Of a stretch of 64,000 bases of DNA, positions 1-64,000 are shown piece by piece; position 1 is the first letter of the stretch; every line of letters starts with the position of its first letter. Origin of the DNA: Sediminibacterium magnilacihabitans (GTDB lineage Bacteria; Bacteroidota; Bacteroidia; Chitinophagales; Chitinophagaceae). The notes beneath the pieces are model-generated. The model saw nothing but the letters and a program-made list of their open reading frames with translations, did no database searches and was not told the origin of the DNA. Where the stretch lies: the NCBI GenBank assembly GCA_002973575.1, contig PVEQ01000001.1, forward strand, positions 62,001 through 126,000. The letters are read 5' to 3'. The position numbers and the translations under genes are program-made.

Positions 1-192
1 ATGTACGAATTACAGTTCGACTATACGCGCATGAACGATGTGATGATGATCGTTAAACAATGCAACTGCAGCGTGGTTGGACAGGAAATGCAATTGTTCT
101 GTCTGCTCCGTATTGGCATTCCCAAAGCAAGACTTGATGAAGTATTGTATCGTTTGCAGGATATGCATACGGTAGATGTAAAACAGGTGTAA
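1..192 (+). CDS. C-terminal end of a YigZ/IMPACT-family protein (partial)
   Basis: The reading frame is open from the first base and stops at 190-192, so the gene almost certainly begins left of the window. The 63 visible residues resemble the small ferredoxin-like C-terminal domain (DUF1949 type) that closes YigZ/IMPACT proteins, with the pattern FDYTRMNDVM followed by a hydrophobic strand and a final VDVKQV. YigZ-type proteins are conserved cytoplasmic proteins linked to translation, and their exact role is uncertain. The catalytic-looking N-terminal UPF0029 domain cannot be seen, so the call rests on this short tail. The next gene converges with only 3 bp between them. Confidence 0.55.
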   Translation: MYELQFDYTRMNDVMMIVKQCNCSVVGQEMQLFCLLRIGIPKARLDEVLYRLQDMHTVDVKQV

Positions 193-195
193 TGA

Positions 196-954
196 TCAGG
201 CTTTGCCTGTTAAACGATAGGCAACGAAACCTACCACTTCTTTGATGACCCATGACCATTTCTTCAATAGAGAAATATCGGGTATGATATAATTATCAAT
301 ATCAAATCTTTCATCGATGACTGTATAATCGCAAGGGTAACTAATGAAGTTGATGCCCGCTTTTTTAAATACAGCGACCGACCGGGGCATATGCATGGCA
401 GAAGTTACCAGTACAAACGGCGGTTGTAATTTTAGAGAATCCAATACCCGCTTACTGAATATGGCATTCTCGTATGTGTTACGAGACCGACTTTCGAGGA
501 TAATGTCTTTTTCGTTTACGCCATTACGGATGAATTCCTGTTTGAGAAAAATAGCTTCCGGTGGTTCCCTTTGCATCAAATTGCCTGTGCCACCGGTGAT
601 CAGTACTTTATTGATGATGCCCCTGTGATACAAGTTGGCTGTTTGAATGAAGCGATCGGCTGCTAATGAAAAGAAGCCGCTGTCTTTTTTATCGTAATAG
701 GAAAGTCCGCCTAAAACAATACCTGCACTGTAGTGCGCAGTATCCGGCAAGGACTTCGGTACAGGCTGCCAGCTCATCACAAAAGATCTATACAGGAATG
801 GATTGGAGAAAACAATACCCAGCACAATCATACTTATCAGTAATCTTTTACGTGTGGCGGCAGTGCGTGATCTCCATCGCCAGACCCACAAAATAAGGAT
901 CCATGAAATGGGGTATAACAGGAAGTATAATACTTTGGAAAGAATGAAGAACAT
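196..954 (-). CDS. YdcF/SanA-family membrane protein (DUF218)
   Basis: A 252-residue protein with two hydrophobic segments in the first 60 residues (residues about 2-25 and 37-52), then a DUF218 fold. Recognisable blocks are GIVLGG, VLITGGTG, ESRSRNTYENA and LVTSAMHMPRS, the conserved Gly, Glu/Arg/Asn and His positions of the YdcF/ElyC/SanA family. Members sit in the inner membrane and are tied to envelope integrity and vancomycin resistance, but the reaction is not established. I chose ATG at 954; the codon just before it is TTG. It is followed by the dehydrogenase gene on the same strand with very little space between them, so the two may be co-transcribed. Confidence 0.8.
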   Translation of the reverse strand: MFFILSKVLYFLLYPISWILILWVWRWRSRTAATRKRLLISMIVLGIVFSNPFLYRSFVMSWQPVPKSLPDTAHYSAGIVLGGLSYYDKKDSGFFSLAADRFIQTANLYHRGIINKVLITGGTGNLMQREPPEAIFLKQEFIRNGVNEKDIILESRSRNTYENAIFSKRVLDSLKLQPPFVLVTSAMHMPRSVAVFKKAGINFISYPCDYTVIDERFDIDNYIIPDISLLKKWSWVIKEVVGFVAYRLTGKA

Positions 955-959
955 CAATC

Positions 960-1856
960 TTATTTTTTAAAACGGTTGCTCACTACCAGTTCCTTGCTTC
1001 CGCCCGAATAAACATAAAACCCTTCACCGGATTTTACGCCCAGTTTGCCGGCTGTAACCATATTCACCAACAGGGGACAGGGGGCATATTTCGGATTGCC
1101 AAATCCTTCGTGCAGCACGTTGAGTATACTCAGGCACACATCGAGACCGATGAAATCGGCCAACTGCAAAGGTCCCATAGGATGCGCCATACCCAGCTTC
1201 ATGATGGTATCGATGGAATCCACACCGGCAATGCCTTCATACAAACTGTAAATAGCTTCATTGATCATGGGCATCAGTATCTTGTTGGCGATGAAGCCGG
1301 GATAATCATTCACCACACATGGTATTTTACCTAAAGCAGCGCTGAGCTGCACAATGGCATCGGTAACAGTTGCTTCGGTAGCATAGCCATTGATGATCTC
1401 TACCAGTTTCATCACAGGAACCGGGTTCATAAAGTGCATACCGATCACTTTACCGGGCCTGCTGGTGGCGGCTGCTATTTTGGTAATGGAAATAGAAGAA
1501 GTGTTGGTAGCCAGGATGGCCTGGGCAGGCGCCGCTTCATCTATCTGTTTGAATATTTTTAATTTCAGTTCTGCATTTTCTGTGGCGGCTTCTACAACGA
1601 GATCGGCCTTGCTTACCGCTTTGGCCAGGTCGGTATCGGTGGTCAGGTTCGCCAGCGCCTTTTGCTTTTGTTCTTCGCTAACAGTGCCTTTGCCGATTTG
1701 CCTGTCGAAATTCCGGGTGATGGTCTGCAATGCTTTTTCCAGTTGCGCCGGATTCACATCCACCAGCACAACAGGAAAACCGCTTTGTGCAAAAACATGC
1801 GCAATACCGTTGCCCATGGTACCGGCGCCGATAACAGTAATATGTTGTAATGCCAT
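960..1856 (-). CDS. hbd: 3-hydroxybutyryl-CoA dehydrogenase
   Basis: A 298-residue NAD(P)-dependent 3-hydroxyacyl-CoA dehydrogenase. It would interconvert 3-hydroxybutyryl-CoA and acetoacetyl-CoA in the cytoplasm. The N-terminal Rossmann fold shows GAGTMGNGIAHVFA directly after the start, and the catalytic region shows ATNTSSISIT followed by GMHFMNPVPVMKLVE, with the His of the His-Glu pair. The C-terminal dimerisation domain has the usual NKILMPMINEA and GMAHPMGPLQLADFIGLD blocks. Length is typical of the short monofunctional form. ATG at 1856 is preferred over an upstream TTG because the protein then begins right at the first beta strand. The carboxypeptidase-like gene lies 12 bp upstream on the same strand. 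Confidence 0.9.
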   Translation of the reverse strand: MALQHITVIGAGTMGNGIAHVFAQSGFPVVLVDVNPAQLEKALQTITRNFDRQIGKGTVSEEQKQKALANLTTDTDLAKAVSKADLVVEAATENAELKLKIFKQIDEAAPAQAILATNTSSISITKIAAATSRPGKVIGMHFMNPVPVMKLVEIINGYATEATVTDAIVQLSAALGKIPCVVNDYPGFIANKILMPMINEAIYSLYEGIAGVDSIDTIMKLGMAHPMGPLQLADFIGLDVCLSILNVLHEGFGNPKYAPCPLLVNMVTAGKLGVKSGEGFYVYSGGSKELVVSNRFKK

Positions 1857-1868
1857 AATAGGCAAAGA

Positions 1869-2513
1869 TTAGTTCTTTTTCTTGAAATCGCCCCTTTTCC
1901 AGGCTTGAATAAAATCGAGCCAGGCCGCAGGATTCAGGATATTCATGGGCGGTACCTGTCCGGCGTAATAGGCTTTGTTGGCTTGTTGACGTAACTGGTA
2001 ATTGACTGCTTCGCGGCCATCGGCGGGCAGGCTGTTCAGCAAAGCCCTTCGTTGCGCTTCATTATTGTTTTTGCGAACGGTTTCATAGAGGTCATCCTGG
2101 ACGGGTATGTTCACAAAATCGCGTTCAAACTGTTCACGCGTAGGACGCGGCTTCAATATGGTGGCGGGAAGATAAGTGGTGTCGCTGATCAGCAATTGTA
2201 TCACACTGTACTGGTTGCCCGGCAGATCGGCGGGGATATGAATGGTTTTATCTTTATAGCCAATACTGGAAAAACGGATATGGTCTCCTTTTAATACCGC
2301 AATAGAGAAAACCCCGTCGCTATTGGAAATGGTACCGCGCCCCCTTCCTTCTACAATAACACTCGCCGCAGGTATGCCCTTGAGGCTGTCGGCCGTCATA
2401 ACCACACCATAGAGTTGTACTACAGAATCGCGATAGGGATTTGCCTGGGAATAGCCTTTGTGAAAGGTGAACAGGGTAGCAATAATTAAAAAGTATCGTA
2501 AAAATTTCATCAT
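1869..2513 (-). CDS. Exported protein with a carboxypeptidase-like regulatory domain
   Basis: A 214-residue protein with a signal peptide (residues about 3-22, ending near GYSQA). The beta-sandwich domain that follows is the CarboxypepD_reg-like type seen at the N-terminus of TonB-dependent receptors: LYGVVMTADSLKGIPAASV, then a Gly-rich turn, SNSDGVFSIAV and IRFSSIGYKDK. No receptor plug or barrel follows; the remaining 100 residues are charged and helical. Proteins of this type in Bacteroidota are cell-envelope proteins of unknown role. It is divergent from mrp, with about 90 bp between them carrying the mrp promoter. Confidence 0.7.
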   Translation of the reverse strand: MMKFLRYFLIIATLFTFHKGYSQANPYRDSVVQLYGVVMTADSLKGIPAASVIVEGRGRGTISNSDGVFSIAVLKGDHIRFSSIGYKDKTIHIPADLPGNQYSVIQLLISDTTYLPATILKPRPTREQFERDFVNIPVQDDLYETVRKNNNEAQRRALLNSLPADGREAVNYQLRQQANKAYYAGQVPPMNILNPAAWLDFIQAWKRGDFKKKN

Positions 2514-2612
2514 CCGCGTAAAAATACAAAGCCATTGCTCATAAAACCGAACTGCAACCGGCCTTCTTTGTTTAAAAGGAAGGATTTAGAACAAAGTACG
2601 GTTGCAAGGGGT

Positions 2613-2620
2613 TAACTTTG
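2613..2620 (+). promoter_or_regulatory. Bacteroidetes -7 promoter element for mrp
   Basis: TAACTTTG matches the TAnnTTTG -7 consensus of the Bacteroidetes primary sigma factor. Transcription would start near 2627, about 29 nt before ATG 2656, which argues for that ATG rather than the in-frame codon at 2602. I saw no convincing -33 TTTG. Confidence 0.5.
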
Positions 2621-2655
2621 CGTGCCGATTTTCTTTTTTAACAAAAACTTGCGTG

Positions 2656-3750
2656 ATGACCGAAGAAGCAATTTTGAAGGCCTTGAGTAATGTGCAGGAG
2701 CCGGACCTGGGGAAAGACCTGGTAACACTCAATATGGTAAAGGATATTCATATATCTGGTAACGATGTGAGCTTTACCATCGTGCTTACCACGCCTGCTT
2801 GTCCGATGAAAGATATGATGCGTACTGCCAGTGAAAATGCCATCAAATTACTGGTGAATCCATCGGCTTCCGTTAAAATAAACTTTATTGCCAATACATC
2901 TTCCTCCAGGAAAGGCGATCAGCAATTGCTGGCAGGTGTTAAGAATGTCATTGCAGTAGTGAGCGGTAAAGGCGGTGTGGGTAAAAGTACGGTCGCTGCC
3001 AACCTCGCACTGGCTTTATCTGAAGGAGGCGCCAGTGTTGGATTGATGGATGCAGATATTTATGGCCCCAGCGTTCCCATCATGTTTGGCGTGCGTGGCG
3101 AAAGGCCGATGATGAAAGATGTGAATGGAAAAGGGATGATCGTTCCTTTGGAGAAATATGGTATCCGTTTGATGAGTATCGGGTTACTGGTAGACGAAAA
3201 GAACGCAGTGGTATGGCGCGGCCCTATGGCCAGCAGCGCCATACGCCAGTTTGTAACCGATGTGGATTGGGGTGAACTGGATTACCTGGTGATCGACATG
3301 CCTCCCGGCACCGGCGATATACACCTTACATTGATGCAGACCGTTCCGGTAACAGGAGTGGTGATCGTTACCACGCCGCAAAATGTAGCGGTGGCGGATG
3401 CTAAAAAAGGAATTGCCATGTTCGGACAAGCGCAGATCAAAGTGCCGATCATTGGACTGGTGGAAAATATGGCTTATTTCACTCCAGCAGAATTGCCCAA
3501 CAACAAATATTACCTGTTTGGTAAAGAAGGCGGCAAGCGATTGGCCGATGAGTACGACCTGCCGTTCCTGGGCCAGGTACCATTGGTGCAAAGCATCCGC
3601 GAAGGCGGCGACGAGGGCGTTCCGGCAATGCTGGGAACCGATGCCATCAGCCAGCAGGCATTCCGCGATTTTACCGCTTCGGCCGTAAGAAATATCGCCA
3701 TTCGCAATGCGAACGTGCCCAAAACCAAACCGATCGATGTAGTTGCGTAA
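2656..3750 (+). CDS. mrp: Mrp/ApbC-type iron-sulfur cluster carrier ATPase
   Basis: A 364-residue cytoplasmic P-loop ATPase that carries and delivers Fe-S clusters (Mrp/NBP35 family). An N-terminal DUF59 domain (about 1-90, with Cys49-Pro50) precedes the ParA-like domain. The deviant Walker A GKGGVGKST is at residues 104-112, and MDADIYGPS, VIDMPPGTGD and TPQNVAVADA follow. The usual CxxC cluster motif of Mrp proteins is not seen: the segment reads MAYFTPAELPNNKYY. Cluster-carrier activity by the standard Cys pair is therefore uncertain. The start is chosen at 2656 because of the promoter at 2613. It heads an operon with the PaiB-like gene and cmk. Confidence 0.88.
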   Translation: MTEEAILKALSNVQEPDLGKDLVTLNMVKDIHISGNDVSFTIVLTTPACPMKDMMRTASENAIKLLVNPSASVKINFIANTSSSRKGDQQLLAGVKNVIAVVSGKGGVGKSTVAANLALALSEGGASVGLMDADIYGPSVPIMFGVRGERPMMKDVNGKGMIVPLEKYGIRLMSIGLLVDEKNAVVWRGPMASSAIRQFVTDVDWGELDYLVIDMPPGTGDIHLTLMQTVPVTGVVIVTTPQNVAVADAKKGIAMFGQAQIKVPIIGLVENMAYFTPAELPNNKYYLFGKEGGKRLADEYDLPFLGQVPLVQSIREGGDEGVPAMLGTDAISQQAFRDFTASAVRNIAIRNANVPKTKPIDVVA

Positions 3751-3759
3751 CTTCACTGC

Positions 3760-4383
3760 ATGTACCATTTACCGCATTACAAAGAGAAAGACCAGGCTGT
3801 TGTGATCGATTTCATGAAGCAGCATCCTTTTGCCATGCTGATCGGGGTTGATGCAGGCGGACTGCCCGTTGCCACCCAGTTGCCCTTCCTCATCAAAGAG
3901 AAAGAAGGGGTACTTTACCTGCAGGCGCACATGATGCGACAGACCGATCATTGCAAAGCATTTGAGACCACCCAACAGGCACTGGTGCTGTTTACCGGTC
4001 CGCATACCTATGTGAGCGCCAGCTGGTACAAAAATCCGCAGCAGGCTTCTACCTGGAACTACATGACAGTGCATGCGCGGGGAACACTTGCTTTCCTGGA
4101 TCATGAACAGTTATTGCAGGTGCTGGAAGAAACCACCACACTTTTTGAACAGGATGCGCAATCACCTGCTCAATACAAGGAATTATCGCCCGAATATGTT
4201 GAACGCATGGCCAAAGCCATTGTTGCTTTTGAGATAAAAGTAGATGCACTGGAGCATGTATTCAAGTTGAGCCAGAACCGCGACCGGCGCAGCTATGAGC
4301 AGATCATGGAGCGATTGAATGAACAAGATGCTGATGCAAAAGCCGTTGCCGCCGAGATGCAAAAAAGAAAAGGCCGTTTATGA
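3760..4383 (+). CDS. PaiB-family FMN-binding protein
   Basis: A 207-residue protein of the PaiB/FMN-binding split-barrel family, often labelled a negative transcriptional regulator although biochemical evidence is thin. Family features are the MYHLPHYKEKD start, PVATQLPFL, the HMMRQTDH block, and the conserved VLFTGPHTYVSASWY and STWNYMTVHARG stretches that line the flavin site. It begins 9 bp after mrp and its stop overlaps the cmk start (ATGA), so all three are likely translated from one message. Confidence 0.8.
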   Translation: MYHLPHYKEKDQAVVIDFMKQHPFAMLIGVDAGGLPVATQLPFLIKEKEGVLYLQAHMMRQTDHCKAFETTQQALVLFTGPHTYVSASWYKNPQQASTWNYMTVHARGTLAFLDHEQLLQVLEETTTLFEQDAQSPAQYKELSPEYVERMAKAIVAFEIKVDALEHVFKLSQNRDRRSYEQIMERLNEQDADAKAVAAEMQKRKGRL

Positions 4384-5057
4384 AGAAGATCATCATCACG
4401 CTCGACGGTTTTTCATCCTGTGGCAAGAGTACCCTGGCACGCCAGCTGGCGAATGAGCTCAACTATGTTTTTATCGATAGCGGAGCCATGTACCGCGCCA
4501 TCACTTTGTATTTCCTGCGGCAGCATATCGACTGGCAGAATGAAACAGAAGCGGTGAAAGCCCTGGGTAAAGTGAGCCTGGATTTTCGTTACAATCCCAT
4601 TACCGGCAACAGCGATATGTATTTGAATGATGAGAATGTGGAAGCATTGATACGGGATATGCTGGTGAGTGAAAATGTAAGCGCCGTATCTGCGCTGAAA
4701 GCAGTAAGGGAATTTGCCGTTGCGCAGCAACAGCAAATGGGAAAGAAAAAGGGGATCGTCATGGATGGGAGGGATATCGGCACCACGGTATTCCCGCATG
4801 CCGAATTAAAAATATTCGTTACGGCCGATCCGGCTGTGAGGGTGGAAAGACGGTTCAAGGAATTATTTGCCAAAAATCCCAATATCACCATTGAAGAGGT
4901 GAAAAACAACCTGGAAATGCGTGATTATATTGATAGTAACCGGGAGTTCAGTCCCCTTAGAAAAGCAGAAGACGCCATTGTGCTAGATAACAGCAACCTC
5001 ACCCGGGAAGAGCAGCTGTCGTTGGCGCTCAAATGGGCCAGGGAAAAGATTCGCTGA
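4380..5057 (+). CDS. cmk: Cytidylate kinase
   Basis: A 225-residue (d)CMP kinase that transfers phosphate from ATP to CMP or dCMP in pyrimidine nucleotide metabolism. The P-loop reads DGFSSCGKST at residues 9-18. It is followed by IDSGAMYRAIT (CMP-binding region), the insert typical of bacterial CMP kinases, MDGRDIGTTVFPHAELKIF, and a lid with RRFKEL and RKAEDAIVLD. Length matches the family. Translation is coupled to the upstream PaiB-like gene through a 4-bp overlap. About 350 bp of non-coding sequence follow. Confidence 0.93.
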   Translation: MKKIIITLDGFSSCGKSTLARQLANELNYVFIDSGAMYRAITLYFLRQHIDWQNETEAVKALGKVSLDFRYNPITGNSDMYLNDENVEALIRDMLVSENVSAVSALKAVREFAVAQQQQMGKKKGIVMDGRDIGTTVFPHAELKIFVTADPAVRVERRFKELFAKNPNITIEEVKNNLEMRDYIDSNREFSPLRKAEDAIVLDNSNLTREEQLSLALKWAREKIR

Positions 5058-5110
5058 AAAAAATATTAAGGAAATGTTATTTTAATTAAAATCTTCCTTA
5101 CCTTGGCGCC

Positions 5111-5145
5111 AACAAAAAAGGTCCCTCCGTGGAAACGGAACGACC
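5111..5145 (-). terminator. Intrinsic terminator of the minus-strand RNA
   Basis: On the minus strand the arms at 5145-5135 and 5130-5120 can pair over most of 11 positions around a 4-nt loop, and six U residues follow (5119-5114). This is a standard rho-independent terminator and it points away from cmk's direction. It marks the 3' end of the RNA candidate that starts near 5296. Confidence 0.7.
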
Positions 5146-5296
5146 TCTACGATTGCTTGCCATACGAAAACTCTTGCTGCGGTTGGCGTTATTATCTACC
5201 GCTTAATATTTTGAACTGCAACGGTTGCAGTGTATCTTCGATTGTTAGCCTCTTCTAACGATTGCTTGCCTTACTTCCTGTCTCTCGAACCAATCT
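5113..5296 (-). ncRNA. Structured small RNA candidate, about 180 nt
   Basis: The gap between cmk and the next gene holds no plausible protein but has a complete transcription unit on the minus strand. A perfect TAnnTTTG element is at 5308-5301, about 180 nt of sequence follow, and an intrinsic terminator lies at 5145-5111. Within it three hairpins are visible by eye: GTTAG/CTAAC near 5257-5242, ACTGCAA/TTGCAGT near 5232-5214, and GCGGT/ACCGC near 5203-5178. A 13-base sequence is repeated exactly at 5149-5161 and 5258-5270. Length and layout would suit 6S RNA or another housekeeping RNA, but I cannot match it to a family. Confidence 0.5.
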
Positions 5297-5300
5297 GACA

Positions 5301-5308
5301 CAAATGTA
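5301..5308 (-). promoter_or_regulatory. -7 promoter element for the small RNA
   Basis: Read on the minus strand this is TACATTTG, a perfect match to TAnnTTTG. A T-rich stretch lies 20-30 bp upstream, where a -33 element would be, but no clean TTTG at ideal spacing was found. Confidence 0.5.
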
Positions 5309-5412
5309 GATCGGTTTGAGACATTAAGAAAAACAAGTTTACTAAGGTTTTATTATGCTGAAAAGCGGTTTCATTCACTGAAACCCTTGTCAGCATTGCG
5401 TTTTTGGTTAAA

Positions 5413-7011
5413 ATGAATATGATGCCCAACCGTATTTCCGACCCATTGTTCCAGTTGATAAAGTCCCTCCAGAAGTCGGAAAAGCGCAATTTTAAGCTCT
5501 ATATCAAGCGAAGTTCAGCCAAAGAAGACCTGAAAATCATCCAGTTATTCGATGCGATGGATAAACTGGCTGAATACGACGATAAAATATTGCTCAAAAA
5601 GCTCACCAACGTGGGAAAACCACAGTTGGCCAACCTCAAAACCCACCTCTATAAGCAATTACTGGCCAGCCTGCGCCTGCTCAAGAGCAGTGAGAGCATC
5701 GATATGCAGTTGCATGAGCAGTTGGATCATGCCCGCATTCTTTATAACAAAGGATTGTATCACCAGAGCCTGAAAATACTCGATAAGGTGAAAGGGATGG
5801 CCCATACCTATAACCAGGAAAGCTTTTTGATACAGGTGATTTCCCTGGAGAAAAAGATCGAAACGCTGTACATCACGCGCAGCATGGTAGAAAAAACCGA
5901 GGAACTGATTGTACAGGCCAATGAGGTGAATGAGAAAAGGATGGTGATTACACAATTGTCGAACCTGGCGTTGCAATTGTACACCTGGTATATCAGGAAC
6001 GGCCATGCGCGGAATGAAGAAGATGAAAAGGGCATCAAACAATATTTCAGGGAACACCTGCCGGCGAATGCACAAAGCCTGACGGGTTTTTATGAGCGTT
6101 TGTACCTGTTCCAGAGTTATTGCTGGTATGCTTTTGTGCGGCAGGACTTTATCATGTATTACCGGTATAGCCAGAAATGGCTCGACCTGTTCGATGAACA
6201 GCCTTTGATGATACCGATAGAGACAGGTCACTATGTAAAAGCCCTGCACAACCTGCTGAATGCGCATTTCGACCTGCGCAATTTTGAAAAGTTCCAGGTT
6301 GTATTGAAACGATTCGAGGAGTTCTCGGCTACTCCACTGGCCAACCAGCACGATATCTTCAGGGTACATTCTTTTATCTATATCTACAGCGCCAAACTGA
6401 ACTGGCACCTGATGACGGGTACTTTCAAAGAGGGACTGTTGCTGGTACCGGAGCTGGAAGCCTGGCTGGAGAAAGAAGCATTGTATCTCGATAAACACCG
6501 CATACTGGTATTCAACTATAAGATGGCTACGCTGTTTTTTGGCAGCGGAGATTATGAAACATCCATCGATTACCTGCGCAGGATCATCGACGACCATGTA
6601 GACATGCGCAGTGATTTGCAGTGTTACGCACGGTTGCTGCACATGATGGCGCACTATGAGTTGGGTAATTTGGAATTGATCGAAGGCTCACTGATCCGCT
6701 CGGTATACCGTTACATGGCCAAAATGAAAAACCTCACGGTGATTGAAGAAGAGATGTTCAAATTTTTGCGGCACTCTTTCCATCGCCCTGCCCACCAGGT
6801 GAAAACAGAACTGAAGCAGTTCCTGCACAGCATCCGGCAGGTGGAGAAAAGCCGTTTTGAAACAAGGTCTTTTGCTTATCTCGATATGATATCCTGGGTA
6901 GAAAGCAAAGTGTATGAGAAGCCGATGAGCAAGGTCATCCACGACAAATATTTACAACACAAACGGAAAGGGGGCGTTAAGCGGGAACAACAGCCTGTTG
7001 CTGCGCTGTAA
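5413..7011 (+). CDS. Conserved large helical protein of unknown function
   Basis: A 532-residue soluble protein with no signal peptide or membrane segment. It is almost wholly alpha-helical, with repeating pairs of amphipathic helices that suggest a TPR-like solenoid (for example around HLYKQLLASLRLL and YETSIDYLRRIIDDH). The N-terminus contains a conserved-looking SDPLFQLIKSLQKSEKRNF block. I know similar proteins as conserved hypotheticals in Chitinophagaceae but cannot assign a role. ATG 5413 (or 5419) is chosen because the frame upstream begins with TTG. Its 3' end converges on and overlaps the amidotransferase gene by 35 bp. Confidence 0.7.
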   Translation: MNMMPNRISDPLFQLIKSLQKSEKRNFKLYIKRSSAKEDLKIIQLFDAMDKLAEYDDKILLKKLTNVGKPQLANLKTHLYKQLLASLRLLKSSESIDMQLHEQLDHARILYNKGLYHQSLKILDKVKGMAHTYNQESFLIQVISLEKKIETLYITRSMVEKTEELIVQANEVNEKRMVITQLSNLALQLYTWYIRNGHARNEEDEKGIKQYFREHLPANAQSLTGFYERLYLFQSYCWYAFVRQDFIMYYRYSQKWLDLFDEQPLMIPIETGHYVKALHNLLNAHFDLRNFEKFQVVLKRFEEFSATPLANQHDIFRVHSFIYIYSAKLNWHLMTGTFKEGLLLVPELEAWLEKEALYLDKHRILVFNYKMATLFFGSGDYETSIDYLRRIIDDHVDMRSDLQCYARLLHMMAHYELGNLELIEGSLIRSVYRYMAKMKNLTVIEEEMFKFLRHSFHRPAHQVKTELKQFLHSIRQVEKSRFETRSFAYLDMISWVESKVYEKPMSKVIHDKYLQHKRKGGVKREQQPVAAL

Positions 7012-7822
7012 GGACCAGGTCGAGAAAATTAGGGAGCACATGGTTATGTGTTCTCAGTATCTTATCCGGGTCCTGTAATTGTTCCACCATGCTTTGCCAT
7101 TTGGCTTTGCCATGGTTTTGAATAACGGTCTGCTTTTTATCTTCCCTCAATAAATACATGTGCATACCTTCTGCATCGGCCTCGGGATGGAACTGGGTGC
7201 CGATAAAATGCTCATTGAAACGGATGCCCATAATGGCCCTTTCAAAAGGTACATGCGGCCTGATCTTTTCGAGCGCCAGTAAATGAGCGCCCATTGCTTT
7301 TAGTTTTTCGCGTTTGGGTTTGATCACCTGGTAATCGCGGCTGTCTACGGCAAAGAACGGATCTGTAAGACCCTGAAAAACCGGTTCTTCTTTGCCATAC
7401 GGCAGCATGTGTACAGGAAAAACCCCGAAGGCGGTGGACTTACGCTTGCAAACAGTAGCCAACTGGAAATACCGGCAGGCCAGTTGGAAGCTATGGCAGA
7501 TGAAGAATATTTTTTTCTTGGGAACTTGGAGCGCTTCCCGGTTCCATTGCTCCATGCGTGCTATCCAGTCGAAATAACGCCGTTCCCATTCAGTGCCTTC
7601 GCTTTCCAAAGGAGAGCCGGGACCGCCACTGGAAATATATACATCATAGGAGGTATCAGGTACAGCCAACTGTTGCCGCACGTCGAATTCATCGAATTCC
7701 ACGTCGAGTTGTTTGAAATCGCCCCATTGGTTAATGATCTCCCTGATACAGCGCATTCCCTGGTTGGGCTCGCCCGCATAAAGGTCCAGGATGGCTATTC
7801 TTATATGTTCCCTGTTTTGCAT
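6977..7822 (-). CDS. Class I glutamine amidotransferase-like protein
   Basis: A 281-residue protein with the flavodoxin-like fold of class I glutamine amidotransferases. The nucleophile elbow reads FICHSFQLAC, with Cys in the expected place, and the His/Glu of the triad appear in TQFHPEADAEGM. An oxyanion strand is seen in SSGGPGSPL. It has no fused synthetase domain and is longer than a bare GATase. It may hydrolyse gamma-glutamyl compounds (as PuuD or GGDP types do) or may serve an unlinked partner. ATG 7822 is preferred; the codon at 7861 is TTG and lies near the repeat upstream. Confidence 0.75.
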   Translation of the reverse strand: MQNREHIRIAILDLYAGEPNQGMRCIREIINQWGDFKQLDVEFDEFDVRQQLAVPDTSYDVYISSGGPGSPLESEGTEWERRYFDWIARMEQWNREALQVPKKKIFFICHSFQLACRYFQLATVCKRKSTAFGVFPVHMLPYGKEEPVFQGLTDPFFAVDSRDYQVIKPKREKLKAMGAHLLALEKIRPHVPFERAIMGIRFNEHFIGTQFHPEADAEGMHMYLLREDKKQTVIQNHGKAKWQSMVEQLQDPDKILRTHNHVLPNFLDLVLTAQQQAVVPA

Positions 7823-7862
7823 GGAGCCGCAAAAATAATGATTAATGTGAAAATGGCTCAAT

Positions 7863-7942
7863 ACTCAATGGCTCAATGTAATTTGACAATTTGTCAATTC
7901 GTCAATTTGATAATGACGAGGTTTTACATTGAGCCGCTGAGT
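7863..7942. repeat. Compact intergenic palindromic repeat
   Basis: Arms at 7863-7881 and 7924-7942 are complementary at 17 of 19 positions, including a perfect 12-bp core (7870-7881 with 7924-7935). The 42-bp centre contains a perfect smaller palindrome, TTGACAATTTGTCAA (7883-7897), and a further near copy. It fills most of the 134-bp gap between the M42 peptidase and amidotransferase genes. The layout is like REP/MITE-type elements; other copies would have to be sought genome-wide. Confidence 0.6.
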
Positions 7943-7956
7943 AATTGATACCTTCA

Positions 7957-9066
7957 TTATAAATAAGAAAGGTTGGTCTTGGGCGTCAGGGTCAGCAAAG
8001 TATGATACATTAATTGAATGGTACCCTCGATATCGCTCTTGTGCAGCATTTCCACGGTCGTGTGCATGTAGCGCAGGGGTATGGAGATGAGTACAGAGGG
8101 GCAACCATCATTGGCATAGGCGAAACTATCGGTATCGGTACCGGTGCTCCTGCTGAGGGTACGAAACTGAACGGGTATTTTGTTTTTTTCTGCTACGTCT
8201 TCCACCACTTTCAGCAATTTATTGTGGATAGCCGGCGCATAAGCGAGTGAAGGTCCTTTACCGCACTGTATATCGCCTTCAATGATCTTGTTGATCATGG
8301 GCGTACTGGTATCATGTGTAACATCGGTAATGATCGCTATATCGGGCTTGATGCGGCGGGCGATCATTTCAGCGCCGCGCAAACCAATCTCTTCCTGTAC
8401 GGCATTCACTATATACAGGGCGAAGGGTAATTTCTTTTTGTGCTCGTGTAGCAGACGTGCTACTTCGGCAATCATGAAGCCGCCTACGCGGTTATCGAAT
8501 GCGCGGCCTATATAAAAGTCATTGGCCAGCTCATCGAACCCTTCTTCATAGGTAACCACTGCGCCAATATGAACGCCCAGTTCTTCTACTTCTTTCTTGC
8601 TGCGGGCGCCACAATCGAGACAAAGGTTCTCCACTTTGGGTTGCTGCTCTTTATCGCCATTGCCCAAACGGGTATGGATCGCGGGCCAGCCGAATACCGC
8701 TTTCACAGGTCCTTTTTTACCATGAATCCATACCCGCTTGGCAGGCGCCACCTGGTGATCTACGCCACCGTTGCGTTTCAGGTAAATGAGTCCTTGTTCA
8801 TTGATGTAGTTCACGAACCAACTGATCTCATCGGCATGCGCTTCAATGACCACTTTAAAAGGAGCGGTAGGGTTGATCACGCCCACAGCAGTGCCATAAG
8901 GATCGGTAAAGAAAGTATCGGTATAAGGCTTGATGTAATCGAGCCAGAGTTTTTGCCCGCCACTCTCAAAGCCAACCGGGGAAGGGGTATTGATATAATT
9001 CTTCAGAAAAGTCAGTGATTTGTCTGTCAGGATGGATGTTGCTTTCGTTTTTTTTGTCTTTGCCAT
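7957..9066 (-). CDS. M42-family metallopeptidase (aminopeptidase/deblocking type)
   Basis: A 369-residue dinuclear zinc aminopeptidase of family M42. Metal-binding and catalytic blocks are VVIEAHADEISWFVN (first His-x-Asp), GRAFDNRVGG (bridging Asp), VNAVQEEIGLRGAEM (catalytic Glu pair), AIITDVTHDT and a late SIPLRYMHTTVEM with the last His. M42 enzymes form large dodecameric shells that trim peptides in the cytoplasm. The N-terminus is Lys/Thr-rich. ATG 9066 is chosen over an upstream start at 9105 because the latter would overlap the neighbouring gene and lies before the conserved region. Confidence 0.9.
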   Translation of the reverse strand: MAKTKKTKATSILTDKSLTFLKNYINTPSPVGFESGGQKLWLDYIKPYTDTFFTDPYGTAVGVINPTAPFKVVIEAHADEISWFVNYINEQGLIYLKRNGGVDHQVAPAKRVWIHGKKGPVKAVFGWPAIHTRLGNGDKEQQPKVENLCLDCGARSKKEVEELGVHIGAVVTYEEGFDELANDFYIGRAFDNRVGGFMIAEVARLLHEHKKKLPFALYIVNAVQEEIGLRGAEMIARRIKPDIAIITDVTHDTSTPMINKIIEGDIQCGKGPSLAYAPAIHNKLLKVVEDVAEKNKIPVQFRTLSRSTGTDTDSFAYANDGCPSVLISIPLRYMHTTVEMLHKSDIEGTIQLMYHTLLTLTPKTNLSYL

Positions 9067-9076
9067 AATCTTTGTT

Positions 9077-9922
9077 TTAAAAATATAACGCGCCGATGGT
9101 ACCACACAGGGCTTTGACCAGCATAAGTCCGTCTATGATTGCAAGATAATAGAGAATTGATTTACGCCGTTGCATGGACAGCGCCACCATGATCAATAAA
9201 ATGAAGGGGATCGTATTCAGCACAATGCGGAGGAAAGGGAAATGCATGTAATAAGCATAGCTGAGAAAAGTCCCCAATCCCACCACACTCAACGGTAGAA
9301 TGATGTAAAAAATGGTCTTCCGGAGCCCGATCTGCACCACAAAAGTTTTCAGCTGTTTGTTATGGTCCGCCACATAGTCTTTGAAATCGAACATGATACA
9401 GAGGACAGTGATGAACATCAGGTTTTTGATGAAGAGCAAAACGTTGAACAGTTTAGGGGCATAAGGCAAGCCGTCCTCAATACTTTTGAAGAGTACCGGA
9501 TACACCGTAACAGTGCCCGCCCATACAAAACCGATCACGAAGGGTTTCAGCCACCCGTTGTTGCGCAGGCTGTGCGAGCTATTGAGCGGTGCTGCACTGC
9601 CATAATAGAGTGCTGCAGCTACCGGGAAAATACCAATAGCTACCCATTGCAGAAAAGAAGCCGCTACCATCCTGGATCCGAACTCGTATAAGAGGATGCC
9701 GCCGCTGATGAAAGAGACAGCAGTGAGCGATAACTGGGATACCCGCATAGCCCGGTGGTTCCTGACATACCAGATGGAGCGGCGGTTACTGCTGTTGGTA
9801 ATGCTTTCGGCCATGTAAGCATGGGTGTAATACAGTACTGTTGCGGCAAAAACAAACAGGTAATAGGTAAAATTGTTCAATCCGTATCCCTGTTGCAGAC
9901 TGGCTTCGATCGATAGGGCCAC
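9077..9922 (-). CDS. UbiA-like membrane protein with a degenerate first motif
   Basis: A 281-residue integral membrane protein with about eight or nine hydrophobic segments. The stretch DFKDYVADHNKQLKT followed by IG resembles the second Asp-rich motif of UbiA prenyltransferases (DxxDxxxD). The first motif (NDxxDxxxD) is not present: that position reads NRRSIWYVRNHRAM. It may be a UbiA-fold protein with altered or lost prenyl-transfer activity. Translation appears to begin at GTG 9922, since later ATGs would remove the first membrane helix. It is 10 bp upstream of the M42 gene on the same strand. Confidence 0.6.
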   Translation of the reverse strand: MALSIEASLQQGYGLNNFTYYLFVFAATVLYYTHAYMAESITNSSNRRSIWYVRNHRAMRVSQLSLTAVSFISGGILLYEFGSRMVAASFLQWVAIGIFPVAAALYYGSAAPLNSSHSLRNNGWLKPFVIGFVWAGTVTVYPVLFKSIEDGLPYAPKLFNVLLFIKNLMFITVLCIMFDFKDYVADHNKQLKTFVVQIGLRKTIFYIILPLSVVGLGTFLSYAYYMHFPFLRIVLNTIPFILLIMVALSMQRRKSILYYLAIIDGLMLVKALCGTIGALYF

Positions 9923-9994
9923 TGTGCAGACGCCGTAAAAATAATTACCAAAGAAAAGCGTATGTATTATTTTCGATTGCAGATATAAAATTGT

Positions 9995-10444
9995 CTATTT
10001 CAGTATCACGATGGTGGGTGAAACGACGGTGTCACTCACATTTTTCTGCTTATCCCGCGCCCAGAATTTAAAATAGCAGGTGTCGTTCTTTCCAATCGGA
10101 CATTGGGGCAGGATCGGATAGCCCGCCGCAGAATTGAATCCAACGGCATAACCGATCTCCAGGGTGCCTTTCAGGTTGGAGGTTGCCACAAATTCGGGTA
10201 TTTTAAGCCTGTCGGCGAAATTATTGCAGCCAGTGGTACGGGTAATTTTTTGTATCCACACACTGTCTTGCAGGTCGCCTTCCTTATCGGTGAATTCAAT
10301 ATTGAAGAGGATGGTCTGGTTGACGCTGAAGCTGCTGCCGTTGACACTTTTGAAAGTTAATTTCGGACGCGTAGTATAGGTATCTTTGTTGCAAGACAAT
10401 GCAATGAGCGTGATAGCAGTTAATATCAATAATGGGTTCTTCAT
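9995..10444 (-). CDS. Hypothetical lipoprotein
   Basis: A 149-residue exported protein. A short signal sequence ends in a lipobox (LIALSC), so the Cys is probably lipidated and the protein held in the envelope. The rest is beta-rich with a KLTFKSVNGSSF start and a late WARDKQKNVSD block, resembling small immunoglobulin-like domains; I do not recognise a family. ATG 10444 is chosen because a -7 element at 10462-10469 lies just upstream, whereas the longer frame from 10558 would begin before that promoter and inside the divergent gene. Confidence 0.7.
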   Translation of the reverse strand: MKNPLLILTAITLIALSCNKDTYTTRPKLTFKSVNGSSFSVNQTILFNIEFTDKEGDLQDSVWIQKITRTTGCNNFADRLKIPEFVATSNLKGTLEIGYAVGFNSAAGYPILPQCPIGKNDTCYFKFWARDKQKNVSDTVVSPTIVILK

Positions 10445-10461
10445 TCGTTGTACTTTCCGTT

Positions 10462-10469
10462 CAAATTTA
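10462..10469 (-). promoter_or_regulatory. -7 promoter element for the lipoprotein gene
   Basis: On the minus strand this is TAAATTTG, a perfect TAnnTTTG match, giving a leader of roughly 12 nt to ATG 10444. It supports the shorter start of the lipoprotein. Confidence 0.45.
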
Positions 10470-10493
10470 GTCAAAACCTTACAATAGAACACA

Positions 10494-11474
10494 GTGCTTC
10501 CTTTTGAAGTTAACAATATTTTCTCTATCCGGCCTGCCGATTTTGAAAAGTATTGCATGGATACCTTTCATTTCCAATACCGGCATAACCAGGTTTACCG
10601 TAGCTGGTGCGATCTGGTGTGCAAAGATATCGCTACTGTTATGACACCCGCGCAGGTGCCGGCGTTGCCCATCTCTTTCTTTAAAACGCACCGGGTAGTG
10701 ACTACGGATTTTGAACCGCCCCTGTATTTTGAAAGCAGCGGCACCACACAAACCGTTAACAGCCGGCATTGGGTAAAAGCCCCGGACATATACCGGCGCA
10801 GCTTCACCCATGCTTTTGAACAGTTTTATGGTCCGGTACCCGAATGGTGTATCATAGGATTGTTACCCGCCTACCTGGAACGGCAACATTCTTCACTGGT
10901 GATGATGGTGGATGAAATGGTGAAGATGAGCGGCCATACCGCCAGTGGCTTTTATTTATACGAGCATGAAAAGCTGGCAAACACCCTCCGGCAACTGGAA
11001 GCGGCCAGGCAAAAAACACTCCTCATCGGTGTTACTTTTGCCCTGCTCGATTTTGCTGAAACCCATCCGCAGCAACTGGAACATACCATTGTTATGGAAA
11101 CGGGTGGCATGAAAGGCCGGAAGAGAGAAATGACCAGGGCAGAAGTGCATGAACAGCTTTGCACAGGTTTTGGTGTAAAACAGGTACATGCAGAATATGG
11201 CATGACCGAATTATTGAGCCAGGCTTATTCGAAAGGAGAGGGGCGCTTTTATTGCCCGCCCTGGATGAAAGTGCTGGTGCGCGACGAAGAAGACCCCCTG
11301 CATGTGCAAACGAGTGGACGGGGCTTGTTACAAATCATAGACCTGGCAAACCTGTATAGTGTGTCTTTCATTGCAACGGAAGATGTGGGTATTGTTTATG
11401 AAGACGGAAGCTTTGAAGTATGGGGGCGGCTGGACCACAGTGATATCAGGGGGTGCAGCTTACTGGTAGTGTAA
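10494..11474 (+). CDS. LuxE/PaaK-like acyl-protein synthetase
   Basis: A 326-residue protein of the LuxE (acyl-protein synthetase) branch of the adenylate-forming superfamily. LuxE activates fatty acids with ATP and passes them to a partner. Visible blocks are PALPISFFKTHRV, the phosphate-binding-like ESSGTTQT, METGGMKGRKREMTR and HAEYGMTELLSQAY, followed by a short C-terminal part with TEDVGIVYEDG. No lux reductase (LuxC) is nearby, so the acyl acceptor is unknown. The start is GTG 10494; an in-frame stop lies 9 bp upstream. The next gene follows after 28 bp and may share its message. Confidence 0.75.
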   Translation: MLPFEVNNIFSIRPADFEKYCMDTFHFQYRHNQVYRSWCDLVCKDIATVMTPAQVPALPISFFKTHRVVTTDFEPPLYFESSGTTQTVNSRHWVKAPDIYRRSFTHAFEQFYGPVPEWCIIGLLPAYLERQHSSLVMMVDEMVKMSGHTASGFYLYEHEKLANTLRQLEAARQKTLLIGVTFALLDFAETHPQQLEHTIVMETGGMKGRKREMTRAEVHEQLCTGFGVKQVHAEYGMTELLSQAYSKGEGRFYCPPWMKVLVRDEEDPLHVQTSGRGLLQIIDLANLYSVSFIATEDVGIVYEDGSFEVWGRLDHSDIRGCSLLVV

Positions 11475-11502
11475 TACAACCAGGTAACCGGCTGCGTATT
11501 GA

Positions 11503-12537
11503 ATGATTAAAATGAGAAACCATCGTATGTACCTGTTCAACTTTATGTGGAATATCATCAGTAAAACCTGGTACATACTTTCTGTGCGGAGAAAAGAGAC
11601 CAAATGGGCCAGAGTGCGTTTGAGGGAATTAGAACAGCAACTGGGAGGACGTTTGGATGATGTCACTTTTCATAAAGTGATTACCAGTTATGGTATTTAT
11701 AATCCTATGATGTGTGATGCTTTTACACGCTTAAGGGGTAGGGTGTCGAACCGTGCAGAGCGGGACCGTATGCTGCATTATTTTATCTGCAGTTCTTTGT
11801 TCGATAACTTTTGTGACAGAAAGGAATTGGATCGGGAAAGTCTTTACAAAATCTCTTTTTCTCCCACCGTTTACCAGGCTGAATCCTTTGATGAAAGACT
11901 TTTTTTGCATGCCCACCTGCTGCTGAAGAATTATGTACGGGATAAACAATGGTATGAAACAGTAACCCATCGTTTATATGAGGCCCAGGAAGATTCAGCG
12001 AAGCAATTCAACCCCTCGATCACCGATGAAGAAATAGAACAGATCACTTTACACAAGGGTGGATATTCGGTATTGCTTTGCCATTTTTATCTCGATGATC
12101 CTGCCGGGAAAGAGGAACAACAATGCTGGTACCTGATCGGTGGCATCATACAACTGACGAACGATCTGTATGATATTTATAAAGATTACCAGGAAGGAAT
12201 TGTTACATTGCCTAACAGGATGCAAGATGCGTATGCTTTCCATGACTATTTTACCGGTAAGATAACACAGCTAAAAAAAGAGATCGCAGCATTGCCCTTT
12301 CCAAATAAAACCAAACAGCATCTTAACATTTCCCTGATGGGTATTTGTTCTTTTGGGTTGATCGCCATTAAACAATTACAAAAAATACAGAGACAAGCGG
12401 ATGCACTGCCCAACCTGAAGCAATTGCCGCGTAAGCAGTTGATCGTAGATATGGAAAAGCCGGCTAATTTATATTACTGCATGCGCCAGGTATACCTGCA
12501 TGCAAAAAAATTGCATCAGGAAAAACAATTTGAATAA
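11503..12537 (+). CDS. Class I terpenoid-synthase-like protein
   Basis: A 344-residue all-helical protein. Two sites resemble the metal-binding motifs of class I isoprenoid enzymes: an Asp-rich stretch SLFDNFCDRKELD near residue 100, and NDLYDIYKD near residue 220, close to the NSE motif (NDxxSxxxE) of terpene synthases. An upstream Arg/Lys-rich N-terminus could sit at the membrane face. Neither motif is canonical, so this is a fold-level suggestion: it may be a prenyl-diphosphate-using enzyme or a homolog with other chemistry. It lies 28 bp downstream of the LuxE-like gene, just before tRNA-Leu. Confidence 0.45.
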   Translation: MIKMRNHRMYLFNFMWNIISKTWYILSVRRKETKWARVRLRELEQQLGGRLDDVTFHKVITSYGIYNPMMCDAFTRLRGRVSNRAERDRMLHYFICSSLFDNFCDRKELDRESLYKISFSPTVYQAESFDERLFLHAHLLLKNYVRDKQWYETVTHRLYEAQEDSAKQFNPSITDEEIEQITLHKGGYSVLLCHFYLDDPAGKEEQQCWYLIGGIIQLTNDLYDIYKDYQEGIVTLPNRMQDAYAFHDYFTGKITQLKKEIAALPFPNKTKQHLNISLMGICSFGLIAIKQLQKIQRQADALPNLKQLPRKQLIVDMEKPANLYYCMRQVYLHAKKLHQEKQFE

Positions 12538-12599
12538 AATGCCTGAAAGAATCGACCTGACATATGACTGGCAGGCAGCGGGGAAATTCAGTAGTTTTC

Positions 12600-12632
12600 T
12601 TTGGATGATACAGATTTTTGCCCTTATATTTG
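12600..12632 (+). promoter_or_regulatory. Promoter of tRNA-Leu
   Basis: TTTG at 12600-12603 and TATATTTG at 12625-12632 are separated by 21 bp, a near-ideal Bacteroidetes -33/-7 pair. Transcription should start about 10 nt before the tRNA. Confidence 0.75.
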
Positions 12633-12639
12633 CACCCCG

Positions 12640-14244
12640 TTAAAGCGGAAGCCCAGGTGGCGAAATTGGTAGACGCACTGTGTTCAGGTCGCAGCGTTCG
12701 CAAGGATGTGCTGGTTCGAATCCAGTCCTGGGCACTAAAGTGGACAAATCGAAAATTGACTCGGTTTGTCCATTTTCATTTTGGCTGAAACCCTTGTCCA
12801 GACTGTATATTAGCGAAACAGCTTCGTTCATTCTGGTGGTTCGATATTGAAATCCATCAAAAACGAGTTTTTCGGGGAATATCGAACCAATAATTTCTCG
12901 TTTGGCTTTGTTATCAGCTTTTTCATAGAGTTTATCCAAGCAAGTGAGGTTTGTTAAAGCTTTATTCAGTAATGGTTCGATGCTTTTGCCTTCTTGTGAT
13001 AGTTCTATCAGCCTTGATTCAAGCCCGGTTATTTTCTTTTCGTATTCTGACTTAATAGAGCGGTATTCTGAAGGCTCTATTTCATTTGACAAAAGCAGCT
13101 TGCGGGCATTAGCAAGCTCTGTATTGGCTTTTTCCAAGGCCTCCTTTACTTGTTTCAAATCATCCCGTTGAGCCTTTGTTTGGGCTTTAAATTCTTCCTG
13201 CAACACCACTTTATAAACCTCGGTCATGCCAGGCTTTGGAACTAATTTTTTAAGTTCGCCTGAAAATAACTTGTTTGCATTTTCTGCCTTAAACCTGGCG
13301 CCACAGGATGATACACAATGATAATAATAATACCGTCCGTTCCTTCCCCTTGATGCACTGCCGGTAAGTAACTTGCCGCATTTCGGGCAAATCAGATAGC
13401 CTCTTAACTGAAGTTCGTCCATGCTGCCAACCTTTGCCCTATAGGCTCTTTTCTTACCATTCAAATAATCCTGCACCTCATAAAAAAGCGCTTCTGAAAT
13501 GATGGGCTGATGTAAGCCTTGTACATGCCTTGACTCTTCTTCCTTATAACCGGACAGATAAATTCGACCACAATAAACTGGATTTCGCAACAGGTTCCAG
13601 AAATTAGCTTTGCAACATTTGATACCTCTTGCAAATGCTTGTTTCATTATTTGCTCAACATTTAACTGACCTTCTGCCAAAGTCTCGAACACCCATTTCA
13701 TAATACTTGCTTCCGGCTCTACAGGTGCAATATATTTCTTGCCATCTTCTGTTATTTTATTCGCATAGCCCACTGGGGCAACTCCCATCCATCTGCCTTC
13801 TTTTTTTGCTTTTCTCATTCCAAGCAAAACATTCAGTGCCCTGCGGTCATTTTCAACTTCAGGTGCCGCCAAATAAAATGCAAGCATCAGTTTGTTTTCA
13901 GGAACTGATAAATCTAAAGGTTGTTCAATTGCCTGTGGCTCTACACCCAACTTGCGAAGAATATTTATCATCTGATAAGCATCCCCAGCATTACGGCTAA
14001 ACCTATCCCATTTGGAAAACAAAACGAAATCAACTACATTTTTTTTCTTCTTTAAATCCAACAGCAAACCATTCCACTTCGGACGGTTGAACGTCTTTGC
14101 AGAATGGTCTTCAAAAATTACCTGGCGAATTTTAATCTGATTGCTTTCGCAATACTTCCTTAAACGTTCCTCCTGGTCCCGTTGTGAGTAACCTTTATCA
14201 GCCTGCTCATCTGTACTCACCCGGATGTATAAATCTGCTGTCAT
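12640..14244 (-). CDS. Large serine recombinase (element integrase)
   Basis: A 534-residue site-specific recombinase likely to integrate and excise the element. The N-terminal resolvase domain has the catalytic Ser10 in LYIRVSTDEQ and the conserved Arg region KWDRFSRN (78-85). A recombinase domain follows, then a zinc ribbon with Cys286, Cys289, Cys310 and Cys314, a coiled coil (about 350-430) and a tail. From about residue 504 the frame crosses the tRNA-Leu gene on the opposite strand and ends at 12640 in chromosomal DNA, so the last 31 residues are not encoded by the element. It overlaps the 46-aa gene upstream by 4 bp. Confidence 0.9.
   Translation of the reverse strand: MTADLYIRVSTDEQADKGYSQRDQEERLRKYCESNQIKIRQVIFEDHSAKTFNRPKWNGLLLDLKKKKNVVDFVLFSKWDRFSRNAGDAYQMINILRKLGVEPQAIEQPLDLSVPENKLMLAFYLAAPEVENDRRALNVLLGMRKAKKEGRWMGVAPVGYANKITEDGKKYIAPVEPEASIMKWVFETLAEGQLNVEQIMKQAFARGIKCCKANFWNLLRNPVYCGRIYLSGYKEEESRHVQGLHQPIISEALFYEVQDYLNGKKRAYRAKVGSMDELQLRGYLICPKCGKLLTGSASRGRNGRYYYYHCVSSCGARFKAENANKLFSGELKKLVPKPGMTEVYKVVLQEEFKAQTKAQRDDLKQVKEALEKANTELANARKLLLSNEIEPSEYRSIKSEYEKKITGLESRLIELSQEGKSIEPLLNKALTNLTCLDKLYEKADNKAKREIIGSIFPEKLVFDGFQYRTTRMNEAVSLIYSLDKGFSQNENGQTESIFDLSTLVPRTGFEPAHPCERCDLNTVRLPISPPGLPL
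12651..12734 (+). tRNA. tRNA-Leu(CAG)
   Basis: An 84-nt tRNA with a long variable arm. The acceptor stem GCCCAGG (12651-12657) pairs with CCTGGGC (12727-12733), A12734 is the discriminator, and the anticodon stem-loop at 12678-12694 has loop TTCAGGT with anticodon CAG at 12685-12687. The T-arm carries TTCGAAT. CCA is not encoded (the next bases are CTA). Its 3' end is the boundary of the mobile element. Confidence 0.93.
12742..12771 (+). terminator. Hairpin downstream of tRNA-Leu
   Basis: Arms GGACAAATCGA (12742-12752) and TCGGTTTGTCC (12761-12771) pair over 11 positions with one G-T, around an 8-nt loop, followed by a T-rich run. It would serve as the tRNA terminator. It lies on the element side of the junction, so the element seems to supply it after integration. 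Confidence 0.55.
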
Positions 14245-14381
14245 TGGCCCCTGTTTTGCATTAATGTTAACTTAGCAAATTTAAACATAAAGTCCAGTAT
14301 CAAGGCAGCCTGCTCCAACGAGATATGCACATTATGCTTTCTTAAAATTTCAATTACTTGTTCCGGTTTCACACTAGCCAT
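14241..14381 (-). CDS. Small protein coupled to the recombinase (46 aa)
   Basis: A 46-residue gene reading MASVKPEQVIEIL at the start and ending NRGQ. It has a good ribosome-binding sequence (GGGAGGTG, 4 nt before ATG 14381), and its stop overlaps the recombinase start as ATGA. It is predicted to be two short amphipathic helices with no membrane segment. The overlap suggests translational coupling with the integrase; it could be a directionality or accessory factor, but nothing in the sequence proves that. Confidence 0.65.
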   Translation of the reverse strand: MASVKPEQVIEILRKHNVHISLEQAALILDFMFKFAKLTLMQNRGQ

Positions 14382-14414
14382 ATCACACCTCCCTCTATTG
14401 AAATTGGTTTATTA

Positions 14415-14714
14415 TTAAGTTTTCATTTCCACATTTTTCAAGTGAATCACACTTGCCTCAAACTGATTGGAGCATGGCTCATAAATTATATAACCATATT
14501 CCTGCAACTCATTGATACATTTGTTATATGTCTGCCGGGCATTTACTTTAGCAGCATTCATAATTACGTCTCTTTCTATTTTCACAGGATTACTCCCACC
14601 ATTAATATTCCATTGTTGTAGTAAAGCCATATAAATACTGATATGAGTGCTGCCGATTCTTGCATCATCTGCAATGGCTTTGTAAAAAACTGATAATGGC
14701 GGGAACAGCTCCAT
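14415..14714 (-). CDS. Winged-helix DNA-binding protein
   Basis: A 99-residue protein. The first 80 residues match a winged-helix layout: SVFYKAIADDARIGSTHIS, then ISIYMALLQQWN and a recognition-helix region ERDVIMNAAKVNARQTYNKC, followed by a wing with ELQEYGYIIYEP. Similar proteins occur near integrases of Bacteroidetes elements. It may regulate the recombinase or the end genes. It sits between the 46-aa gene and the 251-residue gene, 33 and 5 bp away. Confidence 0.55.
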   Translation of the reverse strand: MELFPPLSVFYKAIADDARIGSTHISIYMALLQQWNINGGSNPVKIERDVIMNAAKVNARQTYNKCINELQEYGYIIYEPCSNQFEASVIHLKNVEMKT

Positions 14715-14719
14715 ACAGT

Positions 14720-15475
14720 TTAATCCTGACTAACTCTGTTTCGTTTGCCTCTGCCTGCAATTCGTTTTTTCTTCAGTAATCCACTACTTGATGTACCATT
14801 GGGTTCTTCATCAGTTGAGTCAACTTCATTATCAGCTTGCTTTCTTTTAAACTGCAACTGCTTTTCCATCCATTTGTTTTGCAAAAAGCGGTAAGCTTCA
14901 TCTGTTGTTATGCCGCCGCCATCTTCAGCAATGTAGAACCGCTGGTTAACGTCTGCTTTATTTTTAACGGAAGTGATTGAGCCAACTATTTCATGGTGCA
15001 ATGTACCTGTCCAGAACTTTTGTTTCAAAGATGAAGCAATGGCTTTTCCCTGTTCTGATTTTTCAAGAACGGAAAGATTTTCAATGATACTTGAAATTTT
15101 CAATTCGGTTTCCCATGTTGCTTTATCATCAGGGTTCCAGTGTTTCTTTTCATCCAGGCTAAAGGCTCTTTTCCAATCAACAGCTGCCATCTGTTTTTCT
15201 AAATCCACAGGATTGATTCCATCTACAGGCGAAGCCGAAGCACCGCTCTCTTTTTGCAGCGTTACATCATAGTATTGCAGTGTATAGTGGTCGGTTTTTT
15301 GCCGTCGTTCAAAATATAAACTGAACAGCAGTACTTCTTTATTCTTATTTACTCTTTGAAGCAAATAAAAATTATCTGGCTTAAAACAGATACGTTTTAG
15401 TAACAAGCTGCCTGTATCCTGAAAACCGAGTGCCTGTAACTGATTAACAAGTGCCGATATATTTTGAATATCCAT
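14720..15475 (-). CDS. Element protein related to the N-terminus of the 599-aa neighbour
   Basis: A 251-residue cytoplasmic protein. The first 100 residues follow the same plan as the next gene's N-terminus: a helix with LVNQLQALGFQDT, then a beta sheet ending LQYYDVTLQKES. A shared KGxTxxEAYxxL-like stretch appears as GGGITTDEAYRFLQNKWMEKQ. The basic tail GLLKKKR, then GRGKRNR, resembles the C-terminal tails of two other element proteins. Function unknown; DNA binding or substrate-channel passage are possible. Confidence 0.55.
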   Translation of the reverse strand: MDIQNISALVNQLQALGFQDTGSLLLKRICFKPDNFYLLQRVNKNKEVLLFSLYFERRQKTDHYTLQYYDVTLQKESGASASPVDGINPVDLEKQMAAVDWKRAFSLDEKKHWNPDDKATWETELKISSIIENLSVLEKSEQGKAIASSLKQKFWTGTLHHEIVGSITSVKNKADVNQRFYIAEDGGGITTDEAYRFLQNKWMEKQLQFKRKQADNEVDSTDEEPNGTSSSGLLKKKRIAGRGKRNRVSQD

Positions 15476-15516
15476 TGTTCAACATTTGGTGATTACCAAA
15501 ATGGTTTAGGGATGCA

Positions 15517-17316
15517 CTACGACACCCCTAAACCTTTGCCTTTACTTTCTCTCTTTTTAGGCAGCAGGCTTTGTCCGTTCTTTTTTTCCTGCTTTTCCTT
15601 TTCAGTTTTAGTTGCTGGCTTCAAATCTTTTTTTTTATCATTCTCCTGACCTTCCTTTACTTCCTTGCTGCCTTTATCTATTCCGGATTTGTATTGCTCC
15701 AACGATTCTTTAGCCACCATTTTCATATTTGAATCGTACAGCGTTACTTTCTTATACTGTGGGTCGGCTTCCATAAACATTTTGTGGCTGCTGCCGTCTT
15801 TTTCAATGGTTACAGATTGCACATTCCCTTTTTCCAGTGATTGCATCAGCGCCTTTGCTTTATCCGGGTCGTTTAATTCCGCCACTGCAAATTTTTCAAC
15901 TGCCGCTTTCAAATCATAGCCATAATTTTCATGGAATTGTCTTACCTCAAAATTGTTATTCTTGTCCTTGTTTTCAAAGTCAAGCTGAATCCATGCTTTG
16001 TACGGCTGGCCTTCTTTAGTGGTAAGGTCTTTATGAACGGCACGGCCATCCAGCAGGTTGTAGGCTTCTTTTGCCGTTACTCCCTTGCCCTTGTTGAGGT
16101 AGAAAGTTTGCTCATTCTTTTCACCATTACTTTTTTCTAATGAAGCATAGTAATTGTTGAAGAAGTACATGTCCGTAGAATCCGATTTACGGAAATTGAG
16201 TGTGGCTTCGAAAGGCTTCTTATTGATTTCTGCTTTAAAGTGCAGTTGAAATTCACCCTTGCCTTCACTCATGTTCTTTTCCAAATCGGCTTTAAGTGTT
16301 TCACCAAAGCCCATGTATTTGATGTTATCCGTCAAATACTGAAGATTTTCATTGTTCATAAAATTTGTTTTTAATTGTTTATCGAATAATGATTGTTGTT
16401 GTGATTCAAAATGGTCAATCAATGCATCGGTAAAGGCATTGCCTTCTTTATTATATAAACCATTTGCATCGGGATTCAAATGGCGACTTATACTCTCAGC
16501 GTATGGAATATGTTCAAGAATATCCTTGATTGATTTAAAATGCAGAACCGCAAAGTTGTCCCGGTCACTGATATTATTTATTGAAAACTCAGTTGCTTCT
16601 TCTTTTGTATTGAAAAAATGAATATCCTCTTTGTCAATAAAATAAAGACTGTTATTGTACGCCAAATAATGCTCGCCTTTTGACAGAGCAATATTCACCA
16701 GGTCAAGTACCTCATCAGCTATGGGATGTTCTCTATTCATTCGTTTAGTTTCTTTAAGCCTTTTATATGCTTCTTTTGCATGTAGCAAGCCCCCGCTTGC
16801 CTCAGTAACTTTAAGTGATGATTCGTATTTTGCTTTTAACTTGTTCCCTGCCTTTAAGTACTTAGTGTACATACTTTCGGGCCAATGCTTAATCATCAGT
16901 AGAGATGCTAAATCCATCCCTTTGGTACTGGCAGTAAAAACTTTCATTAGGTCAGCTTCCAGTTTTTGCAGAAATGATGCATCATTTTTACTAATTATCC
17001 CAGAGTAATAGTTGTTGTATATGCTATCAGCTCTTGCAAATCTTCTTTCTAATTCTTCAGTGTCAATCCCCGCTACCATCGCTTTCTGTAACGCAATAGA
17101 TGTTTTAACCAGGTTATAACCATTAAATCTCCATTCGTTATTACTCTTTTCAAAATCGAGTGTGTACATCAAGTGGTCATTTCTACTCTTTATAAACATG
17201 TATGCTTTAAATTTTTCATTACCTGCTTTAATATACTCTTCTACCTGATTAACAGTGCTTGGAAAGCCAAGCCTGTCTAACTGCTCCTTCAAGGTTTTAA
17301 GGTTCTGCTGTGACAT
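15517..17316 (-). CDS. Large element protein of unknown function (599 aa)
   Basis: A 599-residue cytoplasmic protein, modular in sequence. A domain like the 251-aa neighbour's N-terminus occurs at the start (LDRLGFPSTVNQVEEYI) and a second copy appears near residue 330-410 (LQYLTDNIKYMGFGETL to EKSNGEK), followed by GKGVTAKEAYNLLDGRAVHK. The end is highly basic and finishes SLLPKKRESKGKGLGVS. It lies 41 bp from the 251-aa gene and 4 bp from traN. Proteins of this sort are common and uncharacterised in Bacteroidetes conjugative elements. Confidence 0.6.
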   Translation of the reverse strand: MSQQNLKTLKEQLDRLGFPSTVNQVEEYIKAGNEKFKAYMFIKSRNDHLMYTLDFEKSNNEWRFNGYNLVKTSIALQKAMVAGIDTEELERRFARADSIYNNYYSGIISKNDASFLQKLEADLMKVFTASTKGMDLASLLMIKHWPESMYTKYLKAGNKLKAKYESSLKVTEASGGLLHAKEAYKRLKETKRMNREHPIADEVLDLVNIALSKGEHYLAYNNSLYFIDKEDIHFFNTKEEATEFSINNISDRDNFAVLHFKSIKDILEHIPYAESISRHLNPDANGLYNKEGNAFTDALIDHFESQQQSLFDKQLKTNFMNNENLQYLTDNIKYMGFGETLKADLEKNMSEGKGEFQLHFKAEINKKPFEATLNFRKSDSTDMYFFNNYYASLEKSNGEKNEQTFYLNKGKGVTAKEAYNLLDGRAVHKDLTTKEGQPYKAWIQLDFENKDKNNNFEVRQFHENYGYDLKAAVEKFAVAELNDPDKAKALMQSLEKGNVQSVTIEKDGSSHKMFMEADPQYKKVTLYDSNMKMVAKESLEQYKSGIDKGSKEVKEGQENDKKKDLKPATKTEKEKQEKKNGQSLLPKKRESKGKGLGVS

Positions 17317-17320
17317 TGTG

Positions 17321-18085
17321 TCATTTTAAGGCCGGCAATACCCTGGCTTTCATTATATCCTTATTACGAATCTTAAATAAAAAGTGCCTGCCGCCATTCT
17401 TCTCTGTAATCTGTACTGCCAGATACTTTTTATCAGGAACAGTAAACTTTTCAAGTGCCGCCACAAATACTGTGCTGTTGCCCCCTTTCACTTTACTATA
17501 ATTACCAGTTATGTGGAGTGGTTTTTGTTCTGATTCCTGCACGGCAGTTCTTTTACTTCTTTTCTTGTCCTTAATAAAAAAGCGAAGAAGGTCCACATCA
17601 TAATCAACAGTTCCACCATTGTTGATATATACCTGAAAGTAAATTGTATTGTCCTTGATGTATATACCTTTCACACCTGCCTTCATGTTATACTTTTTGT
17701 CCTTTATTTTTTTTACGGTTCGTCCATTATCCATAATCATGTTTGCATAAGAGCTGATGGTGGCAGTTCTGTTTACAGGCAGATAAAGCACCCACACCGA
17801 AGGCTTGTAATCGTAGGTGACCGTAAAGGCATATACGCTGCCGTCATCTGTAACAACACTCAGGTTTGTTTCTGTAAAATCTTTTTCGGCTGCTTTTACT
17901 AATAGAATTTCCGGTGCCTCTTTTACCTGCTGAGCCAAAACTGAGGAAGTGCCCCTGTCAACATGTTTAATAGCAAACGGAAATACAAGGCTTGTGGTTT
18001 TATCTGTTGTGATACTTAGTTTTGTTTGTGCCTCAGCAGAAACGAATACCCACACTGCACAAATCATACACCCTAATCGTTTCAT
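17321..18085 (-). CDS. traN: Conjugative transposon protein TraN
   Basis: A 254-residue exported protein with a signal peptide ending near SAEAQ. The TraN-type (DUF4138) body is visible from KLSITTDKTTSLVFPFAIKHVDRG, then VLLVKAAEKDF-like and FTVTYDYKPSVWVLYL. In CTnDOT-type systems TraN is a periplasmic/outer-membrane part of the mating channel, playing the VirB9-like role with TraM. It is the last clear channel gene of the operon and lies 22 bp after traM. Confidence 0.85.
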   Translation of the reverse strand: MKRLGCMICAVWVFVSAEAQTKLSITTDKTTSLVFPFAIKHVDRGTSSVLAQQVKEAPEILLVKAAEKDFTETNLSVVTDDGSVYAFTVTYDYKPSVWVLYLPVNRTATISSYANMIMDNGRTVKKIKDKKYNMKAGVKGIYIKDNTIYFQVYINNGGTVDYDVDLLRFFIKDKKRSKRTAVQESEQKPLHITGNYSKVKGGNSTVFVAALEKFTVPDKKYLAVQITEKNGGRHFLFKIRNKDIMKARVLPALK

Positions 18086-18107
18086 CTTTTTTAAATTTAT
18101 TTGGTTA

Positions 18108-19394
18108 TTAATCAGATTCGGTATTCTTGTCCTTCAGTAAAACTTTGTAACCTTCTTTAACCATAACTTTTACCTGTTTTACTTTCCGGCTCATTAAACT
18201 TTTTACCGTGTTGATACCGGCAGCGGCGGCCTGTGCCTTTAAAGAGGGGTCAAGAGTGGTAAGTTCCATCAGTTGCAGACTATTATCGGCAGAGTTCTTT
18301 GCCACATCCCGGCTAATGGAACCTGGAATATAGATACCTGGTAAACCGTCCATATCATATAATTCCAATTTTACAGGGAATAAAATGTTTTTATAACGAA
18401 TAGAGCTTATTCCTACTTCAAGCCTCTCATTATTCAGTGACGCAGTACCATTTATAGGATTTCCTTTGGGAATTAAAATACCATTGATGAAAATGTCTGT
18501 TGAAAGCCTTAGCTGAATAACTGCGCCATTTACCAACACTTGATTACTATGTACAATTGCTTCAATTGCCCGTCCTTCCTCAGCCATTGATTTATCATAG
18601 TCCATGCTATAGAATTTGTTTGCTCTACTTGTTGTGATTTTGCTTGTGTCCATCAACGAAACACTTGCCAATGCAGGCATTGTAGTTATAGCGTAAACCA
18701 CCTGCTTATGTTGTAATGATTTCTCCTTTAGTTTTTCCCTTATCCTTTGCGGATGCTGGATATCCAGTATTTTTTCCAATGTTCCATTGAGTTGGTCCAT
18801 CTCCGGGTCACCGCTATTTGTTTTATTCATTGTGAGCAACATGTTTTCTAACCTATTCACTTCGCCGGAAAATTCTTCCTCTTGTTTGAAACTGGTTGCA
18901 TTTGTGTTTTCATTGACTGATACTTCCGGTTGTTTGTTGATTTCCTTTTGCAGCAATGCTAATTTTTGCATTAATTTTTGTTCGGGATTATTTGAAGATG
19001 TTTCATACGGTGAAGAATTTAACCGCTGGTTGTATTTAGAGGCTGAGTTTTGGGTGAGTACTTCTAATTCGTTTACCGGCAATAGCGATGTGTCTTCATG
19101 TTGTTTGTAATACGGATCTGTCCTCATCCATTCTTCCAGTTTGGCCGAGTCTTTGTCAGCCTTATCATAAAAGCTTAGTTTGTCTGTTAAGTTCTCATCT
19201 TTCATTTTAGCATCAGGGAGATTTAAGTTTAAACCTTGCTGCTTTACTATAGTGGCCTGTTCCTTTCCCTGACCACCACCCAATGCCCAAAATGCCATTG
19301 TAAGAAATGGTATTACCAATAAAGGCAACACCAGCATCATTTCCCGTTTACGCAGGAAGGCCTGCGACCTCTGCACAGTACTCATACACTTCAT
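18108..19394 (-). CDS. traM: Conjugative transposon protein TraM (VirB10-like)
   Basis: A 428-residue inner-membrane-anchored channel protein. A single membrane helix (about 20-40; LVLPLLVIPFLTMAFWAL) follows a short cytoplasmic N-terminus with RSQAFLRKRE. A long Gln/Asn-rich periplasmic linker (50-220) and a C-terminal VirB10/TraM-like beta domain, with VLVNGAVIQLRL, GNPINGTASLNNERLEVGI and GLPGIYIPGSI, come next. It spans the periplasm and links the inner and outer membrane rings. Its start overlaps the TraL-like stop (ATGA). Confidence 0.85.
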   Translation of the reverse strand: MKCMSTVQRSQAFLRKREMMLVLPLLVIPFLTMAFWALGGGQGKEQATIVKQQGLNLNLPDAKMKDENLTDKLSFYDKADKDSAKLEEWMRTDPYYKQHEDTSLLPVNELEVLTQNSASKYNQRLNSSPYETSSNNPEQKLMQKLALLQKEINKQPEVSVNENTNATSFKQEEEFSGEVNRLENMLLTMNKTNSGDPEMDQLNGTLEKILDIQHPQRIREKLKEKSLQHKQVVYAITTMPALASVSLMDTSKITTSRANKFYSMDYDKSMAEEGRAIEAIVHSNQVLVNGAVIQLRLSTDIFINGILIPKGNPINGTASLNNERLEVGISSIRYKNILFPVKLELYDMDGLPGIYIPGSISRDVAKNSADNSLQLMELTTLDPSLKAQAAAAGINTVKSLMSRKVKQVKVMVKEGYKVLLKDKNTESD

Positions 19395-19888
19395 TTTTGT
19401 TTTTGTGATAAATAAATTTGCTCCAGCATCTGCACACTGTCCATCAAACCAGGCCGGGCCTGCAGGATGCTGTCGTATTCATTCCTTGCTTTTTGCTTCA
19501 GGCTGTCCATATAGTTTCTGAACTGTTTTATTTGCAGCCAGGTTTCTTCATCCACATAGGCTTCTGGCGCCAGTTCTTCATCACCGGTTTTGTTAAAGTG
19601 TTTTGGTACATCCATCTGCTGTATTTCAAAATCCTTTTGGCTGTTGTCGGGACTAATGATGCTGTTTGCAACCAGGTAGATACTGTAACCTCCTGCGGAA
19701 ATGCAGAAAAGTATAAGTATTAGTTTTAGTCGTTTAAAATCTGTTTTCATAAAAACCCTGTTCATCTTTTCGGCAAATAGTTGTTGTAGCTTGATACCAA
19801 ATCCTGCAATCTTTCCAGCCACCTTATCAGAAACAGTTATTTTGTTTCCGGTCTCTTTATCTTTTTGCTTTCTTTTGTACAGCCACAT
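19391..19888 (-). CDS. TraL-like single-span membrane protein
   Basis: A 165-residue protein lying between traK and traM, the place of traL in this operon type. A basic N-terminal 50 residues, with MWLYKRKQKDKETG, precede one membrane helix (about residues 58-77, LKLILILFCISAGGYSIYLV), and an acidic periplasmic region with a coiled-coil tail follows. It is longer than CTnDOT TraL. ATG 19888 is chosen: it lies right at the traK stop, while the longer frame from 19942 would overlap traK. Confidence 0.6.
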   Translation of the reverse strand: MWLYKRKQKDKETGNKITVSDKVAGKIAGFGIKLQQLFAEKMNRVFMKTDFKRLKLILILFCISAGGYSIYLVANSIISPDNSQKDFEIQQMDVPKHFNKTGDEELAPEAYVDEETWLQIKQFRNYMDSLKQKARNEYDSILQARPGLMDSVQMLEQIYLSQKQK

Positions 19889-19889
19889 A

Positions 19890-20507
19890 TTACCGGTTTT
19901 GAATGTTGATGTCAGTATTCTCCAGCGTTCGCCATTTCTCAATTAAAAAACCATGTGAATTATTATCACTACGGGATACGTTTCTTAAATAACCTTCGGT
20001 AATCAGGTTCCTGGTTACAATTGTGGTAGGACGAATAATTTTCTGTTCCCCTTTATACCTGAAATAGAAGGGATACACATCTGTATTAATGATGATACTA
20101 TCAACTGCAATTTCCTGGCTAATGTTGCCTGAAATAAGATTGGAATAGTAGCCATTCTCTTTCAGGTTGTCGTACTGCTGTTTTGCAGAGTTATCTGCCA
20201 GGTATAATGCTTTTGTAATATTGGACTGAATTACCTTATCATCCGGGTCGAGAGTGAAAAAATAATGATGAAACATTTTTACATGGTCTCTTGCCTCAAC
20301 GGGGATATTATCTTTCCTGTCTGCTGCATAGGCTTCCAATGCTTTGCCATTTGCCAATATAAAAACTTTGTTTTGAGATTGGGAAGTAAGCTGATAGCTT
20401 TTGTAAGCAATAAAAAGGGATATAATAACACAGGCGGCTAAGAACGCCACGCTGAATAGCCGGATGTACCTAAAAGCAGTGTCTATATTTTTTGTTTTTT
20501 GAAACAT
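19890..20507 (-). CDS. traK: Conjugative transposon protein TraK (VirB8-like)
   Basis: A 205-residue inner-membrane protein: a short cytoplasmic N-terminus MFQKTKNIDTAFRYIR, one membrane helix (about 16-38), then a periplasmic domain of the TraK/VirB8 NTF2-like kind with EARDHVKMFHHYFFTLDP, SNLISGNISQEI and FYFRYKGEQKIIRPT. It ends WRTLENTDINIQNR, as usual for the family. It nucleates the channel. ATG 20507 is used; the preceding codon is GTG. A repeated intergenic motif lies about 78 bp upstream. Confidence 0.85.
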   Translation of the reverse strand: MFQKTKNIDTAFRYIRLFSVAFLAACVIISLFIAYKSYQLTSQSQNKVFILANGKALEAYAADRKDNIPVEARDHVKMFHHYFFTLDPDDKVIQSNITKALYLADNSAKQQYDNLKENGYYSNLISGNISQEIAVDSIIINTDVYPFYFRYKGEQKIIRPTTIVTRNLITEGYLRNVSRSDNNSHGFLIEKWRTLENTDINIQNR

Positions 20508-20570
20508 CACTCACATTTTTCCAACGCACCTGAAGTAAACAATACAAATTAGATTCCAATACAACTTTTT

Positions 20571-20596
20571 GATAGGTAGTGACGGTAGGACTATCT
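20571..20596 (-). promoter_or_regulatory. Repeated tra motif, copy upstream of traK
   Basis: Contains the nonamer GTAGGACTA (20585-20593; TAGTCCTAC on the coding strand) inside an imperfect palindrome running from GATAGGTA to CTATC. It touches the traJ stop and lies about 78 bp before the traK start. Two further copies of the nonamer occur in the tra region, each upstream of another gene. Confidence 0.4.
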
Positions 20597-21788
20597 ATGT
20601 TTTCCCACTCAATCTATCTTTCATATATCCGCTTCCTCCATTATTATTTCCACCTTTAAAATACCCGTCAGACACTCCGGCATCTGCCATGCTATTGGCA
20701 ATTTTATTATAGCCGCCGCCAAGTGCATCCCTTGTCATAGAGGCGCCGCCTGCAGCTACAGTACGGGTAGAAGTGCTCATCATGTTGGTTACTTTATACA
20801 GGAGTGTATTGCCGCCACCGGCATGAATAATATAATTAGCTACCGATGGAACAGTGAAATAACCAATGATGCCGATAATCATGAATATCAGATATGCCGT
20901 GTCGGTTGTACTAAAAAAAGTATCACCGTTTGTTGCTATCTGCTGCAAATCTTCCTTCAACATGTTTTCCTGAATCTTTCCCATAATACCGCCAAAGATA
21001 TTGGCGACGGGTAACCACAAAAAGATGTTGAGGTAACGGGCTATCCAAACAGTGAGTGTATGCTGAAAGCCATCGAACACAGCAATGCCAAAGACCAATG
21101 GACCAAGAATTGCCAGCACAATTAAATAAAACGTCCGGATTGTATTGATACAAAGAGCTGCGGCCTCAAAGAGAACTTTTAGTACTTCGGCCATCCATTG
21201 CTTAATTGAGTTTCGGAAATTGTAGGAGAATTTCGCAAAGGCAAATTTGATGTCGTTGCCAATGCTCTTAAGCCAGCCTTCTCTCTTATCAGCATAGTGG
21301 TATTTATACCATTTATCCCGGTCACCTGACCCATTGGGGCCAACATACATTTGCCAGTAAGCGGTTTTCTTGATAGCTTCCTCTTTCATTTTCAGCAATT
21401 GTGCGACAGCTTTATCTGAATCTGTTACCATTGCTGCCGTAGAAGTAACTGTAGGCTTCATTACTCCATTTATCATAGCAATAACAGACGGAAATATTAA
21501 TACAGCAAACCCCAAAACGAATGGCCGGAACAACGGATAAAAATCCACCGGTTCTGCCCTTGATATATGCCCCCAAACCCTTGCAGCAATATACCAGGTG
21601 GCAGCAAAGCCGGCAATACCACGTCCCACACCAATTAAACGGCTACAGAGCGGCATCATATCATCATACAGCTTTTCTAATACTTCATGCAGGCTGCGTA
21701 TTCTGTTTGCCATTCCCTGGGCTTCTGCTAAATGCGGAATTAGTAACACAACAATTGCTATACAGATAACCCTTACACACATTTTCAT
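20595..21788 (-). CDS. traJ: Conjugative transposon protein TraJ (VirB6-like)
   Basis: A 397-residue polytopic membrane protein. A signal-like first helix ends near AEAQG, then RSLHEVLEKLYDDMMPLC and GVGRGIAGFAATWYIA, the family's conserved beginning. At least six hydrophobic segments follow, plus a Gly/Ser/Asn-rich C-terminal tail. TraJ is the inner-membrane pore candidate of the channel. ATG 21788 is chosen; the codon two before it is GTG. It begins 30 bp after the upstream VirB5-like gene. Confidence 0.85.
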   Translation of the reverse strand: MKMCVRVICIAIVVLLIPHLAEAQGMANRIRSLHEVLEKLYDDMMPLCSRLIGVGRGIAGFAATWYIAARVWGHISRAEPVDFYPLFRPFVLGFAVLIFPSVIAMINGVMKPTVTSTAAMVTDSDKAVAQLLKMKEEAIKKTAYWQMYVGPNGSGDRDKWYKYHYADKREGWLKSIGNDIKFAFAKFSYNFRNSIKQWMAEVLKVLFEAAALCINTIRTFYLIVLAILGPLVFGIAVFDGFQHTLTVWIARYLNIFLWLPVANIFGGIMGKIQENMLKEDLQQIATNGDTFFSTTDTAYLIFMIIGIIGYFTVPSVANYIIHAGGGNTLLYKVTNMMSTSTRTVAAGGASMTRDALGGGYNKIANSMADAGVSDGYFKGGNNNGGSGYMKDRLSGKT

Positions 21789-21818
21789 ACTCACAACTTT
21801 AAAAGTGGAAAAACTATT

Positions 21819-22445
21819 TTATCTACTCAATCCATACAGTCTTCTGGACATCTCAATCTGCGCCTGTTCAGATTTACGTTGAAAGGAAAGCATATTTGTA
21901 TTGTTGGTAAAATCTTTCAGGAAGGAATACTGGTCTTCAACGACCATGTAAATCTTATCAATAGCCTGCAGCCGTTCATCATCACTCATACGCAACTTTC
22001 CAGATGTAATGACCATCGAAAGTTCATCAAGGCTTTTTAAACTCTCAGCAAACAGGTTGCTGTACACTTTGCCGAGATAATCAATTTCTTCTGTAGTAAA
22101 CTGCTTTTCTTCTTTAAAGCGGTTAAAGGCAAGTTTATATTCTTTAGCTATCCGAAGTTGATAACTGATGATATCCGCAACCCGTTTATACTTTTTTACG
22201 GCAGGGCTCACCTGCATTAAGGCATCTAAGAAAGTTTTATGGATATTGAAATTACCTTCCGATATGTTCTTTACTGCAGTGTATCCTTTATTCAGGAGTT
22301 TATACCCATCATACATGTTTTGCAAAATCTTTTTAAACTGCGCCAGCTTTTCAATATTCAACAGCAGCTGCTGCACTTCTTCGCTTTGTGCTTTTATTTG
22401 AAAACTCATGCCGCACATAATCATAACCACAAACAGTTTTTTCAT
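21819..22445 (-). CDS. VirB5-like exported helical protein, paralog 1
   Basis: A 208-residue protein with a signal peptide (ending near QIKAQ) and a long helical body. It shares a fixed pattern with the two genes upstream: an N-terminal helix with KILQNMYDGYKLLNKGY, a central RVADIISYQLRIAKEYK, TTEEIDYLGKVYSNL, MSDDERLQAIDKIY and an end QRKSEQAQIEMSRRLYG. This suits the periplasmic TraI/DUF4141-type proteins of Bacteroidetes systems, probably VirB5-like. Its start overlaps the previous stop (ATGA). Confidence 0.65.
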   Translation of the reverse strand: MKKLFVVMIMCGMSFQIKAQSEEVQQLLLNIEKLAQFKKILQNMYDGYKLLNKGYTAVKNISEGNFNIHKTFLDALMQVSPAVKKYKRVADIISYQLRIAKEYKLAFNRFKEEKQFTTEEIDYLGKVYSNLFAESLKSLDELSMVITSGKLRMSDDERLQAIDKIYMVVEDQYSFLKDFTNNTNMLSFQRKSEQAQIEMSRRLYGLSR

Positions 22446-23083
22446 TTTATTCCATTTATAAGTTTAGAACGATTGATTTCCATTTGCTCTCCCAAGCGTT
22501 GAACGGCCAGCAAGCCCATATCTTCACTAAAGGAACAGGCAAAGGAATATTTATCCTGTACATCTGCATACAACCCGTCAATCCGTTTCAGCCTTTCATC
22601 ATCCTTCATTTCCAATTCACCTGATGTTGTAACCAGTATTAGTTCCTCCACCGTTTTTATACATTCATCCAAAAGGGTATCAAATACCTGTTTGCAATAA
22701 TCCAGTTCAGCTTCAGTAAACTGTTTGGTTGCCCTTATTTGCTGAAGGGTGACTTTTGTTTGTTTGATGATTTTTGCCTGGTAAGCAATTATATCCGCCA
22801 CTTTAGCATAACGACGGATGGCAGGATTTACATTTTTTAGCCGGTTAAAGAAATCCCGGTGCAGGTTGAAGTCCCCGTTTTTTATGTTGCGGATAGTATT
22901 AATACCGCTAGTTGCAATATTATATCCCTTTTTGGCATAACCAAGATAAACCTGCAAGGCCGCAATTTGTTGCAGCAGGTATTTCTTTTGGGTTGCCTTT
23001 TGATTGAACCATTCATCAAAGGTTTGGGCATTTGATGAGTGAGCAACAAGATAAAGTGTTATTGACAGAAGCAATACTTTCAT
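22442..23083 (-). CDS. VirB5-like exported helical protein, paralog 2
   Basis: A 213-residue paralog of its neighbour, with signal peptide (ending near SSNAQ) and the same landmarks: AKKGYNIATSGINTIRN, RYAKVADIIAYQAKIIKQ, FTEAELDYCKQVFDTLLDEC, MKDDERLKRIDGLYADVQDKY and VQRLGEQMEINRSK. Cys residues in the middle helix (Cys about 133 and 142) are not shared with the other two copies. It is translated in overlap with paralog 1 and is separated from paralog 3 by about 700 bp holding an opposite-strand pseudogene. Confidence 0.65.
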   Translation of the reverse strand: MKVLLLSITLYLVAHSSNAQTFDEWFNQKATQKKYLLQQIAALQVYLGYAKKGYNIATSGINTIRNIKNGDFNLHRDFFNRLKNVNPAIRRYAKVADIIAYQAKIIKQTKVTLQQIRATKQFTEAELDYCKQVFDTLLDECIKTVEELILVTTSGELEMKDDERLKRIDGLYADVQDKYSFACSFSEDMGLLAVQRLGEQMEINRSKLINGIK

Positions 23084-23109
23084 ATACCTACTTTTGAATT
23101 AATTAAAGA

Positions 23110-23227
23110 CTAAAACATGCTCAAAAAGCTTTCCAGATAATCATTGAATGGGGTAATAGCCGTTGTGCTACCCAGGTATACTTCTAAAATTCCAGGCAAC
23201 ACATTTGGATAAATTAATAATGATGGT
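23110..23227 (-). other. Short open remnant between VirB5-like paralogs
   Basis: A minus-strand stretch open for about 38 codons, ending in a stop at 23110-23112, with coding-like composition (it ends NDYLESFLSMF). An in-frame stop lies directly upstream and there is no ATG, so it cannot be a whole gene. It may be the tail of a tra gene cut when the opposite-strand cargo gene entered, or chance. Confidence 0.25.
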
Positions 23228-23232
23228 TAAGT

Positions 23233-23240
23233 TATATTTG
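23233..23240 (+). promoter_or_regulatory. -7 promoter element for the GyrI-like pseudogene
   Basis: TATATTTG, a perfect TAnnTTTG match, 54 bp before the ATG at 23294. A TTTG lies 25 bp upstream, longer than the usual spacing. Confidence 0.4.
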
Positions 23241-23293
23241 AAGAAACTATTACGCCAAGCGTTGAGGTAAACAAGTATTTTCTGCACCTTTAA

Positions 23294-23736
23294 TTGCCTG
23301 AAATGGATATTGAAATTATAACTGACACTTTATTTTTACAACTTCATGGTTTTGGAGGCATTGCTTTTAATAAGGATTATGCAAGTACTGCTTTTAAGCT
23401 AAGCGGAAAAATGTGGGATTGTGTAAAATCGCAAGAATTGAAACATAAAGGAAAAAATATTTGGGTTTATGAAAACGACGACAAAGTTTTTGCAGGTATC
23501 GAGTTAGAAGTTAATCAGCCGACTAATAGTTTGCTTGAAGAAAAGAAAATTAAATTGTCAAAATATGCTCGTTTCACATAGGCCCATACAATCTTATAAA
23601 ACAATCAGGTCAGATGATGACGAAGCAACTTGCAATGAAAGGATTTGAGGTTGAATTACCGTATATCGAAATTTATGGACACTGGACAAAGGATGAAAGT
23701 AAATTAGAAACTGAACTTTTAATGACCTTAAAGTAG
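23294..23736 (+). pseudogene. GyrI-like small-molecule-binding protein, frameshifted
   Basis: The first 95 codons (23294-23581) encode the N-terminal half of a GyrI-like/AraC effector-binding domain (GIAFNKDYASTAF, KNIWVYENDDKVFAGIELE) and stop at TAG 23579. Reading on in another frame from about 23575 gives HIGPYNLIKQSGQ, KGFEVELPYIEIYGHW and ends at TAG 23734, which completes the same domain. A small deletion around 23575-23578 explains both halves. The gene is on the opposite strand to the tra operon and has its own promoter, so it is probably a later insertion that is decaying. A sequencing error would also fit. Confidence 0.75.
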
Positions 23737-23786
23737 CTCATAATAATAATAATAATAATTGCACACAACCTAAACTGTGTAAAAAA

Positions 23787-24467
23787 TTACCTCTGAATCC
23801 CATATAGCCTTTTCACATATTCAATTTCACCCTGCTCGCTTGCCCGTTGTATACTCAATATCTTATTCTGATTATTGAAATCTTTCAAGTCAACATATTG
23901 CTGTTCCAGATTGTCAGAAACAGTATTAATAATTTCCAACCGTTTGGCATCACTCATTTGTGTAGCGAAAGCATTCACTACTAAAAACAACTGGTCAATA
24001 CTTTTCAGGCTTTCATCCATCATGCCGGAATAGATATTATACATATAATCCAGTTCTTCAGAAGTAAAATTCTTGTCTTGTTTAAACAAAGCCCAGGCAC
24101 CCTTGTATTCGTTTACCATCTGTACCTGCCGTTCTATAATATCCTTTACCCGGTTATAATAAGCCAGGGCAGCTTTCACTTTCCATAGTTCCTTAAAATA
24201 ATCATCATAGAGTTTTCGCTGTTTTTCCACCCAGTCCTTAATCTCATTCAGCTTTAGCTGGCTCATTTTATTCTCCAATGTCTTTTGGGCATTTTGCAGC
24301 CAGATAGTTTTGTTCTGCAGCCGCTGCATTTGAAGGTCAAGTGCTTTAATAACTTTCTTTACTGCCGCTTTAATGATGTCTGCAATGGGTACCTGAGCTT
24401 TGGTTTCCTGTATTGGCAAAAACATACAGCACATACTCAATCCCACAACTGCCAATAATCTTTTCAT
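23787..24467 (-). CDS. VirB5-like exported helical protein, paralog 3
   Basis: A 226-residue paralog, the longest of three. It has a signal peptide (ending near ETKAQ), then an extra N-terminal coiled coil (LDLQMQRLQNKTIWLQNAQK) before the shared plan: YYNRVKDIIERQVQMV, FTSEELDYMYNIYSGMMDE, MSDAKRLEIINTVSDNLEQ and QRASEQGEIEYVKRLYG. The extra coil makes it the likeliest ancestor-type DUF4141/TraI protein, with the two shorter ones as duplications. It lies 6 bp after the lipoprotein gene. Confidence 0.7.
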   Translation of the reverse strand: MKRLLAVVGLSMCCMFLPIQETKAQVPIADIIKAAVKKVIKALDLQMQRLQNKTIWLQNAQKTLENKMSQLKLNEIKDWVEKQRKLYDDYFKELWKVKAALAYYNRVKDIIERQVQMVNEYKGAWALFKQDKNFTSEELDYMYNIYSGMMDESLKSIDQLFLVVNAFATQMSDAKRLEIINTVSDNLEQQYVDLKDFNNQNKILSIQRASEQGEIEYVKRLYGIQR

Positions 24468-24473
24468 ATACTG

Positions 24474-24854
24474 TTAATTTATTTTTTTAAACTTATTCGT
24501 TCCGTCAAATAAAACCTTTTCTTTTACATCAAAAGAATAATGGTCTAAGGTTTCTGCCTCTTCCAGCAATTTGGTTTCGGCATTGTAAATTCCTGATGTT
24601 TCTTTCACCTTATATTCAGGAACATTGGCTTCGCCTTCTACCTGCCGGATATAATGCCAACGATTTTGAATTTTAAATTCCTTTGCTGCCAGATTCTGGA
24701 CAGAGATAACGAGAGTGTCAAACTCTTTTCCAAATTCATTTTGCCCGGTTCTTATATAAGTGCCGGGTATAAATTCCATAATTTCGTCTTTACCGCTTGT
24801 GTTGCAGCTTGAAATAATTACTGTTGCGGAAAGGATAAGCAATGTTATTTTCAT
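24474..24854 (-). CDS. Element-encoded lipoprotein
   Basis: A 126-residue protein with a signal peptide and lipobox (VIISSC), followed by a beta-rich body with GTYIRTGQNEFGKEFDTLVI and KIQNRWHYIRQVEGE. It sits between traG and the VirB5-like genes, 4 bp after traG. An outer-membrane entry-exclusion or channel-tip role is possible by position, but I do not recognise the family. ATG 24854 is chosen; the longer frame from 24884 would overlap traG and lose the signal peptide. Confidence 0.6.
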   Translation of the reverse strand: MKITLLILSATVIISSCNTSGKDEIMEFIPGTYIRTGQNEFGKEFDTLVISVQNLAAKEFKIQNRWHYIRQVEGEANVPEYKVKETSGIYNAETKLLEEAETLDHYSFDVKEKVLFDGTNKFKKIN

Positions 24855-24858
24855 ACTA

Positions 24859-27303
24859 TCAGTTTTTGGAGTGAATAATTTCATCGGCTAAAGCCTTAAT
24901 TCCTTTTTCAATATCTCCTCCAAACTTTGATGCATAAGCCTGTACTTTCACTTTTTCTTTTTCCTCTGTTGTATAAGCCAGGTACTCTTCCGGCGATACT
25001 TCTGTACGATAAACTTTGCTTAACACACCACCAAGAGAAATAAAGACCTCTTTATATTTTTTAATTGGGTCATTGGCTTTGTTGATAGACAAGACCAATG
25101 CCTTTTCTTTTTCTGTTAATCCAAGCAATTCCTGTATCTGATCAAACTTGTTTTGATACTTGCTCTGATCTAACAATATCTTGCAATCACTATTGTTGAT
25201 AATCGCCTGCTTTACCACTGGCGATGAGATAATATCTTCCACTTCCTGAGTCACAACAATAGCTTCACCAAAGAACTTTCTGACTGTTTTAAACAAATAC
25301 TTGATATATTCTGCCATGCCTTCTTTAGCAATTGCTTTCCAAGCTTCTTCAATCAGTATCATTTTGCGAATACCTTTCAGTTTTCTCATTTTTGAAATAA
25401 ACACTTCCATGATGATGATAGTTACCACAGGAAACAGAATCGGATGGTCCTTAATATTATCCAGCTCAAATACAATAAACCTTTGCTGTAACAAATCAAG
25501 ATTTTCTTTTGCATTTAGCAAGTAATCAAATTCACCGCCTTTGTAGTATGGCCGCAGCACATACAAAAAATTGGACACATCAAAGTCTTTATCCTTTACA
25601 TTGTCACCTTTCAGCACATTTACAAAATCATCTTTCAGGAAATCATAAAAACTGTCAAAGCAGGGAAAGATGGTTTTATCACTTTCTACTTTCTCAAAAT
25701 ATAATTGCAGGGCATTTGACAGCGCTACATATTCACTGCGGTTGAAGGTTTCATTATCCTTTTTCCAAAGAGCCAATAACAGCGTTTTTATACTTTCCTT
25801 TTTCTCCGTATCAAGATTGTCCCCTTCACCAATATAAAAAGGGTTGAATTTAATGGGTTTGGTTTCAGAATAAGTGAAATAGTATCCATTCACCATATCG
25901 CATAGCCCCTTGTAGCTATGACCGACATCTACCAACACAATATGTGTGCCTTTTTCATAGTAACTCCTCACCATATGGTTGGTAAAGAAAGATTTTCCAC
26001 TACCAGACGGGCCCAAAATGAACTTGTTTCTATTGGTACAAATGCCTTTGTCCATCGGTTCATCCGAAATATCCACATGGAGTGGTTTACCAGTTAGCCG
26101 GTCGCCAAGGCGTATCCCGATAGGGCTAAGAGACGACCGGTAGTTCGTTTCCAAATTAAAAAAACAACAAGCCTGCGGACTGAACGTATCAAAAGTGTCA
26201 TTCATGGGAAAGTCGGCGGCATTGCCAGGGATGCCTGCCCAGAATATCTGCGCCGAGCCTTCAGTTTCCATTTTGGGTGTGGCATCCATTTGGGTCAAAG
26301 CTGAAGAGCATAGATTACGAATGTTTTTTAATTCATCCCTGTTGTTTGTCCATGCCAGAATATTAAAATGAGCTTTAACTGGAAGCCGTTGTTCACTAAT
26401 GGCTTCATTCAGAAAATCATCAGTCGCCTGTTTGCTTATAGCATTTTCTCTGCTGTAAGCTGAAAGTGATTGAAGCCGCAATCTTTTACTTTCCAGCTTC
26501 TGCATTGTTTTCTGCACATCCTCAATAAACACATACTGGTTATAGATGTGATTGCAGGAGAGCAACTGACCGATTGGTGATGCAAACCCTACACTGAATT
26601 TTGTTTTATCAGTGGAGTACTTGTCATAGTTAATCCGTGAGCCGCATAATGCTGGTACGAATTCTGCATCAGCCATCGTGTAAAGCTGACAATGGTGTTC
26701 ACCAATTTTCCATTCTGGCTTAAATTCAATATCCCGGAGAATAACTCCATCATTACCGAGATTCAGATAGTTCAGAACAACATCGGCCAGTAATTCATTT
26801 GTCAGCATTTTCATTGATACAAATCCGCTATCGGCGAGAATCTTTTGAAATTGCCCAACATGGTTCACGAAATCATGGAAGTATTTAGGTTGTAATGTTT
26901 CTTCAGGTACTATTGTCCTGCGCAGAAGGCTGCTGAAAATTGAAGAACCTAATTTACGATTTGCCGGCTTTTTTGTAAGCATGATATAACAGCGATGGTC
27001 CAAATAAGGACGTTCATTAAAGAACCGGTCGCTGCTTCTGGTAAGAAAACTATTGTCTTCCTGAATAAACGAAGGTTTATACTTTGCTTCAGTAAACCAA
27101 TCCTGCTTGTGCAGCACACTATTAACGGGTAAAACTTTTATAGCTTTTATCCAGGCATGATGAAATGCTTCGTATTCGTCATTGCTCATTGTAAACAGTT
27201 CTGGTAATTGCACATTAAATACAACTGTTACATCACCCATTTTGGAAAGGATGGCATTATTTTCAATAGAATAAACCGGCAGTATCTCATTTAGATTTTT
27301 CAT
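24859..27303 (-). CDS. traG: Conjugation ATPase TraG (VirB4-like)
   Basis: An 814-residue ATPase that powers the mating channel from the cytoplasmic face of the inner membrane. The N-terminal 400 residues match the TraG/VirB4 regulatory part (SIENNAILSKMGDVTVVF, SVGFASPIGQLLSC). Walker A is GPSGSGKS at 431-438 and Walker B is MILIEEAW at 648-655, followed by a VRKFFGEAIVVTQEVEDI stretch with a conserved Gln. Length and motifs are those of an intact enzyme. It overlaps traF by 17 bp and precedes the lipoprotein gene by 4 bp. Confidence 0.93.
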   Translation of the reverse strand: MKNLNEILPVYSIENNAILSKMGDVTVVFNVQLPELFTMSNDEYEAFHHAWIKAIKVLPVNSVLHKQDWFTEAKYKPSFIQEDNSFLTRSSDRFFNERPYLDHRCYIMLTKKPANRKLGSSIFSSLLRRTIVPEETLQPKYFHDFVNHVGQFQKILADSGFVSMKMLTNELLADVVLNYLNLGNDGVILRDIEFKPEWKIGEHHCQLYTMADAEFVPALCGSRINYDKYSTDKTKFSVGFASPIGQLLSCNHIYNQYVFIEDVQKTMQKLESKRLRLQSLSAYSRENAISKQATDDFLNEAISEQRLPVKAHFNILAWTNNRDELKNIRNLCSSALTQMDATPKMETEGSAQIFWAGIPGNAADFPMNDTFDTFSPQACCFFNLETNYRSSLSPIGIRLGDRLTGKPLHVDISDEPMDKGICTNRNKFILGPSGSGKSFFTNHMVRSYYEKGTHIVLVDVGHSYKGLCDMVNGYYFTYSETKPIKFNPFYIGEGDNLDTEKKESIKTLLLALWKKDNETFNRSEYVALSNALQLYFEKVESDKTIFPCFDSFYDFLKDDFVNVLKGDNVKDKDFDVSNFLYVLRPYYKGGEFDYLLNAKENLDLLQQRFIVFELDNIKDHPILFPVVTIIIMEVFISKMRKLKGIRKMILIEEAWKAIAKEGMAEYIKYLFKTVRKFFGEAIVVTQEVEDIISSPVVKQAIINNSDCKILLDQSKYQNKFDQIQELLGLTEKEKALVLSINKANDPIKKYKEVFISLGGVLSKVYRTEVSPEEYLAYTTEEKEKVKVQAYASKFGGDIEKGIKALADEIIHSKN

Positions 27304-27622
27304 TCAGCAACATCTTTTTCAGTTTCACTTTTGAATAACTCTTTATCACATCCGGCACTGAACGGCGGGCAATCTTTTTCATCATGCCATATTCGCCGTA
27401 AGTCCGGCTTAGTTTATAGATACGCATAAATAAGACGGTAGTAAGTACAGCAATGAACGGCAGACAAAAGAAGATACCCAGGCCGCTGATATAGAGTACT
27501 GCAAAAAGTATCAGTAACACTACTAAGCCGCCACCCAGGTACCAGATATATTGAGCCTTGAGCCCCTTGAACTCAATGCTGCGGTTAATTCCTTTGTTGA
27601 TTTGATAGACGCTGTTAGACAT
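27287..27622 (-). CDS. traF: Conjugative transposon protein TraF (VirB3-like)
   Basis: A 111-residue membrane protein of the TraF (DUF4133) family. It begins NSVYQINKGINRSIEFKGLK, has two adjacent membrane helices (about 27-70), and ends in a basic cytoplasmic tail. It acts with TraG at the base of the channel and is the VirB3 counterpart. The stop overlaps traG by 17 bp. A copy of the repeated tra motif lies 65 bp upstream. Confidence 0.88.
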   Translation of the reverse strand: MSNSVYQINKGINRSIEFKGLKAQYIWYLGGGLVVLLILFAVLYISGLGIFFCLPFIAVLTTVLFMRIYKLSRTYGEYGMMKKIARRSVPDVIKSYSKVKLKKMLLNEKSK

Positions 27623-27677
27623 AACTATTTACAGAAGAGGATGCAGCAAATAGTTTTCCAAAAAACATTTAGTATAA

Positions 27678-27699
27678 GTAAGCAAGGTAGGACTACGCC
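27678..27699 (-). promoter_or_regulatory. Repeated tra motif, copy upstream of traF
   Basis: Carries the nonamer GTAGGACTA (27687-27695) found also before traK and before the first gene of the operon. It sits in the 80-bp gap between the methylase-helicase stop and the traF start. The surrounding palindrome is weaker here than in the other two copies. Confidence 0.4.
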
Positions 27700-27702
27700 T
27701 TT

Positions 27703-30700
27703 TCAAATCCTTATGCCCTTTATTTTAGCATCTTCTGTTTTTTTCTTTGGTAACAGACTTTTACTTTTTTTTGGTGTGCCAGGTTCCATTTTTACAACGG
27801 GGGCTTCAAGAATTATTTCACTCGTATCATTCTGTTTAATCTGGTGGGCCTGTATCTTTAGTGTAATCTCCCTTTCCAATCTTGAAACGTCTTTCTTTAA
27901 CTGTGCCAATTCATCTTCTTTATCAAATGGCTTAGCTACAATTTTCTCCAGCATTGGAATATTATGCTCCAGTTCCTGTAATGTTTTTTGATATTTTTCT
28001 TTTAGCGATTCAACTCTGTCTATTGCATTTAAGAAATATCGGGCAGCCAATTTTGGGTTATCAATATTGATATGCCCCTGGTTCCATGAATATTTTATGC
28101 CTGTCTGTTTACTTTCTGCATAAAACACATTACTGTATTTATATTCAAACATTCCCTTATCCTCGTAAGTTTCTTTCTGCCGACGGATATATAAATCGAA
28201 CCCGTAGAGTGAGCCTACTCTTTTATGGTCATCTTCGCCAATATCTGGCTTCCATGAAGCATAAAGCCTGATAAGGCGGTTACCGATACTTTCGGCGTCA
28301 GCAGCATTTAAACTATCAATTTGTATGGGGTTGTTTTTTATGCCTTCGTTATTAAAGGTTAATACTCCTTTAAATTGTTTATCGTCAATAGCAAGCTTAT
28401 CAAGTGTTTGAACCGTCTTTTCTTTTTCTTCCTGCAAATTCTCCAACTTAAACCTCGAACGAAAAACTTCTTTATGATGTGCATTTCGCAGACTTTCCAA
28501 AACGGCAACTTTCTTTTCCATTTTAGATTTTTCCAGTAAAGTGGTATCACCAGAAAGGATGGCGATATATTCAGAAAAATTCATACCGCTTTTTTCATCA
28601 ATAGCCCCTTCATCAATAGTTCTTACATTCAGCTCACAATTTTTCATCTGGCTGATGAAGGTTTGCTTATTCTTCAAAAGGTTGAATTTGTAGTTATCCA
28701 ATGATTGCTCTACTGCATAAATAAAATTCCTGACTTTATTGTTATAGAACTCTTTTGCAACAATATTTCCCTGTCTTGCCCCACGGCCATCCCTTTGTTC
28801 AAGCTCCGATGGTTTCCAGGGAATATCCAAATGGTGCATTGCAACAACTTTTGCCTGTACATTCAGCCCAGTACCTGCTTTTTCCGTGCTGCCTAATAAA
28901 ATGCGTATATCCCCATTATTCATTTTACGGAATAACTCTGGCTTCTGCTTGTCTGTCCAATCATGTATGAATGTAATGTGATGCGAAGGGATTTTAAAAT
29001 CATTGATTAGCTTTTCCTTCAGGGCATCATACACATTAAACTCACCAGGCTTTGGCGTACCAATATCACAAAACACAATTTGTGTACCCTTATGTCCATT
29101 GCATTGCTCATATACTTCAGCTAATTTTCTTGCGCAAACATTTACTTTATTATTTGGATGGTCACTGTATTTTCTGCTATCAATCAGGCGCATATCCGCT
29201 GCCATCTTTTTGGCGTAGTTTGTTGCAATCAGCATACGACCTTTATCTTCTTCATCTGTCAGTTTTGGCCTGCCAATTAATTCACCATCTCCGGTTTTGG
29301 CAAATTGCATTAGTCGCTTTGTAAACTCCTGCTGCTCTGGTGTGGGTGGAATATTGATTAACTGTTCACTAATTCCCGGTTTATCGAGGTTAATATGTTT
29401 AGCTGTTTTGTAGTCTGTAATTTCATTATAAAATAAAGCCAGTTCTGGCACTTTTATAAAATGACGGAAGCGTTCTTTCGCAATAATTTCATTGGTAACA
29501 GAAAATTCAAAGTCAGTTGTTTTCTTTGCGAATACAGCAGCCCACGCATCAAAATTTTCAATACGCTGTCGCTCCATTTCCTTTGGCCGCAGGTATTTAA
29601 ACAACAGATACATTTCAGTAAGGCTGTTGCTGATTGGAGTGCCGGAAAGAAATGTAACACACAGGTCACTGTTAAACCTTGTTTGCAGTTCCCGAACTGC
29701 AAATAACATATTCAACGCTTTTTGGCTTCCTTCTTTATTGCTCAACCCGGCCACACGGTCATGCCTTGTAGTGTAAGTAAGATTCTTATACTTGTGTGCT
29801 TCATCTACAAACAAATGGTCAACTCCGAGTTCCCGGAAGTTGATGCCAGCATCTTTCTTTTCTTCGATACTTTTTCTTAACTCTTGAAGCTTTACCCCGA
29901 GGTTTGTTTTGCGGATTTCCAAACCCTTCAGCATCCTCCGAGAAATTTCACCGCCCATTTCTTTGAGTGTATGTAAATCCCTCTCAACATTATCCAGCTC
30001 TGTCTCAAAAATCTGCTTTTGTATTTCCGGACTTTGGGGAATTTTTCCAAATTGGTCATGAGTAAGAATAATACAATCCCAATTATTATTTTTTATTTCA
30101 TTAAATAGCCGCAATCTTTTAGCAGGAGTAAAATCATTTTCGTCAGGGGCCAGTATCCTTGCATTGGGGTATGCTTTTCTGTAGGTTTCTGCAATCTGCC
30201 TCACATTAGCTTTAAGTGCAAGTATCATTGGTTTATTTACAATCTTTAGCCGTTTCATTTCATGAGAGGCAACCACCATCGTCAATGTTTTTCCCAAACC
30301 CACTTCATGGTCAATCAATGCACCACGGTTTTGTACAATACGCCAAACAGAATTTTTCTGGGAACTGTATAAGTCATCAATGCCTAATCTCCTTTTATCA
30401 AGACCGGGAAATTGTAAATGACTGCCATCATATTCTCTTAAGACATAGCAATTGAATGTTTCGTTATAAAGTGTCTCCAATTCTTTTTTGTCATTCAGTG
30501 GTAACTCTTTTAACCAGTCAATAAAACCATTGCGGATAGATTCTATTTTTTGATGTGCCAACTGAATGGCTTCATTATCCGGCACACGGATTGTTTTATC
30601 ACCAAAATCAACTTCATAAGTGTAGAAGGGTGTAGTGTTTTCTAAGGCATGTTCCAGTAGAAAAGCTCCATAGGTTGTTTTACCACCCTTTGTTGCTACT

Positions 30701-33207
30701 GCATATTCCTGATTGGTTTTTGCATTACTGCTGATAGGTTTTACTTTAAAAGAATCAACAGAAGGAAAATAACTGACATCAGTTTGCATCTCAAAAAGAT
30801 GAGAAGCAAATCCGTTATAGTAGCTTTCCGGTATCCATCTTTCACCAAGGTTAAAATCGAGTAATTCGAAGGGTATTATTTCGGGCTGCACCTTTTGTAA
30901 AGCGATAAGACTTTTCAGCAATTGAAGATTATCTGGATTCTTCTCCACAGCTTCTGACGCTACTCGTAGCTTACTCACCACATTACCGCTTAGGAACTGG
31001 TCGGCAGTTTCCCATTCATTGTTAACCGGATTAATATAAATATGGTTACCCAGAGCGGCAATGGTTTCAGGTTCTGTACTGTCTGTTGCCGCAGCAATAA
31101 ATTCCATATCCACTTTACCTTTATCATTCAGGCTTTTTGCCAGAGCATCTAAAGGATTATCCGTTGTATAAACTTCCTGTTTTGGTATTAATGATTGAGT
31201 GAGAATATCAGCCTTTACAAATTGTTCTCCTTCCTTCCGTTCAAGTGATGAAAGTATGGTTAATCCAAATGCTTCATCTTTTAAAATGCGTTGCCTGTTA
31301 GCAGGTGAATTTAAAAGGCCAAAACCTTTAATCAATGCTTCATACGCTTCGTTCAAATCTTTCCTTACATCCTCATCTGCGGCGGGTCTTCCATTTTCCC
31401 TTTCTGAAAGTGTCAGATACATATCTCTTATGGCGGTGTATTGCTGATAAAATCCCAGGTCTTTCTTATCATGAAGGCTGGGCATAAAGACCGGCTTATC
31501 ATCATCCGATGCCATGTAGGAAACAAAGCCAACACGGTTACTATATATAATCAGCGTTCCTTCTTTGTAAAAAGGATTAACGTTATTTAATGTATCCAGT
31601 TTATCATCGCCTCCCATTGATACATGGAATACAATGTCTCCGTCATTATAAAATTGTTGGTCATATTTTTTAAGTGTATTGCTTATGCCACTCAACTCAT
31701 GCTGCAATAAAGCAGCATTCATCCAATTAGCGGAGAACTGAAGCTCCTCTGCATTTGAGTAAAGTTTATATACGTATTGTTTGAATGCAGCTGATTTGGC
31801 TGTCATCAAAACAATTAACTCTTGTTCCGGCTTATCTGCTGTACGGATAACGTTTAAAATTCTAGCTGTCTTTTTATCTACTACAGTTGCATCCAGAGGA
31901 TTGATATAAGCTGAGGCCCTGTTTAAGTTATTAGAAGCACCGGTATCAAATAACCCCAACTGCACAGAGCTGTTGTCGGGTCTATTTTCCGGCATACTTG
32001 TGTAGGTAAGTTGTTTGCCTCTTTGTTTTTGAACTTGTTTTATTTGTTGCCTGAAGGCCTCTTTATTAAATCTTGCATCAATCCCTTTTGCAACTGTTTC
32101 AGCCAGTTTATGAGCAATGAGGTTTATGTCACCAGTCTGCCAGATAACTTCATGTGCTTTGCCGTACTGGTCTTTTCCCGGCTTTATCTGGTTCCCCAAA
32201 ATAATTTCAGGATGAAGAACTATATATTGATTGCGGTGATAGTCGCCAAATTCGTTTTGTTGTTCAACTGTTTTAATCAACTGTTTTTCTTCTTCTGAAA
32301 GAGATTTTTTAGCTTGGTTTTTCTGAACAATCAATAAATGGCTTGGTGCTTCGGTATTGCCTGTATCTTTCATCAGGTTATCCGGCATTACATTCAGGCT
32401 GATAAAATCGGAATGGTTAAAAAGATATTCTCTGGCAACCCGGTTAGAGGGGCTGTTGAGAAATGCGTCGGTAGTGATATAGGCCAACAAGCCGCCATCT
32501 TTTATTTTATCAAGGCCTTTCGCAAAAAAGTAATTATGAATTTTATCTGTTAATCCACTTTCTTGTATGCTGTCATCATACACTTTAAAATTTCCGAAGG
32601 GAATATTGCTGACGACTAAATCATATTTTCCATTTTCAGAAGCCGGAGTGCCTTCAAAGCCTTTAATATGAACAGAAGTACTAAAATGTAGTGAGCTGCT
32701 TAATGCAGTCAATACTTTACCAGTTATTAAATCTTTTTCAACAGCGGTGATTGTTTGTAATGATGGAAATGCTGAAGCCGCTTCTTCTACAAACACTCCA
32801 GCACCACCGCTTGGTTCATATACAGCAGTGGGTTCAATACCTTTTTCTTTTAAAACACTAAAAAATGTTTGCGGAATTATTTCGGGAGTATAAAAGGCAG
32901 TAAGGATGCTATTGCGGATAGAGTCAATAGAATCTTTGTATTCCTTCTCTGTAAGTTTTTGCTGCAATATCTCATGCAGCTCCATTATTTGCGGATGAAG
33001 TTTTAAATCTTCCTTTGAAGCATTTTGCTTTTCCCATTCTTCTTTAGCTGCATTTGGAAAGAGGATTGCTTTTAGTCCACCGAAACCGGAATACTTTTTT
33101 AAAGCAGAAATCTGGTCAGCAGTCATTTGTTTTCCCACTGACCAGTTTAAGGCAATACGAATAGCTTCAATATTGTCTCTAAGTTTCTGCTGACTGTTGT
33201 AACTCAT
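27703..33207 (-). CDS. Giant DNA methylase-helicase fusion (DarB-like antirestriction candidate)
   Basis: An 1834-residue protein combining two enzymes. The N-terminal SAM-dependent methylase shows motif I EPSGGAGVFV (131-140) and, in place of NPPY/F, NIPF at 201-204. An intervening region of unknown function (300-900) leads to a SWI2/SNF2-type helicase: GLGKT (970-974), DEAH (1135-1138), SGTPISNS (1188-1195), GTGLNV near 1446 and QRDGRGARQG (1471-1480). A coiled coil and a basic tail ending SLLPKKKTEDAKIKGIRI follow. Such fusions ride on Bacteroidetes elements and recall phage P1 DarB, which protects incoming DNA from restriction. The altered methylase motif leaves catalysis open. It overlaps the upstream gene by 29 bp. 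Confidence 0.85.
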   Translation of the reverse strand: MSYNSQQKLRDNIEAIRIALNWSVGKQMTADQISALKKYSGFGGLKAILFPNAAKEEWEKQNASKEDLKLHPQIMELHEILQQKLTEKEYKDSIDSIRNSILTAFYTPEIIPQTFFSVLKEKGIEPTAVYEPSGGAGVFVEEAASAFPSLQTITAVEKDLITGKVLTALSSSLHFSTSVHIKGFEGTPASENGKYDLVVSNIPFGNFKVYDDSIQESGLTDKIHNYFFAKGLDKIKDGGLLAYITTDAFLNSPSNRVAREYLFNHSDFISLNVMPDNLMKDTGNTEAPSHLLIVQKNQAKKSLSEEEKQLIKTVEQQNEFGDYHRNQYIVLHPEIILGNQIKPGKDQYGKAHEVIWQTGDINLIAHKLAETVAKGIDARFNKEAFRQQIKQVQKQRGKQLTYTSMPENRPDNSSVQLGLFDTGASNNLNRASAYINPLDATVVDKKTARILNVIRTADKPEQELIVLMTAKSAAFKQYVYKLYSNAEELQFSANWMNAALLQHELSGISNTLKKYDQQFYNDGDIVFHVSMGGDDKLDTLNNVNPFYKEGTLIIYSNRVGFVSYMASDDDKPVFMPSLHDKKDLGFYQQYTAIRDMYLTLSERENGRPAADEDVRKDLNEAYEALIKGFGLLNSPANRQRILKDEAFGLTILSSLERKEGEQFVKADILTQSLIPKQEVYTTDNPLDALAKSLNDKGKVDMEFIAAATDSTEPETIAALGNHIYINPVNNEWETADQFLSGNVVSKLRVASEAVEKNPDNLQLLKSLIALQKVQPEIIPFELLDFNLGERWIPESYYNGFASHLFEMQTDVSYFPSVDSFKVKPISSNAKTNQEYAVATKGGKTTYGAFLLEHALENTTPFYTYEVDFGDKTIRVPDNEAIQLAHQKIESIRNGFIDWLKELPLNDKKELETLYNETFNCYVLREYDGSHLQFPGLDKRRLGIDDLYSSQKNSVWRIVQNRGALIDHEVGLGKTLTMVVASHEMKRLKIVNKPMILALKANVRQIAETYRKAYPNARILAPDENDFTPAKRLRLFNEIKNNNWDCIILTHDQFGKIPQSPEIQKQIFETELDNVERDLHTLKEMGGEISRRMLKGLEIRKTNLGVKLQELRKSIEEKKDAGINFRELGVDHLFVDEAHKYKNLTYTTRHDRVAGLSNKEGSQKALNMLFAVRELQTRFNSDLCVTFLSGTPISNSLTEMYLLFKYLRPKEMERQRIENFDAWAAVFAKKTTDFEFSVTNEIIAKERFRHFIKVPELALFYNEITDYKTAKHINLDKPGISEQLINIPPTPEQQEFTKRLMQFAKTGDGELIGRPKLTDEEDKGRMLIATNYAKKMAADMRLIDSRKYSDHPNNKVNVCARKLAEVYEQCNGHKGTQIVFCDIGTPKPGEFNVYDALKEKLINDFKIPSHHITFIHDWTDKQKPELFRKMNNGDIRILLGSTEKAGTGLNVQAKVVAMHHLDIPWKPSELEQRDGRGARQGNIVAKEFYNNKVRNFIYAVEQSLDNYKFNLLKNKQTFISQMKNCELNVRTIDEGAIDEKSGMNFSEYIAILSGDTTLLEKSKMEKKVAVLESLRNAHHKEVFRSRFKLENLQEEKEKTVQTLDKLAIDDKQFKGVLTFNNEGIKNNPIQIDSLNAADAESIGNRLIRLYASWKPDIGEDDHKRVGSLYGFDLYIRRQKETYEDKGMFEYKYSNVFYAESKQTGIKYSWNQGHINIDNPKLAARYFLNAIDRVESLKEKYQKTLQELEHNIPMLEKIVAKPFDKEDELAQLKKDVSRLEREITLKIQAHQIKQNDTSEIILEAPVVKMEPGTPKKSKSLLPKKKTEDAKIKGIRI

Positions 33208-33661
33208 TGCTCACAGGTTCATTCACACGGTTACTTTCCAGGTATTCACTTACTGCGCCGGTTATGGCATAGTGTATAAATTGATTATCCTCATTTTCTT
33301 CAGTAAACACCAGGTCATCAAAAATTGAGTTGCAGTAGCTAATCATATTGACAGCCTCATGCTGAAGTAATCCTGATTGCAGAAGCTGTTTGTAATCTGT
33401 TTCAAATTCTTCTTCCAGAATATGCAGGATGTAGTTGTACCTGGAAGGCCGCAGGTCCTTTGTTATTTCCTGCAGACAAGTTTCTACTATGATGTTTTCT
33501 GGCTGCCTGGCATTTTTTAATTGCTGGAAAAGAGGCTCTGCGGCACTTATTTTATCATACAGCCAAACACGGAGTTTATCTTCAGCTTCCAAAGCAAAGA
33601 GTATATCGGGGTTATTATCCCTGATATGCTCCAGAAGCTTTCCAATCAAGATTTCTTTCAT
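33179..33661 (-). CDS. Hypothetical protein coupled to the methylase-helicase
   Basis: A 160-residue acidic helical protein with no signal peptide or membrane segment. Notable stretches are LLEHIRDNNPDILFALEAED and YNYILHILEEEFETDYKQLL. I do not recognise a family. ATG 33661 is chosen; the longer frame from 33739 would run over traE. Its 3' end overlaps the start of the methylase-helicase by 29 bp, so the two are likely made together and could interact. Confidence 0.55.
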   Translation of the reverse strand: MKEILIGKLLEHIRDNNPDILFALEAEDKLRVWLYDKISAAEPLFQQLKNARQPENIIVETCLQEITKDLRPSRYNYILHILEEEFETDYKQLLQSGLLQHEAVNMISYCNSIFDDLVFTEENEDNQFIHYAITGAVSEYLESNRVNEPVSNELQQSAET

Positions 33662-33672
33662 ACAAAACAGTT

Positions 33673-33993
33673 TTATACGCCAAAGAATGAGCGGATAACG
33701 GTGGCCACTATCACCAGGAATACACAACTGCCAAACCATGCTGCTGCCACTTTACCTGTATCATGGTCGCCGCTATTCCATTTCTGGTAAACTTTTACGG
33801 CACCTATTAACCCCACAATGGCGCCAACTGCATACATAAGATTTACACCAGCAGCAAAATAGCTTCGTACTTTGGTGTTTGCTTCGTTAATACCAGCGTT
33901 ACCATCTTGCGCTAAAGCTGATACTGTAAGGAACAGTAATAGAATGGAGAATGTTCCGCAAATCAAATTTTTTCTTTCAATCACTTTTTTCAT
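33673..33993 (-). CDS. traE: Conjugative transposon protein TraE (VirB2-like pilin candidate)
   Basis: A 106-residue protein of the TraE (DUF4134) family: a long signal-like helix ending near SALAQ, then GNAGINEANTKVRSYF, and two hydrophobic helices with LMYAVGAIVGLIGAVKVYQK and AAAWFGSCVFLVIVATVI. Small two-helix proteins at this position are the pilin-like or channel-lining VirB2 counterparts. ATG 33993 is chosen to match the family start. It lies 11 bp upstream of the preceding hypothetical gene. Confidence 0.85.
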   Translation of the reverse strand: MKKVIERKNLICGTFSILLLFLTVSALAQDGNAGINEANTKVRSYFAAGVNLMYAVGAIVGLIGAVKVYQKWNSGDHDTGKVAAAWFGSCVFLVIVATVIRSFFGV

Positions 33994-34094
33994 ATACACA
34001 TTAATTTTGAGAAATAAATAATAAAAAGAATGCTTCATTATACTAACCCATCGCACTTGATTTTCCTGCACGCAGATAATGAAGCATTACTTTT

Positions 34095-34553
34095 TCAGTG
34101 CCAGATATATTGCAAGTCTGTTACTGTAAACTTTTCAGGGAAATATTGATTTAGTAATCCTGATATTGTAGTCTCTACTTCAGCCTTATATTCTGTGCTG
34201 TTTAAGTCTGGATATTTTCCTAATATTGTCCTAACAGCAAAATAAATTTCCTCTTGGGAAGCTTGCGGCTTTATTTCAGCCAGGTAAGCATTTACTTCAT
34301 CCCAAAATAGTTGAAGTATTTCATTTAATTTACTGAGAGGCTCCTTTGGTAAAAAATCAGCATGATTACTTGCTGTAAACTGCTTTCTAATTTCAGCTAC
34401 CACAACAGCTTCATTTCTTCCGTCTATTCTTTTTATACCGATTACAGCAAGAATTTCCCAACGAAAATATTTGTAAGCCACATAGATGTAATAGCAAATT
34501 AAGGCAAACAACAGAGCTGTAATGTATTGACCCCATGATATTGATTGTAACAT
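34095..34553 (-). CDS. Small membrane-anchored protein at the head of the tra operon
   Basis: A 152-residue protein with one N-terminal membrane helix (about 8-28, YITALLFALICYYIYVAYKY) and a helical cytoplasmic or periplasmic domain containing PKEPLSKLNEILQLFWDEV. It is the first gene of the tra operon in the place where some elements carry traD-like genes, but I cannot match it. It ends 101 bp before traE. Confidence 0.5.
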   Translation of the reverse strand: MLQSISWGQYITALLFALICYYIYVAYKYFRWEILAVIGIKRIDGRNEAVVVAEIRKQFTASNHADFLPKEPLSKLNEILQLFWDEVNAYLAEIKPQASQEEIYFAVRTILGKYPDLNSTEYKAEVETTISGLLNQYFPEKFTVTDLQYIWH

Positions 34554-34629
34554 AATACCGTCAATCTTTAGTGATGAATTTGTAACAATAAAAGAAATAC
34601 AAAAACTTTTCCAAAAACTGCGAAGTTGA

Positions 34630-34652
34630 GATAGGTACAGTAGGACTACCTA
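34630..34652 (-). promoter_or_regulatory. Repeated tra motif, copy at the head of the operon
   Basis: Holds the nonamer GTAGGACTA (34640-34648) within TAGGTA...TACCTA inverted arms. It lies about 87 bp before the first tra gene and just after the XRE regulator gene. It closely resembles the traK copy. Confidence 0.45.
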
Positions 34653-34678
34653 AAAGAGGAAAAAGCTTCAAGGTTGAA

Positions 34679-34912
34679 TTAATCAAACCCCGTCATAAGT
34701 AGTTCGGATGGCGAGATATCTAATGCCTTTGCTAATTGCAGGATTGTAGTAAATGTTATATTGATTTGACCTTTTTCAATTTTCGAAATCTTGCTGTTGT
34801 CAATATCACAGGCATACGAGAGTTCCCGGAGGCTTAGATTTTTCGCCTCCCGGAGTCTTTTAATATATGCACCCAACTTTTTTAAATTGCCTTTGTCGCT
34901 TTGCCGAATCAT
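34679..34912 (-). CDS. XRE-family transcriptional regulator
   Basis: A 77-residue protein that is essentially one Cro/C1-type helix-turn-helix: YIKRLREAKNLSLRELSYACDI, then SKISKIEKGQINITFTTIL and LAKALDISPSELL. It is a stand-alone HTH with no effector domain. Its place directly before the tra operon and next to the repeated motif suggests that it controls transfer genes or itself. That is inference from position. Confidence 0.85.
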   Translation of the reverse strand: MIRQSDKGNLKKLGAYIKRLREAKNLSLRELSYACDIDNSKISKIEKGQINITFTTILQLAKALDISPSELLMTGFD

Positions 34913-35003
34913 ATTAAATAATGAGTTGGCAAGATGACCTAAACAGGCATAATAATTGCGGCCTAAAAAGACCGCAGTTGATAATTACTTACAAGTTTTA
35001 GCA

Positions 35004-35222
35004 ATGAATGAAGAATTATTTATAACAACTCCTCTATCAAATCATCCTTTTACTCCGGGGTTTCAAGAAATGTGTGGGTACTTCTGTTTTAAGAATATTG
35101 GCCAAATACTAAATTGGCCGGTAAGCCAGCTACTAAACTTAAATGGATTTACATATCACCATTATCAGGAACTGTGGAAGTATCTTGATAAAAATGGCCT
35201 TACCAGACTAATTAAATTTTAA
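35004..35222 (+). CDS. Small protein with a possible helix-hairpin-helix
   Basis: A 72-residue protein starting MNEELFITTPLSNHPF. Its C-terminal half, FKNIGQILNWPVSQLLNLNGF followed by YHHYQELWKYLDKNGL, resembles the helix-hairpin-helix seen in the RNA polymerase alpha C-terminal domain and similar DNA contacts. It is divergent from the XRE gene, with a small GCGG/CCGC inverted repeat (about 34957-34976) between them. A longer frame from TTG 34956 is possible but less likely. Confidence 0.5.
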   Translation: MNEELFITTPLSNHPFTPGFQEMCGYFCFKNIGQILNWPVSQLLNLNGFTYHHYQELWKYLDKNGLTRLIKF

Positions 35223-35257
35223 TCGATTATTTTGTTTTGCCTAAAGAAATGAGGTGC

Positions 35258-36460
35258 TTACAACTTTCCCAATATATGAATCCACTTTTGGAGTATTTCT
35301 TTCATCATACCTATTGTCGCTTTATCGGGTGCATGATATTTAGTTTCTAAGCTGCCAAATGAAATCTCTTCCCGTTGCAAAGTGGTGAATGTTTTGGCTA
35401 CAGTTCTTAACATGGGCGCTACGGTGCGGTTGATAATTATTTTATCAACCACCAGAAGTCTTACGAGTAAACCCAATTTTGCCACAGAGAGTGTTGTATG
35501 GATTTTGTTTTCAGACTCCATTCCTGATGAATTGGTTGACTGAATATAACTTCCTGCTTCGCAATACTTTATTTCTTCTGCTATCCAAGTGCTAACCTGT
35601 TCTTTCAATGAAGGCATATTTTCATCAAAGTAATAGTTAATCCTGACAGGTAGTTGATTGATATTTTTTAATTCAGACCGAAGCCGATTTATTTTCTCTG
35701 ATTTTGATGAAAGTGGAGTTAAAAGATTCACTAACCTGTCGAACTCATAAATCACAAATCCAGAGCAGTTGAAATTAAAATAATAAAGTAAGTTCCTTAT
35801 AGTAGAACTGTTGATGTTGCGTTCCTTTAACAGTTCATGCAGAAGTTCTTTTTCGTAGAACAAAAGCCGGTAACTAACATTGTGATGATGACCCTCCGAT
35901 GGCTCCAGGAAATGGCTGTTAATTACTTCAGATAGCCCTGCCTCATCAAGCATTGAACTATTAATTACTTGTTTTAACTTTTCAGCCAGGTTGCTGATTT
36001 CCTTTTGGTAGATAGTTATGAGTGCTGCGGGTACTCTTTCATTTTTATCAAAATAATTTCCAAAAAACTCTTGAACAAAGTGTATCGTTTTTAGCAGTAC
36101 CTGTATGAATGATAACACTGAATCACTGGCGGTTTTATTCAGGTTTGTGTTTGTGTAAGCTGAAAGATGGTCAAGCAGTTTTGCTGCCATCATTTGAACC
36201 ATGCGGATAAATTGCTCCTTGTCCTTTGCAGCATTTCTCCCAATCATTTCATCAAGAATCAATCGTTGCAGGTTTTCAGCTACATTGGTATGCTGAGCAA
36301 TTAAACTATCAATTATATAAATTCCCGTATCGCTTTCACCATATTTTAATACGTTACTTAGCGAATTACTCCATTGATGAAGTATTTCCATGGCTGATGT
36401 CAACTCCATTTTCTCCGTTGCTTCCGCAACAGAAGCAACACCGTTCTCTCTTTTTGACAT
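35258..36460 (-). CDS. RteC-like element regulator
   Basis: A 400-residue helical protein. Residues about 190-300, with FYEKELLHELLKERN-like helices and LLYYFNFNCSGFVIYEFDRL, and the C-terminal part (LSVAKLGLLVRLLVV to ATIGMMKEIL) follow the RteC plan. In CTnDOT, RteC responds to a two-component system and triggers excision. The N-terminal half is not recognisable. The leader contains a perfect inverted repeat 2 bp before the start codon and two direct repeats farther up, so expression is probably tightly controlled. Assignment to RteC is tentative. Confidence 0.45.
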   Translation of the reverse strand: MSKRENGVASVAEATEKMELTSAMEILHQWSNSLSNVLKYGESDTGIYIIDSLIAQHTNVAENLQRLILDEMIGRNAAKDKEQFIRMVQMMAAKLLDHLSAYTNTNLNKTASDSVLSFIQVLLKTIHFVQEFFGNYFDKNERVPAALITIYQKEISNLAEKLKQVINSSMLDEAGLSEVINSHFLEPSEGHHHNVSYRLLFYEKELLHELLKERNINSSTIRNLLYYFNFNCSGFVIYEFDRLVNLLTPLSSKSEKINRLRSELKNINQLPVRINYYFDENMPSLKEQVSTWIAEEIKYCEAGSYIQSTNSSGMESENKIHTTLSVAKLGLLVRLLVVDKIIINRTVAPMLRTVAKTFTTLQREEISFGSLETKYHAPDKATIGMMKEILQKWIHILGKL

Positions 36461-36462
36461 AA

Positions 36463-36497
36463 TGGTTGAATTGGTATTAACAATACCAATTCAACCA
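36463..36497 (-). promoter_or_regulatory. Perfect 16-bp-arm inverted repeat in the RteC-like leader
   Basis: Arms at 36463-36478 and 36482-36497 are exact reverse complements with a 3-bp spacer. In the mRNA this hairpin would end 2 nt before the AUG and hide the ribosome landing site. As DNA it could be a dimer operator. Confidence 0.75.
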
Positions 36498-36524
36498 GCA
36501 AAATATAAACCTAATCCAGTACGC

Positions 36525-36560
36525 AAAACTGACTATTTAGCTGAGTAAAATTGACTATTT
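36525..36560 (-). promoter_or_regulatory. Pair of 14-bp direct repeats upstream of the RteC-like gene
   Basis: AAAACTGACTATTT (36525-36538) and AAAATTGACTATTT (36547-36560) differ at one position and are 22 bp apart, two helical turns. They overlap or lie just upstream of a possible promoter (TTTTG, then about 19 bp, then ATTTTGC, on the minus strand). This is the usual layout for an activator site. Confidence 0.5.
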
Positions 36561-36585
36561 TTTACTTTTTGGCTTACTACGCATT

Positions 36586-37566
36586 TTATACCATATCCAG
36601 TTTTCTGCTCAGCTCTAAGCGATTAGATACCTGTGCCTTTTCAAATATGTTTTGAACATGTTTTGCAACAGTCCTTTCAGCTATAAATAGCATTTCAGCA
36701 ATTTGTTTATGAGAATAACCTTTATAAACCAGTATAACGATTTCAATTTCCCTGGTTGTGAGGCTGTATAATTTGCAATTCTGTGTAAGCCTCTCTTCCC
36801 GGCTTATCCTTTCTAATTCCTGTGTACGTTTTCTCACCTCGTCCTGTAATTGCTCATTCCATTTTAGCAACTGTTCCTCAGAGGTAATCAGTCGTTCATG
36901 TTCTTCCCGTAACTGAACGATATGCTGTTTCAATTGCAGCGCCAGCAATAAAAGAAACCCGGTATTTGTTGTAGTAGCTTCTACTGCTTGCCCCAGGTTG
37001 AAGTAGTCAATAATTGGCAGTCCGACCCAGGGCGTCAAACTCAGAAAAAGAACAGCAACTTCTTCTTTCGCAGCCTTTGTTTTAAAGTTATTTTCATACT
37101 TGAATTTTACTGCCCCAATCAATGTAAGGATAACCCAAATTGCATACAAAACAGGAATAACTAACAGGTTTTTTGCAACATCTAATTCACCAGATGCAAC
37201 AAATAAAGTAACAAAAATAAAATAAGGAATTACAAGGAATAGAAAGACACCTTTGTAGGCATGAAACTTCATTTTTTTAAGTGCGAAGGCATGATAAACG
37301 TAATATGGGAAATAGCAGGGAGTAATAAACCCTGTGGCATAAGCAATGGATGTTTGGACAAAATAGGATCCAGGAAGGTTAGAATCAGGCAAAAGGCCTC
37401 CGGTAACATTGTAAAGAATAAGTAACAAAATAAGAATAATATTAAGTCTGGTTGATTTATCATCTGGTCTTGCAAGCCGGTAGATAATAAGATAAAACAG
37501 AATAACTGTTTCTATACAAATGAACAGAAACGTAATTACATGCATTTGTGTACCTGGCAAAAGCAT
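36586..37566 (-). CDS. Membrane-anchored LuxR-type regulator
   Basis: A 326-residue protein. The first 210 residues contain about seven hydrophobic segments, then a coiled coil (QLREEHERLITSEEQLLKW) leads to a LuxR-type DNA-binding domain: LTTREIEIVILVYKGYSHKQ, IAEMLFIAERTVAKHVQNIF and VSNRLELSRKL. It looks like a one-component membrane sensor. Two ATGs are available, 37566 and 37545. It is transcribed with or parallel to the GNAT gene. The target is unknown; the divergent metal-related cargo is one candidate. Confidence 0.8.
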   Translation of the reverse strand: MLLPGTQMHVITFLFICIETVILFYLIIYRLARPDDKSTRLNIILILLLILYNVTGGLLPDSNLPGSYFVQTSIAYATGFITPCYFPYYVYHAFALKKMKFHAYKGVFLFLVIPYFIFVTLFVASGELDVAKNLLVIPVLYAIWVILTLIGAVKFKYENNFKTKAAKEEVAVLFLSLTPWVGLPIIDYFNLGQAVEATTTNTGFLLLLALQLKQHIVQLREEHERLITSEEQLLKWNEQLQDEVRKRTQELERISREERLTQNCKLYSLTTREIEIVILVYKGYSHKQIAEMLFIAERTVAKHVQNIFEKAQVSNRLELSRKLDMV

Positions 37567-37581
37567 ATCCCTGGATGTTTA

Positions 37582-38151
37582 TTAAGAAATTTTCATGCAA
37601 TACAGTTTATAACCAAAATCCATTTCCCGGTAAATTTCAAAACCATGTTTCTCATACCATGGAATGTTTTTGAGAGTGGATGTTTCAAGGCAAATAGTTT
37701 TTTTCTCAGAAATCCCTTTTTGGATAATTTCATTTAGAAGCTGGCTGCCAACCCCATTTCCTTGTTTTGATGGTTGGACACCTATAAACCATAAATAGTA
37801 AATATCTTTTGACGGATGTATTTTACTGATGGCGGATTCACGACTAATGACTTTTTTAATATTTGAAAGCCCAATAACAAAAAGAGCCATTTTTATATCG
37901 AGTAAAATTGATTTTATTGTGGTTTTTTTTCTATCAGGCATTACAATCAATGCACATCCATTTTTATCATCTGATATAAAAACATCGCCAAATAAATTAC
38001 AGATATCAAATGAGTATTTCATCAGGCCTTTTATACGCTGTTCTTTTTTTTCATCTTGTTTAATTATGTAATTAACGCTCTTGTTATCAATAAAAGACCG
38101 GGTTAAGATATCTACTATCAAATCCCGGTCACTCAATGTTGCTCTCATCAT
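37582..38151 (-). CDS. GNAT-family N-acetyltransferase
   Basis: A 189-residue GNAT-fold acetyltransferase. The acetyl-CoA binding motif is QPSKQGNGVGSQLLNE near residue 130, preceded by YYLWFIGV (beta 4) and followed by CLETSTLKNIPWYEKHGF, the usual C-terminal signature. The substrate cannot be told from sequence; similar enzymes acetylate small amines. It ends 16 bp upstream of the LuxR-type gene on the same strand. Confidence 0.85.
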   Translation of the reverse strand: MMRATLSDRDLIVDILTRSFIDNKSVNYIIKQDEKKEQRIKGLMKYSFDICNLFGDVFISDDKNGCALIVMPDRKKTTIKSILLDIKMALFVIGLSNIKKVISRESAISKIHPSKDIYYLWFIGVQPSKQGNGVGSQLLNEIIQKGISEKKTICLETSTLKNIPWYEKHGFEIYREMDFGYKLYCMKIS

Positions 38152-38356
38152 AGCTTAATTGGTTGTCTATAAATAAGTGACATTCAATTTTTATACCGAT
38201 AATGTTATTTTCAGACCTTTGTTATAAAATAATACCGAAAATCAGGCCTCGCCTTAAACATCCTTCCATATACAGCCACAACTTTGCATAAAATTGCGAT
38301 ATTACATGTCGTAGAAATACTAATAATTTGATTCATATTTATTGAAATGTCCACTT

Positions 38357-38914
38357 ATGATTTTATTTATAAAGAACATGGTTTGTCATCGCTGTGTAAT
38401 GGCCGTTAGCCAGGAGCTTGAAAAGTTGAGATTGAAAACAGTGAGGGTTAAGTTGGGCGAGGTTGAATTAGCTACGCCCCCGACAAAAAAACAAATGAGT
38501 CAATTTTCCGAGCGGTTAATTTTATTGGGGTTTGAAATACTGGATGACCAGAAACAAAGACAGATTGAAAAAATAAAAAATCTGCTCATCAAAAAAATAC
38601 AAACAGGCGATATAGAAGAGCATTTTACCATCAGCGATTACTTAGCGAATGCATTACACAAAGATTACAGTTATCTGTCACGTCTTTTTTCGCAAGTGGA
38701 GGGAATCACCATTGAACAATATTTTATTCTTCAGAAAATTGAAAAGGTGAAAGAATGGATTGTATATGGTGAAATGAGTTTGAGTGAAATTTCATACAAG
38801 TTGGGTTATAGCAGTGTAGCACACTTATCCTCTCAATTTAAGAAAGTTACCGGACTTACTCCCAGCAACTTTAAAAAAAATGGAGGTGGGCGCAAATATT
38901 TGGACAATGTGTAA
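38357..38914 (+). CDS. HMA-AraC fusion regulator 1
   Basis: A 185-residue protein with an N-terminal ferredoxin-like HMA-type domain that keeps a Cys pair (MVCHRC, residues about 8-13), a linker, and a C-terminal AraC-type helix-turn-helix: LSEISYKLGYSSVAHLSSQF and TGLTPSNFKK. The Cys pair suggests sensing of a soft metal such as Cu or Ag, or of redox state. ATG 38357 is chosen; the frame opens earlier with TTG 38342. A second protein of the same design is at 47947. It stands at the head of the cargo genes. Confidence 0.8.
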   Translation: MILFIKNMVCHRCVMAVSQELEKLRLKTVRVKLGEVELATPPTKKQMSQFSERLILLGFEILDDQKQRQIEKIKNLLIKKIQTGDIEEHFTISDYLANALHKDYSYLSRLFSQVEGITIEQYFILQKIEKVKEWIVYGEMSLSEISYKLGYSSVAHLSSQFKKVTGLTPSNFKKNGGGRKYLDNV

Positions 38915-38958
38915 CTTTTGTCACTTGTTTTATTTGCACTTCCAACAAACTTTGCGTA

Positions 38959-39582
38959 ATGGAGATAAAGAATCACTGGAATTTAGTTTTTGAAAACAAA
39001 ACGGATGAACAAAAAAGCTGGTTTCAACCTACACCTGAAACATCCCTGCGATTTATGAATGAGTTTGCTCTTCCAAAAGAAGCTTCCATTATTGATGTAG
39101 GTGGTGGTGATAGTCGCTTAGCAGACGTATTGCTGGCACAGGGCTTTACTAATATTACTGTGCTGGATATTTCTTCAAAGGCATTAGAAAACGCTCAAAG
39201 AAGATTAGGAATAAATGCTCAAAAGATTACCTGGATAGAAAGTAATATACTGGACTTTACTCCTTCAATCCAGTATGATTGCTGGCACGACCGTGCTGTT
39301 TTTCATTTTGTAACTGATAAAAAAGAAATTAATGCATATAAGATACTGATGGCTGGTGCTTTAAAAAATAATGGGAAATTGATAATAGGAACCTTTTCAG
39401 AAAAAGGCCCTGAAATGTGCAGTGGTCTCCGGGTGCAACGGTATTCACAAAGTAAACTTTCAGAAGCACTTTCTGAAGATTTTAGAAAAATCAAGTGTAT
39501 GGAAGAAATACATCATACACCTTTTCAAACCACACAATCATTTACGTTTTGCAGCTTCAGCAGAAAAGAATCAGCAAATTAA
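38959..39582 (+). CDS. Class I SAM-dependent methyltransferase
   Basis: A 207-residue methyltransferase. The SAM-binding motif I is IIDVGGGDSRLADVL, acidic motif II ITVLDISSKALENA, and motif IV region YDCWHDRAVFHF. The WHDRAVFHF pattern occurs in a subgroup of methyltransferases found beside metalloid and thiol-related genes. The substrate is unknown. It lies 44 bp after the regulator and 74 bp before the HMA-MauE gene. Confidence 0.8.
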   Translation: MEIKNHWNLVFENKTDEQKSWFQPTPETSLRFMNEFALPKEASIIDVGGGDSRLADVLLAQGFTNITVLDISSKALENAQRRLGINAQKITWIESNILDFTPSIQYDCWHDRAVFHFVTDKKEINAYKILMAGALKNNGKLIIGTFSEKGPEMCSGLRVQRYSQSKLSEALSEDFRKIKCMEEIHHTPFQTTQSFTFCSFSRKESAN

Positions 39583-39656
39583 GTACAACTATTTCCCAGA
39601 ATAGTGTAACAGGCATTTAATTATTCTCTCTCAACTTTGTGTCATAAAAATCTGAA

Positions 39657-40370
39657 ATGACACATACATATAAAGTAACCGGAATGACCTGCAGCAGTTG
39701 TGAAGCAAAAGTGAAAAGCAGCCTGCTGACGCTGCCAGGTATAACAGGAGTGGAAGTTTCAAAAGAAAAGCAAACCGCCATCATCATCATGAGAAAACAT
39801 ATTGCTTTACTCTCCCTTCAAAAAGTATTAGGTAGCAAGTACACTATCAGCGCTGAAGAGCATAATGAATCTGTTGAACACACTAAAAGTTGGCTTGCCA
39901 CTTACAAACCTATTCTGTTAATTTTTGCCTATATCACCGGTGTTACCTTGTTGGTTGAATGGATGCAGGGAGATTTTGTATGGATGCGCTGGATGAATCA
40001 TTTTATGTCTGGGTTCTTTTTGGTTTTTTCTTTTTTTAAATTACTTAACCTGAAAGGATTTGCTGAGAGTTATAGTATGTATGATATTGTAGCCAAAAGA
40101 TGGGCCGTATGGGGCTATGTGTATGCGTTTACTGAGCTGGCTTTGGGATTAGCCTACTTAACAGGGCTCAACCCTGTGCTTACCAATATCATTACCTTTG
40201 TAGTAATGACGGTAAGCATCATCGGAGTTTTACAAAGTGTTTTAAATAATCGCAAAATAAAATGCGCCTGCCTTGGTGATGTATTTAATCTGCCAATGAG
40301 TACCATCACTATTATTGAAGATTTACTAATGATTGGCATGAGTGGAATAATGTTATTAACTATGTTATAA
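39657..40370 (+). CDS. HMA-MauE fusion membrane protein
   Basis: A 237-residue protein. An N-terminal HMA domain (1-70) carries the metal-binding MTCSSC at residues 10-15. About four membrane helices of the MauE/DoxX type follow, including a cytoplasm- or periplasm-facing CACLGD (near 203) that matches the redox-active Cys pair of MauE. It could pass a metal or reducing equivalents across the inner membrane. The stop overlaps the start of a 27-aa gene (TAATG), which in turn overlaps the GDCC gene. Confidence 0.8.
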   Translation: MTHTYKVTGMTCSSCEAKVKSSLLTLPGITGVEVSKEKQTAIIIMRKHIALLSLQKVLGSKYTISAEEHNESVEHTKSWLATYKPILLIFAYITGVTLLVEWMQGDFVWMRWMNHFMSGFFLVFSFFKLLNLKGFAESYSMYDIVAKRWAVWGYVYAFTELALGLAYLTGLNPVLTNIITFVVMTVSIIGVLQSVLNNRKIKCACLGDVFNLPMSTITIIEDLLMIGMSGIMLLTML

Positions 40371-40453
40371 TGACTGTGGTAAAATCTATAGGACAATTTT
40401 TGTGGCGGCTTTTTAAAAGCATCTTCATACGAAAAAAAGACTGTTGCAAATGA
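40370..40453 (+). CDS. 27-aa basic peptide in the HMA-MauE operon
   Basis: A 27-residue gene, MTVVKSIGQFLWRLF at the start and RKKDCCK at the end. The hydrophobic and basic amphipathic helix plus a terminal Cys-Cys suggest a membrane-associated metal peptide. It starts inside the preceding stop (TAATG) and its stop overlaps the next start (ATGA). That double overlap is the main reason to regard it as real. Confidence 0.5.
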   Translation: MTVVKSIGQFLWRLFKSIFIRKKDCCK

Positions 40454-40662
40454 ATATTCGGCTTCATTCGGTTATAACCTGTCCTTTCTGCGGATATAAA
40501 GCAACAAAGAAAATGCTATTGGATGCCTGTTTGTACTTCTATGCTTGTAATGTTTGCGGCTCCCTCCTGAAACCCAAAGCCGGAGATTGTTGTGTATTTT
40601 GCAGCTACGGAACGGTTAAATGTCCGCCTTTTCAGCAAAGCAAAAAATGTTGTACTCAATAA
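40450..40662 (+). CDS. GDCC-type small cysteine-rich protein
   Basis: A 70-residue protein with four Cys pairs: a zinc-ribbon-like CPFC near the start, CNVC, then GDCCVFCSYGTVKCPPFQ and a terminal CC. The GDCCVFCSYG signature recurs in Bacteroidota next to HMA and mercury/copper-type membrane proteins. It probably binds metal. ATG 40450 is chosen; the codon two before it is TTG. Confidence 0.7.
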   Translation: MNIRLHSVITCPFCGYKATKKMLLDACLYFYACNVCGSLLKPKAGDCCVFCSYGTVKCPPFQQSKKCCTQ

Positions 40663-40857
40663 ATGCCGCCTGCTTTTAAATTTTTTATTTCTGACGTAAT
40701 AGCTGTTTACGTTGGCCGCAATGTGCAGACAAAGCTGCATACTCATAAGCAATCCTAAGAAGCTCAATTAGTACAAAAAAAATCTCACTTTGAGGCAACC
40801 CTTTTTTCCAATCTCTTGTATTATTGACTAAATATCTTTACAGAAAACAATTAATTT

Positions 40858-41442
40858 TTGCCTTATACCAATTCTGAGCTAAGGGAAATGCTGAATGGTT
40901 GCAGGGCCAACGACCGGCACTGTGAGGGGATTTTATTTGAATGGCTGAAAGAATTTGCTGCAAATATTTGTTTTCGTTACGCTTCACACTTAATTGAAGT
41001 TCAGGATTTGGTATGTGATGGATTTATAAAAGTGTTTAAAAACCTGCATTTATACAATGAAGAACTGTATGGCTGTAATGAAGCTGCCTTCAAAGGTTGG
41101 TTTAAAAAGGTTCTCATTAACAACTGCATCAACTACCGGAACAAGTTTCATCCCAAAATAATGTATTCTGAAGACGCATTACTTATGCTTGCCGAATTGG
41201 AAGACGATGCAGAATCGGCGCTTGATACCATGAGTTACCGGGAAATTCTCAACTGCATTACGTTGCTTCCCCCTGCTTATCGTATGGTGTTTAACCTGTA
41301 TGTCATTGATGGTTACACCCATGTGGAAATAGCCGATATGCTGGGTATTACAACGGGGACATCTAAATCCAACTTGTTTAAGGCAAAAAACTGGCTTAGG
41401 AATGAATTACAAAAAAAAATGACGGTTAAAAAATATGTCTGA
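40858..41442 (+). CDS. ECF-type RNA polymerase sigma factor
   Basis: A 194-residue sigma-70 family factor with region 2 (FAANICFRYASHLIEVQDL, then CDGFIKVFKNLHLY) and region 4 (LPPAYRMVFNLYVIDGYTHVE and IADMLGITTGTSKSNLFKAK). The start is probably TTG 40858, because ATG 40888 would remove the first helix. It overlaps the following anti-sigma/beta-barrel gene by 8 bp, so the pair is co-translated. It likely responds to envelope signals. Confidence 0.88.
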   Translation: MPYTNSELREMLNGCRANDRHCEGILFEWLKEFAANICFRYASHLIEVQDLVCDGFIKVFKNLHLYNEELYGCNEAAFKGWFKKVLINNCINYRNKFHPKIMYSEDALLMLAELEDDAESALDTMSYREILNCITLLPPAYRMVFNLYVIDGYTHVEIADMLGITTGTSKSNLFKAKNWLRNELQKKMTVKKYV

Positions 41443-42814
41443 ACTTAACGAACATAAACTGTTTGAGCTTAGCAGGAAAGCAGCAGAGGACTTTTATGAT
41501 TCATCTCTTATTCCAACCTGGGATAAGATGCAACAGCAATTAGACAGGGAATTACCTGTTAAGAAGAAACGGAGAAGAGTTATAATTTTCTGGATGTTAT
41601 TTACTGTCATATTTGGGGGAATCATTTATCTGTCTGGAAATAACTGGTCCAATGTGAAAAGCAAAAACCTTAAACAAACACGACTTTCTTCTCCAATTGA
41701 AAAAATAGATGAAGGTCACCAAAGTAATACTCAAAAAATTGGTGTGACGGATAATACTCAAAATACATTCAACAGTATACCCCAGCCACAACAGGACATT
41801 AACTCTAAGGAAAATACTTTAGTTTATGAAAATGCAGGTGATAATATATTGTTTCCAAAGCATTCTGATGAAATTGATATAAGAAAAACCAGTATAAATA
41901 AAAAAGAATCGCAACCCTTCCAAACTTCGGCCACTTCCCAATTATTTAGTGACAACAAATCGGATATCCTGACAGAAACCAACAGTCTTTTGGTAAGCTC
42001 TGAAAACGATACAATACAGCAAAACGCCGTTGCTCAAAAAGAAATTGATTTTAACCTTGAAGAAATAACTGCAGACCCAAATAACGGAGTAAACAATTCT
42101 TCAGTAACTAATTTCACTGAAGTTGATTCAGCAACAAATCTTTCTATTCCCACTTTAAAGCCTCAAAAAAAAATTGAACGCAACAGCAGATTTTCAATCG
42201 CAGCCGTCACAGGCACAAATTTTAACAACGTCAAATTCAACCAAACCTCAAGACAAGGATTGGATTATGGATTGCTTTTGGGCTACAGGATAACGCCAAA
42301 CATAGAACTCAGAACCGGGTTGCTAATATCTAAAAAATATTTCAATGCAGATGGTAAGGTAATTTCATTTGACTCGGCAAAACTCAATTTGCCTTCATAC
42401 AGCAGCATCAACCTTCAGGATGCAAATGGTTATTGTCGTTTTATTGAAGTACCTGTTATGTTTCTTTATCATTTTTCGCCACAAAAGAAAACAGGGTTTT
42501 ATGCCGGAGCAGGTTTATCTATCAGTAAAATGAGAATGGAAAACATAGATTATACCTTTCTGATAGATGCCAGTACTGTTGTGGAACGGTCTCATGCTGG
42601 CATATACCACAATATGAACAGTTCTTTTACCTCCCTCACATCCAATTTTTCAATTGGCATTAAACGAAGGCTCACTCAAAACTGGAGTATTGCTGCAGAA
42701 CCATACATCAAATTACCTCTTACGAAGATAAATGACAGCAACTTAAAGCTTACCACCTTCGGAGCTACATTGATATTTACTTTTAATCCGGCTTTAAGAA
42801 ATAGAAATAAATAA
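41435..42814 (+). CDS. Anti-sigma / outer-membrane beta-barrel fusion
   Basis: A 459-residue protein: a cytoplasmic N-terminus (about 1-48, with KAAEDFYDSSLIPTWDKM), one membrane helix (about 49-68), a long Asn/Ser-rich periplasmic linker, and a C-terminal PorT-type beta-barrel (about 275-459) with GLDYGLLLGYRITPNIELR and GFYAGAGLSISKM. It can touch both the sigma factor and the outer membrane. This direct inner-to-outer reach is a known but little-studied Bacteroidota arrangement. Confidence 0.75.
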   Translation: MSELNEHKLFELSRKAAEDFYDSSLIPTWDKMQQQLDRELPVKKKRRRVIIFWMLFTVIFGGIIYLSGNNWSNVKSKNLKQTRLSSPIEKIDEGHQSNTQKIGVTDNTQNTFNSIPQPQQDINSKENTLVYENAGDNILFPKHSDEIDIRKTSINKKESQPFQTSATSQLFSDNKSDILTETNSLLVSSENDTIQQNAVAQKEIDFNLEEITADPNNGVNNSSVTNFTEVDSATNLSIPTLKPQKKIERNSRFSIAAVTGTNFNNVKFNQTSRQGLDYGLLLGYRITPNIELRTGLLISKKYFNADGKVISFDSAKLNLPSYSSINLQDANGYCRFIEVPVMFLYHFSPQKKTGFYAGAGLSISKMRMENIDYTFLIDASTVVERSHAGIYHNMNSSFTSLTSNFSIGIKRRLTQNWSIAAEPYIKLPLTKINDSNLKLTTFGATLIFTFNPALRNRNK

Positions 42815-42838
42815 ACTCCACAACCAAAATCAATAATT

Positions 42839-43399
42839 ATGCAAACAAAATTATTTATCGTTCTTATTACTTTTCTTTTTGCCTGCAACAGCAATGAAAA
42901 TGCTAATCATACCCATGATGAAAAAACAGCCCATACTGGCGGACACGATATGCCGATTAATAACAAAGGATATGAGTTTGGTGATGACAAATACATTGAT
43001 ATTGCAAAAAATGGCATGAACGAACTTGCCAGCGGAAATGTTGAAGGATGGCTTGCCGGTTTTTCAGATGATGCACTGTTTCGCTGGAATGGGGGGGATA
43101 GCCTCGCAGGCAAACCTGCAATTGCTGATTACTGGAAAAAAAGAAGAACTGAAGTGATAGATTCACTCTCTTATTCAAATGAAGTGTGGTTGCCTATTCA
43201 TGTAATCAAACCATCTATACCAGCACAGTTACCAGGTAACTATGCACTTTGCTGGAGTATGGTGCATGCACGGTATAAATCGGGTAAAGAAATGAATCAG
43301 CGTATGCACATGGTATTTCACTTTAACGATAGTGATAAAATTGACAGGGTAACGCAGTATATAGACCGTGTTCCAATTAATATTGCGCAGGCTAAATAA
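42839..43399 (+). CDS. NTF2/SnoaL-like lipoprotein with a His-rich start
   Basis: A 186-residue exported protein. The signal peptide ends in a lipobox (FLFAC). A His-rich stretch, NHTHDEKTAHTGGHD, precedes a SnoaL/NTF2-like cone domain with LASGNVEGWLAGFSDDALFR and WNGGDSLAGKPAIADYW. The His run could bind metal. Activity of the NTF2 part is unknown. It lies 24 bp after the anti-sigma gene and 132 bp before the beta-propeller gene. Confidence 0.7.
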   Translation: MQTKLFIVLITFLFACNSNENANHTHDEKTAHTGGHDMPINNKGYEFGDDKYIDIAKNGMNELASGNVEGWLAGFSDDALFRWNGGDSLAGKPAIADYWKKRRTEVIDSLSYSNEVWLPIHVIKPSIPAQLPGNYALCWSMVHARYKSGKEMNQRMHMVFHFNDSDKIDRVTQYIDRVPINIAQAK

Positions 43400-43531
43400 A
43401 TATATGTAAAAGGGCAATTATAAAGGCTGTTCACTTCATGTCCCTGAAGAAAATTAACTTAAAAGTCAGGCAACCTTAAACTTGTTGTCACTGTATCATA
43501 CTTTAACGATCAATAATCTAAACAAATTAGA

Positions 43532-44596
43532 ATGAAACAATTAAAATCCAATGTGCTTTTACTGGCTGTTATTTCTTTGGCTGTTTATGTATCTGCATGT
43601 AAGAAAAAGAATGACATGCCGATGAATGAAAAAAATATTGACTACCCTGCCGCTTATGTAATTAACGGTGAAAGCAGCACTATTTCTGTTATCAAACTAA
43701 GCACCAATGCAGTTACTGACAGTATTGATTTAATGAACAGTGCCGGAAGCATGATTATGTGGCCCCATCACATCTACCATCATCAGTCAGGCGGGAACCA
43801 TCACCTGGCAATTGGAGTACCAGGAATGGACTTAAGTGCAGGCCATACCGGAGGAATGCCCGGCATGAAAGGAATGGTTGTTGTTATGGATGCAGTAACC
43901 GGAGTATTAAAAAAGAACTTAGAAGTGCCGGTGATGAATCACAACGCTGTATTTTCTCCTGATGGGTCTGAGATATGGACTTCACAGATGGATATGTCCG
44001 GAAAAGTATTGGTTTATGATGCCACAACTTACACGTTAAAAAATACAATTAATGTGGGAGATGAACCAGCCGAAGTTACTTTTAGTGCTGATGGAACAAA
44101 AGCATATGTATGCAACGGTATGAGCAATACAGTCAGCGTAATTAACCCTTCTACAAAAGCTGTTGTTGCTACTGTGAATGTAGATATGAATCCTGTGGGT
44201 GCATGGCCTTCATCAATTGGTAAAATGTTTGCTGATTGTGAAGATGGACAAAGCATTACAGTGATAGATGTTGCCTCCAATACAAATCTTGCTACAATAA
44301 TGCTTGGCTTTAAGCCAGGTTTTGCGGCTTATAATTCCACCGCTAATGAATTATGGGTAAGTGATGCTACCAACGGAAAGATTGCTTATTATATTGATAT
44401 GGGCGGCAATAGCTGGATGAAACATGGTGAATTTGCAACCGGCGCTGATGCCCATGCTATAGCCTTTTATGGCAACTTTGCTTACGTCACTAATCAGGGT
44501 GCAAATACTGTATCCGTTATTAATGTTTCTACCCATACAAAAGTAAAAGACATTCCAGTTGGAAAAAAACCAAATGGAATTGTGTTTAAATTGTAG
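43532..44596 (+). CDS. YncE-like beta-propeller lipoprotein with a His/Met-rich insertion
   Basis: A 354-residue exported protein. A signal peptide ends in YVSAC, a lipobox. Seven-bladed YVTN-type propeller repeats follow (VYDATTYTLKNTINVGDEP, AYVCNGMSNTVSVINPSTK, AYVTNQGANTVSVINVST). A first-blade insertion contains WPHHIYHHQSGGNHH and GHTGGMPGMKGM, suited to copper. YncE itself binds DNA weakly and its role is unsettled. The operon position after the NTF2-like lipoprotein fits a periplasmic metal-related pair. Confidence 0.7.
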   Translation: MKQLKSNVLLLAVISLAVYVSACKKKNDMPMNEKNIDYPAAYVINGESSTISVIKLSTNAVTDSIDLMNSAGSMIMWPHHIYHHQSGGNHHLAIGVPGMDLSAGHTGGMPGMKGMVVVMDAVTGVLKKNLEVPVMNHNAVFSPDGSEIWTSQMDMSGKVLVYDATTYTLKNTINVGDEPAEVTFSADGTKAYVCNGMSNTVSVINPSTKAVVATVNVDMNPVGAWPSSIGKMFADCEDGQSITVIDVASNTNLATIMLGFKPGFAAYNSTANELWVSDATNGKIAYYIDMGGNSWMKHGEFATGADAHAIAFYGNFAYVTNQGANTVSVINVSTHTKVKDIPVGKKPNGIVFKL

Positions 44597-44737
44597 TTTC
44601 ACTTTTCAAAACTTGTTTCAAAAAAAAGGAGCTACTAAATTCTCATAGAGCTTAATGTAAAGAGATTGAGTTTACTCAGTCTCTTTCATTTTATGCTCTT
44701 TTCGTACAATAATGTATTTTGCTGTAATATTTTAAAT

Positions 44738-45985
44738 ATGAGCAACAGCTTTACCCAAATCATCCGGCAATACAAAGAAGATAGACAGTCAGTTTATAAT
44801 ACCTGGTTTATAAATAACGAAGAAAGACTAAAGGCCTTTCGCTCTATCCGGCGTGGCGTGATGCAGGTGGTGGATGATATTAAAAACAAAAGATTTCCTA
44901 ATGATTTTAAGGGCTCTTCTCTTGAGTTTGTACTTACCTGCATTACAGAACAAAAACAGGTTTTTGAAGGTGCTTCTCATCCCTTCTACTGGAAACCTAA
45001 GCTCCGCATACCTGACATATATGAAAACGAAAACAACAAACAGGCATTCGGTCAGTTTCTTGAAAATTGTCTGAATGCAAAGTCAGAGGAACAAATTATT
45101 AAGGAAATTATCAGGCTTGATAGTTTAAAAATTAAGGGGCTTGGCCCGGCAGTAGCCAGCATCCTTTACTTTTTACACCCTACCATTGTTCCACCCTTTA
45201 ATACAGCGATTATTAACGGCTTCAATTCACTGTTCAAAGACAAAAAGAAATTAGGCAGTTGGTCAGAATACCTGAAACTGCGGGAGGTAATGATTGATAG
45301 CAACAACCAGTACCGGTCGGATTTATCGTCAGACCTTGGAGCAATAGCCGGGCTGCTGTTTGAAATCGGCACTCAAAAATTGATACTGGGTACTGATGAA
45401 TATTTATCTGAGCAGGAAAGAAAGAAGCTGGAAAAGCTTATAGAGAAACGACAGGAAGATGTACAGCAGGAAAAAGAAGAGGAGGATTTACACACCGAAA
45501 TGCAGTACCACTTATTGAAAATTGGTAACGCTTTGGGCTACGATGTTATCGCCGCTTCCAATGACCGCTCCAAATCGCATTGCGGTAATAATTTTTCTTT
45601 TTTAAGCCTGCAACAATTTCCTGAAATCAATCTTGAAAAAGAAACGTTGAATACAGTAAAGCTCATTGATGTGTTATGGTTTCAAAAAAAGACCAACAAC
45701 GTAATTGCTGCATTTGAAGTTGAAAAAAGCACCAGCATCTATTCAGGCATATTGAGATTAACTGACCTTAGCTATACCATTGCTGATGGTGACGAGGTTT
45801 TTTACCTGATAGTGCCTGATAAGAGAGAAAAAGATGTTTGCCTTCAGTTGTCCCGTCCAGCCATCAGGCAAAACCGGGTTATAATTAAATATATTTTGTT
45901 TTCTGAACTCCGAAGCCACTGTGATGCGTTGTGCAAATTTGGTGATAGCCATCATATTATGGAGAAAATCGCAAAGACAGTGTAA
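44738..45985 (+). CDS. HhH plus PD-(D/E)xK nuclease-like protein
   Basis: A 415-residue cytoplasmic protein. The N-terminal half contains a base-excision-type helix-hairpin-helix (LKIKGLGPAVASILYFLHP, residues about 129-147). A charged coiled coil (220-265) separates it from a C-terminal domain with LIDVLWFQK and IAAFEVEKSTSIYSGILRL, the D...ExK pattern of restriction-type nucleases. It may cleave foreign or damaged DNA; no methylase partner is adjacent. ATG 44738 is preferred over 44666, which adds an unlikely hydrophobic stretch. Confidence 0.6.
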   Translation: MSNSFTQIIRQYKEDRQSVYNTWFINNEERLKAFRSIRRGVMQVVDDIKNKRFPNDFKGSSLEFVLTCITEQKQVFEGASHPFYWKPKLRIPDIYENENNKQAFGQFLENCLNAKSEEQIIKEIIRLDSLKIKGLGPAVASILYFLHPTIVPPFNTAIINGFNSLFKDKKKLGSWSEYLKLREVMIDSNNQYRSDLSSDLGAIAGLLFEIGTQKLILGTDEYLSEQERKKLEKLIEKRQEDVQQEKEEEDLHTEMQYHLLKIGNALGYDVIAASNDRSKSHCGNNFSFLSLQQFPEINLEKETLNTVKLIDVLWFQKKTNNVIAAFEVEKSTSIYSGILRLTDLSYTIADGDEVFYLIVPDKREKDVCLQLSRPAIRQNRVIIKYILFSELRSHCDALCKFGDSHHIMEKIAKTV

Positions 45986-46094
45986 TTTTTTGGGGTTAAC
46001 CTTTAACTTTATGACGAAAGTCATAGGTTTAAATGATTAGGCTCTTTTTTAGTTGTTTCGGTAGCAAATAATTTTACACCACAAGTTTCTATTA

Positions 46095-46484
46095 GTGAAA
46101 AAATTTGGGGCTATATTACTTCTGTTTATTTATACCAGTACTGCACTGGGGGCTACCATTAATTTTCATTTTTGCAAAGGTCATCTTTCACATGTTACTG
46201 TTTTAAACGTTGGGGGGAAAACCGGTTGCACCTGCAACCCGGATGCTATGCCTAAAGGCTGCTGTGAGGATAAACTGATTTCCGGCAAAGCCGACAATCA
46301 CAATTCTATTCAGACGATTTATACTATTAATAAGATTTCATTTGTACCCGAATTACCTCCGGTTAATAATCTTCCTGATTTAGTTTTATATAGTACTACT
46401 TTAGATACTGACAATTCTCAAAATTATGTCAGACGAAGTTGTCCCGACCCTATTTATCTCCTCAACAGGGTTTTCAGAATATAA
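46095..46484 (+). CDS. HYC_CC_PP-family exported protein
   Basis: A 129-residue protein with a signal peptide (first 20 residues), then the family marks FHFC, a CTCNP and CC pair (GCCEDK), and a PP in ELPPVNNLPDL. Such proteins are usually found near copper or silver genes in Bacteroidota and probably bind metal in the periplasm. Translation begins at GTG 46095. It stands alone, 109 bp after the nuclease-like gene. Confidence 0.7.
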   Translation: MKKFGAILLLFIYTSTALGATINFHFCKGHLSHVTVLNVGGKTGCTCNPDAMPKGCCEDKLISGKADNHNSIQTIYTINKISFVPELPPVNNLPDLVLYSTTLDTDNSQNYVRRSCPDPIYLLNRVFRI

Positions 46485-46649
46485 TACCAAGTACAGCTAC
46501 GTCAAAAGGATTTGAATTCTTTTTGAACGGATAGCACTCCAGGACAAGATGATTGCTTGCCAGCATTCTATGTGTGGCTGTTTTAAGTCAGTACACGAAA
46601 GAATGTAAAAATTCAGTAATCATTATTTCACACTTAAAATCAATTAAAA

Positions 46650-47297
46650 ATGAAATCTGTAGCAACGCTGATGATGGCAGCTTTTACCATCTTGTCTGTT
46701 TCTGTTTATGCGCAAGACACTACTAAGCAAAATGTGACAAAACAGGAAACTGAAAAAACAACTTATGTGTGCCCGATGCACCCCGATGTGATTATGGACA
46801 AATCGGGAAAATGTCCGAAATGTGGTAGAAACCTGTCTCCAAAAGAAAAAATGAAAATGGAAACAGTGGGCATCTATGAATGTCCCGCTCACCCCGGCGT
46901 TACCAGTAATAAACCAGGTAAATGCCCGCAATGCGGAGCAAAAATGAACCTGTCTCCAAAAGAAAAAATGAAAATGGATGCAATGAAAACATATACATGT
47001 CCTATGCATCCTGATGTTGCAAGTGATAAAGCTGGCAAATGCCCCAAATGCGGAATGGAGCTGAAAGAAGAGGCCCAATCTGCTCAGACATATACATGCC
47101 CAAATCACCCGGATATTACAAGTGATAAGCCAGGTAAGTGTTCAAAATGTGGAACCTCGTTAAACCTTTCTCCAAAAGAGAAAATGAAAATGGAAGTAAT
47201 GAAAATTTATACTTGTCCTATGCATTCGGATGTAACCAGTAACAAGCCAGGTAAATGCCCTAAATGTGGCATGGATATGAAAGAAAAGAATAAATAA
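46650..47297 (+). CDS. Exported protein with five heavy-metal-binding repeats
   Basis: A 215-residue protein: a signal peptide (about 1-20, ending VYAQ) and five copies of a YxCPxHPxxxxxKxGKCxxCG module at residues about 36, 71, 110, 149 and 188. Between them lie repeats of NLSPKEKMKME. Each module has two Cys pairs and one His, as in the HMBD family found on CusB-like proteins. The repeats are tandem duplications at DNA level between about 46,770 and 47,280. It is likely a metal sponge or chaperone. Confidence 0.8.
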   Translation: MKSVATLMMAAFTILSVSVYAQDTTKQNVTKQETEKTTYVCPMHPDVIMDKSGKCPKCGRNLSPKEKMKMETVGIYECPAHPGVTSNKPGKCPQCGAKMNLSPKEKMKMDAMKTYTCPMHPDVASDKAGKCPKCGMELKEEAQSAQTYTCPNHPDITSDKPGKCSKCGTSLNLSPKEKMKMEVMKIYTCPMHSDVTSNKPGKCPKCGMDMKEKNK

Positions 47298-47341
47298 CCC
47301 TTTTATAAACTGATTATTTATAACGCTTCAATTATACAACA

Positions 47342-47929
47342 ATGAAAAAGACATATTATTTATTGACGATGGCATTTAGTATGCAAATATTCACTCAGAA
47401 TTTATTTGCCCAAAAAGACAGTAGTGGTGTGTATATAACGGCAGATGATTTCAAAAACAGGAAATTATCTTACGCAATTAATTATAAAACTGAAAAACAT
47501 AAGATAAACACTTATGTTCTTTTTAAAGGCAATACTATCAGAGTAAAGCACCAGGGTATTACTTACGATTTGAAGAAATCAGAAACTTATGGCTACAGGG
47601 ATACAAAAGGCCGGGAATACAGGTTCATTGGTGAAGCTGAATATACCATACTTAATCCTGGTGAGCAATTGTTGCTGTATGTTTATCAGCACCCGGCACA
47701 TTCAGGAAAAGAAGCAGATAAATATGCCCCGGCTTATTATTTTACTACAGATGCCGCCGGTATGCCACAGGCATTGACTAAGGAAAATCTCAAAGCCGCT
47801 TTTCCTGAATATCATAAGTTTCATGATGCTTTGGACGAAAACTTTAAGAATAATAAAGAACTGTACGTTTATGACAGGTTTCATAAAATGTATAAGCTGA
47901 GCTGGCTTTTAAAAAACAACATCAATTAA
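47342..47929 (+). CDS. Exported protein, paralog of the gene at 50398
   Basis: A 195-residue protein with a signal peptide (ending near LFAQK). It shares a plan with the 192-residue protein at 50398: DSSGVYITADDFKNRKL, then TYGYRDTKGREYRF, an ILNPGEQLLLYVY region, LTKENLKAAFP and a final YDRFHKMYKLSWLL. The function is unknown, but two such genes flank the metal and respiratory cargo. It lies 45 bp after the five-repeat gene, probably in one message. Confidence 0.55.
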   Translation: MKKTYYLLTMAFSMQIFTQNLFAQKDSSGVYITADDFKNRKLSYAINYKTEKHKINTYVLFKGNTIRVKHQGITYDLKKSETYGYRDTKGREYRFIGEAEYTILNPGEQLLLYVYQHPAHSGKEADKYAPAYYFTTDAAGMPQALTKENLKAAFPEYHKFHDALDENFKNNKELYVYDRFHKMYKLSWLLKNNIN

Positions 47930-47946
47930 AACTTAAAAACCGGGTT

Positions 47947-48549
47947 ATGACCACTACCTGTTTGCAGATAAAGAATATGTGTTGCGACCGATGCATTGAA
48001 GTTGTGCGGAACTTGCTTCGGGAAGCTGGATATAACCCGGTTTCTGTTGTTGTAGGGGAAGCATCATTTGTGCAAAATTTATCAGTGAATGATGTGGAAA
48101 GCATCAGGCGTAAATTGAAAACTAAAGGGTTTGCTATTGCTGAAAAAAGTAACGAGAAGATTACAGTGAAAATTCATGCTGCCATTTGCGGGTATCTTAA
48201 TCAGATGGCAAACAAAGGAGCTATGCTTCAAAAACTATCCGCATACCTTTCAGAGACGCTTCACCAAAGTTATTACCAACTGAGCCGGAGGTTTACCGAA
48301 ACTACAGGGGTAACCATTGAAAAATATTTTATCTGTCTCAGAATGGAAAAGGCAAAGGAATTACTCATGCATGATGAATTAAGTATTGCCGAAATAGCGT
48401 GGCAGTTAGGTTACAGCACTCAGCAAATTTTTAGCACCCAATTTAAAAAAGAAACCGGCAAAACACCAGGTGAATACCGGCTTAAACCGGTGCCACAAAG
48501 AATCCACTGGGATAAATTATTATGGCAACATTTCAAACAAAATGCTTAA
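47947..48549 (+). CDS. HMA-AraC fusion regulator 2
   Basis: A 200-residue paralog of the regulator at 38357. The N-terminal HMA-type domain has MCCDRC (residues about 10-15), and the C-terminal AraC DNA-binding domain shows LSIAEIAWQLGYSTQQIFST and TGKTPGEYRLKP. The first Cys of the loop differs (CC instead of VC), so the metal or thiol response may differ from the first copy. It follows the 195-residue gene by 18 bp. Confidence 0.8.
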   Translation: MTTTCLQIKNMCCDRCIEVVRNLLREAGYNPVSVVVGEASFVQNLSVNDVESIRRKLKTKGFAIAEKSNEKITVKIHAAICGYLNQMANKGAMLQKLSAYLSETLHQSYYQLSRRFTETTGVTIEKYFICLRMEKAKELLMHDELSIAEIAWQLGYSTQQIFSTQFKKETGKTPGEYRLKPVPQRIHWDKLLWQHFKQNA

Positions 48550-48708
48550 TTAATCAAACTAAGGCGCCTGTAATACAGGCTACCTTTACAAAACAACTAT
48601 ATAGCTATAAGTATATGCATATAATAAAACTCATCATAAAAACTGACTTCCGTCATATTTGCTGGGCAGTACACTATATAGCTTTAACAGGGTTTAATGT
48701 TTCTAATA

Positions 48709-49209
48709 ATGAAATCTAACCGGACGATAAAAATCAAGGCGCTGTTTCTGCTGGCCATCTTTTCACTGAATACGGTGGTTGGTTTTGCCTGCTCATTAGG
48801 TCTGGATATGGGTTTCAACTCCAGGCATCACTCTCATGAAGAAAGTGAAAAACAAGAGCATGTCAATGGTCATCACCATGAAGGGAATAAGAGCCACAGT
48901 CACCAGCATGGCCCGGTATCTCACCATCATACGGATTCAGGAAATAACATTGCTTCATTTTCGTCTCCAGGCGAGGAGAATTGTTGCACTGATTTTGTTG
49001 TCGGGTTTCAAAATACTGATAAACAGATTGCAGAAAAAAGCAGTATTCCCCAAAAAGGAACAAACACTTTATTATATCTCGTTTTTGCACCCCCTTCTGC
49101 AGAATTACTCAACGCAAAGGGTTTTGCAGAACATTCCCGCATTCCTCCCAGGGAAATTGATTATTCTCCGCCCGATATACGGGTCTTCATCCAGTCTTTC
49201 CTTATTTGA
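48709..49209 (+). CDS. His-rich exported protein
   Basis: A 166-residue protein. An N-terminal signal-type helix ends near GFAC. A long His-rich segment (RHHSHEESEKQEHVNGHHHE and HSHQHGPVSHHH) follows, then a Cys pair (NCC). The end PPREIDYSPPDIRVFIQSFL is a tail familiar from small proteins before CusA/CzcA efflux genes. No efflux gene follows here. ATG 48709 is chosen; a second ATG lies 12 bp earlier at 48697. It probably buffers copper, silver or zinc. Confidence 0.65.
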   Translation: MKSNRTIKIKALFLLAIFSLNTVVGFACSLGLDMGFNSRHHSHEESEKQEHVNGHHHEGNKSHSHQHGPVSHHHTDSGNNIASFSSPGEENCCTDFVVGFQNTDKQIAEKSSIPQKGTNTLLYLVFAPPSAELLNAKGFAEHSRIPPREIDYSPPDIRVFIQSFLI

Positions 49210-49447
49210 TACCGCTTTAATTGTGCAAACACACAGGTAAGCATCTATTGCCTCAAAGGTTGTACTTACTTCACTGTGCCGATACAATCCTGTAAACAGT
49301 AAATTTTAATTTGAAATTACTGTTGTGGGAAATACAGCACTGAATAATTATCACCGAAGTGCAGCATTGCTTCCTGCCTGATGTTTGCTGCAATTAAAAT
49401 GTCCCTCTATTGTTTTTAAATCAGTTCACAATTAAAAAACAATCACA

Positions 49448-50389
49448 ATGGCATGCGGTAACAATTGTACATGCAACCGGAACGAATCCGGTAACCAGGA
49501 TAATTCCAGGAGAGATTTTCTTTTGAAAGGATTAATGGGTGGCATTGGCGCTGCTTTTCTCAGCGGCTGTTCAGGCAACACAGGTTCCAAGTCAGAAAGT
49601 GGTGACAAAGTGAATGTATTAACCCACGATGGGAAATTGGTTGCAGTAGATAAATCACAGGTCGCCAATTTTAAACCACACATATCAGAGGAAGATGTAC
49701 GCAAAGGGATTCCCGGTAAAAAATTTGTAATGGTAATTGACCTGGCAAAATGTGATGGCTGTGGTAAATGCACCAAGGCCTGCAATAAAATGCACTACCT
49801 GCCTTCCAACAAAGAATGGATTGAAGTATTGGAAATGCAGGATTCACCAGAGGTATCACCCTATTATTTTGTAAAGCCTTGTATGCATTGTGATAATCCG
49901 CCGTGCACAAAAGTATGTCCGGTGGATGCCACTTTCAAAAGAGAGGATGGCATTGTAGCAATAGATACAGACCGTTGCATCGGTTGCCGTTTTTGTATGG
50001 CTGCATGTCCCTATTCAGTTCGCTTATTTAACTGGACAGAGCCGGTTAAGCCCAATATTATTGAAACAACTCCTGCTGCAGAAAATGTTTTTCAAAGTAA
50101 AAAAGGTTGTGTTGAGAAATGCGACTTCTGTCCGCACATGGCAAGGGAAGGAAAGTTACCTGCCTGTGTTACCGGCTGCCCTATGAATGCCATCTGGTTT
50201 GGTGATGCCAATGAAGATGCAGTAACCTGTTACGATGGGACAACAGCAAAATTATCTCAATTGCTGGAAGATGGAGGTGCTTATCGTTTCCTGGAAGAGT
50301 TGGGTACCGAACCGAGGGTGTATTATTTACCGCCCGCTAACCGAACCTATGATGCTAAAGAAATAAAAATTGAGAAAGAAGGAAAATAA
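49448..50389 (+). CDS. Tat-exported four-cluster FeS protein (NrfC/DmsB-like)
   Basis: A 313-residue periplasmic electron-transfer subunit. A twin-arginine motif SRRDFLLKG (20-28) and a lipobox-like LSGC41 suggest a Tat lipoprotein. Four cluster motifs follow: Cys102/105/108/112, Cys145/148/153/157, Cys177/180/183/187 and a last set near 225/228/240/244. NrfC/DmsB/PsrB subunits relay electrons between a catalytic molybdopterin subunit and a NrfD-type quinol subunit. Only the NrfD partner is present here. A short Cys-rich extension (CGNNCTC) precedes the Tat signal. Confidence 0.88.
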   Translation: MACGNNCTCNRNESGNQDNSRRDFLLKGLMGGIGAAFLSGCSGNTGSKSESGDKVNVLTHDGKLVAVDKSQVANFKPHISEEDVRKGIPGKKFVMVIDLAKCDGCGKCTKACNKMHYLPSNKEWIEVLEMQDSPEVSPYYFVKPCMHCDNPPCTKVCPVDATFKREDGIVAIDTDRCIGCRFCMAACPYSVRLFNWTEPVKPNIIETTPAAENVFQSKKGCVEKCDFCPHMAREGKLPACVTGCPMNAIWFGDANEDAVTCYDGTTAKLSQLLEDGGAYRFLEELGTEPRVYYLPPANRTYDAKEIKIEKEGK

Positions 50390-50397
50390 ATCAAAGA

Positions 50398-50976
50398 ATG
50401 TGTATGCAAAGGGTTGTTAGTATAATAATATTTATCGCCATTTTCAATTTTCCTGTTAAGGGACAAATTGATAGCACCGGCATATATAAAAATGCTGATG
50501 ATTTTGTGGCAAAAAAATTGACTTTCGGCGGTAATCGCAAAATGGACAGACACAGGCTGTTACTGAATAATTTTTTTAACAGGCCATTTATTACAATCCG
50601 GCATAATGATACGGCATATAATATTTCAAGAAATGAAATTTACGGGTATCGCCTGCAAAACGGGGCAGAATACCGCATAGTCAACCGTCACGACTTACGG
50701 ATTTTGAATGCCACAGAGTATATTATTATATACCGGAGAGATGTAACTCATCCTCCTTCTGGCAAAACCAATGTTACAAATTACTATTTCAGTATCGGGC
50801 CTTACTCATCTGTACAAAAACTAACAATTAAAAATCTCAAAAAGGCTACTTCTTCAAGTCAACTGTTTCTTGAAGAGATAGACGGTCTTTTTAAATACAA
50901 TACAGAGTTGGCTACTTATGATAAGCAACACAACATGTATGTAATTAACTGGATTTATAGAAAAAGCATGGAATAA
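50398..50976 (+). CDS. Exported protein, paralog of the gene at 47342
   Basis: A 192-residue protein with a signal peptide (ending FPVKGQ). It follows the same plan as the 47342 product: DSTGIYKNADDFVAKKL, EIYGYRLQNGAEYRI, a hydrophobic IIIYRRDV-type strand, and a final YDKQHNMYVINWIY. It lies inside the respiratory operon, 8 bp after the FeS subunit and 38 bp before the NrfD-like gene, so an envelope role with that complex is likely. Function unknown. Confidence 0.6.
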   Translation: MCMQRVVSIIIFIAIFNFPVKGQIDSTGIYKNADDFVAKKLTFGGNRKMDRHRLLLNNFFNRPFITIRHNDTAYNISRNEIYGYRLQNGAEYRIVNRHDLRILNATEYIIIYRRDVTHPPSGKTNVTNYYFSIGPYSSVQKLTIKNLKKATSSSQLFLEEIDGLFKYNTELATYDKQHNMYVINWIYRKSME

Positions 50977-51014
50977 ACAATAATACAATTGCTCACTATA
51001 ACAAAAATACAATT

Positions 51015-52394
51015 ATGGAAAAGCTGAATCCTGAAATAAAAAATCAAATTGAAAACGAACTGCTGGGCACAGTGGGCAGGCGTTACAGGCAGGAAACATT
51101 TTGGGTATTTTTTCTTGGGGCGATTTGTATTGGGGGAACTGTAGCCTGGATTATACAATTGCGAAAAGGATTAGGTGTTACAGCCATGAGGGATTATGTT
51201 TCCTGGGGGTTATATATTTCGTTGCTGTTCTTTTTTGTTGGGGTGAGTTTGATTGGCGCATTAGTGTCATGTGTGCTCCGTATGTCAGGTGCTAAATGGC
51301 GTTATCCTCTTATTCGTATTGCAGAAGCTGTTACATTATCCGCTATCTTCTTCGCAGGGTTTATGCCAGTATTGGATATGGGTCGGCCTGAACGTTTATA
51401 CTTTCTTATTACACATGGCCGTATTCAATCACCCATTTTATGGGATGTTATTGCGATTGCAACCTACTTTATCGGGAGTCTAATTTATTTCTACCTGCCA
51501 TTGATACCTGATTTAGCTATCATGCGTGACAAGCTCACTGATGCACCTAAATGGAGAAAGAAATTATGGCGATGGCTGGCAATGGGTTGGGAAGATAATT
51601 TGCTGCAGCGGCGGTTATTAAAAAAAGCAATGCTCATTTTATGCATTGTGATTTTACCAGTAGCTATATCCGTACATACTATCAGCGCCTGGTTAATTGC
51701 ATTTACATTAAGGCCCGGCTGGAACTCAACTATTATGGGTCCCTACTTTGTATTTGGTGCTTTAATGGCTGGTACGGCTATTATGATTTTAATTATCGCC
51801 AAACTTCGTCATGGATACAGGCTGGAGCATTATTTAACTCCAAAGCATTTTAATAACCTGGCAAAAATATTACTGGCATTAACAGCTTTTTATCTATATC
51901 TCAATATTAATAAATATGGTGTGCCTGCATATAAAATGGCAAAGGAGGAAAGAGCAGTATTGGAAGATTTATTTTATGGCAAAAATGCTTTCTTTTTCTG
52001 GTTTACACAGATTGCAGGCCTCGTACTACCAATAATTATTTTATCATTTAAACGATTCAGGCAGTCCATCAAATGGGTTGTAGCTGCATCAGTAATGGTA
52101 CTGCTTGGCGCATTAATCAACCGCTATCTTATTGTAGTTCCAAATATGCTCCATCCGTTTGTACCTATTCAGCATGCCCAGCATGGATATGCCACCTATA
52201 ATCCAACACTCATTGAATGGACAATTACCGCTTCTTCGTTAGCAGGGTTTGTACTGTTAATTATACTGCTGTTTAAACCCTTCCCTGTTATTACGATGTG
52301 GGAAGTAACGGAAGAAGTAGAAAAACGTGGAGAAAAAGAAATTGGTGTTGAAAATATTATAACCCTTCAAAATATTCCAACTCATGCAAGCTAA
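51015..52394 (+). CDS. NrfD/PsrC-like quinol-interacting membrane subunit
   Basis: A 459-residue membrane protein of the NrfD/PsrC family with about ten hydrophobic segments. Marks are GLYISLLFFFVGVSLIGALV, FMPVLDMGRPERLYFLITHG (the conserved Arg/Pro block) and HTISAWLIAFTLRPGWNSTI. It would oxidise or reduce menaquinol in the inner membrane and pass electrons to the FeS subunit encoded two genes upstream. Its stop overlaps the next gene by 11 bp. Confidence 0.88.
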   Translation: MEKLNPEIKNQIENELLGTVGRRYRQETFWVFFLGAICIGGTVAWIIQLRKGLGVTAMRDYVSWGLYISLLFFFVGVSLIGALVSCVLRMSGAKWRYPLIRIAEAVTLSAIFFAGFMPVLDMGRPERLYFLITHGRIQSPILWDVIAIATYFIGSLIYFYLPLIPDLAIMRDKLTDAPKWRKKLWRWLAMGWEDNLLQRRLLKKAMLILCIVILPVAISVHTISAWLIAFTLRPGWNSTIMGPYFVFGALMAGTAIMILIIAKLRHGYRLEHYLTPKHFNNLAKILLALTAFYLYLNINKYGVPAYKMAKEERAVLEDLFYGKNAFFFWFTQIAGLVLPIIILSFKRFRQSIKWVVAASVMVLLGALINRYLIVVPNMLHPFVPIQHAQHGYATYNPTLIEWTITASSLAGFVLLIILLFKPFPVITMWEVTEEVEKRGEKEIGVENIITLQNIPTHAS

Positions 52395-52935
52395 TAAAAT
52401 ATACAACTTTATATTCTTGTCACTCCTGCTGACAACAACCGTAGCTGCGCAGGATGAAAAAATAAACGGAAACATTGCGCTGCAGATGGGCTCCAACGAC
52501 AGCATGTATGTTGTAACAGCTACGGTTACCAACATTGCTACTCAACAACCAGCAAAAAATGTTGAATTGACCTTTTATATACAGCGAACATTCGGGTTAA
52601 TGAAAGTAGCGGATGGCACCACTGATAGTACAGGCATTATAACAGCAGAATTTCCATCGGATATCCGTGGGCATGACTCCTCAAAAAATTTCATACTGAT
52701 TGCCAAAGTAGAAGAAAGCGATGTAATGAAGGATACAGCCTTCCAGGTTTCTATTCAATCAAAATTTCCTTTTCCGGCTGATAAACCCATACCCCGTTCC
52801 ATAGCTGGTGCTCATGCACCGTGGTGGCTTGTAATCACATTCATAGCAGCAGTGGGTGCTGTGTGGCTATTGTTTGTGTATGTATTATACCTGGTTTACC
52901 GAATTAAAAAAGCATCTATAAAAATCATTTCCTAA
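52384..52935 (+). CDS. Anchored periplasmic protein of the respiratory operon
   Basis: A 183-residue protein with a signal peptide (ending near TVAAQ), a beta-sandwich body (MYVVTATVTNIATQQPAKNV) and a C-terminal membrane helix (about residues 146-172, WWLVITFIAAVGAVWLLFVY). It overlaps the NrfD-like gene by 11 bp and precedes the cytochrome gene by 17 bp, so it is probably a complex subunit or assembly factor. No cofactor motif was seen. Confidence 0.6.
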   Translation: MQANKIYNFIFLSLLLTTTVAAQDEKINGNIALQMGSNDSMYVVTATVTNIATQQPAKNVELTFYIQRTFGLMKVADGTTDSTGIITAEFPSDIRGHDSSKNFILIAKVEESDVMKDTAFQVSIQSKFPFPADKPIPRSIAGAHAPWWLVITFIAAVGAVWLLFVYVLYLVYRIKKASIKIIS

Positions 52936-52952
52936 CAGTAAAAATTACAATT

Positions 52953-53372
52953 ATGAAAGTATTAGTTCAAAAGATTATCCGGAAAAAAATGATGACTGTC
53001 TCATTGCTGCTACTGGTTGCAATTGCAGGCAGTGCATTCTTCCAGCAAAAAGAATGGAAAGCCCCTGCCTCTGCTGATGCTAAAAAGAATCCGCTTACGG
53101 CTGACGCAACAACCCTTGCTGCTGGTAAAGCAGTGTACGTAAAAGAATGCCAATCCTGCCATGGCAAAAAAGGTAAAGGCGACGGGCCTTCAGCAAAGGA
53201 TTTAGATATACCTGCAGGAGATTTTACAAAGGCAATCACACAAAGCCAAAGTGATGGAGCCCTTTATTGGAAAATTTCAGAAGGAAGGAAGCCAATGCCA
53301 TCTTTCAAAAAGAAACTAAATGAAACACAGATATGGCAATCTGTAGTTTATATGAGAACATTAAAACAATAA
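52953..53372 (+). CDS. Monohaem cytochrome c
   Basis: A 139-residue protein. An N-terminal helix (about 12-30) acts as signal or anchor, then one class I cytochrome c domain with haem motif CQSCHGKKGKGDGPSA and a distal Met in RKPMPSFKKKL. It would take electrons from the NrfCD-type subunits in the periplasm. It lies 3 bp before the porin gene and 17 bp after the anchored protein. Confidence 0.88.
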   Translation: MKVLVQKIIRKKMMTVSLLLLVAIAGSAFFQQKEWKAPASADAKKNPLTADATTLAAGKAVYVKECQSCHGKKGKGDGPSAKDLDIPAGDFTKAITQSQSDGALYWKISEGRKPMPSFKKKLNETQIWQSVVYMRTLKQ

Positions 53373-53375
53373 TTT

Positions 53376-54539
53376 ATGAAAAAGAAAAAATTAATTCAAT
53401 GTGCCGGTCTGTTGTTATTTTCAGCAACAGCATTTAGCCAACAATACAACCAGGAGAATATAGACAGCCTGATACAAAGTAAAGTACAGACACAGGTTGC
53501 AAGGAACAGCAAGTTTCTAATTTCAGGTTATACAAATATGACTGCCCGGTTTTCAAAGGAGCAATCCTCTTTCTCCAACATAGGTTTTGTGCCTATTCTA
53601 TTATGGAAGCCACACCAGAATATTTTAGTTGAAGCAGAATTGGAAACAGGGTTGGAAGGAAGTGAAACCAGCATTGAATTGGGCTATGCTGATGTCTCTT
53701 TTTTCTTAAACAAATACCTTACTGTACGTACGGGTAAATTCATTTCACCATTTGGTATTTTCCAGGACAGGCTTCATCCATCATGGATAAATAAGTTACC
53801 GACATTCCCAGTTGGCATTGGTGAGGATGAACTGGGTGTAGGCCCAACATCCGAAGTAGGAATTGACTTCCGGGGAGGAATACCCCTTGGCTCATCAAAA
53901 ATGAATTACAGTGTTTTCCTGTCTAACGGGGCACAATTAATTACAGACCAGGGAATACCTTCTAAACAAGGAACCCTCAGTTATGGTAATGCGGATGCTA
54001 TCTCCAAAAAATTAACCGCTGGCGGAAGGCTTGGTTTGCTTCCATTTTCAAACTCGTCGTTGGAATTAGGTGTTTCGTTCCGAAGCGGTAATGTAGGTGA
54101 TAAAAACTCCGCTTATAAAAACGTAGGCGCTAAGATGTATGCATTTGACCTCACTTATGTAAAGCAACTTGATTTTATCAAAGGAGTGTTTGATGTAAAA
54201 GCACAATGGAATAAAGTGAATGTGGATAAGGCTGATTACATTGACCCTGATGACCCGACAGGAAATACCATATACACTTTTGATAATAAAAGAAATTCAT
54301 TTTTTACACAGGGAGCCTACAGGCCAAGTATGGCACAAAGTAAGTTTCTGAAGAAAACAGAACTGGTATTCCGCTATGCTGGTTTCAATCCACCGGATGG
54401 TGCTAAGGATTTGGCGAAAATAAAGCAATACACTTACGGCATAAACTATTGGGTAAACTGGCGAACAGCAGTGAAGCTTGCTTATCAAAACCAAAAAAAT
54501 GACAACGCCTTCCTGGTACAATTTGCCGTAGGCTTTTAA
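53376..54539 (+). CDS. Outer-membrane porin-like protein
   Basis: A 387-residue protein with a signal peptide (ending ATAFSQ) and a beta-barrel pattern throughout, ending in FLVQFAVGF with a terminal Phe, the usual outer-membrane signal. Blocks such as LTVRTGKFISPFGIFQDRLH resemble phosphate-selective porins (OprO/P type). It belongs to the operon with the cytochromes, and could bring in the acceptor substrate or place the electron path near the outer membrane. Confidence 0.8.
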   Translation: MKKKKLIQCAGLLLFSATAFSQQYNQENIDSLIQSKVQTQVARNSKFLISGYTNMTARFSKEQSSFSNIGFVPILLWKPHQNILVEAELETGLEGSETSIELGYADVSFFLNKYLTVRTGKFISPFGIFQDRLHPSWINKLPTFPVGIGEDELGVGPTSEVGIDFRGGIPLGSSKMNYSVFLSNGAQLITDQGIPSKQGTLSYGNADAISKKLTAGGRLGLLPFSNSSLELGVSFRSGNVGDKNSAYKNVGAKMYAFDLTYVKQLDFIKGVFDVKAQWNKVNVDKADYIDPDDPTGNTIYTFDNKRNSFFTQGAYRPSMAQSKFLKKTELVFRYAGFNPPDGAKDLAKIKQYTYGINYWVNWRTAVKLAYQNQKNDNAFLVQFAVGF

Positions 54540-54559
54540 TAAAATTTAAAACATTTTAT

Positions 54560-54823
54560 ATGAAACGTAATACAATAATAATAGCAGTTGCAATGATACT
54601 TACAACCGGCTTACTAATCGCCAGTTGTGTATCAACCAAAATAACCGATAAAAGCGGCAGCCAGTTGTGGAGTGAAAACTGCCAGCGATGCCACAACACT
54701 CCGCCCAGCTCTGCTTTTACCAATACACAGTGGGAAGTAATTAATACCCACATGCGGCAAAGGGCCATGCTTACGGACGATGAGTATAAGAAGATAACAG
54801 AGTTTATGCAGGCAGGCGAATAA
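54560..54823 (+). CDS. Small haem-binding lipoprotein
   Basis: An 87-residue protein. The signal peptide ends in a lipobox (LIASC), and one haem c motif, CQRCHNTPP, follows, with a possible distal Met in HMRQRAML. It is the second cytochrome of the cluster and lies 20 bp after the porin gene. Being lipid-anchored, it may sit on the outer membrane inner leaflet and hand electrons across. Confidence 0.75.
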   Translation: MKRNTIIIAVAMILTTGLLIASCVSTKITDKSGSQLWSENCQRCHNTPPSSAFTNTQWEVINTHMRQRAMLTDDEYKKITEFMQAGE

Positions 54824-54885
54824 AGTTGATTTCTTCACATCCGTACCCTTAATTAAACGAAGCAGAAAAGTATTAAATGCTGTAT

Positions 54886-55770
54886 ATGAAAAAGATAAAT
54901 TTTCTCTCAATGTTAGTGATAATCCTGATTATCGTGCCATCATCATCATTTTCACAGGAGAAGAAAGAACGAGATTCAATCTCTGCTGTTATAAAAGAGC
55001 CATCTTACATTTTGGCAGGCACTGCATTTAACAGCGACATCGTTTTTTTAGGACGTAAAAGCTCAATTAAATCTCCTTACATTTCAGCATCTGCGGGATA
55101 TTATCATAAATCAGGCTTTTTTATTACCGGCATTGTATCCTACCTGGCGGCCTCACAGCAAAACAGGATTGATTTATTCACAGCTTCCGGCGGGTATGAT
55201 TATTATAAGAAAAACTTTAGTGCCGGAGTTTCCACAACAGGGTATGTTTTCAATAATAAAAGTTATACAGTCAAGTCTGTATTAACAGCCAATCTGAATG
55301 CTTATGCCGATTATGATTTTGACATACTGGAAGTTTATGCCGATGGTACTATGTATTTCAGCAATCAAAGTGATTTTATTTTTAGTGCGGCAATAAGCCA
55401 TAATTTTTATACAGCGAATGATAACTTAAAAATCAGCCCGGCTTTTTCGTTGTATAGCGGCACACAAAATTACTACAGCAACTACAATAACAATAAGCGG
55501 TTTGGACAACACATGATTAATGCCGGCGGCATTAATACAATGGGTACAGGTATGATGAATGGTGGTATTTTCAATATTCAGAATTACGAGTTCAGTATCC
55601 CTGTAAGATATGATTTTAAGCATTTCAGGTTCATATTCCTGCCTGTGTATGCTATGCCAGTAAATCCGGCAACAATTACAGATAATCAGAATACATATAA
55701 AGAAGACCTCAGCAATACTTTTTTCTGGTCAATGGAAGTGATTTATAAATTTTCTAAACAAAAAAAATAA
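54886..55770 (+). CDS. Outer-membrane beta-barrel protein of unknown function
   Basis: A 294-residue protein with a signal peptide (ending near SSFSQ) and alternating beta strands rich in Tyr/Phe: ISASAGYYHKSGFFITGIVS, KSYTVKSVLTANLNAYADYD and FEYVYKF-like ends. There is a Gly/Met/Asn-rich insertion near NAGGINTMGTGMMNGG. It lies 5 bp before the DUF6799-like gene. ATG 54886 is preferred over one 9 bp earlier. Function not recognised. Confidence 0.6.
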   Translation: MKKINFLSMLVIILIIVPSSSFSQEKKERDSISAVIKEPSYILAGTAFNSDIVFLGRKSSIKSPYISASAGYYHKSGFFITGIVSYLAASQQNRIDLFTASGGYDYYKKNFSAGVSTTGYVFNNKSYTVKSVLTANLNAYADYDFDILEVYADGTMYFSNQSDFIFSAAISHNFYTANDNLKISPAFSLYSGTQNYYSNYNNNKRFGQHMINAGGINTMGTGMMNGGIFNIQNYEFSIPVRYDFKHFRFIFLPVYAMPVNPATITDNQNTYKEDLSNTFFWSMEVIYKFSKQKK

Positions 55771-55775
55771 ATTAT

Positions 55776-56174
55776 ATGAAAAAGATTCTTTTAGCAGCAA
55801 TGTCAATCGTACTTCTGACAACTGCCTCCGTAGCACAACAGGAGCAAACAGAAAACAAAATTTCAAAAAGTACAACCGTAAATGATGAACACCTAATAAT
55901 GAAAGACGGAAAGATGTATCATAATATGAACGGGAAAGAGATGATGATGGAAAGCCAGATGACATTAGAAAACGGCACGGTAATGCAGGCAAATGGTTCG
56001 TACCAGCTAAAAAATGGCAAACAACGTCAATTACGAAATGGACAATGTATGGACATGAATGGCAGGAAGTACCGGTCGCATCAAATGTTTCAAAAAAGCA
56101 TGATGCGGACGCATGGTTCAGGTATGCATTCCGGTGGCAGCCACATGGGCATGAATATGAATGGACATCATTAA
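55776..56174 (+). CDS. DUF6799-like exported protein with a Met/His-rich tail
   Basis: A 132-residue protein: signal peptide (ending near ASVAQ), two short beta repeats (LIMKDGKMYHNMNGKEMMM and VMQANGSYQLKNGKQRQLRN), then a tail with MMRTHGSGMHSGGSHMGMN and NGHH. The two beta repeats fit the DUF6799 layout. The tail is of the sort that binds copper(I). It could be a periplasmic copper carrier, but that rests on composition. Confidence 0.65.
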   Translation: MKKILLAAMSIVLLTTASVAQQEQTENKISKSTTVNDEHLIMKDGKMYHNMNGKEMMMESQMTLENGTVMQANGSYQLKNGKQRQLRNGQCMDMNGRKYRSHQMFQKSMMRTHGSGMHSGGSHMGMNMNGHH

Positions 56175-56253
56175 TGATTTTAAGCCGGTATTCTTTATAA
56201 ATTAAAGAAGTTACCGGAAACGAACCTGCTATCAATATAAAAAAACATTTTCT

Positions 56254-56787
56254 ATGCGCTTAGGTTTAATGGCAATATGGTTCCTGGTTATGGGAATTTC
56301 ATCAGCCGCACAAATGTACCAAACAAAGGCGGGGACTATACTCGTCAGCGGAAGGTACAGGGGTGCAGGTGTAACGGCAGTGAGCAATCATTTATTCATG
56401 CATTTGAATTATGATAAAGCAGAAATGCACCTGCGGCTGATGATTCCCACTATAATAACAGAAAATGATTCCTTAAACATCCTACTGCAAAAACTGGCAG
56501 GCCAGGAATTGGTCTTTAGCGGCAAGATGAATATTGCTTTTGTGCAAACTAAAAGCCATCCTAAACAAAAGTTTATTACACAAGGAACTCTTTTTCTGAA
56601 CGGAGTAAACCGGCCATTTAGTTTCAACTCGGTACTTGAGCATTTTCCAAGGGGCAACACAAGCTGCATTTTGTCAGGAGATTTTGTAATAGACCTGCAG
56701 CAATTCAATGTACAGAATCTTTTGCCCGGAGAGGAAAAGATAAATGTAAAATTTAATCAGCTTGTTTTGAAAAGGCCGGGTGAATAA
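56254..56787 (+). CDS. YceI-like lipocalin-fold protein
   Basis: A 177-residue protein with a signal peptide (ending SSAAQ) and a YceI-like beta fold: VSGRYRGAGVTAVSNHLFMH, VFSGKMNIAFVQT and RPFSFNSVLEHF. YceI proteins bind isoprenoid-like lipids in the periplasm. The match is distant, so lipid binding is a suggestion only. A gap of 79 bp separates it from the DUF6799-like gene. Confidence 0.6.
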   Translation: MRLGLMAIWFLVMGISSAAQMYQTKAGTILVSGRYRGAGVTAVSNHLFMHLNYDKAEMHLRLMIPTIITENDSLNILLQKLAGQELVFSGKMNIAFVQTKSHPKQKFITQGTLFLNGVNRPFSFNSVLEHFPRGNTSCILSGDFVIDLQQFNVQNLLPGEEKINVKFNQLVLKRPGE

Positions 56788-56818
56788 TTGTAATTAATAA
56801 CATCTAAATATATAATTT

Positions 56819-57466
56819 ATGAAAACGAGTATCTGGATTTTAAGCATTCTAACAATAATAGTGCTGGTTGGCTGCAGCACTACATACAATGCTGTATCCA
56901 CTGATTATGACCGGTCAGTTAACTTCAGCCAATATAAAACATTTGCATGGCTGCCCGATAAGGCAGACACGGCAAATACACCCTATAACAATGAAATTAT
57001 CCGTAATAATATCCGTAATTATTTCGGACAGTGCATGAGCGACAGGGGATATACATTTGATGGAGAAAACCCCGATATTTTAATGCAACTGGTAATAACC
57101 AACGCAAAAAAAGAACGGGTAATAACTTCTTACCCCTCCAGTTACTATTACCGTCCTTATTATTTCGGAAGCTTCTATTATACCCCCTATCCCTATGGAT
57201 ATTATTACCGGTATTATCCTTCTTATGGTTATGGTTATTCAGGTTTTCCTGGTTATTCTACCACTCAAAAACAGGAATATGTAAATGGTTCTATCACTTT
57301 AAATTTTATTGACCGAAAAAACAATAAACTGGTTTGGACAGGAACGGCCGGGGGAGATATTTATGACGCATCGCATATCAGTCATGACCTGCATCCTGCT
57401 GTGCATAGTATCCTTAATGAGTATCCTGTAAAACCACTGGTAAACCGCAGTCATAAAATGCGCTAA
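56819..57466 (+). CDS. DUF4136-type lipoprotein
   Basis: A 215-residue lipoprotein with a lipobox (VLVGC) and a DUF4136 body: VNFSQYKTFAWLPDKADTAN, YFGQCMSDRGYTFDGENPDI and SITLNFIDRKNNKLVW. A central Tyr/Pro/Gly-rich stretch (FYYTPYPYGYYYRYYPSYGY) is a loop. DUF4136 proteins are envelope lipoproteins of unknown role. It ends 11 bp before the MBL gene. Confidence 0.8.
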   Translation: MKTSIWILSILTIIVLVGCSTTYNAVSTDYDRSVNFSQYKTFAWLPDKADTANTPYNNEIIRNNIRNYFGQCMSDRGYTFDGENPDILMQLVITNAKKERVITSYPSSYYYRPYYFGSFYYTPYPYGYYYRYYPSYGYGYSGFPGYSTTQKQEYVNGSITLNFIDRKNNKLVWTGTAGGDIYDASHISHDLHPAVHSILNEYPVKPLVNRSHKMR

Positions 57467-57477
57467 AAGAAAGAACA

Positions 57478-58887
57478 ATGAAAACAACAAACGAAATCAT
57501 ATTGCAATCATTGGGAGCAGCTGAAACGGTAACAGGTTCCAAGCATTTGTTACGAACTCCTGAATTAAATATACTGGTTGATTGTGGCCTTTTTCAGGGT
57601 ATAAAATCATTGCGAATGAAAAACCGTGAGGAATTACCCGTGCACCCCGGTGATATTGATGTGCTCTTGCTAACACATGCACATCTTGATCACTGCGGGT
57701 ACATTCCCCTTTTTGTAAAAAAAGGATTCAGAGGTAAAATCTATATGACGCCTCCTACGAAAGACCTGACAGAAATTATTTTATACGACAGTGCCAAAAT
57801 ACAAGAAGAGGATGCAGAAAAAGCCAATCAGGAAGGTTATTCCAAACATAAACCGGCATTACCTCTTTACAAAACCGAAGATGTTGACTTTGCAATAAGT
57901 CATTTTGAAACGGTAGAGCACAGTTCAGCAATTCAGTTATCGCCCCATATCAGCTTTCAATTCAGAAAAAATGGTCATATCCTCGGCAGCGCCTGTGTTC
58001 AATTGAATTGCTTTGATAAAACCATTGTTTTTTCAGGCGATATTGGCCGTTATCAATCTGATTTCTTGTTAGCACCGGCAAACATGAGTAAAACGGATTA
58101 TGTAATTATGGAATCAACTTACGGAGACAGATTGCATAAAGGAGATCCTGCTGAACAACTGGCGGCGGTAATCAATGAAGCAGTGGATCATCATGGCACT
58201 ATACTGATACCCAGTTTTGCCGTAGGCCGGGCACAGGAGATCATGCACATTCTAAATAAACTCAAAAAGGAAAATAGAATTCCACATTGGTTACCGGTAT
58301 TTCTTGATAGCCCAATGGCTGCTGATGCAACGGAAATTTTATGTAACTACCCAAAATGGCACAAGTTAAAGCACGACGAATGTATGAGTGTTTGTAAAGA
58401 TGTAGTCATCAACAGGGATTGGCACAATACAAAAGATATTATTCACAAACATGGAAGCAAGATTGTGATTTCCGCCAGTGGTATGCTCACAGGTGGCCGT
58501 GTGCTGGAATACATGAAACATTTGACTCCGCATGAAAATAATATTATCCTGCTAATCGGTTACCAGGCTGAAGGAACAAGAGGCCGGGCATTGCAAAACA
58601 AGGCACATGAAGTAAAAATTCATGGTAAATATTATCCCGTAAAAGCAAGAGTTGTTGAAATATCAGGCCTTTCTGCCCATGCTGACCAATCAGAGTTGAT
58701 AGAATGGCTAAAAAGCTTTCAGCAATTACCACTGAAAATCTTTTTAGTGCACGGTGAGCCATCAGCTCAGGAAGTATTAAGAGTAAAGATTCAGGATGAA
58801 TTAAAAATTCCTGCACACATACAGCAACAAAATCAGGCAATCACTTTATTTAATACCAACGTTTATGCAAACGCAACATCACTTTAA
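57478..58887 (+). CDS. MBL-fold beta-CASP RNase-like protein
   Basis: A 469-residue metallo-beta-lactamase-fold nuclease. The zinc motif HAHLDH is at residues 67-72, followed by the beta-CASP signature ISASGMLTGGRVLEYM and a C-terminal RNA-specificity motif with GLSAHADQSELIEWL. Proteins of this CPSF73/YhfI-like class cut or degrade RNA. It overlaps the phosphorylase by 23 bp, so RNA breakdown may be coupled to nucleotide salvage. Confidence 0.88.
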   Translation: MKTTNEIILQSLGAAETVTGSKHLLRTPELNILVDCGLFQGIKSLRMKNREELPVHPGDIDVLLLTHAHLDHCGYIPLFVKKGFRGKIYMTPPTKDLTEIILYDSAKIQEEDAEKANQEGYSKHKPALPLYKTEDVDFAISHFETVEHSSAIQLSPHISFQFRKNGHILGSACVQLNCFDKTIVFSGDIGRYQSDFLLAPANMSKTDYVIMESTYGDRLHKGDPAEQLAAVINEAVDHHGTILIPSFAVGRAQEIMHILNKLKKENRIPHWLPVFLDSPMAADATEILCNYPKWHKLKHDECMSVCKDVVINRDWHNTKDIIHKHGSKIVISASGMLTGGRVLEYMKHLTPHENNIILLIGYQAEGTRGRALQNKAHEVKIHGKYYPVKARVVEISGLSAHADQSELIEWLKSFQQLPLKIFLVHGEPSAQEVLRVKIQDELKIPAHIQQQNQAITLFNTNVYANATSL

Positions 58888-60415
58888 CGAAACAGATTTA
58901 AAAGAAGGCCATATTCATAAGCTTGCTTTTAAAAATCTGGGCATTGATACTAACCAGGAATTGGTAGTGTTCATGCCAGCCAGTTGTCATGTTTGTAAGT
59001 CTGAAGGTTTTCAGGCACTCACCCGGGTAACCGTTTCTTTGAATGGTAAAAGTATTATCGCTGCATTGAATGTTACAAGTGATGGGCTGCTGGCTGAAGG
59101 CGAAATCAGTTTGTCAGAAAGCGCAGCCAAAAAACTGGCAGTTCAGGAAGGTGATTTATTGAGTGTTTCTCATACCGAACCTTTACATTCAGTAGCTCAT
59201 GTAAGAGCTAAGTTGTATGGAAGTATTCTGGACCAACAGGCATATAATGAAATAATCCATGACATAGTTGACGGGAAGTATTCCAATATTTTATTGTCGT
59301 CCTTTGTGTCCGCTTGTTCAGGCAATAATATGAACATGGACGAAATCCGGTACCTGACCCATGCCATGGTTGATGCAGGCAATAAACTCTACTGGGGGAA
59401 AGGTGTTATAGCAGACAAGCATTGTGTTGGCGGCTTACCGGGTAACCGTACCACAATGATAGTAGTACCAATTATTGCTTCGCTGGGTATTATCATACCA
59501 AAGACTTCTTCAAAAGCAATTACTTCACCTGCCGGTACTGCCGATACTATGGGGGTATTGACCAATGTGAATTTAAGTGTACAGGAAATCCGAAAGGTTG
59601 TAGAAAAGGAAAACGGATGTATTGCCTGGGGCGGAGCTGTGAAACTTAGCCCTGCGGATGATTTGATAATTCGGGTGGAAAAAGCGTTGGATATTGACAG
59701 CGAAGGGCAAATGATTGCTTCTATCCTGTCTAAGAAAGCTGCTGCAGGCTCAACACATTGTTTGATTGACATACCAGTGGGGCCAACAGCAAAAGTGAGA
59801 AGCATGGATAGCGGAGTACAATTAGCATTAAGATTAAAAGAAGTTTCAGAATTCATTGACATCAAAACACAGATAATATTTTCCGATGGCTCTCAACCTG
59901 TAGGCTATGGAATTGGGCCGGCCCTTGAGGCAAGAGATGTGCTGCATGTATTGCAATGTAAAAAAGATGCTCCCAAAGATTTATATGAAAAATCAATCCT
60001 GATTGCAGCAGAGCTTGTACGCCTCGCCTGGGATATGCCAAAAGATACTGCACGGGAGATTGTAACAGAAAAACTAAAAAGCGGAGAGGCATTTAAAAAA
60101 TTCATTGCCATCTGTGAAGCGCAGGGCGGATTTAAAGAACCTGGGAAAGCCCGATATACAAAAACAATTGAAGCTGACTTTACCGGTACCATTCATGAAA
60201 TAAACAACAGGAAAGTGGCACAAGTGGCAAAGCTTGCTGGCGCACCGGATACACCGGAAGCAGGAGTTGATTTTCGTATTCAGTTAAAAGAAAAAGTGGA
60301 AAGTGGACAACCATTGTTTACGATTCATGCCAATTCACCCGGTGAACTGGAGTACGCCTATGAATACTACAAGAATAATAGCGAGGATATCATTAAATAT
60401 TTAATCAATGAATAA
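58865..60415 (+). CDS. Long-form thymidine/AMP phosphorylase family protein
   Basis: A 516-residue phosphorylase. The N-terminal about 90 residues are the extra domain found on archaeal AMP phosphorylases and absent from short DeoA proteins. The catalytic core shows IADKHCVGGLPGNRTTMIV and ITSPAGTADTMGV, the family's phosphate-binding region. The enzyme would split a nucleoside or nucleoside monophosphate with phosphate. Thymidine or AMP is possible; the N-terminal domain favours AMP-type substrates. It overlaps the genes on both sides (23 and 8 bp). Confidence 0.85.
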   Translation: MQTQHHFNETDLKEGHIHKLAFKNLGIDTNQELVVFMPASCHVCKSEGFQALTRVTVSLNGKSIIAALNVTSDGLLAEGEISLSESAAKKLAVQEGDLLSVSHTEPLHSVAHVRAKLYGSILDQQAYNEIIHDIVDGKYSNILLSSFVSACSGNNMNMDEIRYLTHAMVDAGNKLYWGKGVIADKHCVGGLPGNRTTMIVVPIIASLGIIIPKTSSKAITSPAGTADTMGVLTNVNLSVQEIRKVVEKENGCIAWGGAVKLSPADDLIIRVEKALDIDSEGQMIASILSKKAAAGSTHCLIDIPVGPTAKVRSMDSGVQLALRLKEVSEFIDIKTQIIFSDGSQPVGYGIGPALEARDVLHVLQCKKDAPKDLYEKSILIAAELVRLAWDMPKDTAREIVTEKLKSGEAFKKFIAICEAQGGFKEPGKARYTKTIEADFTGTIHEINNRKVAQVAKLAGAPDTPEAGVDFRIQLKEKVESGQPLFTIHANSPGELEYAYEYYKNNSEDIIKYLINE

Positions 60416-61307
60416 TTGTGTTTTATTCAGCATACCTGGCAATGAGCTGCTGTGCCACTCCTTAACGGAGCTATTGCATGTGCAGCAGGGAGAAGCCATC
60501 ATCCGGCATTTCCCTGACGGAGAAACCTATGTGAAAGTTATTTCAAACGTGTATGAGAAAGAAGCAATAATTGTTTGTTCACTGCATCACCCTGACAATA
60601 AAATATTGCCACTATACTTTCTGGCAAAAACGCTGAAAGAATTCCGTGCTTCTTCCATAACGCTGGTAGCTCCTTACCTGGCTTACATGAGACAGGATAA
60701 AAGGTTTACAGATGGCGAATGCATCAGTTCTGATTTATTTGCAAGGCTTATTTCCGGTTTTGTTGATAAGCTAATTACCATTGACCCCCACTTACACAGG
60801 CGAACATCTCTAAATGAAATCTATTCAATCCATACCTCTGTTTTACATGCGTCTCCGCTGATTTCAAAATGGATTAAGGAAAATATACAAAACGCTGTAT
60901 TGATAGGCCCCGATAGTGAAAGTGAGCAATGGGTAAGTAAAGTAGCAGAAGACGCCGGGGCGCCTTTTATTGTATTGGAAAAAATTCGTAAAGGTGACCG
61001 TAATGTACAGGTATCCGTACCGCAAGTAGAAAAATATCAAAACCACGTGCCGGTTCTTGTAGATGATATCATATCTACTGCACATACAATGATTGAAACC
61101 ATCGGGCATCTGAAAAAGGCTGACATGAAACCGCCAATATGTATCGGTATTCACCCCGTGATGGCATCAAGAGCCTATGACAAATTATTAAAGGCCGGAG
61201 CAGAAAAAATAATCACATGCGATTCAATCATACATCCTTCAAACGGAATTAAAGTAGATGAATTGCTGGCGGATGAAATATGTAAAAATTGTTTTGTGGT
61301 AGATTAA
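60408..61307 (+). CDS. Ribose-phosphate pyrophosphokinase
   Basis: A 299-residue PRPP synthetase. It would convert ribose-5-phosphate and ATP to PRPP plus AMP, or run the reverse. Marks are FPDGETYVKV, YLAYMRQDKRF, DPHLHRRTSL and the PRPP-binding loop VPVLVDDIISTAHTM. It is somewhat shorter than the usual 310-320 residues. The 8-bp overlap with the phosphorylase suggests a linked pathway. A housekeeping prs would be expected elsewhere on the chromosome, so this is likely an additional copy. Confidence 0.88.
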   Translation: MNNCVLFSIPGNELLCHSLTELLHVQQGEAIIRHFPDGETYVKVISNVYEKEAIIVCSLHHPDNKILPLYFLAKTLKEFRASSITLVAPYLAYMRQDKRFTDGECISSDLFARLISGFVDKLITIDPHLHRRTSLNEIYSIHTSVLHASPLISKWIKENIQNAVLIGPDSESEQWVSKVAEDAGAPFIVLEKIRKGDRNVQVSVPQVEKYQNHVPVLVDDIISTAHTMIETIGHLKKADMKPPICIGIHPVMASRAYDKLLKAGAEKIITCDSIIHPSNGIKVDELLADEICKNCFVVD

Positions 61308-61318
61308 ACGAAAGTTTT

Positions 61319-61810
61319 ATGAAATCTATAGAAAGAATAGAGATATATGATGCCACACCGGAAGATGTATTTAAGTGTATTGATAACCTTGGTGTAACCG
61401 GCACGCACATGACCAAATCGTCATGGATGATGATGGGCAGTAAACTGAAACTGGAGTATTTAACTGAACAGCATAATGGTTTGGGTACAAAATACAGATG
61501 GACAGGAAAAATGATGAGCATGACTATGGACTTTACAGTGGAAGTAACACAGTGGGTGGAAGGAAAGGAAAAAATATGGGAAACAGTCGGGGAATCAAAA
61601 ATGATTATTTATTCATGGTTTCAGATGCATTTAACTACTCCTCCTATGTTTAACAAAGGAACGAAGGCAGAGCTTTCCATCACTTATAAAAAACCAAAAG
61701 GGTTACTCAACAATATTCTTTGTTTTCTTTTTGCGGACTGGTATTGCAATTGGTGTTTAAAGAAAATGCTGGGTGACGCAAAAAAGACCCTTAATGCTAT
61801 GAAATCATAG
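61319..61810 (+). CDS. SRPBCC-family protein
   Basis: A 163-residue protein of the SRPBCC/START-like hydrophobic-pocket fold: ERIEIYDATPEDVFKCIDNL, KYRWTGKMMSMTMDF and TVEVTQWVEGKEKIWE, with a C-terminal helix LGDAKKTLNAMKS. The ligand is unknown. ATG 61319 is preferred over an earlier start. It follows prs by 11 bp and precedes the glycosidase by 26 bp. Confidence 0.7.
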   Translation: MKSIERIEIYDATPEDVFKCIDNLGVTGTHMTKSSWMMMGSKLKLEYLTEQHNGLGTKYRWTGKMMSMTMDFTVEVTQWVEGKEKIWETVGESKMIIYSWFQMHLTTPPMFNKGTKAELSITYKKPKGLLNNILCFLFADWYCNWCLKKMLGDAKKTLNAMKS

Positions 61811-61836
61811 TTCTCAACTTATTAAATCAGACGAAA

Positions 61837-63525
61837 ATGAAATCAATTAAAGATATAGAACTCTCTCCCAAACCCGGCAAAAAATACTGGAGAAATTGTC
61901 AACGGGAATGGAGAGAAGAATTCATTTACTTTTTGCTGGTTGACCGTTTTCACGACAGTAATAAAAGACATACCGTTGAATTTGAAAGCCGCCATCCGGG
62001 GTTTGGAGATGATGCTCAATTAACAAAACAATGTGGCGGTACGCTACGGGGCATTATTAATAATCTTGAATACATCAGGCATCTTGGATGCACGGCTATC
62101 TGGCTCAGTCCCGTCTTTAAGAATAACCCTGAATCCTATCATGGGTACGCTATTGAAAATTATTTGGAAATTGATGAACGCATTGGCACAAAAGCAGACC
62201 TTGAAGAATTGGTGGATTTAGCGCATACCTATGATATGCGGGTATTTCTGGATATAGTGCTGCATCATTCCGGTGATAACTGGTGTTATCCTGATGGACA
62301 AGAATACTATTATTATAACGGAATTGAATTCCCTTTTGGTGAATGGCGACACACAGACAAACCTGTTCCAATTGAATTAAGAAACCCTGCTTTATATGGA
62401 CGCAAAGGGCAAATCAAAAATTTTGACGCCTATCCGGAAACACAAGAGGGCGATTTCTTCAGCCTGAAAGCTTTTAAAAATGATGAATCAAGAGAAGCGA
62501 TTTACATTCAAAAAGTATTAACCGCTATTCATTGCTACTGGATAAGGGAAACAGATATTGATGGTTTCCGGCTGGATGCCGTAAAGCATATGGGTGAATT
62601 AGCCATCAGCCGCTTTTGTTCTTATGTAAGAGAGTATGCCTATTCTTTAGGAAAGAGAAATTTTTTCCTTTTTGGCGAGTTAGTTGGTTCAGATGCTATG
62701 GTAAGTAATTATGTAGGTCCTAAAACACTTACAACATACAATGACCAGAATCTTTATTATGGTTTGAATTCTGTTTTAGATTTTCAGTTACACTTTGCAT
62801 TAGAAGGCGTAATAAAAGGCAAAGATTCTCCGGGTAAATTAATTGAGCGATACACGGAGCTGCAGAAGAACGCATTGGACAGAGGCGAATATGGTGAATT
62901 CCTTGTTACATTTTTGGATAATCATGACCAGATTGGTGATGCCTTTAAACATCGTTTTGGTCATCACGCCGAACCGGAACAAATAATTGCCGGTATTGCC
63001 TTTTTGCTTTGCGCCCTTGGCACACCTTGTCTTTACTATGGAACAGAACAAGGTTTTGATGGATGTGGTAAAGGCGACCGTTACATCAGGGAATGTATGT
63101 TTAATCCAAACGATAAAACTACTAATGTACTCAATCAGCAATCTGAAATATATAAAGCAATAGCTTCCATTGCACGGTTCCGGAATGAAAGTAATGTACT
63201 GCGGTTTGGCAGAATGTTCATGAGGGAAACTTCGCAAAACGGCAGCCGCTTTCATCTTCCTGAATGTAATAAATGTATATTATCCTTTTCAAGAATATTA
63301 TATGACCAGGAGGTTGTATTTGTATATAACTCTTCTACATGTGATGTTAAAGAAGAACATATACTGGTGGATTGCCAGTTAAACCGGAACCGCAAATGGA
63401 TGAAGCCGGTATATGGGCTAAAAGCGAATGTGGAAATACTGCATTCGGAAAATCCAGCCAATCCGGTATGCTATATAAAGTTGTATTTAAGGCCGATGCA
63501 GTTGGTGATTTTAAAAAACTATTAA
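61837..63525 (+). CDS. GH13 alpha-amylase-family enzyme
   Basis: A 562-residue glycoside hydrolase of family 13, with no signal peptide, so probably cytoplasmic. The catalytic nucleophile is Asp247 in DGFRLDAVKHMG, the acid/base Glu281 in LFGELVG, and Asp364 in FLDNHDQIG. It would act on alpha-glucans, for example glycogen or maltodextrin, or serve as a glucosyltransferase. It is the last gene of the run before the ArsR-type regulator. Confidence 0.9.
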   Translation: MKSIKDIELSPKPGKKYWRNCQREWREEFIYFLLVDRFHDSNKRHTVEFESRHPGFGDDAQLTKQCGGTLRGIINNLEYIRHLGCTAIWLSPVFKNNPESYHGYAIENYLEIDERIGTKADLEELVDLAHTYDMRVFLDIVLHHSGDNWCYPDGQEYYYYNGIEFPFGEWRHTDKPVPIELRNPALYGRKGQIKNFDAYPETQEGDFFSLKAFKNDESREAIYIQKVLTAIHCYWIRETDIDGFRLDAVKHMGELAISRFCSYVREYAYSLGKRNFFLFGELVGSDAMVSNYVGPKTLTTYNDQNLYYGLNSVLDFQLHFALEGVIKGKDSPGKLIERYTELQKNALDRGEYGEFLVTFLDNHDQIGDAFKHRFGHHAEPEQIIAGIAFLLCALGTPCLYYGTEQGFDGCGKGDRYIRECMFNPNDKTTNVLNQQSEIYKAIASIARFRNESNVLRFGRMFMRETSQNGSRFHLPECNKCILSFSRILYDQEVVFVYNSSTCDVKEEHILVDCQLNRNRKWMKPVYGLKANVEILHSENPANPVCYIKLYLRPMQLVILKNY

Positions 63526-63643
63526 CCAGTATATAATTATCTGTATAATCAGATAGTAATATGATAATAATCAGGTAAGACCAGTAGATGAATCATAGTT
63601 TTTCATTCAGAAGGGAAAGACCTTCATAAAAAAGGGGAATGCT

Positions 63644-63949
63644 ATGACAAAGAATACAAACAAAAAACAAAACAAAGATGAGATGCAGAATATGGCTGAA
63701 ATAATGAAGGCGATGGCACATACTGACCGGCTGGCAATATTAAAATTGTTGTGCAAAAATCAAACAGATGGATTGAGTGTAAAAATGATTTATGAAAAAT
63801 TGCAGTTGCAGCAGCCGGTTGTATCCCGTCATTTGAATATACTGAAAAGTGCAGGTGTTGTTCGTCGTTTTCAACAAGGGCAAAAGATTAATTACTGTTT
63901 ATGTATGGATAAGAAAAATATAGAGTCCTTGCTCAAATGTTTTTGCTGA
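63644..63949 (+). CDS. ArsR-type winged-helix regulator
   Basis: A 101-residue ArsR/SmtB-type regulator: MKAMAHTDRLAILKLLCKNQ, then MIYEKLQLQQPVVSRHLNIL and a wing with GVVRRFQQGQKINYCL. A basic N-terminal extension is present (NTNKKQNKDE). Cys residues appear at 78 in the first helix region, near the wing and at the end (CFC), and could bind metal, although the usual alpha-3 metal pair is not clear. The target is unknown; it may control genes beyond the window. Confidence 0.8.
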   Translation: MTKNTNKKQNKDEMQNMAEIMKAMAHTDRLAILKLLCKNQTDGLSVKMIYEKLQLQQPVVSRHLNILKSAGVVRRFQQGQKINYCLCMDKKNIESLLKCFC

Positions 63950-64000
63950 AAAATTTTATCAATAAGCATTCAGGTATCTGGCTACATCAATAATTAAATA

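Follow-up and report, generated by a model that had tools for sequence, protein, structure and literature searches.

What does an NrfC/NrfD-type protein pair do when it is encoded beside two cytochromes and a porin, with no catalytic subunit? The question is raised by an operon at 49448-54823 of the 64,000-nucleotide stretch of DNA analysed here (the window; G000:C1:62001-126000), which lies on a 687-kb contig of a 4.04-Mb genome. The initial annotation described six closely spaced genes and called them an orphan operon. All six are present, and the operon comprises seven plus-strand open reading frames (ORFs), the seventh encoding a 192-aa protein that had gone unnamed. These genes and the regulator upstream of them are as follows:

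47947..48549, + strand: AraC-type regulator with an HMA-like N-terminus, upstream of the operon (from a reading of the sequence; conserved in close loci)
49448..50389, + strand: Tat-exported, four-[4Fe-4S] FeS protein, NrfC/DsrO-like (Pfam Fer4_11, 3e-21; DsrO, 186 bits, cutoff 200)
50398..50976, + strand: 192-aa exported protein, function unassigned (no match in Pfam or NCBIfam)
51015..52394, + strand: NrfD-family membrane subunit (Pfam NrfD, 1.2e-30, 107 bits against a cutoff of 25.8)
52384..52935, + strand: periplasmic Ig/bMG3-like domain with a C-terminal membrane anchor (bMG3, 1.1e-5, below cutoff)
52953..53372, + strand: monohaem cytochrome c (Cytochrome_CBB3, 3.6e-13; one CxxCH)
53376..54539, + strand: outer-membrane beta-barrel porin, 16 strands predicted (model pLDDT 72)
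54560..54823, + strand: monohaem c lipoprotein (lipobox IASC; one CxxCH)

The spacings across the seven ORFs are, in order, +8, +38, -11, +17, +3 and +20 bp, in agreement with the short gaps and overlaps originally described. In a promoter and terminator scan, the promoter matches did not exceed those in shuffled sequence and were set aside. The FeS protein carries an SRRDFL Tat motif, a possible lipobox and 16 cysteines (102/105/108/112, 145/148/153/157, 177/180/183/187 and 225/228/240/244) in a pattern that fits four clusters. It is the putative acceptor of electrons from the NrfD subunit, itself a putative quinol-binding protein. The full four-cysteine motif of the first cluster occurs in only 22 of the checked FeS homologues, the window's included (114 ORFs); most others have lost the second cysteine of that cluster, which may alter it. 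The 192-aa ORF is found between the FeS and NrfD genes only in the window and at two further loci, L036 (identical with L070) and L037, and is therefore probably not a core member. Its product and that of 47342-47929 are related exported proteins of ~195 aa without a Pfam match, with more relatives in close loci and in L002.

The absence of a catalytic subunit held up over a much larger region. A whole-genome search with PF00384 detected no molybdopterin (MopB) gene on the entire 687-kb contig, the genome's single match lying on another contig (C5), and thereby ruled out a molybdoenzyme just beyond the window. Six genomes carry the closest copies, at NrfD identities of 83-97%, and four of them (G175, G024, G038 and G130) gave no match. 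One match above the cutoff was found in each of G102 and G145 (the latter more distant, 46%), and in G140 there was a weak match only, at its ActB. Furthermore, the MopB-like part of ActB had no counterpart among the ORFs of 103 non-redundant related loci. Membership of the complex iron-sulfur molybdoenzymes (CISM) was rejected because the MopB catalytic subunit is absent beside the FeS and NrfD genes. The proposal of a self-contained quinol-to-cytochrome module is thus supported: the contig and the nearest homologous loci are free of molybdopterin genes, as are four of the six closest genomes in their entirety. Neither of the findings that the initial annotation named as refuting it was made.

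The designation "orphan", with its implication of a missing partner, did not survive comparison with other genomes, in which the FeS-NrfD pair and its cytochrome recur as a complete unit with nothing lost. A search for the same gene order in other Bacteroidota, as the initial annotation proposed, recovered the six-gene order, minus the 192-aa ORF, in other genera at 83-97% NrfD identity. Of 197 genomes sampled from the same family, 56 (28%) encode relatives of the NrfD subunit at 36-97% identity, so that the module is not confined to the element carried in the window. Across the phylum it was found in ~14 of 392 genomes, with few of the oxidase-linked types described below among them. A scan of named genomes yielded 79 loci, mostly from Bacteroidota (Chitinophagaceae, Saprospiraceae, Lewinellaceae, Prolixibacteraceae and other Bacteroidales), the remainder coming from a few Acidobacteriota and Chloroflexota and one archaeal MAG. 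The FeS gene lies immediately 5' of the NrfD gene in 102 of 108 related copies, an arrangement that is therefore not due to chance. Directly after the NrfD gene stands an Ig protein gene (83 copies), a cytochrome c-Ig fusion (17) or a cytochrome gene (2), and a cytochrome or fusion is close by in 100 of the 108. In the Bacteroidales homologues the anchored Ig protein is fused C-terminally to the cytochrome in one polypeptide, as judged by alignment and a model of pLDDT 85.5, which shows that the separate Ig protein and cytochrome of the window form one unit. By gene order and content, the core of FeS protein, NrfD, Ig-anchored protein and cytochrome c is a complete, recurrent unit, widespread in Bacteroidota. 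The module is present in two copies in L044, L065, L077, L093 and L145 (at a single locus each) and in G175 (L036 and L054).

To which known system does this unit belong? Among solved structures, the window NrfD is nearest to ActC of alternative complex III (ACIII; 7.5e-50), and the cytochrome domain of a fused homologue gave a Foldseek match to ActE (6lod_E, 5.7e-6). Three residues of the window NrfD, S139, D144 and R370, align with S164, D169 and R395 of ActC; S139 and R370 are invariant in 21 NrfD sequences, and D144 is likewise invariant. They correspond to a quinone-site Ser, an Asp and a gatekeeper Arg of described role (PMC8076601, PMC13059093). The position of ActC H139 is occupied in window-type NrfDs by D121 (TMH2), as in PsrC and QrcD, and that of ActC Asp253 is not conserved (L227 in the window NrfD). 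The module also shares with ACIII a linkage to cytochrome c oxidases, and its FeS protein, with four clusters, can be compared with the C-terminal part of ActB. However, the pentahaem ActA, the MopB-like part of ActB and the second NrfD (ActF) are missing from the operon, which excludes it from ACIII; no ActD was seen, and the module consists of four genes, with an Ig-like anchor in place of the missing subunits.

DsrMKJOP supplies the best NCBIfam matches, DsrO for the FeS protein and DsrP for NrfD, but the window scores (186 of 200 and 100 of 350 bits) both fall under the equivalog cutoffs, and an identity as DsrO/DsrP was rejected. In relatives the DsrP score rises as high as 143 bits (DsrO/DsrP of 184/137 in Maribellus and 175/143 in L048). 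Pfam, NCBIfam and clustering, which were general rather than Dsr-targeted searches, surfaced no neighbours resembling DsrM, DsrK or DsrJ. QrcABCD and NrfCD likewise have an FeS/NrfD pair that passes electrons between quinones and periplasmic cytochromes, possibly without a molybdoenzyme, but their partner cytochromes are multihaem whereas that of the window module is monohaem, and the window proteins score far under the cutoffs for QrcC (152 of 400) and QrcD (71 of 570). What the window does contain is an NrfD subunit beside a four-cluster FeS protein, with the Ser and gatekeeper Arg conserved, as in NrfC/NrfD (PsrB/PsrC-type) dimeric modules. On these features, the window system is best classed as an NrfD-type dimeric module, neither ACIII nor Dsr. 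That NrfD dimers may act alone on soluble periplasmic proteins is an accepted possibility (PMC6303296), and what is surprising is therefore the monohaem/Ig partner, together with the oxidase linkage and an apparent role as sole complex III.

The oxidase linkage is chiefly a property of the fused forms. Genes for cbb3 or caa3 cytochrome c oxidases adjoin 10 of 17 fused types as against 2 of 91 others (Fisher p 3e-8, relatedness uncorrected), whereas an outer-membrane barrel stands beside none of the 17 fused types and 74 of the 91 unfused ones (Fisher p 8e-11, relatedness uncorrected). In a tree, 17 of 18 fused rows fall in a single clade, and the cases of fusion with oxidase are therefore not independent events. 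By clustering, the neighbouring genes are CcoI, CcoNO and CcoP for cbb3 and SCO, CoxA, Cox3, Cox4, Cox2 and CtaB for caa3; the assignment was confirmed in representatives by Pfam COX1, FixO, FixP, COX2 and SCO1.

What delivers electrons from quinol to these oxidases? Full-length ActB was found in 3 of the 16 fused-form genomes searched as Bacteroidales-type. In seven oxidase-linked genomes (loci L112, L120, L128, L137, L138, L141 and L147) there was neither a full-length ActB nor a PF00033 cytochrome b, a count that leaves out G198, G201, G197 and G210 on account of weak cytochrome b matches. Those in G198 and G201 were considered as bc1 and rejected, being ~910-aa cytochrome b/multihaem cytochrome c fusions; the matches in G197 and G210 are similar. 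Such fusions lie at L161 5974-8703 and L162 3017-5767, the former with a MopB-FeS-NrfD operon nearby. The genomes without a complex III are mostly MAGs of unstated completeness, so the missing ACIII and bc1 are suggestive rather than proof. These observations suggest that the module is the only candidate quinol:cytochrome c enzyme found in the seven oxidase-linked genomes. The window's own genome carries ACIII, and there the module would therefore be accessory.

We consider it likely that the core is a minimal quinol:cytochrome c oxidoreductase, akin to a stripped-down alternative complex III. Menaquinol would be bound near the periplasmic face and oxidised at NrfD. The four FeS-protein clusters would then relay its electrons to the monohaem cytochrome c, with the Ig/TM protein keeping this cytochrome at the membrane. 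The sequences themselves show the gene content, the conservation, the fusion, the oxidase linkage and the missing complex III genes in seven searched assemblies, whereas the direction of electron flow, the formation of a complex and any proton coupling are our inference. The reverse, Qrc-like direction, in which an external or periplasmic donor would reduce the quinone pool by way of the haem lipoprotein and cytochrome c, appears unlikely. It is favoured by the related FeS/NrfD pair of the Qrc dimer, which reduces menaquinone (PMC6303296), by the shared D121 of TMH2 in place of the His of ActC, and by partners, an outer-membrane barrel and a haem lipoprotein, that could import electrons. Yet the nearest matches, ActC and ActE, belong to a quinol-oxidising system, and the oxidase-linked homologues need a cytochrome c reductase, none other having been found in the seven genomes.

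A quinol:cytochrome c oxidoreductase might also be dedicated to denitrification, its cytochrome c feeding periplasmic N2O or NO-cycle reductases. NosZ is encoded in 39 of the 56 module-bearing genomes of the family and in 54 of the 141 others (Fisher p 8e-5, relatedness ignored), and in L060 nosZ lies less than 10 kb from the module. This association may, however, only mark facultative respirers. Moreover, nosZ is missing from 17 of the genomes with the module, including that of the window, and a dedicated nosZ partner was rejected as associated with the module yet not required. We regard this explanation as distinctly improbable.

Unfused versions in Chitinophagaceae, that of the window included, are usually tied to an outer-membrane barrel and a haem lipoprotein; in most the partners are a DUF5777 barrel, a CX4CH lipoprotein and a YceI or EB_dh protein. 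The triad of EB_dh/YceI protein, CX4CH lipoprotein and DUF5777 barrel recurs (L048 5435-7512, L060 12620-15438 and others) and is at times duplicated or set apart from the FeS-NrfD genes. The window version has a different porin and a CxxCH lipoprotein, and this pair is found again with NrfDs of other branches (L042, L076, L081 and L093). The porin model matches the general porins OmpF and OmpC (E about 1e-11).

A monohaem c protein together with a 16-stranded outer-membrane barrel is also the composition of Cyc2, but in Cyc2 haem and porin share one polypeptide, whereas in the window they are encoded by two separate genes. Cyc2 is defined by the motif AxPxFAR[QK][TY] upstream of CxxCH and by PxL downstream (PMC8406198). 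The haem lipoprotein of the window reads DKSGSQLWSENCQRCHNTPPSSAF; AxPxFAR[QK][TY] is absent from it, and with the genes separate the identity of a Cyc2 iron oxidase was rejected. In the window version of the oxidoreductase, the electrons might go to periplasmic carriers beside the 16-stranded porin at the outer membrane, the haem lipoprotein among them. Onward transfer to the lipoprotein is offered tentatively, as a guess from gene linkage, with the odds slightly against it. The earlier suggestion that electrons reach the outer membrane or a metal, also a guess, fits the recurrent pairing of barrel and haem lipoprotein.

The initial annotation placed the operon on a mobile element, and the wider sequence agrees. 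At 12640-27303 a minus-strand serine recombinase ORF overlaps a tRNA-Leu gene (12651-12735) and is followed by TraM, TraJ and TraG, a set that marks a conjugative element of the Bacteroides type. The tRNA-Leu tail is not repeated within 96 kb to the right, and the ends of the element were not located. From 38.5 kb to at least 103 kb the cargo is co-linear with that of a genome of another genus (G175), at 88-91% DNA identity over most of its length. ActB is only 63% identical between the two genomes, and the transfer is therefore recent. The cargo (window 38500-64000, L002, L003 and L153) encodes several CusA-type efflux systems, a P-type ATPase, HMA-AraC regulators, a multicopper-oxidase-like protein and heavy-metal-binding proteins. 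The window module is thus a recent arrival, carried as cargo by a conjugative element with many copper-resistance genes, and the HMA-AraC regulator upstream of the operon (47947..48549) is a candidate for metal-responsive control of the island. Genes for MBL-fold, AMP phosphorylase-like, PRPP synthetase-like and amylase-like proteins occupy 57478-63525, with a PPK2-like gene further right; the AMP phosphorylase of this block is 100% identical in G175.

Such surroundings raise the prospect that the module handles copper, for example by reducing or buffering the redox state of the metal at the outer membrane. The case rests on the dominance of CusA-type efflux, heavy-metal-binding, multicopper-oxidase-like and HMA-AraC genes in a cargo co-transferred with the module. 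Common cargo, however, is no proof of common function, and homologues elsewhere mostly adjoin oxidases or DUF5777 barrels, not metal genes, which makes this explanation very improbable.

The most far-reaching reading is twofold: that the core is a third kind of respiratory quinol:cytochrome c oxidoreductase, as yet unnamed, in addition to cytochrome bc and ACIII, with some Bacteroidales possessing no other, and that its mobile Chitinophagaceae form is wired to a two-part, single-haem outer-membrane conduit, made up of haem lipoprotein and 16-stranded porin, for electron exchange with the cell exterior. As a whole, this combined reading is unlikely to hold. No published description of the module was found in open PMC papers, to which the search was confined, and its novelty is therefore provisional. 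If the core is a minimal quinol:cytochrome c oxidoreductase, it would constitute a complex III of only four genes, without cytochrome b, Rieske protein or MopB-like subunit. In Bacteroidales whose cytochrome c oxidases have no recognised enzyme to supply them with electrons, it would close that gap in the respiratory chain. Finally, it would represent the NrfD quinol-oxidising unit in its smallest working form, and reveal how that unit spreads on conjugative elements.
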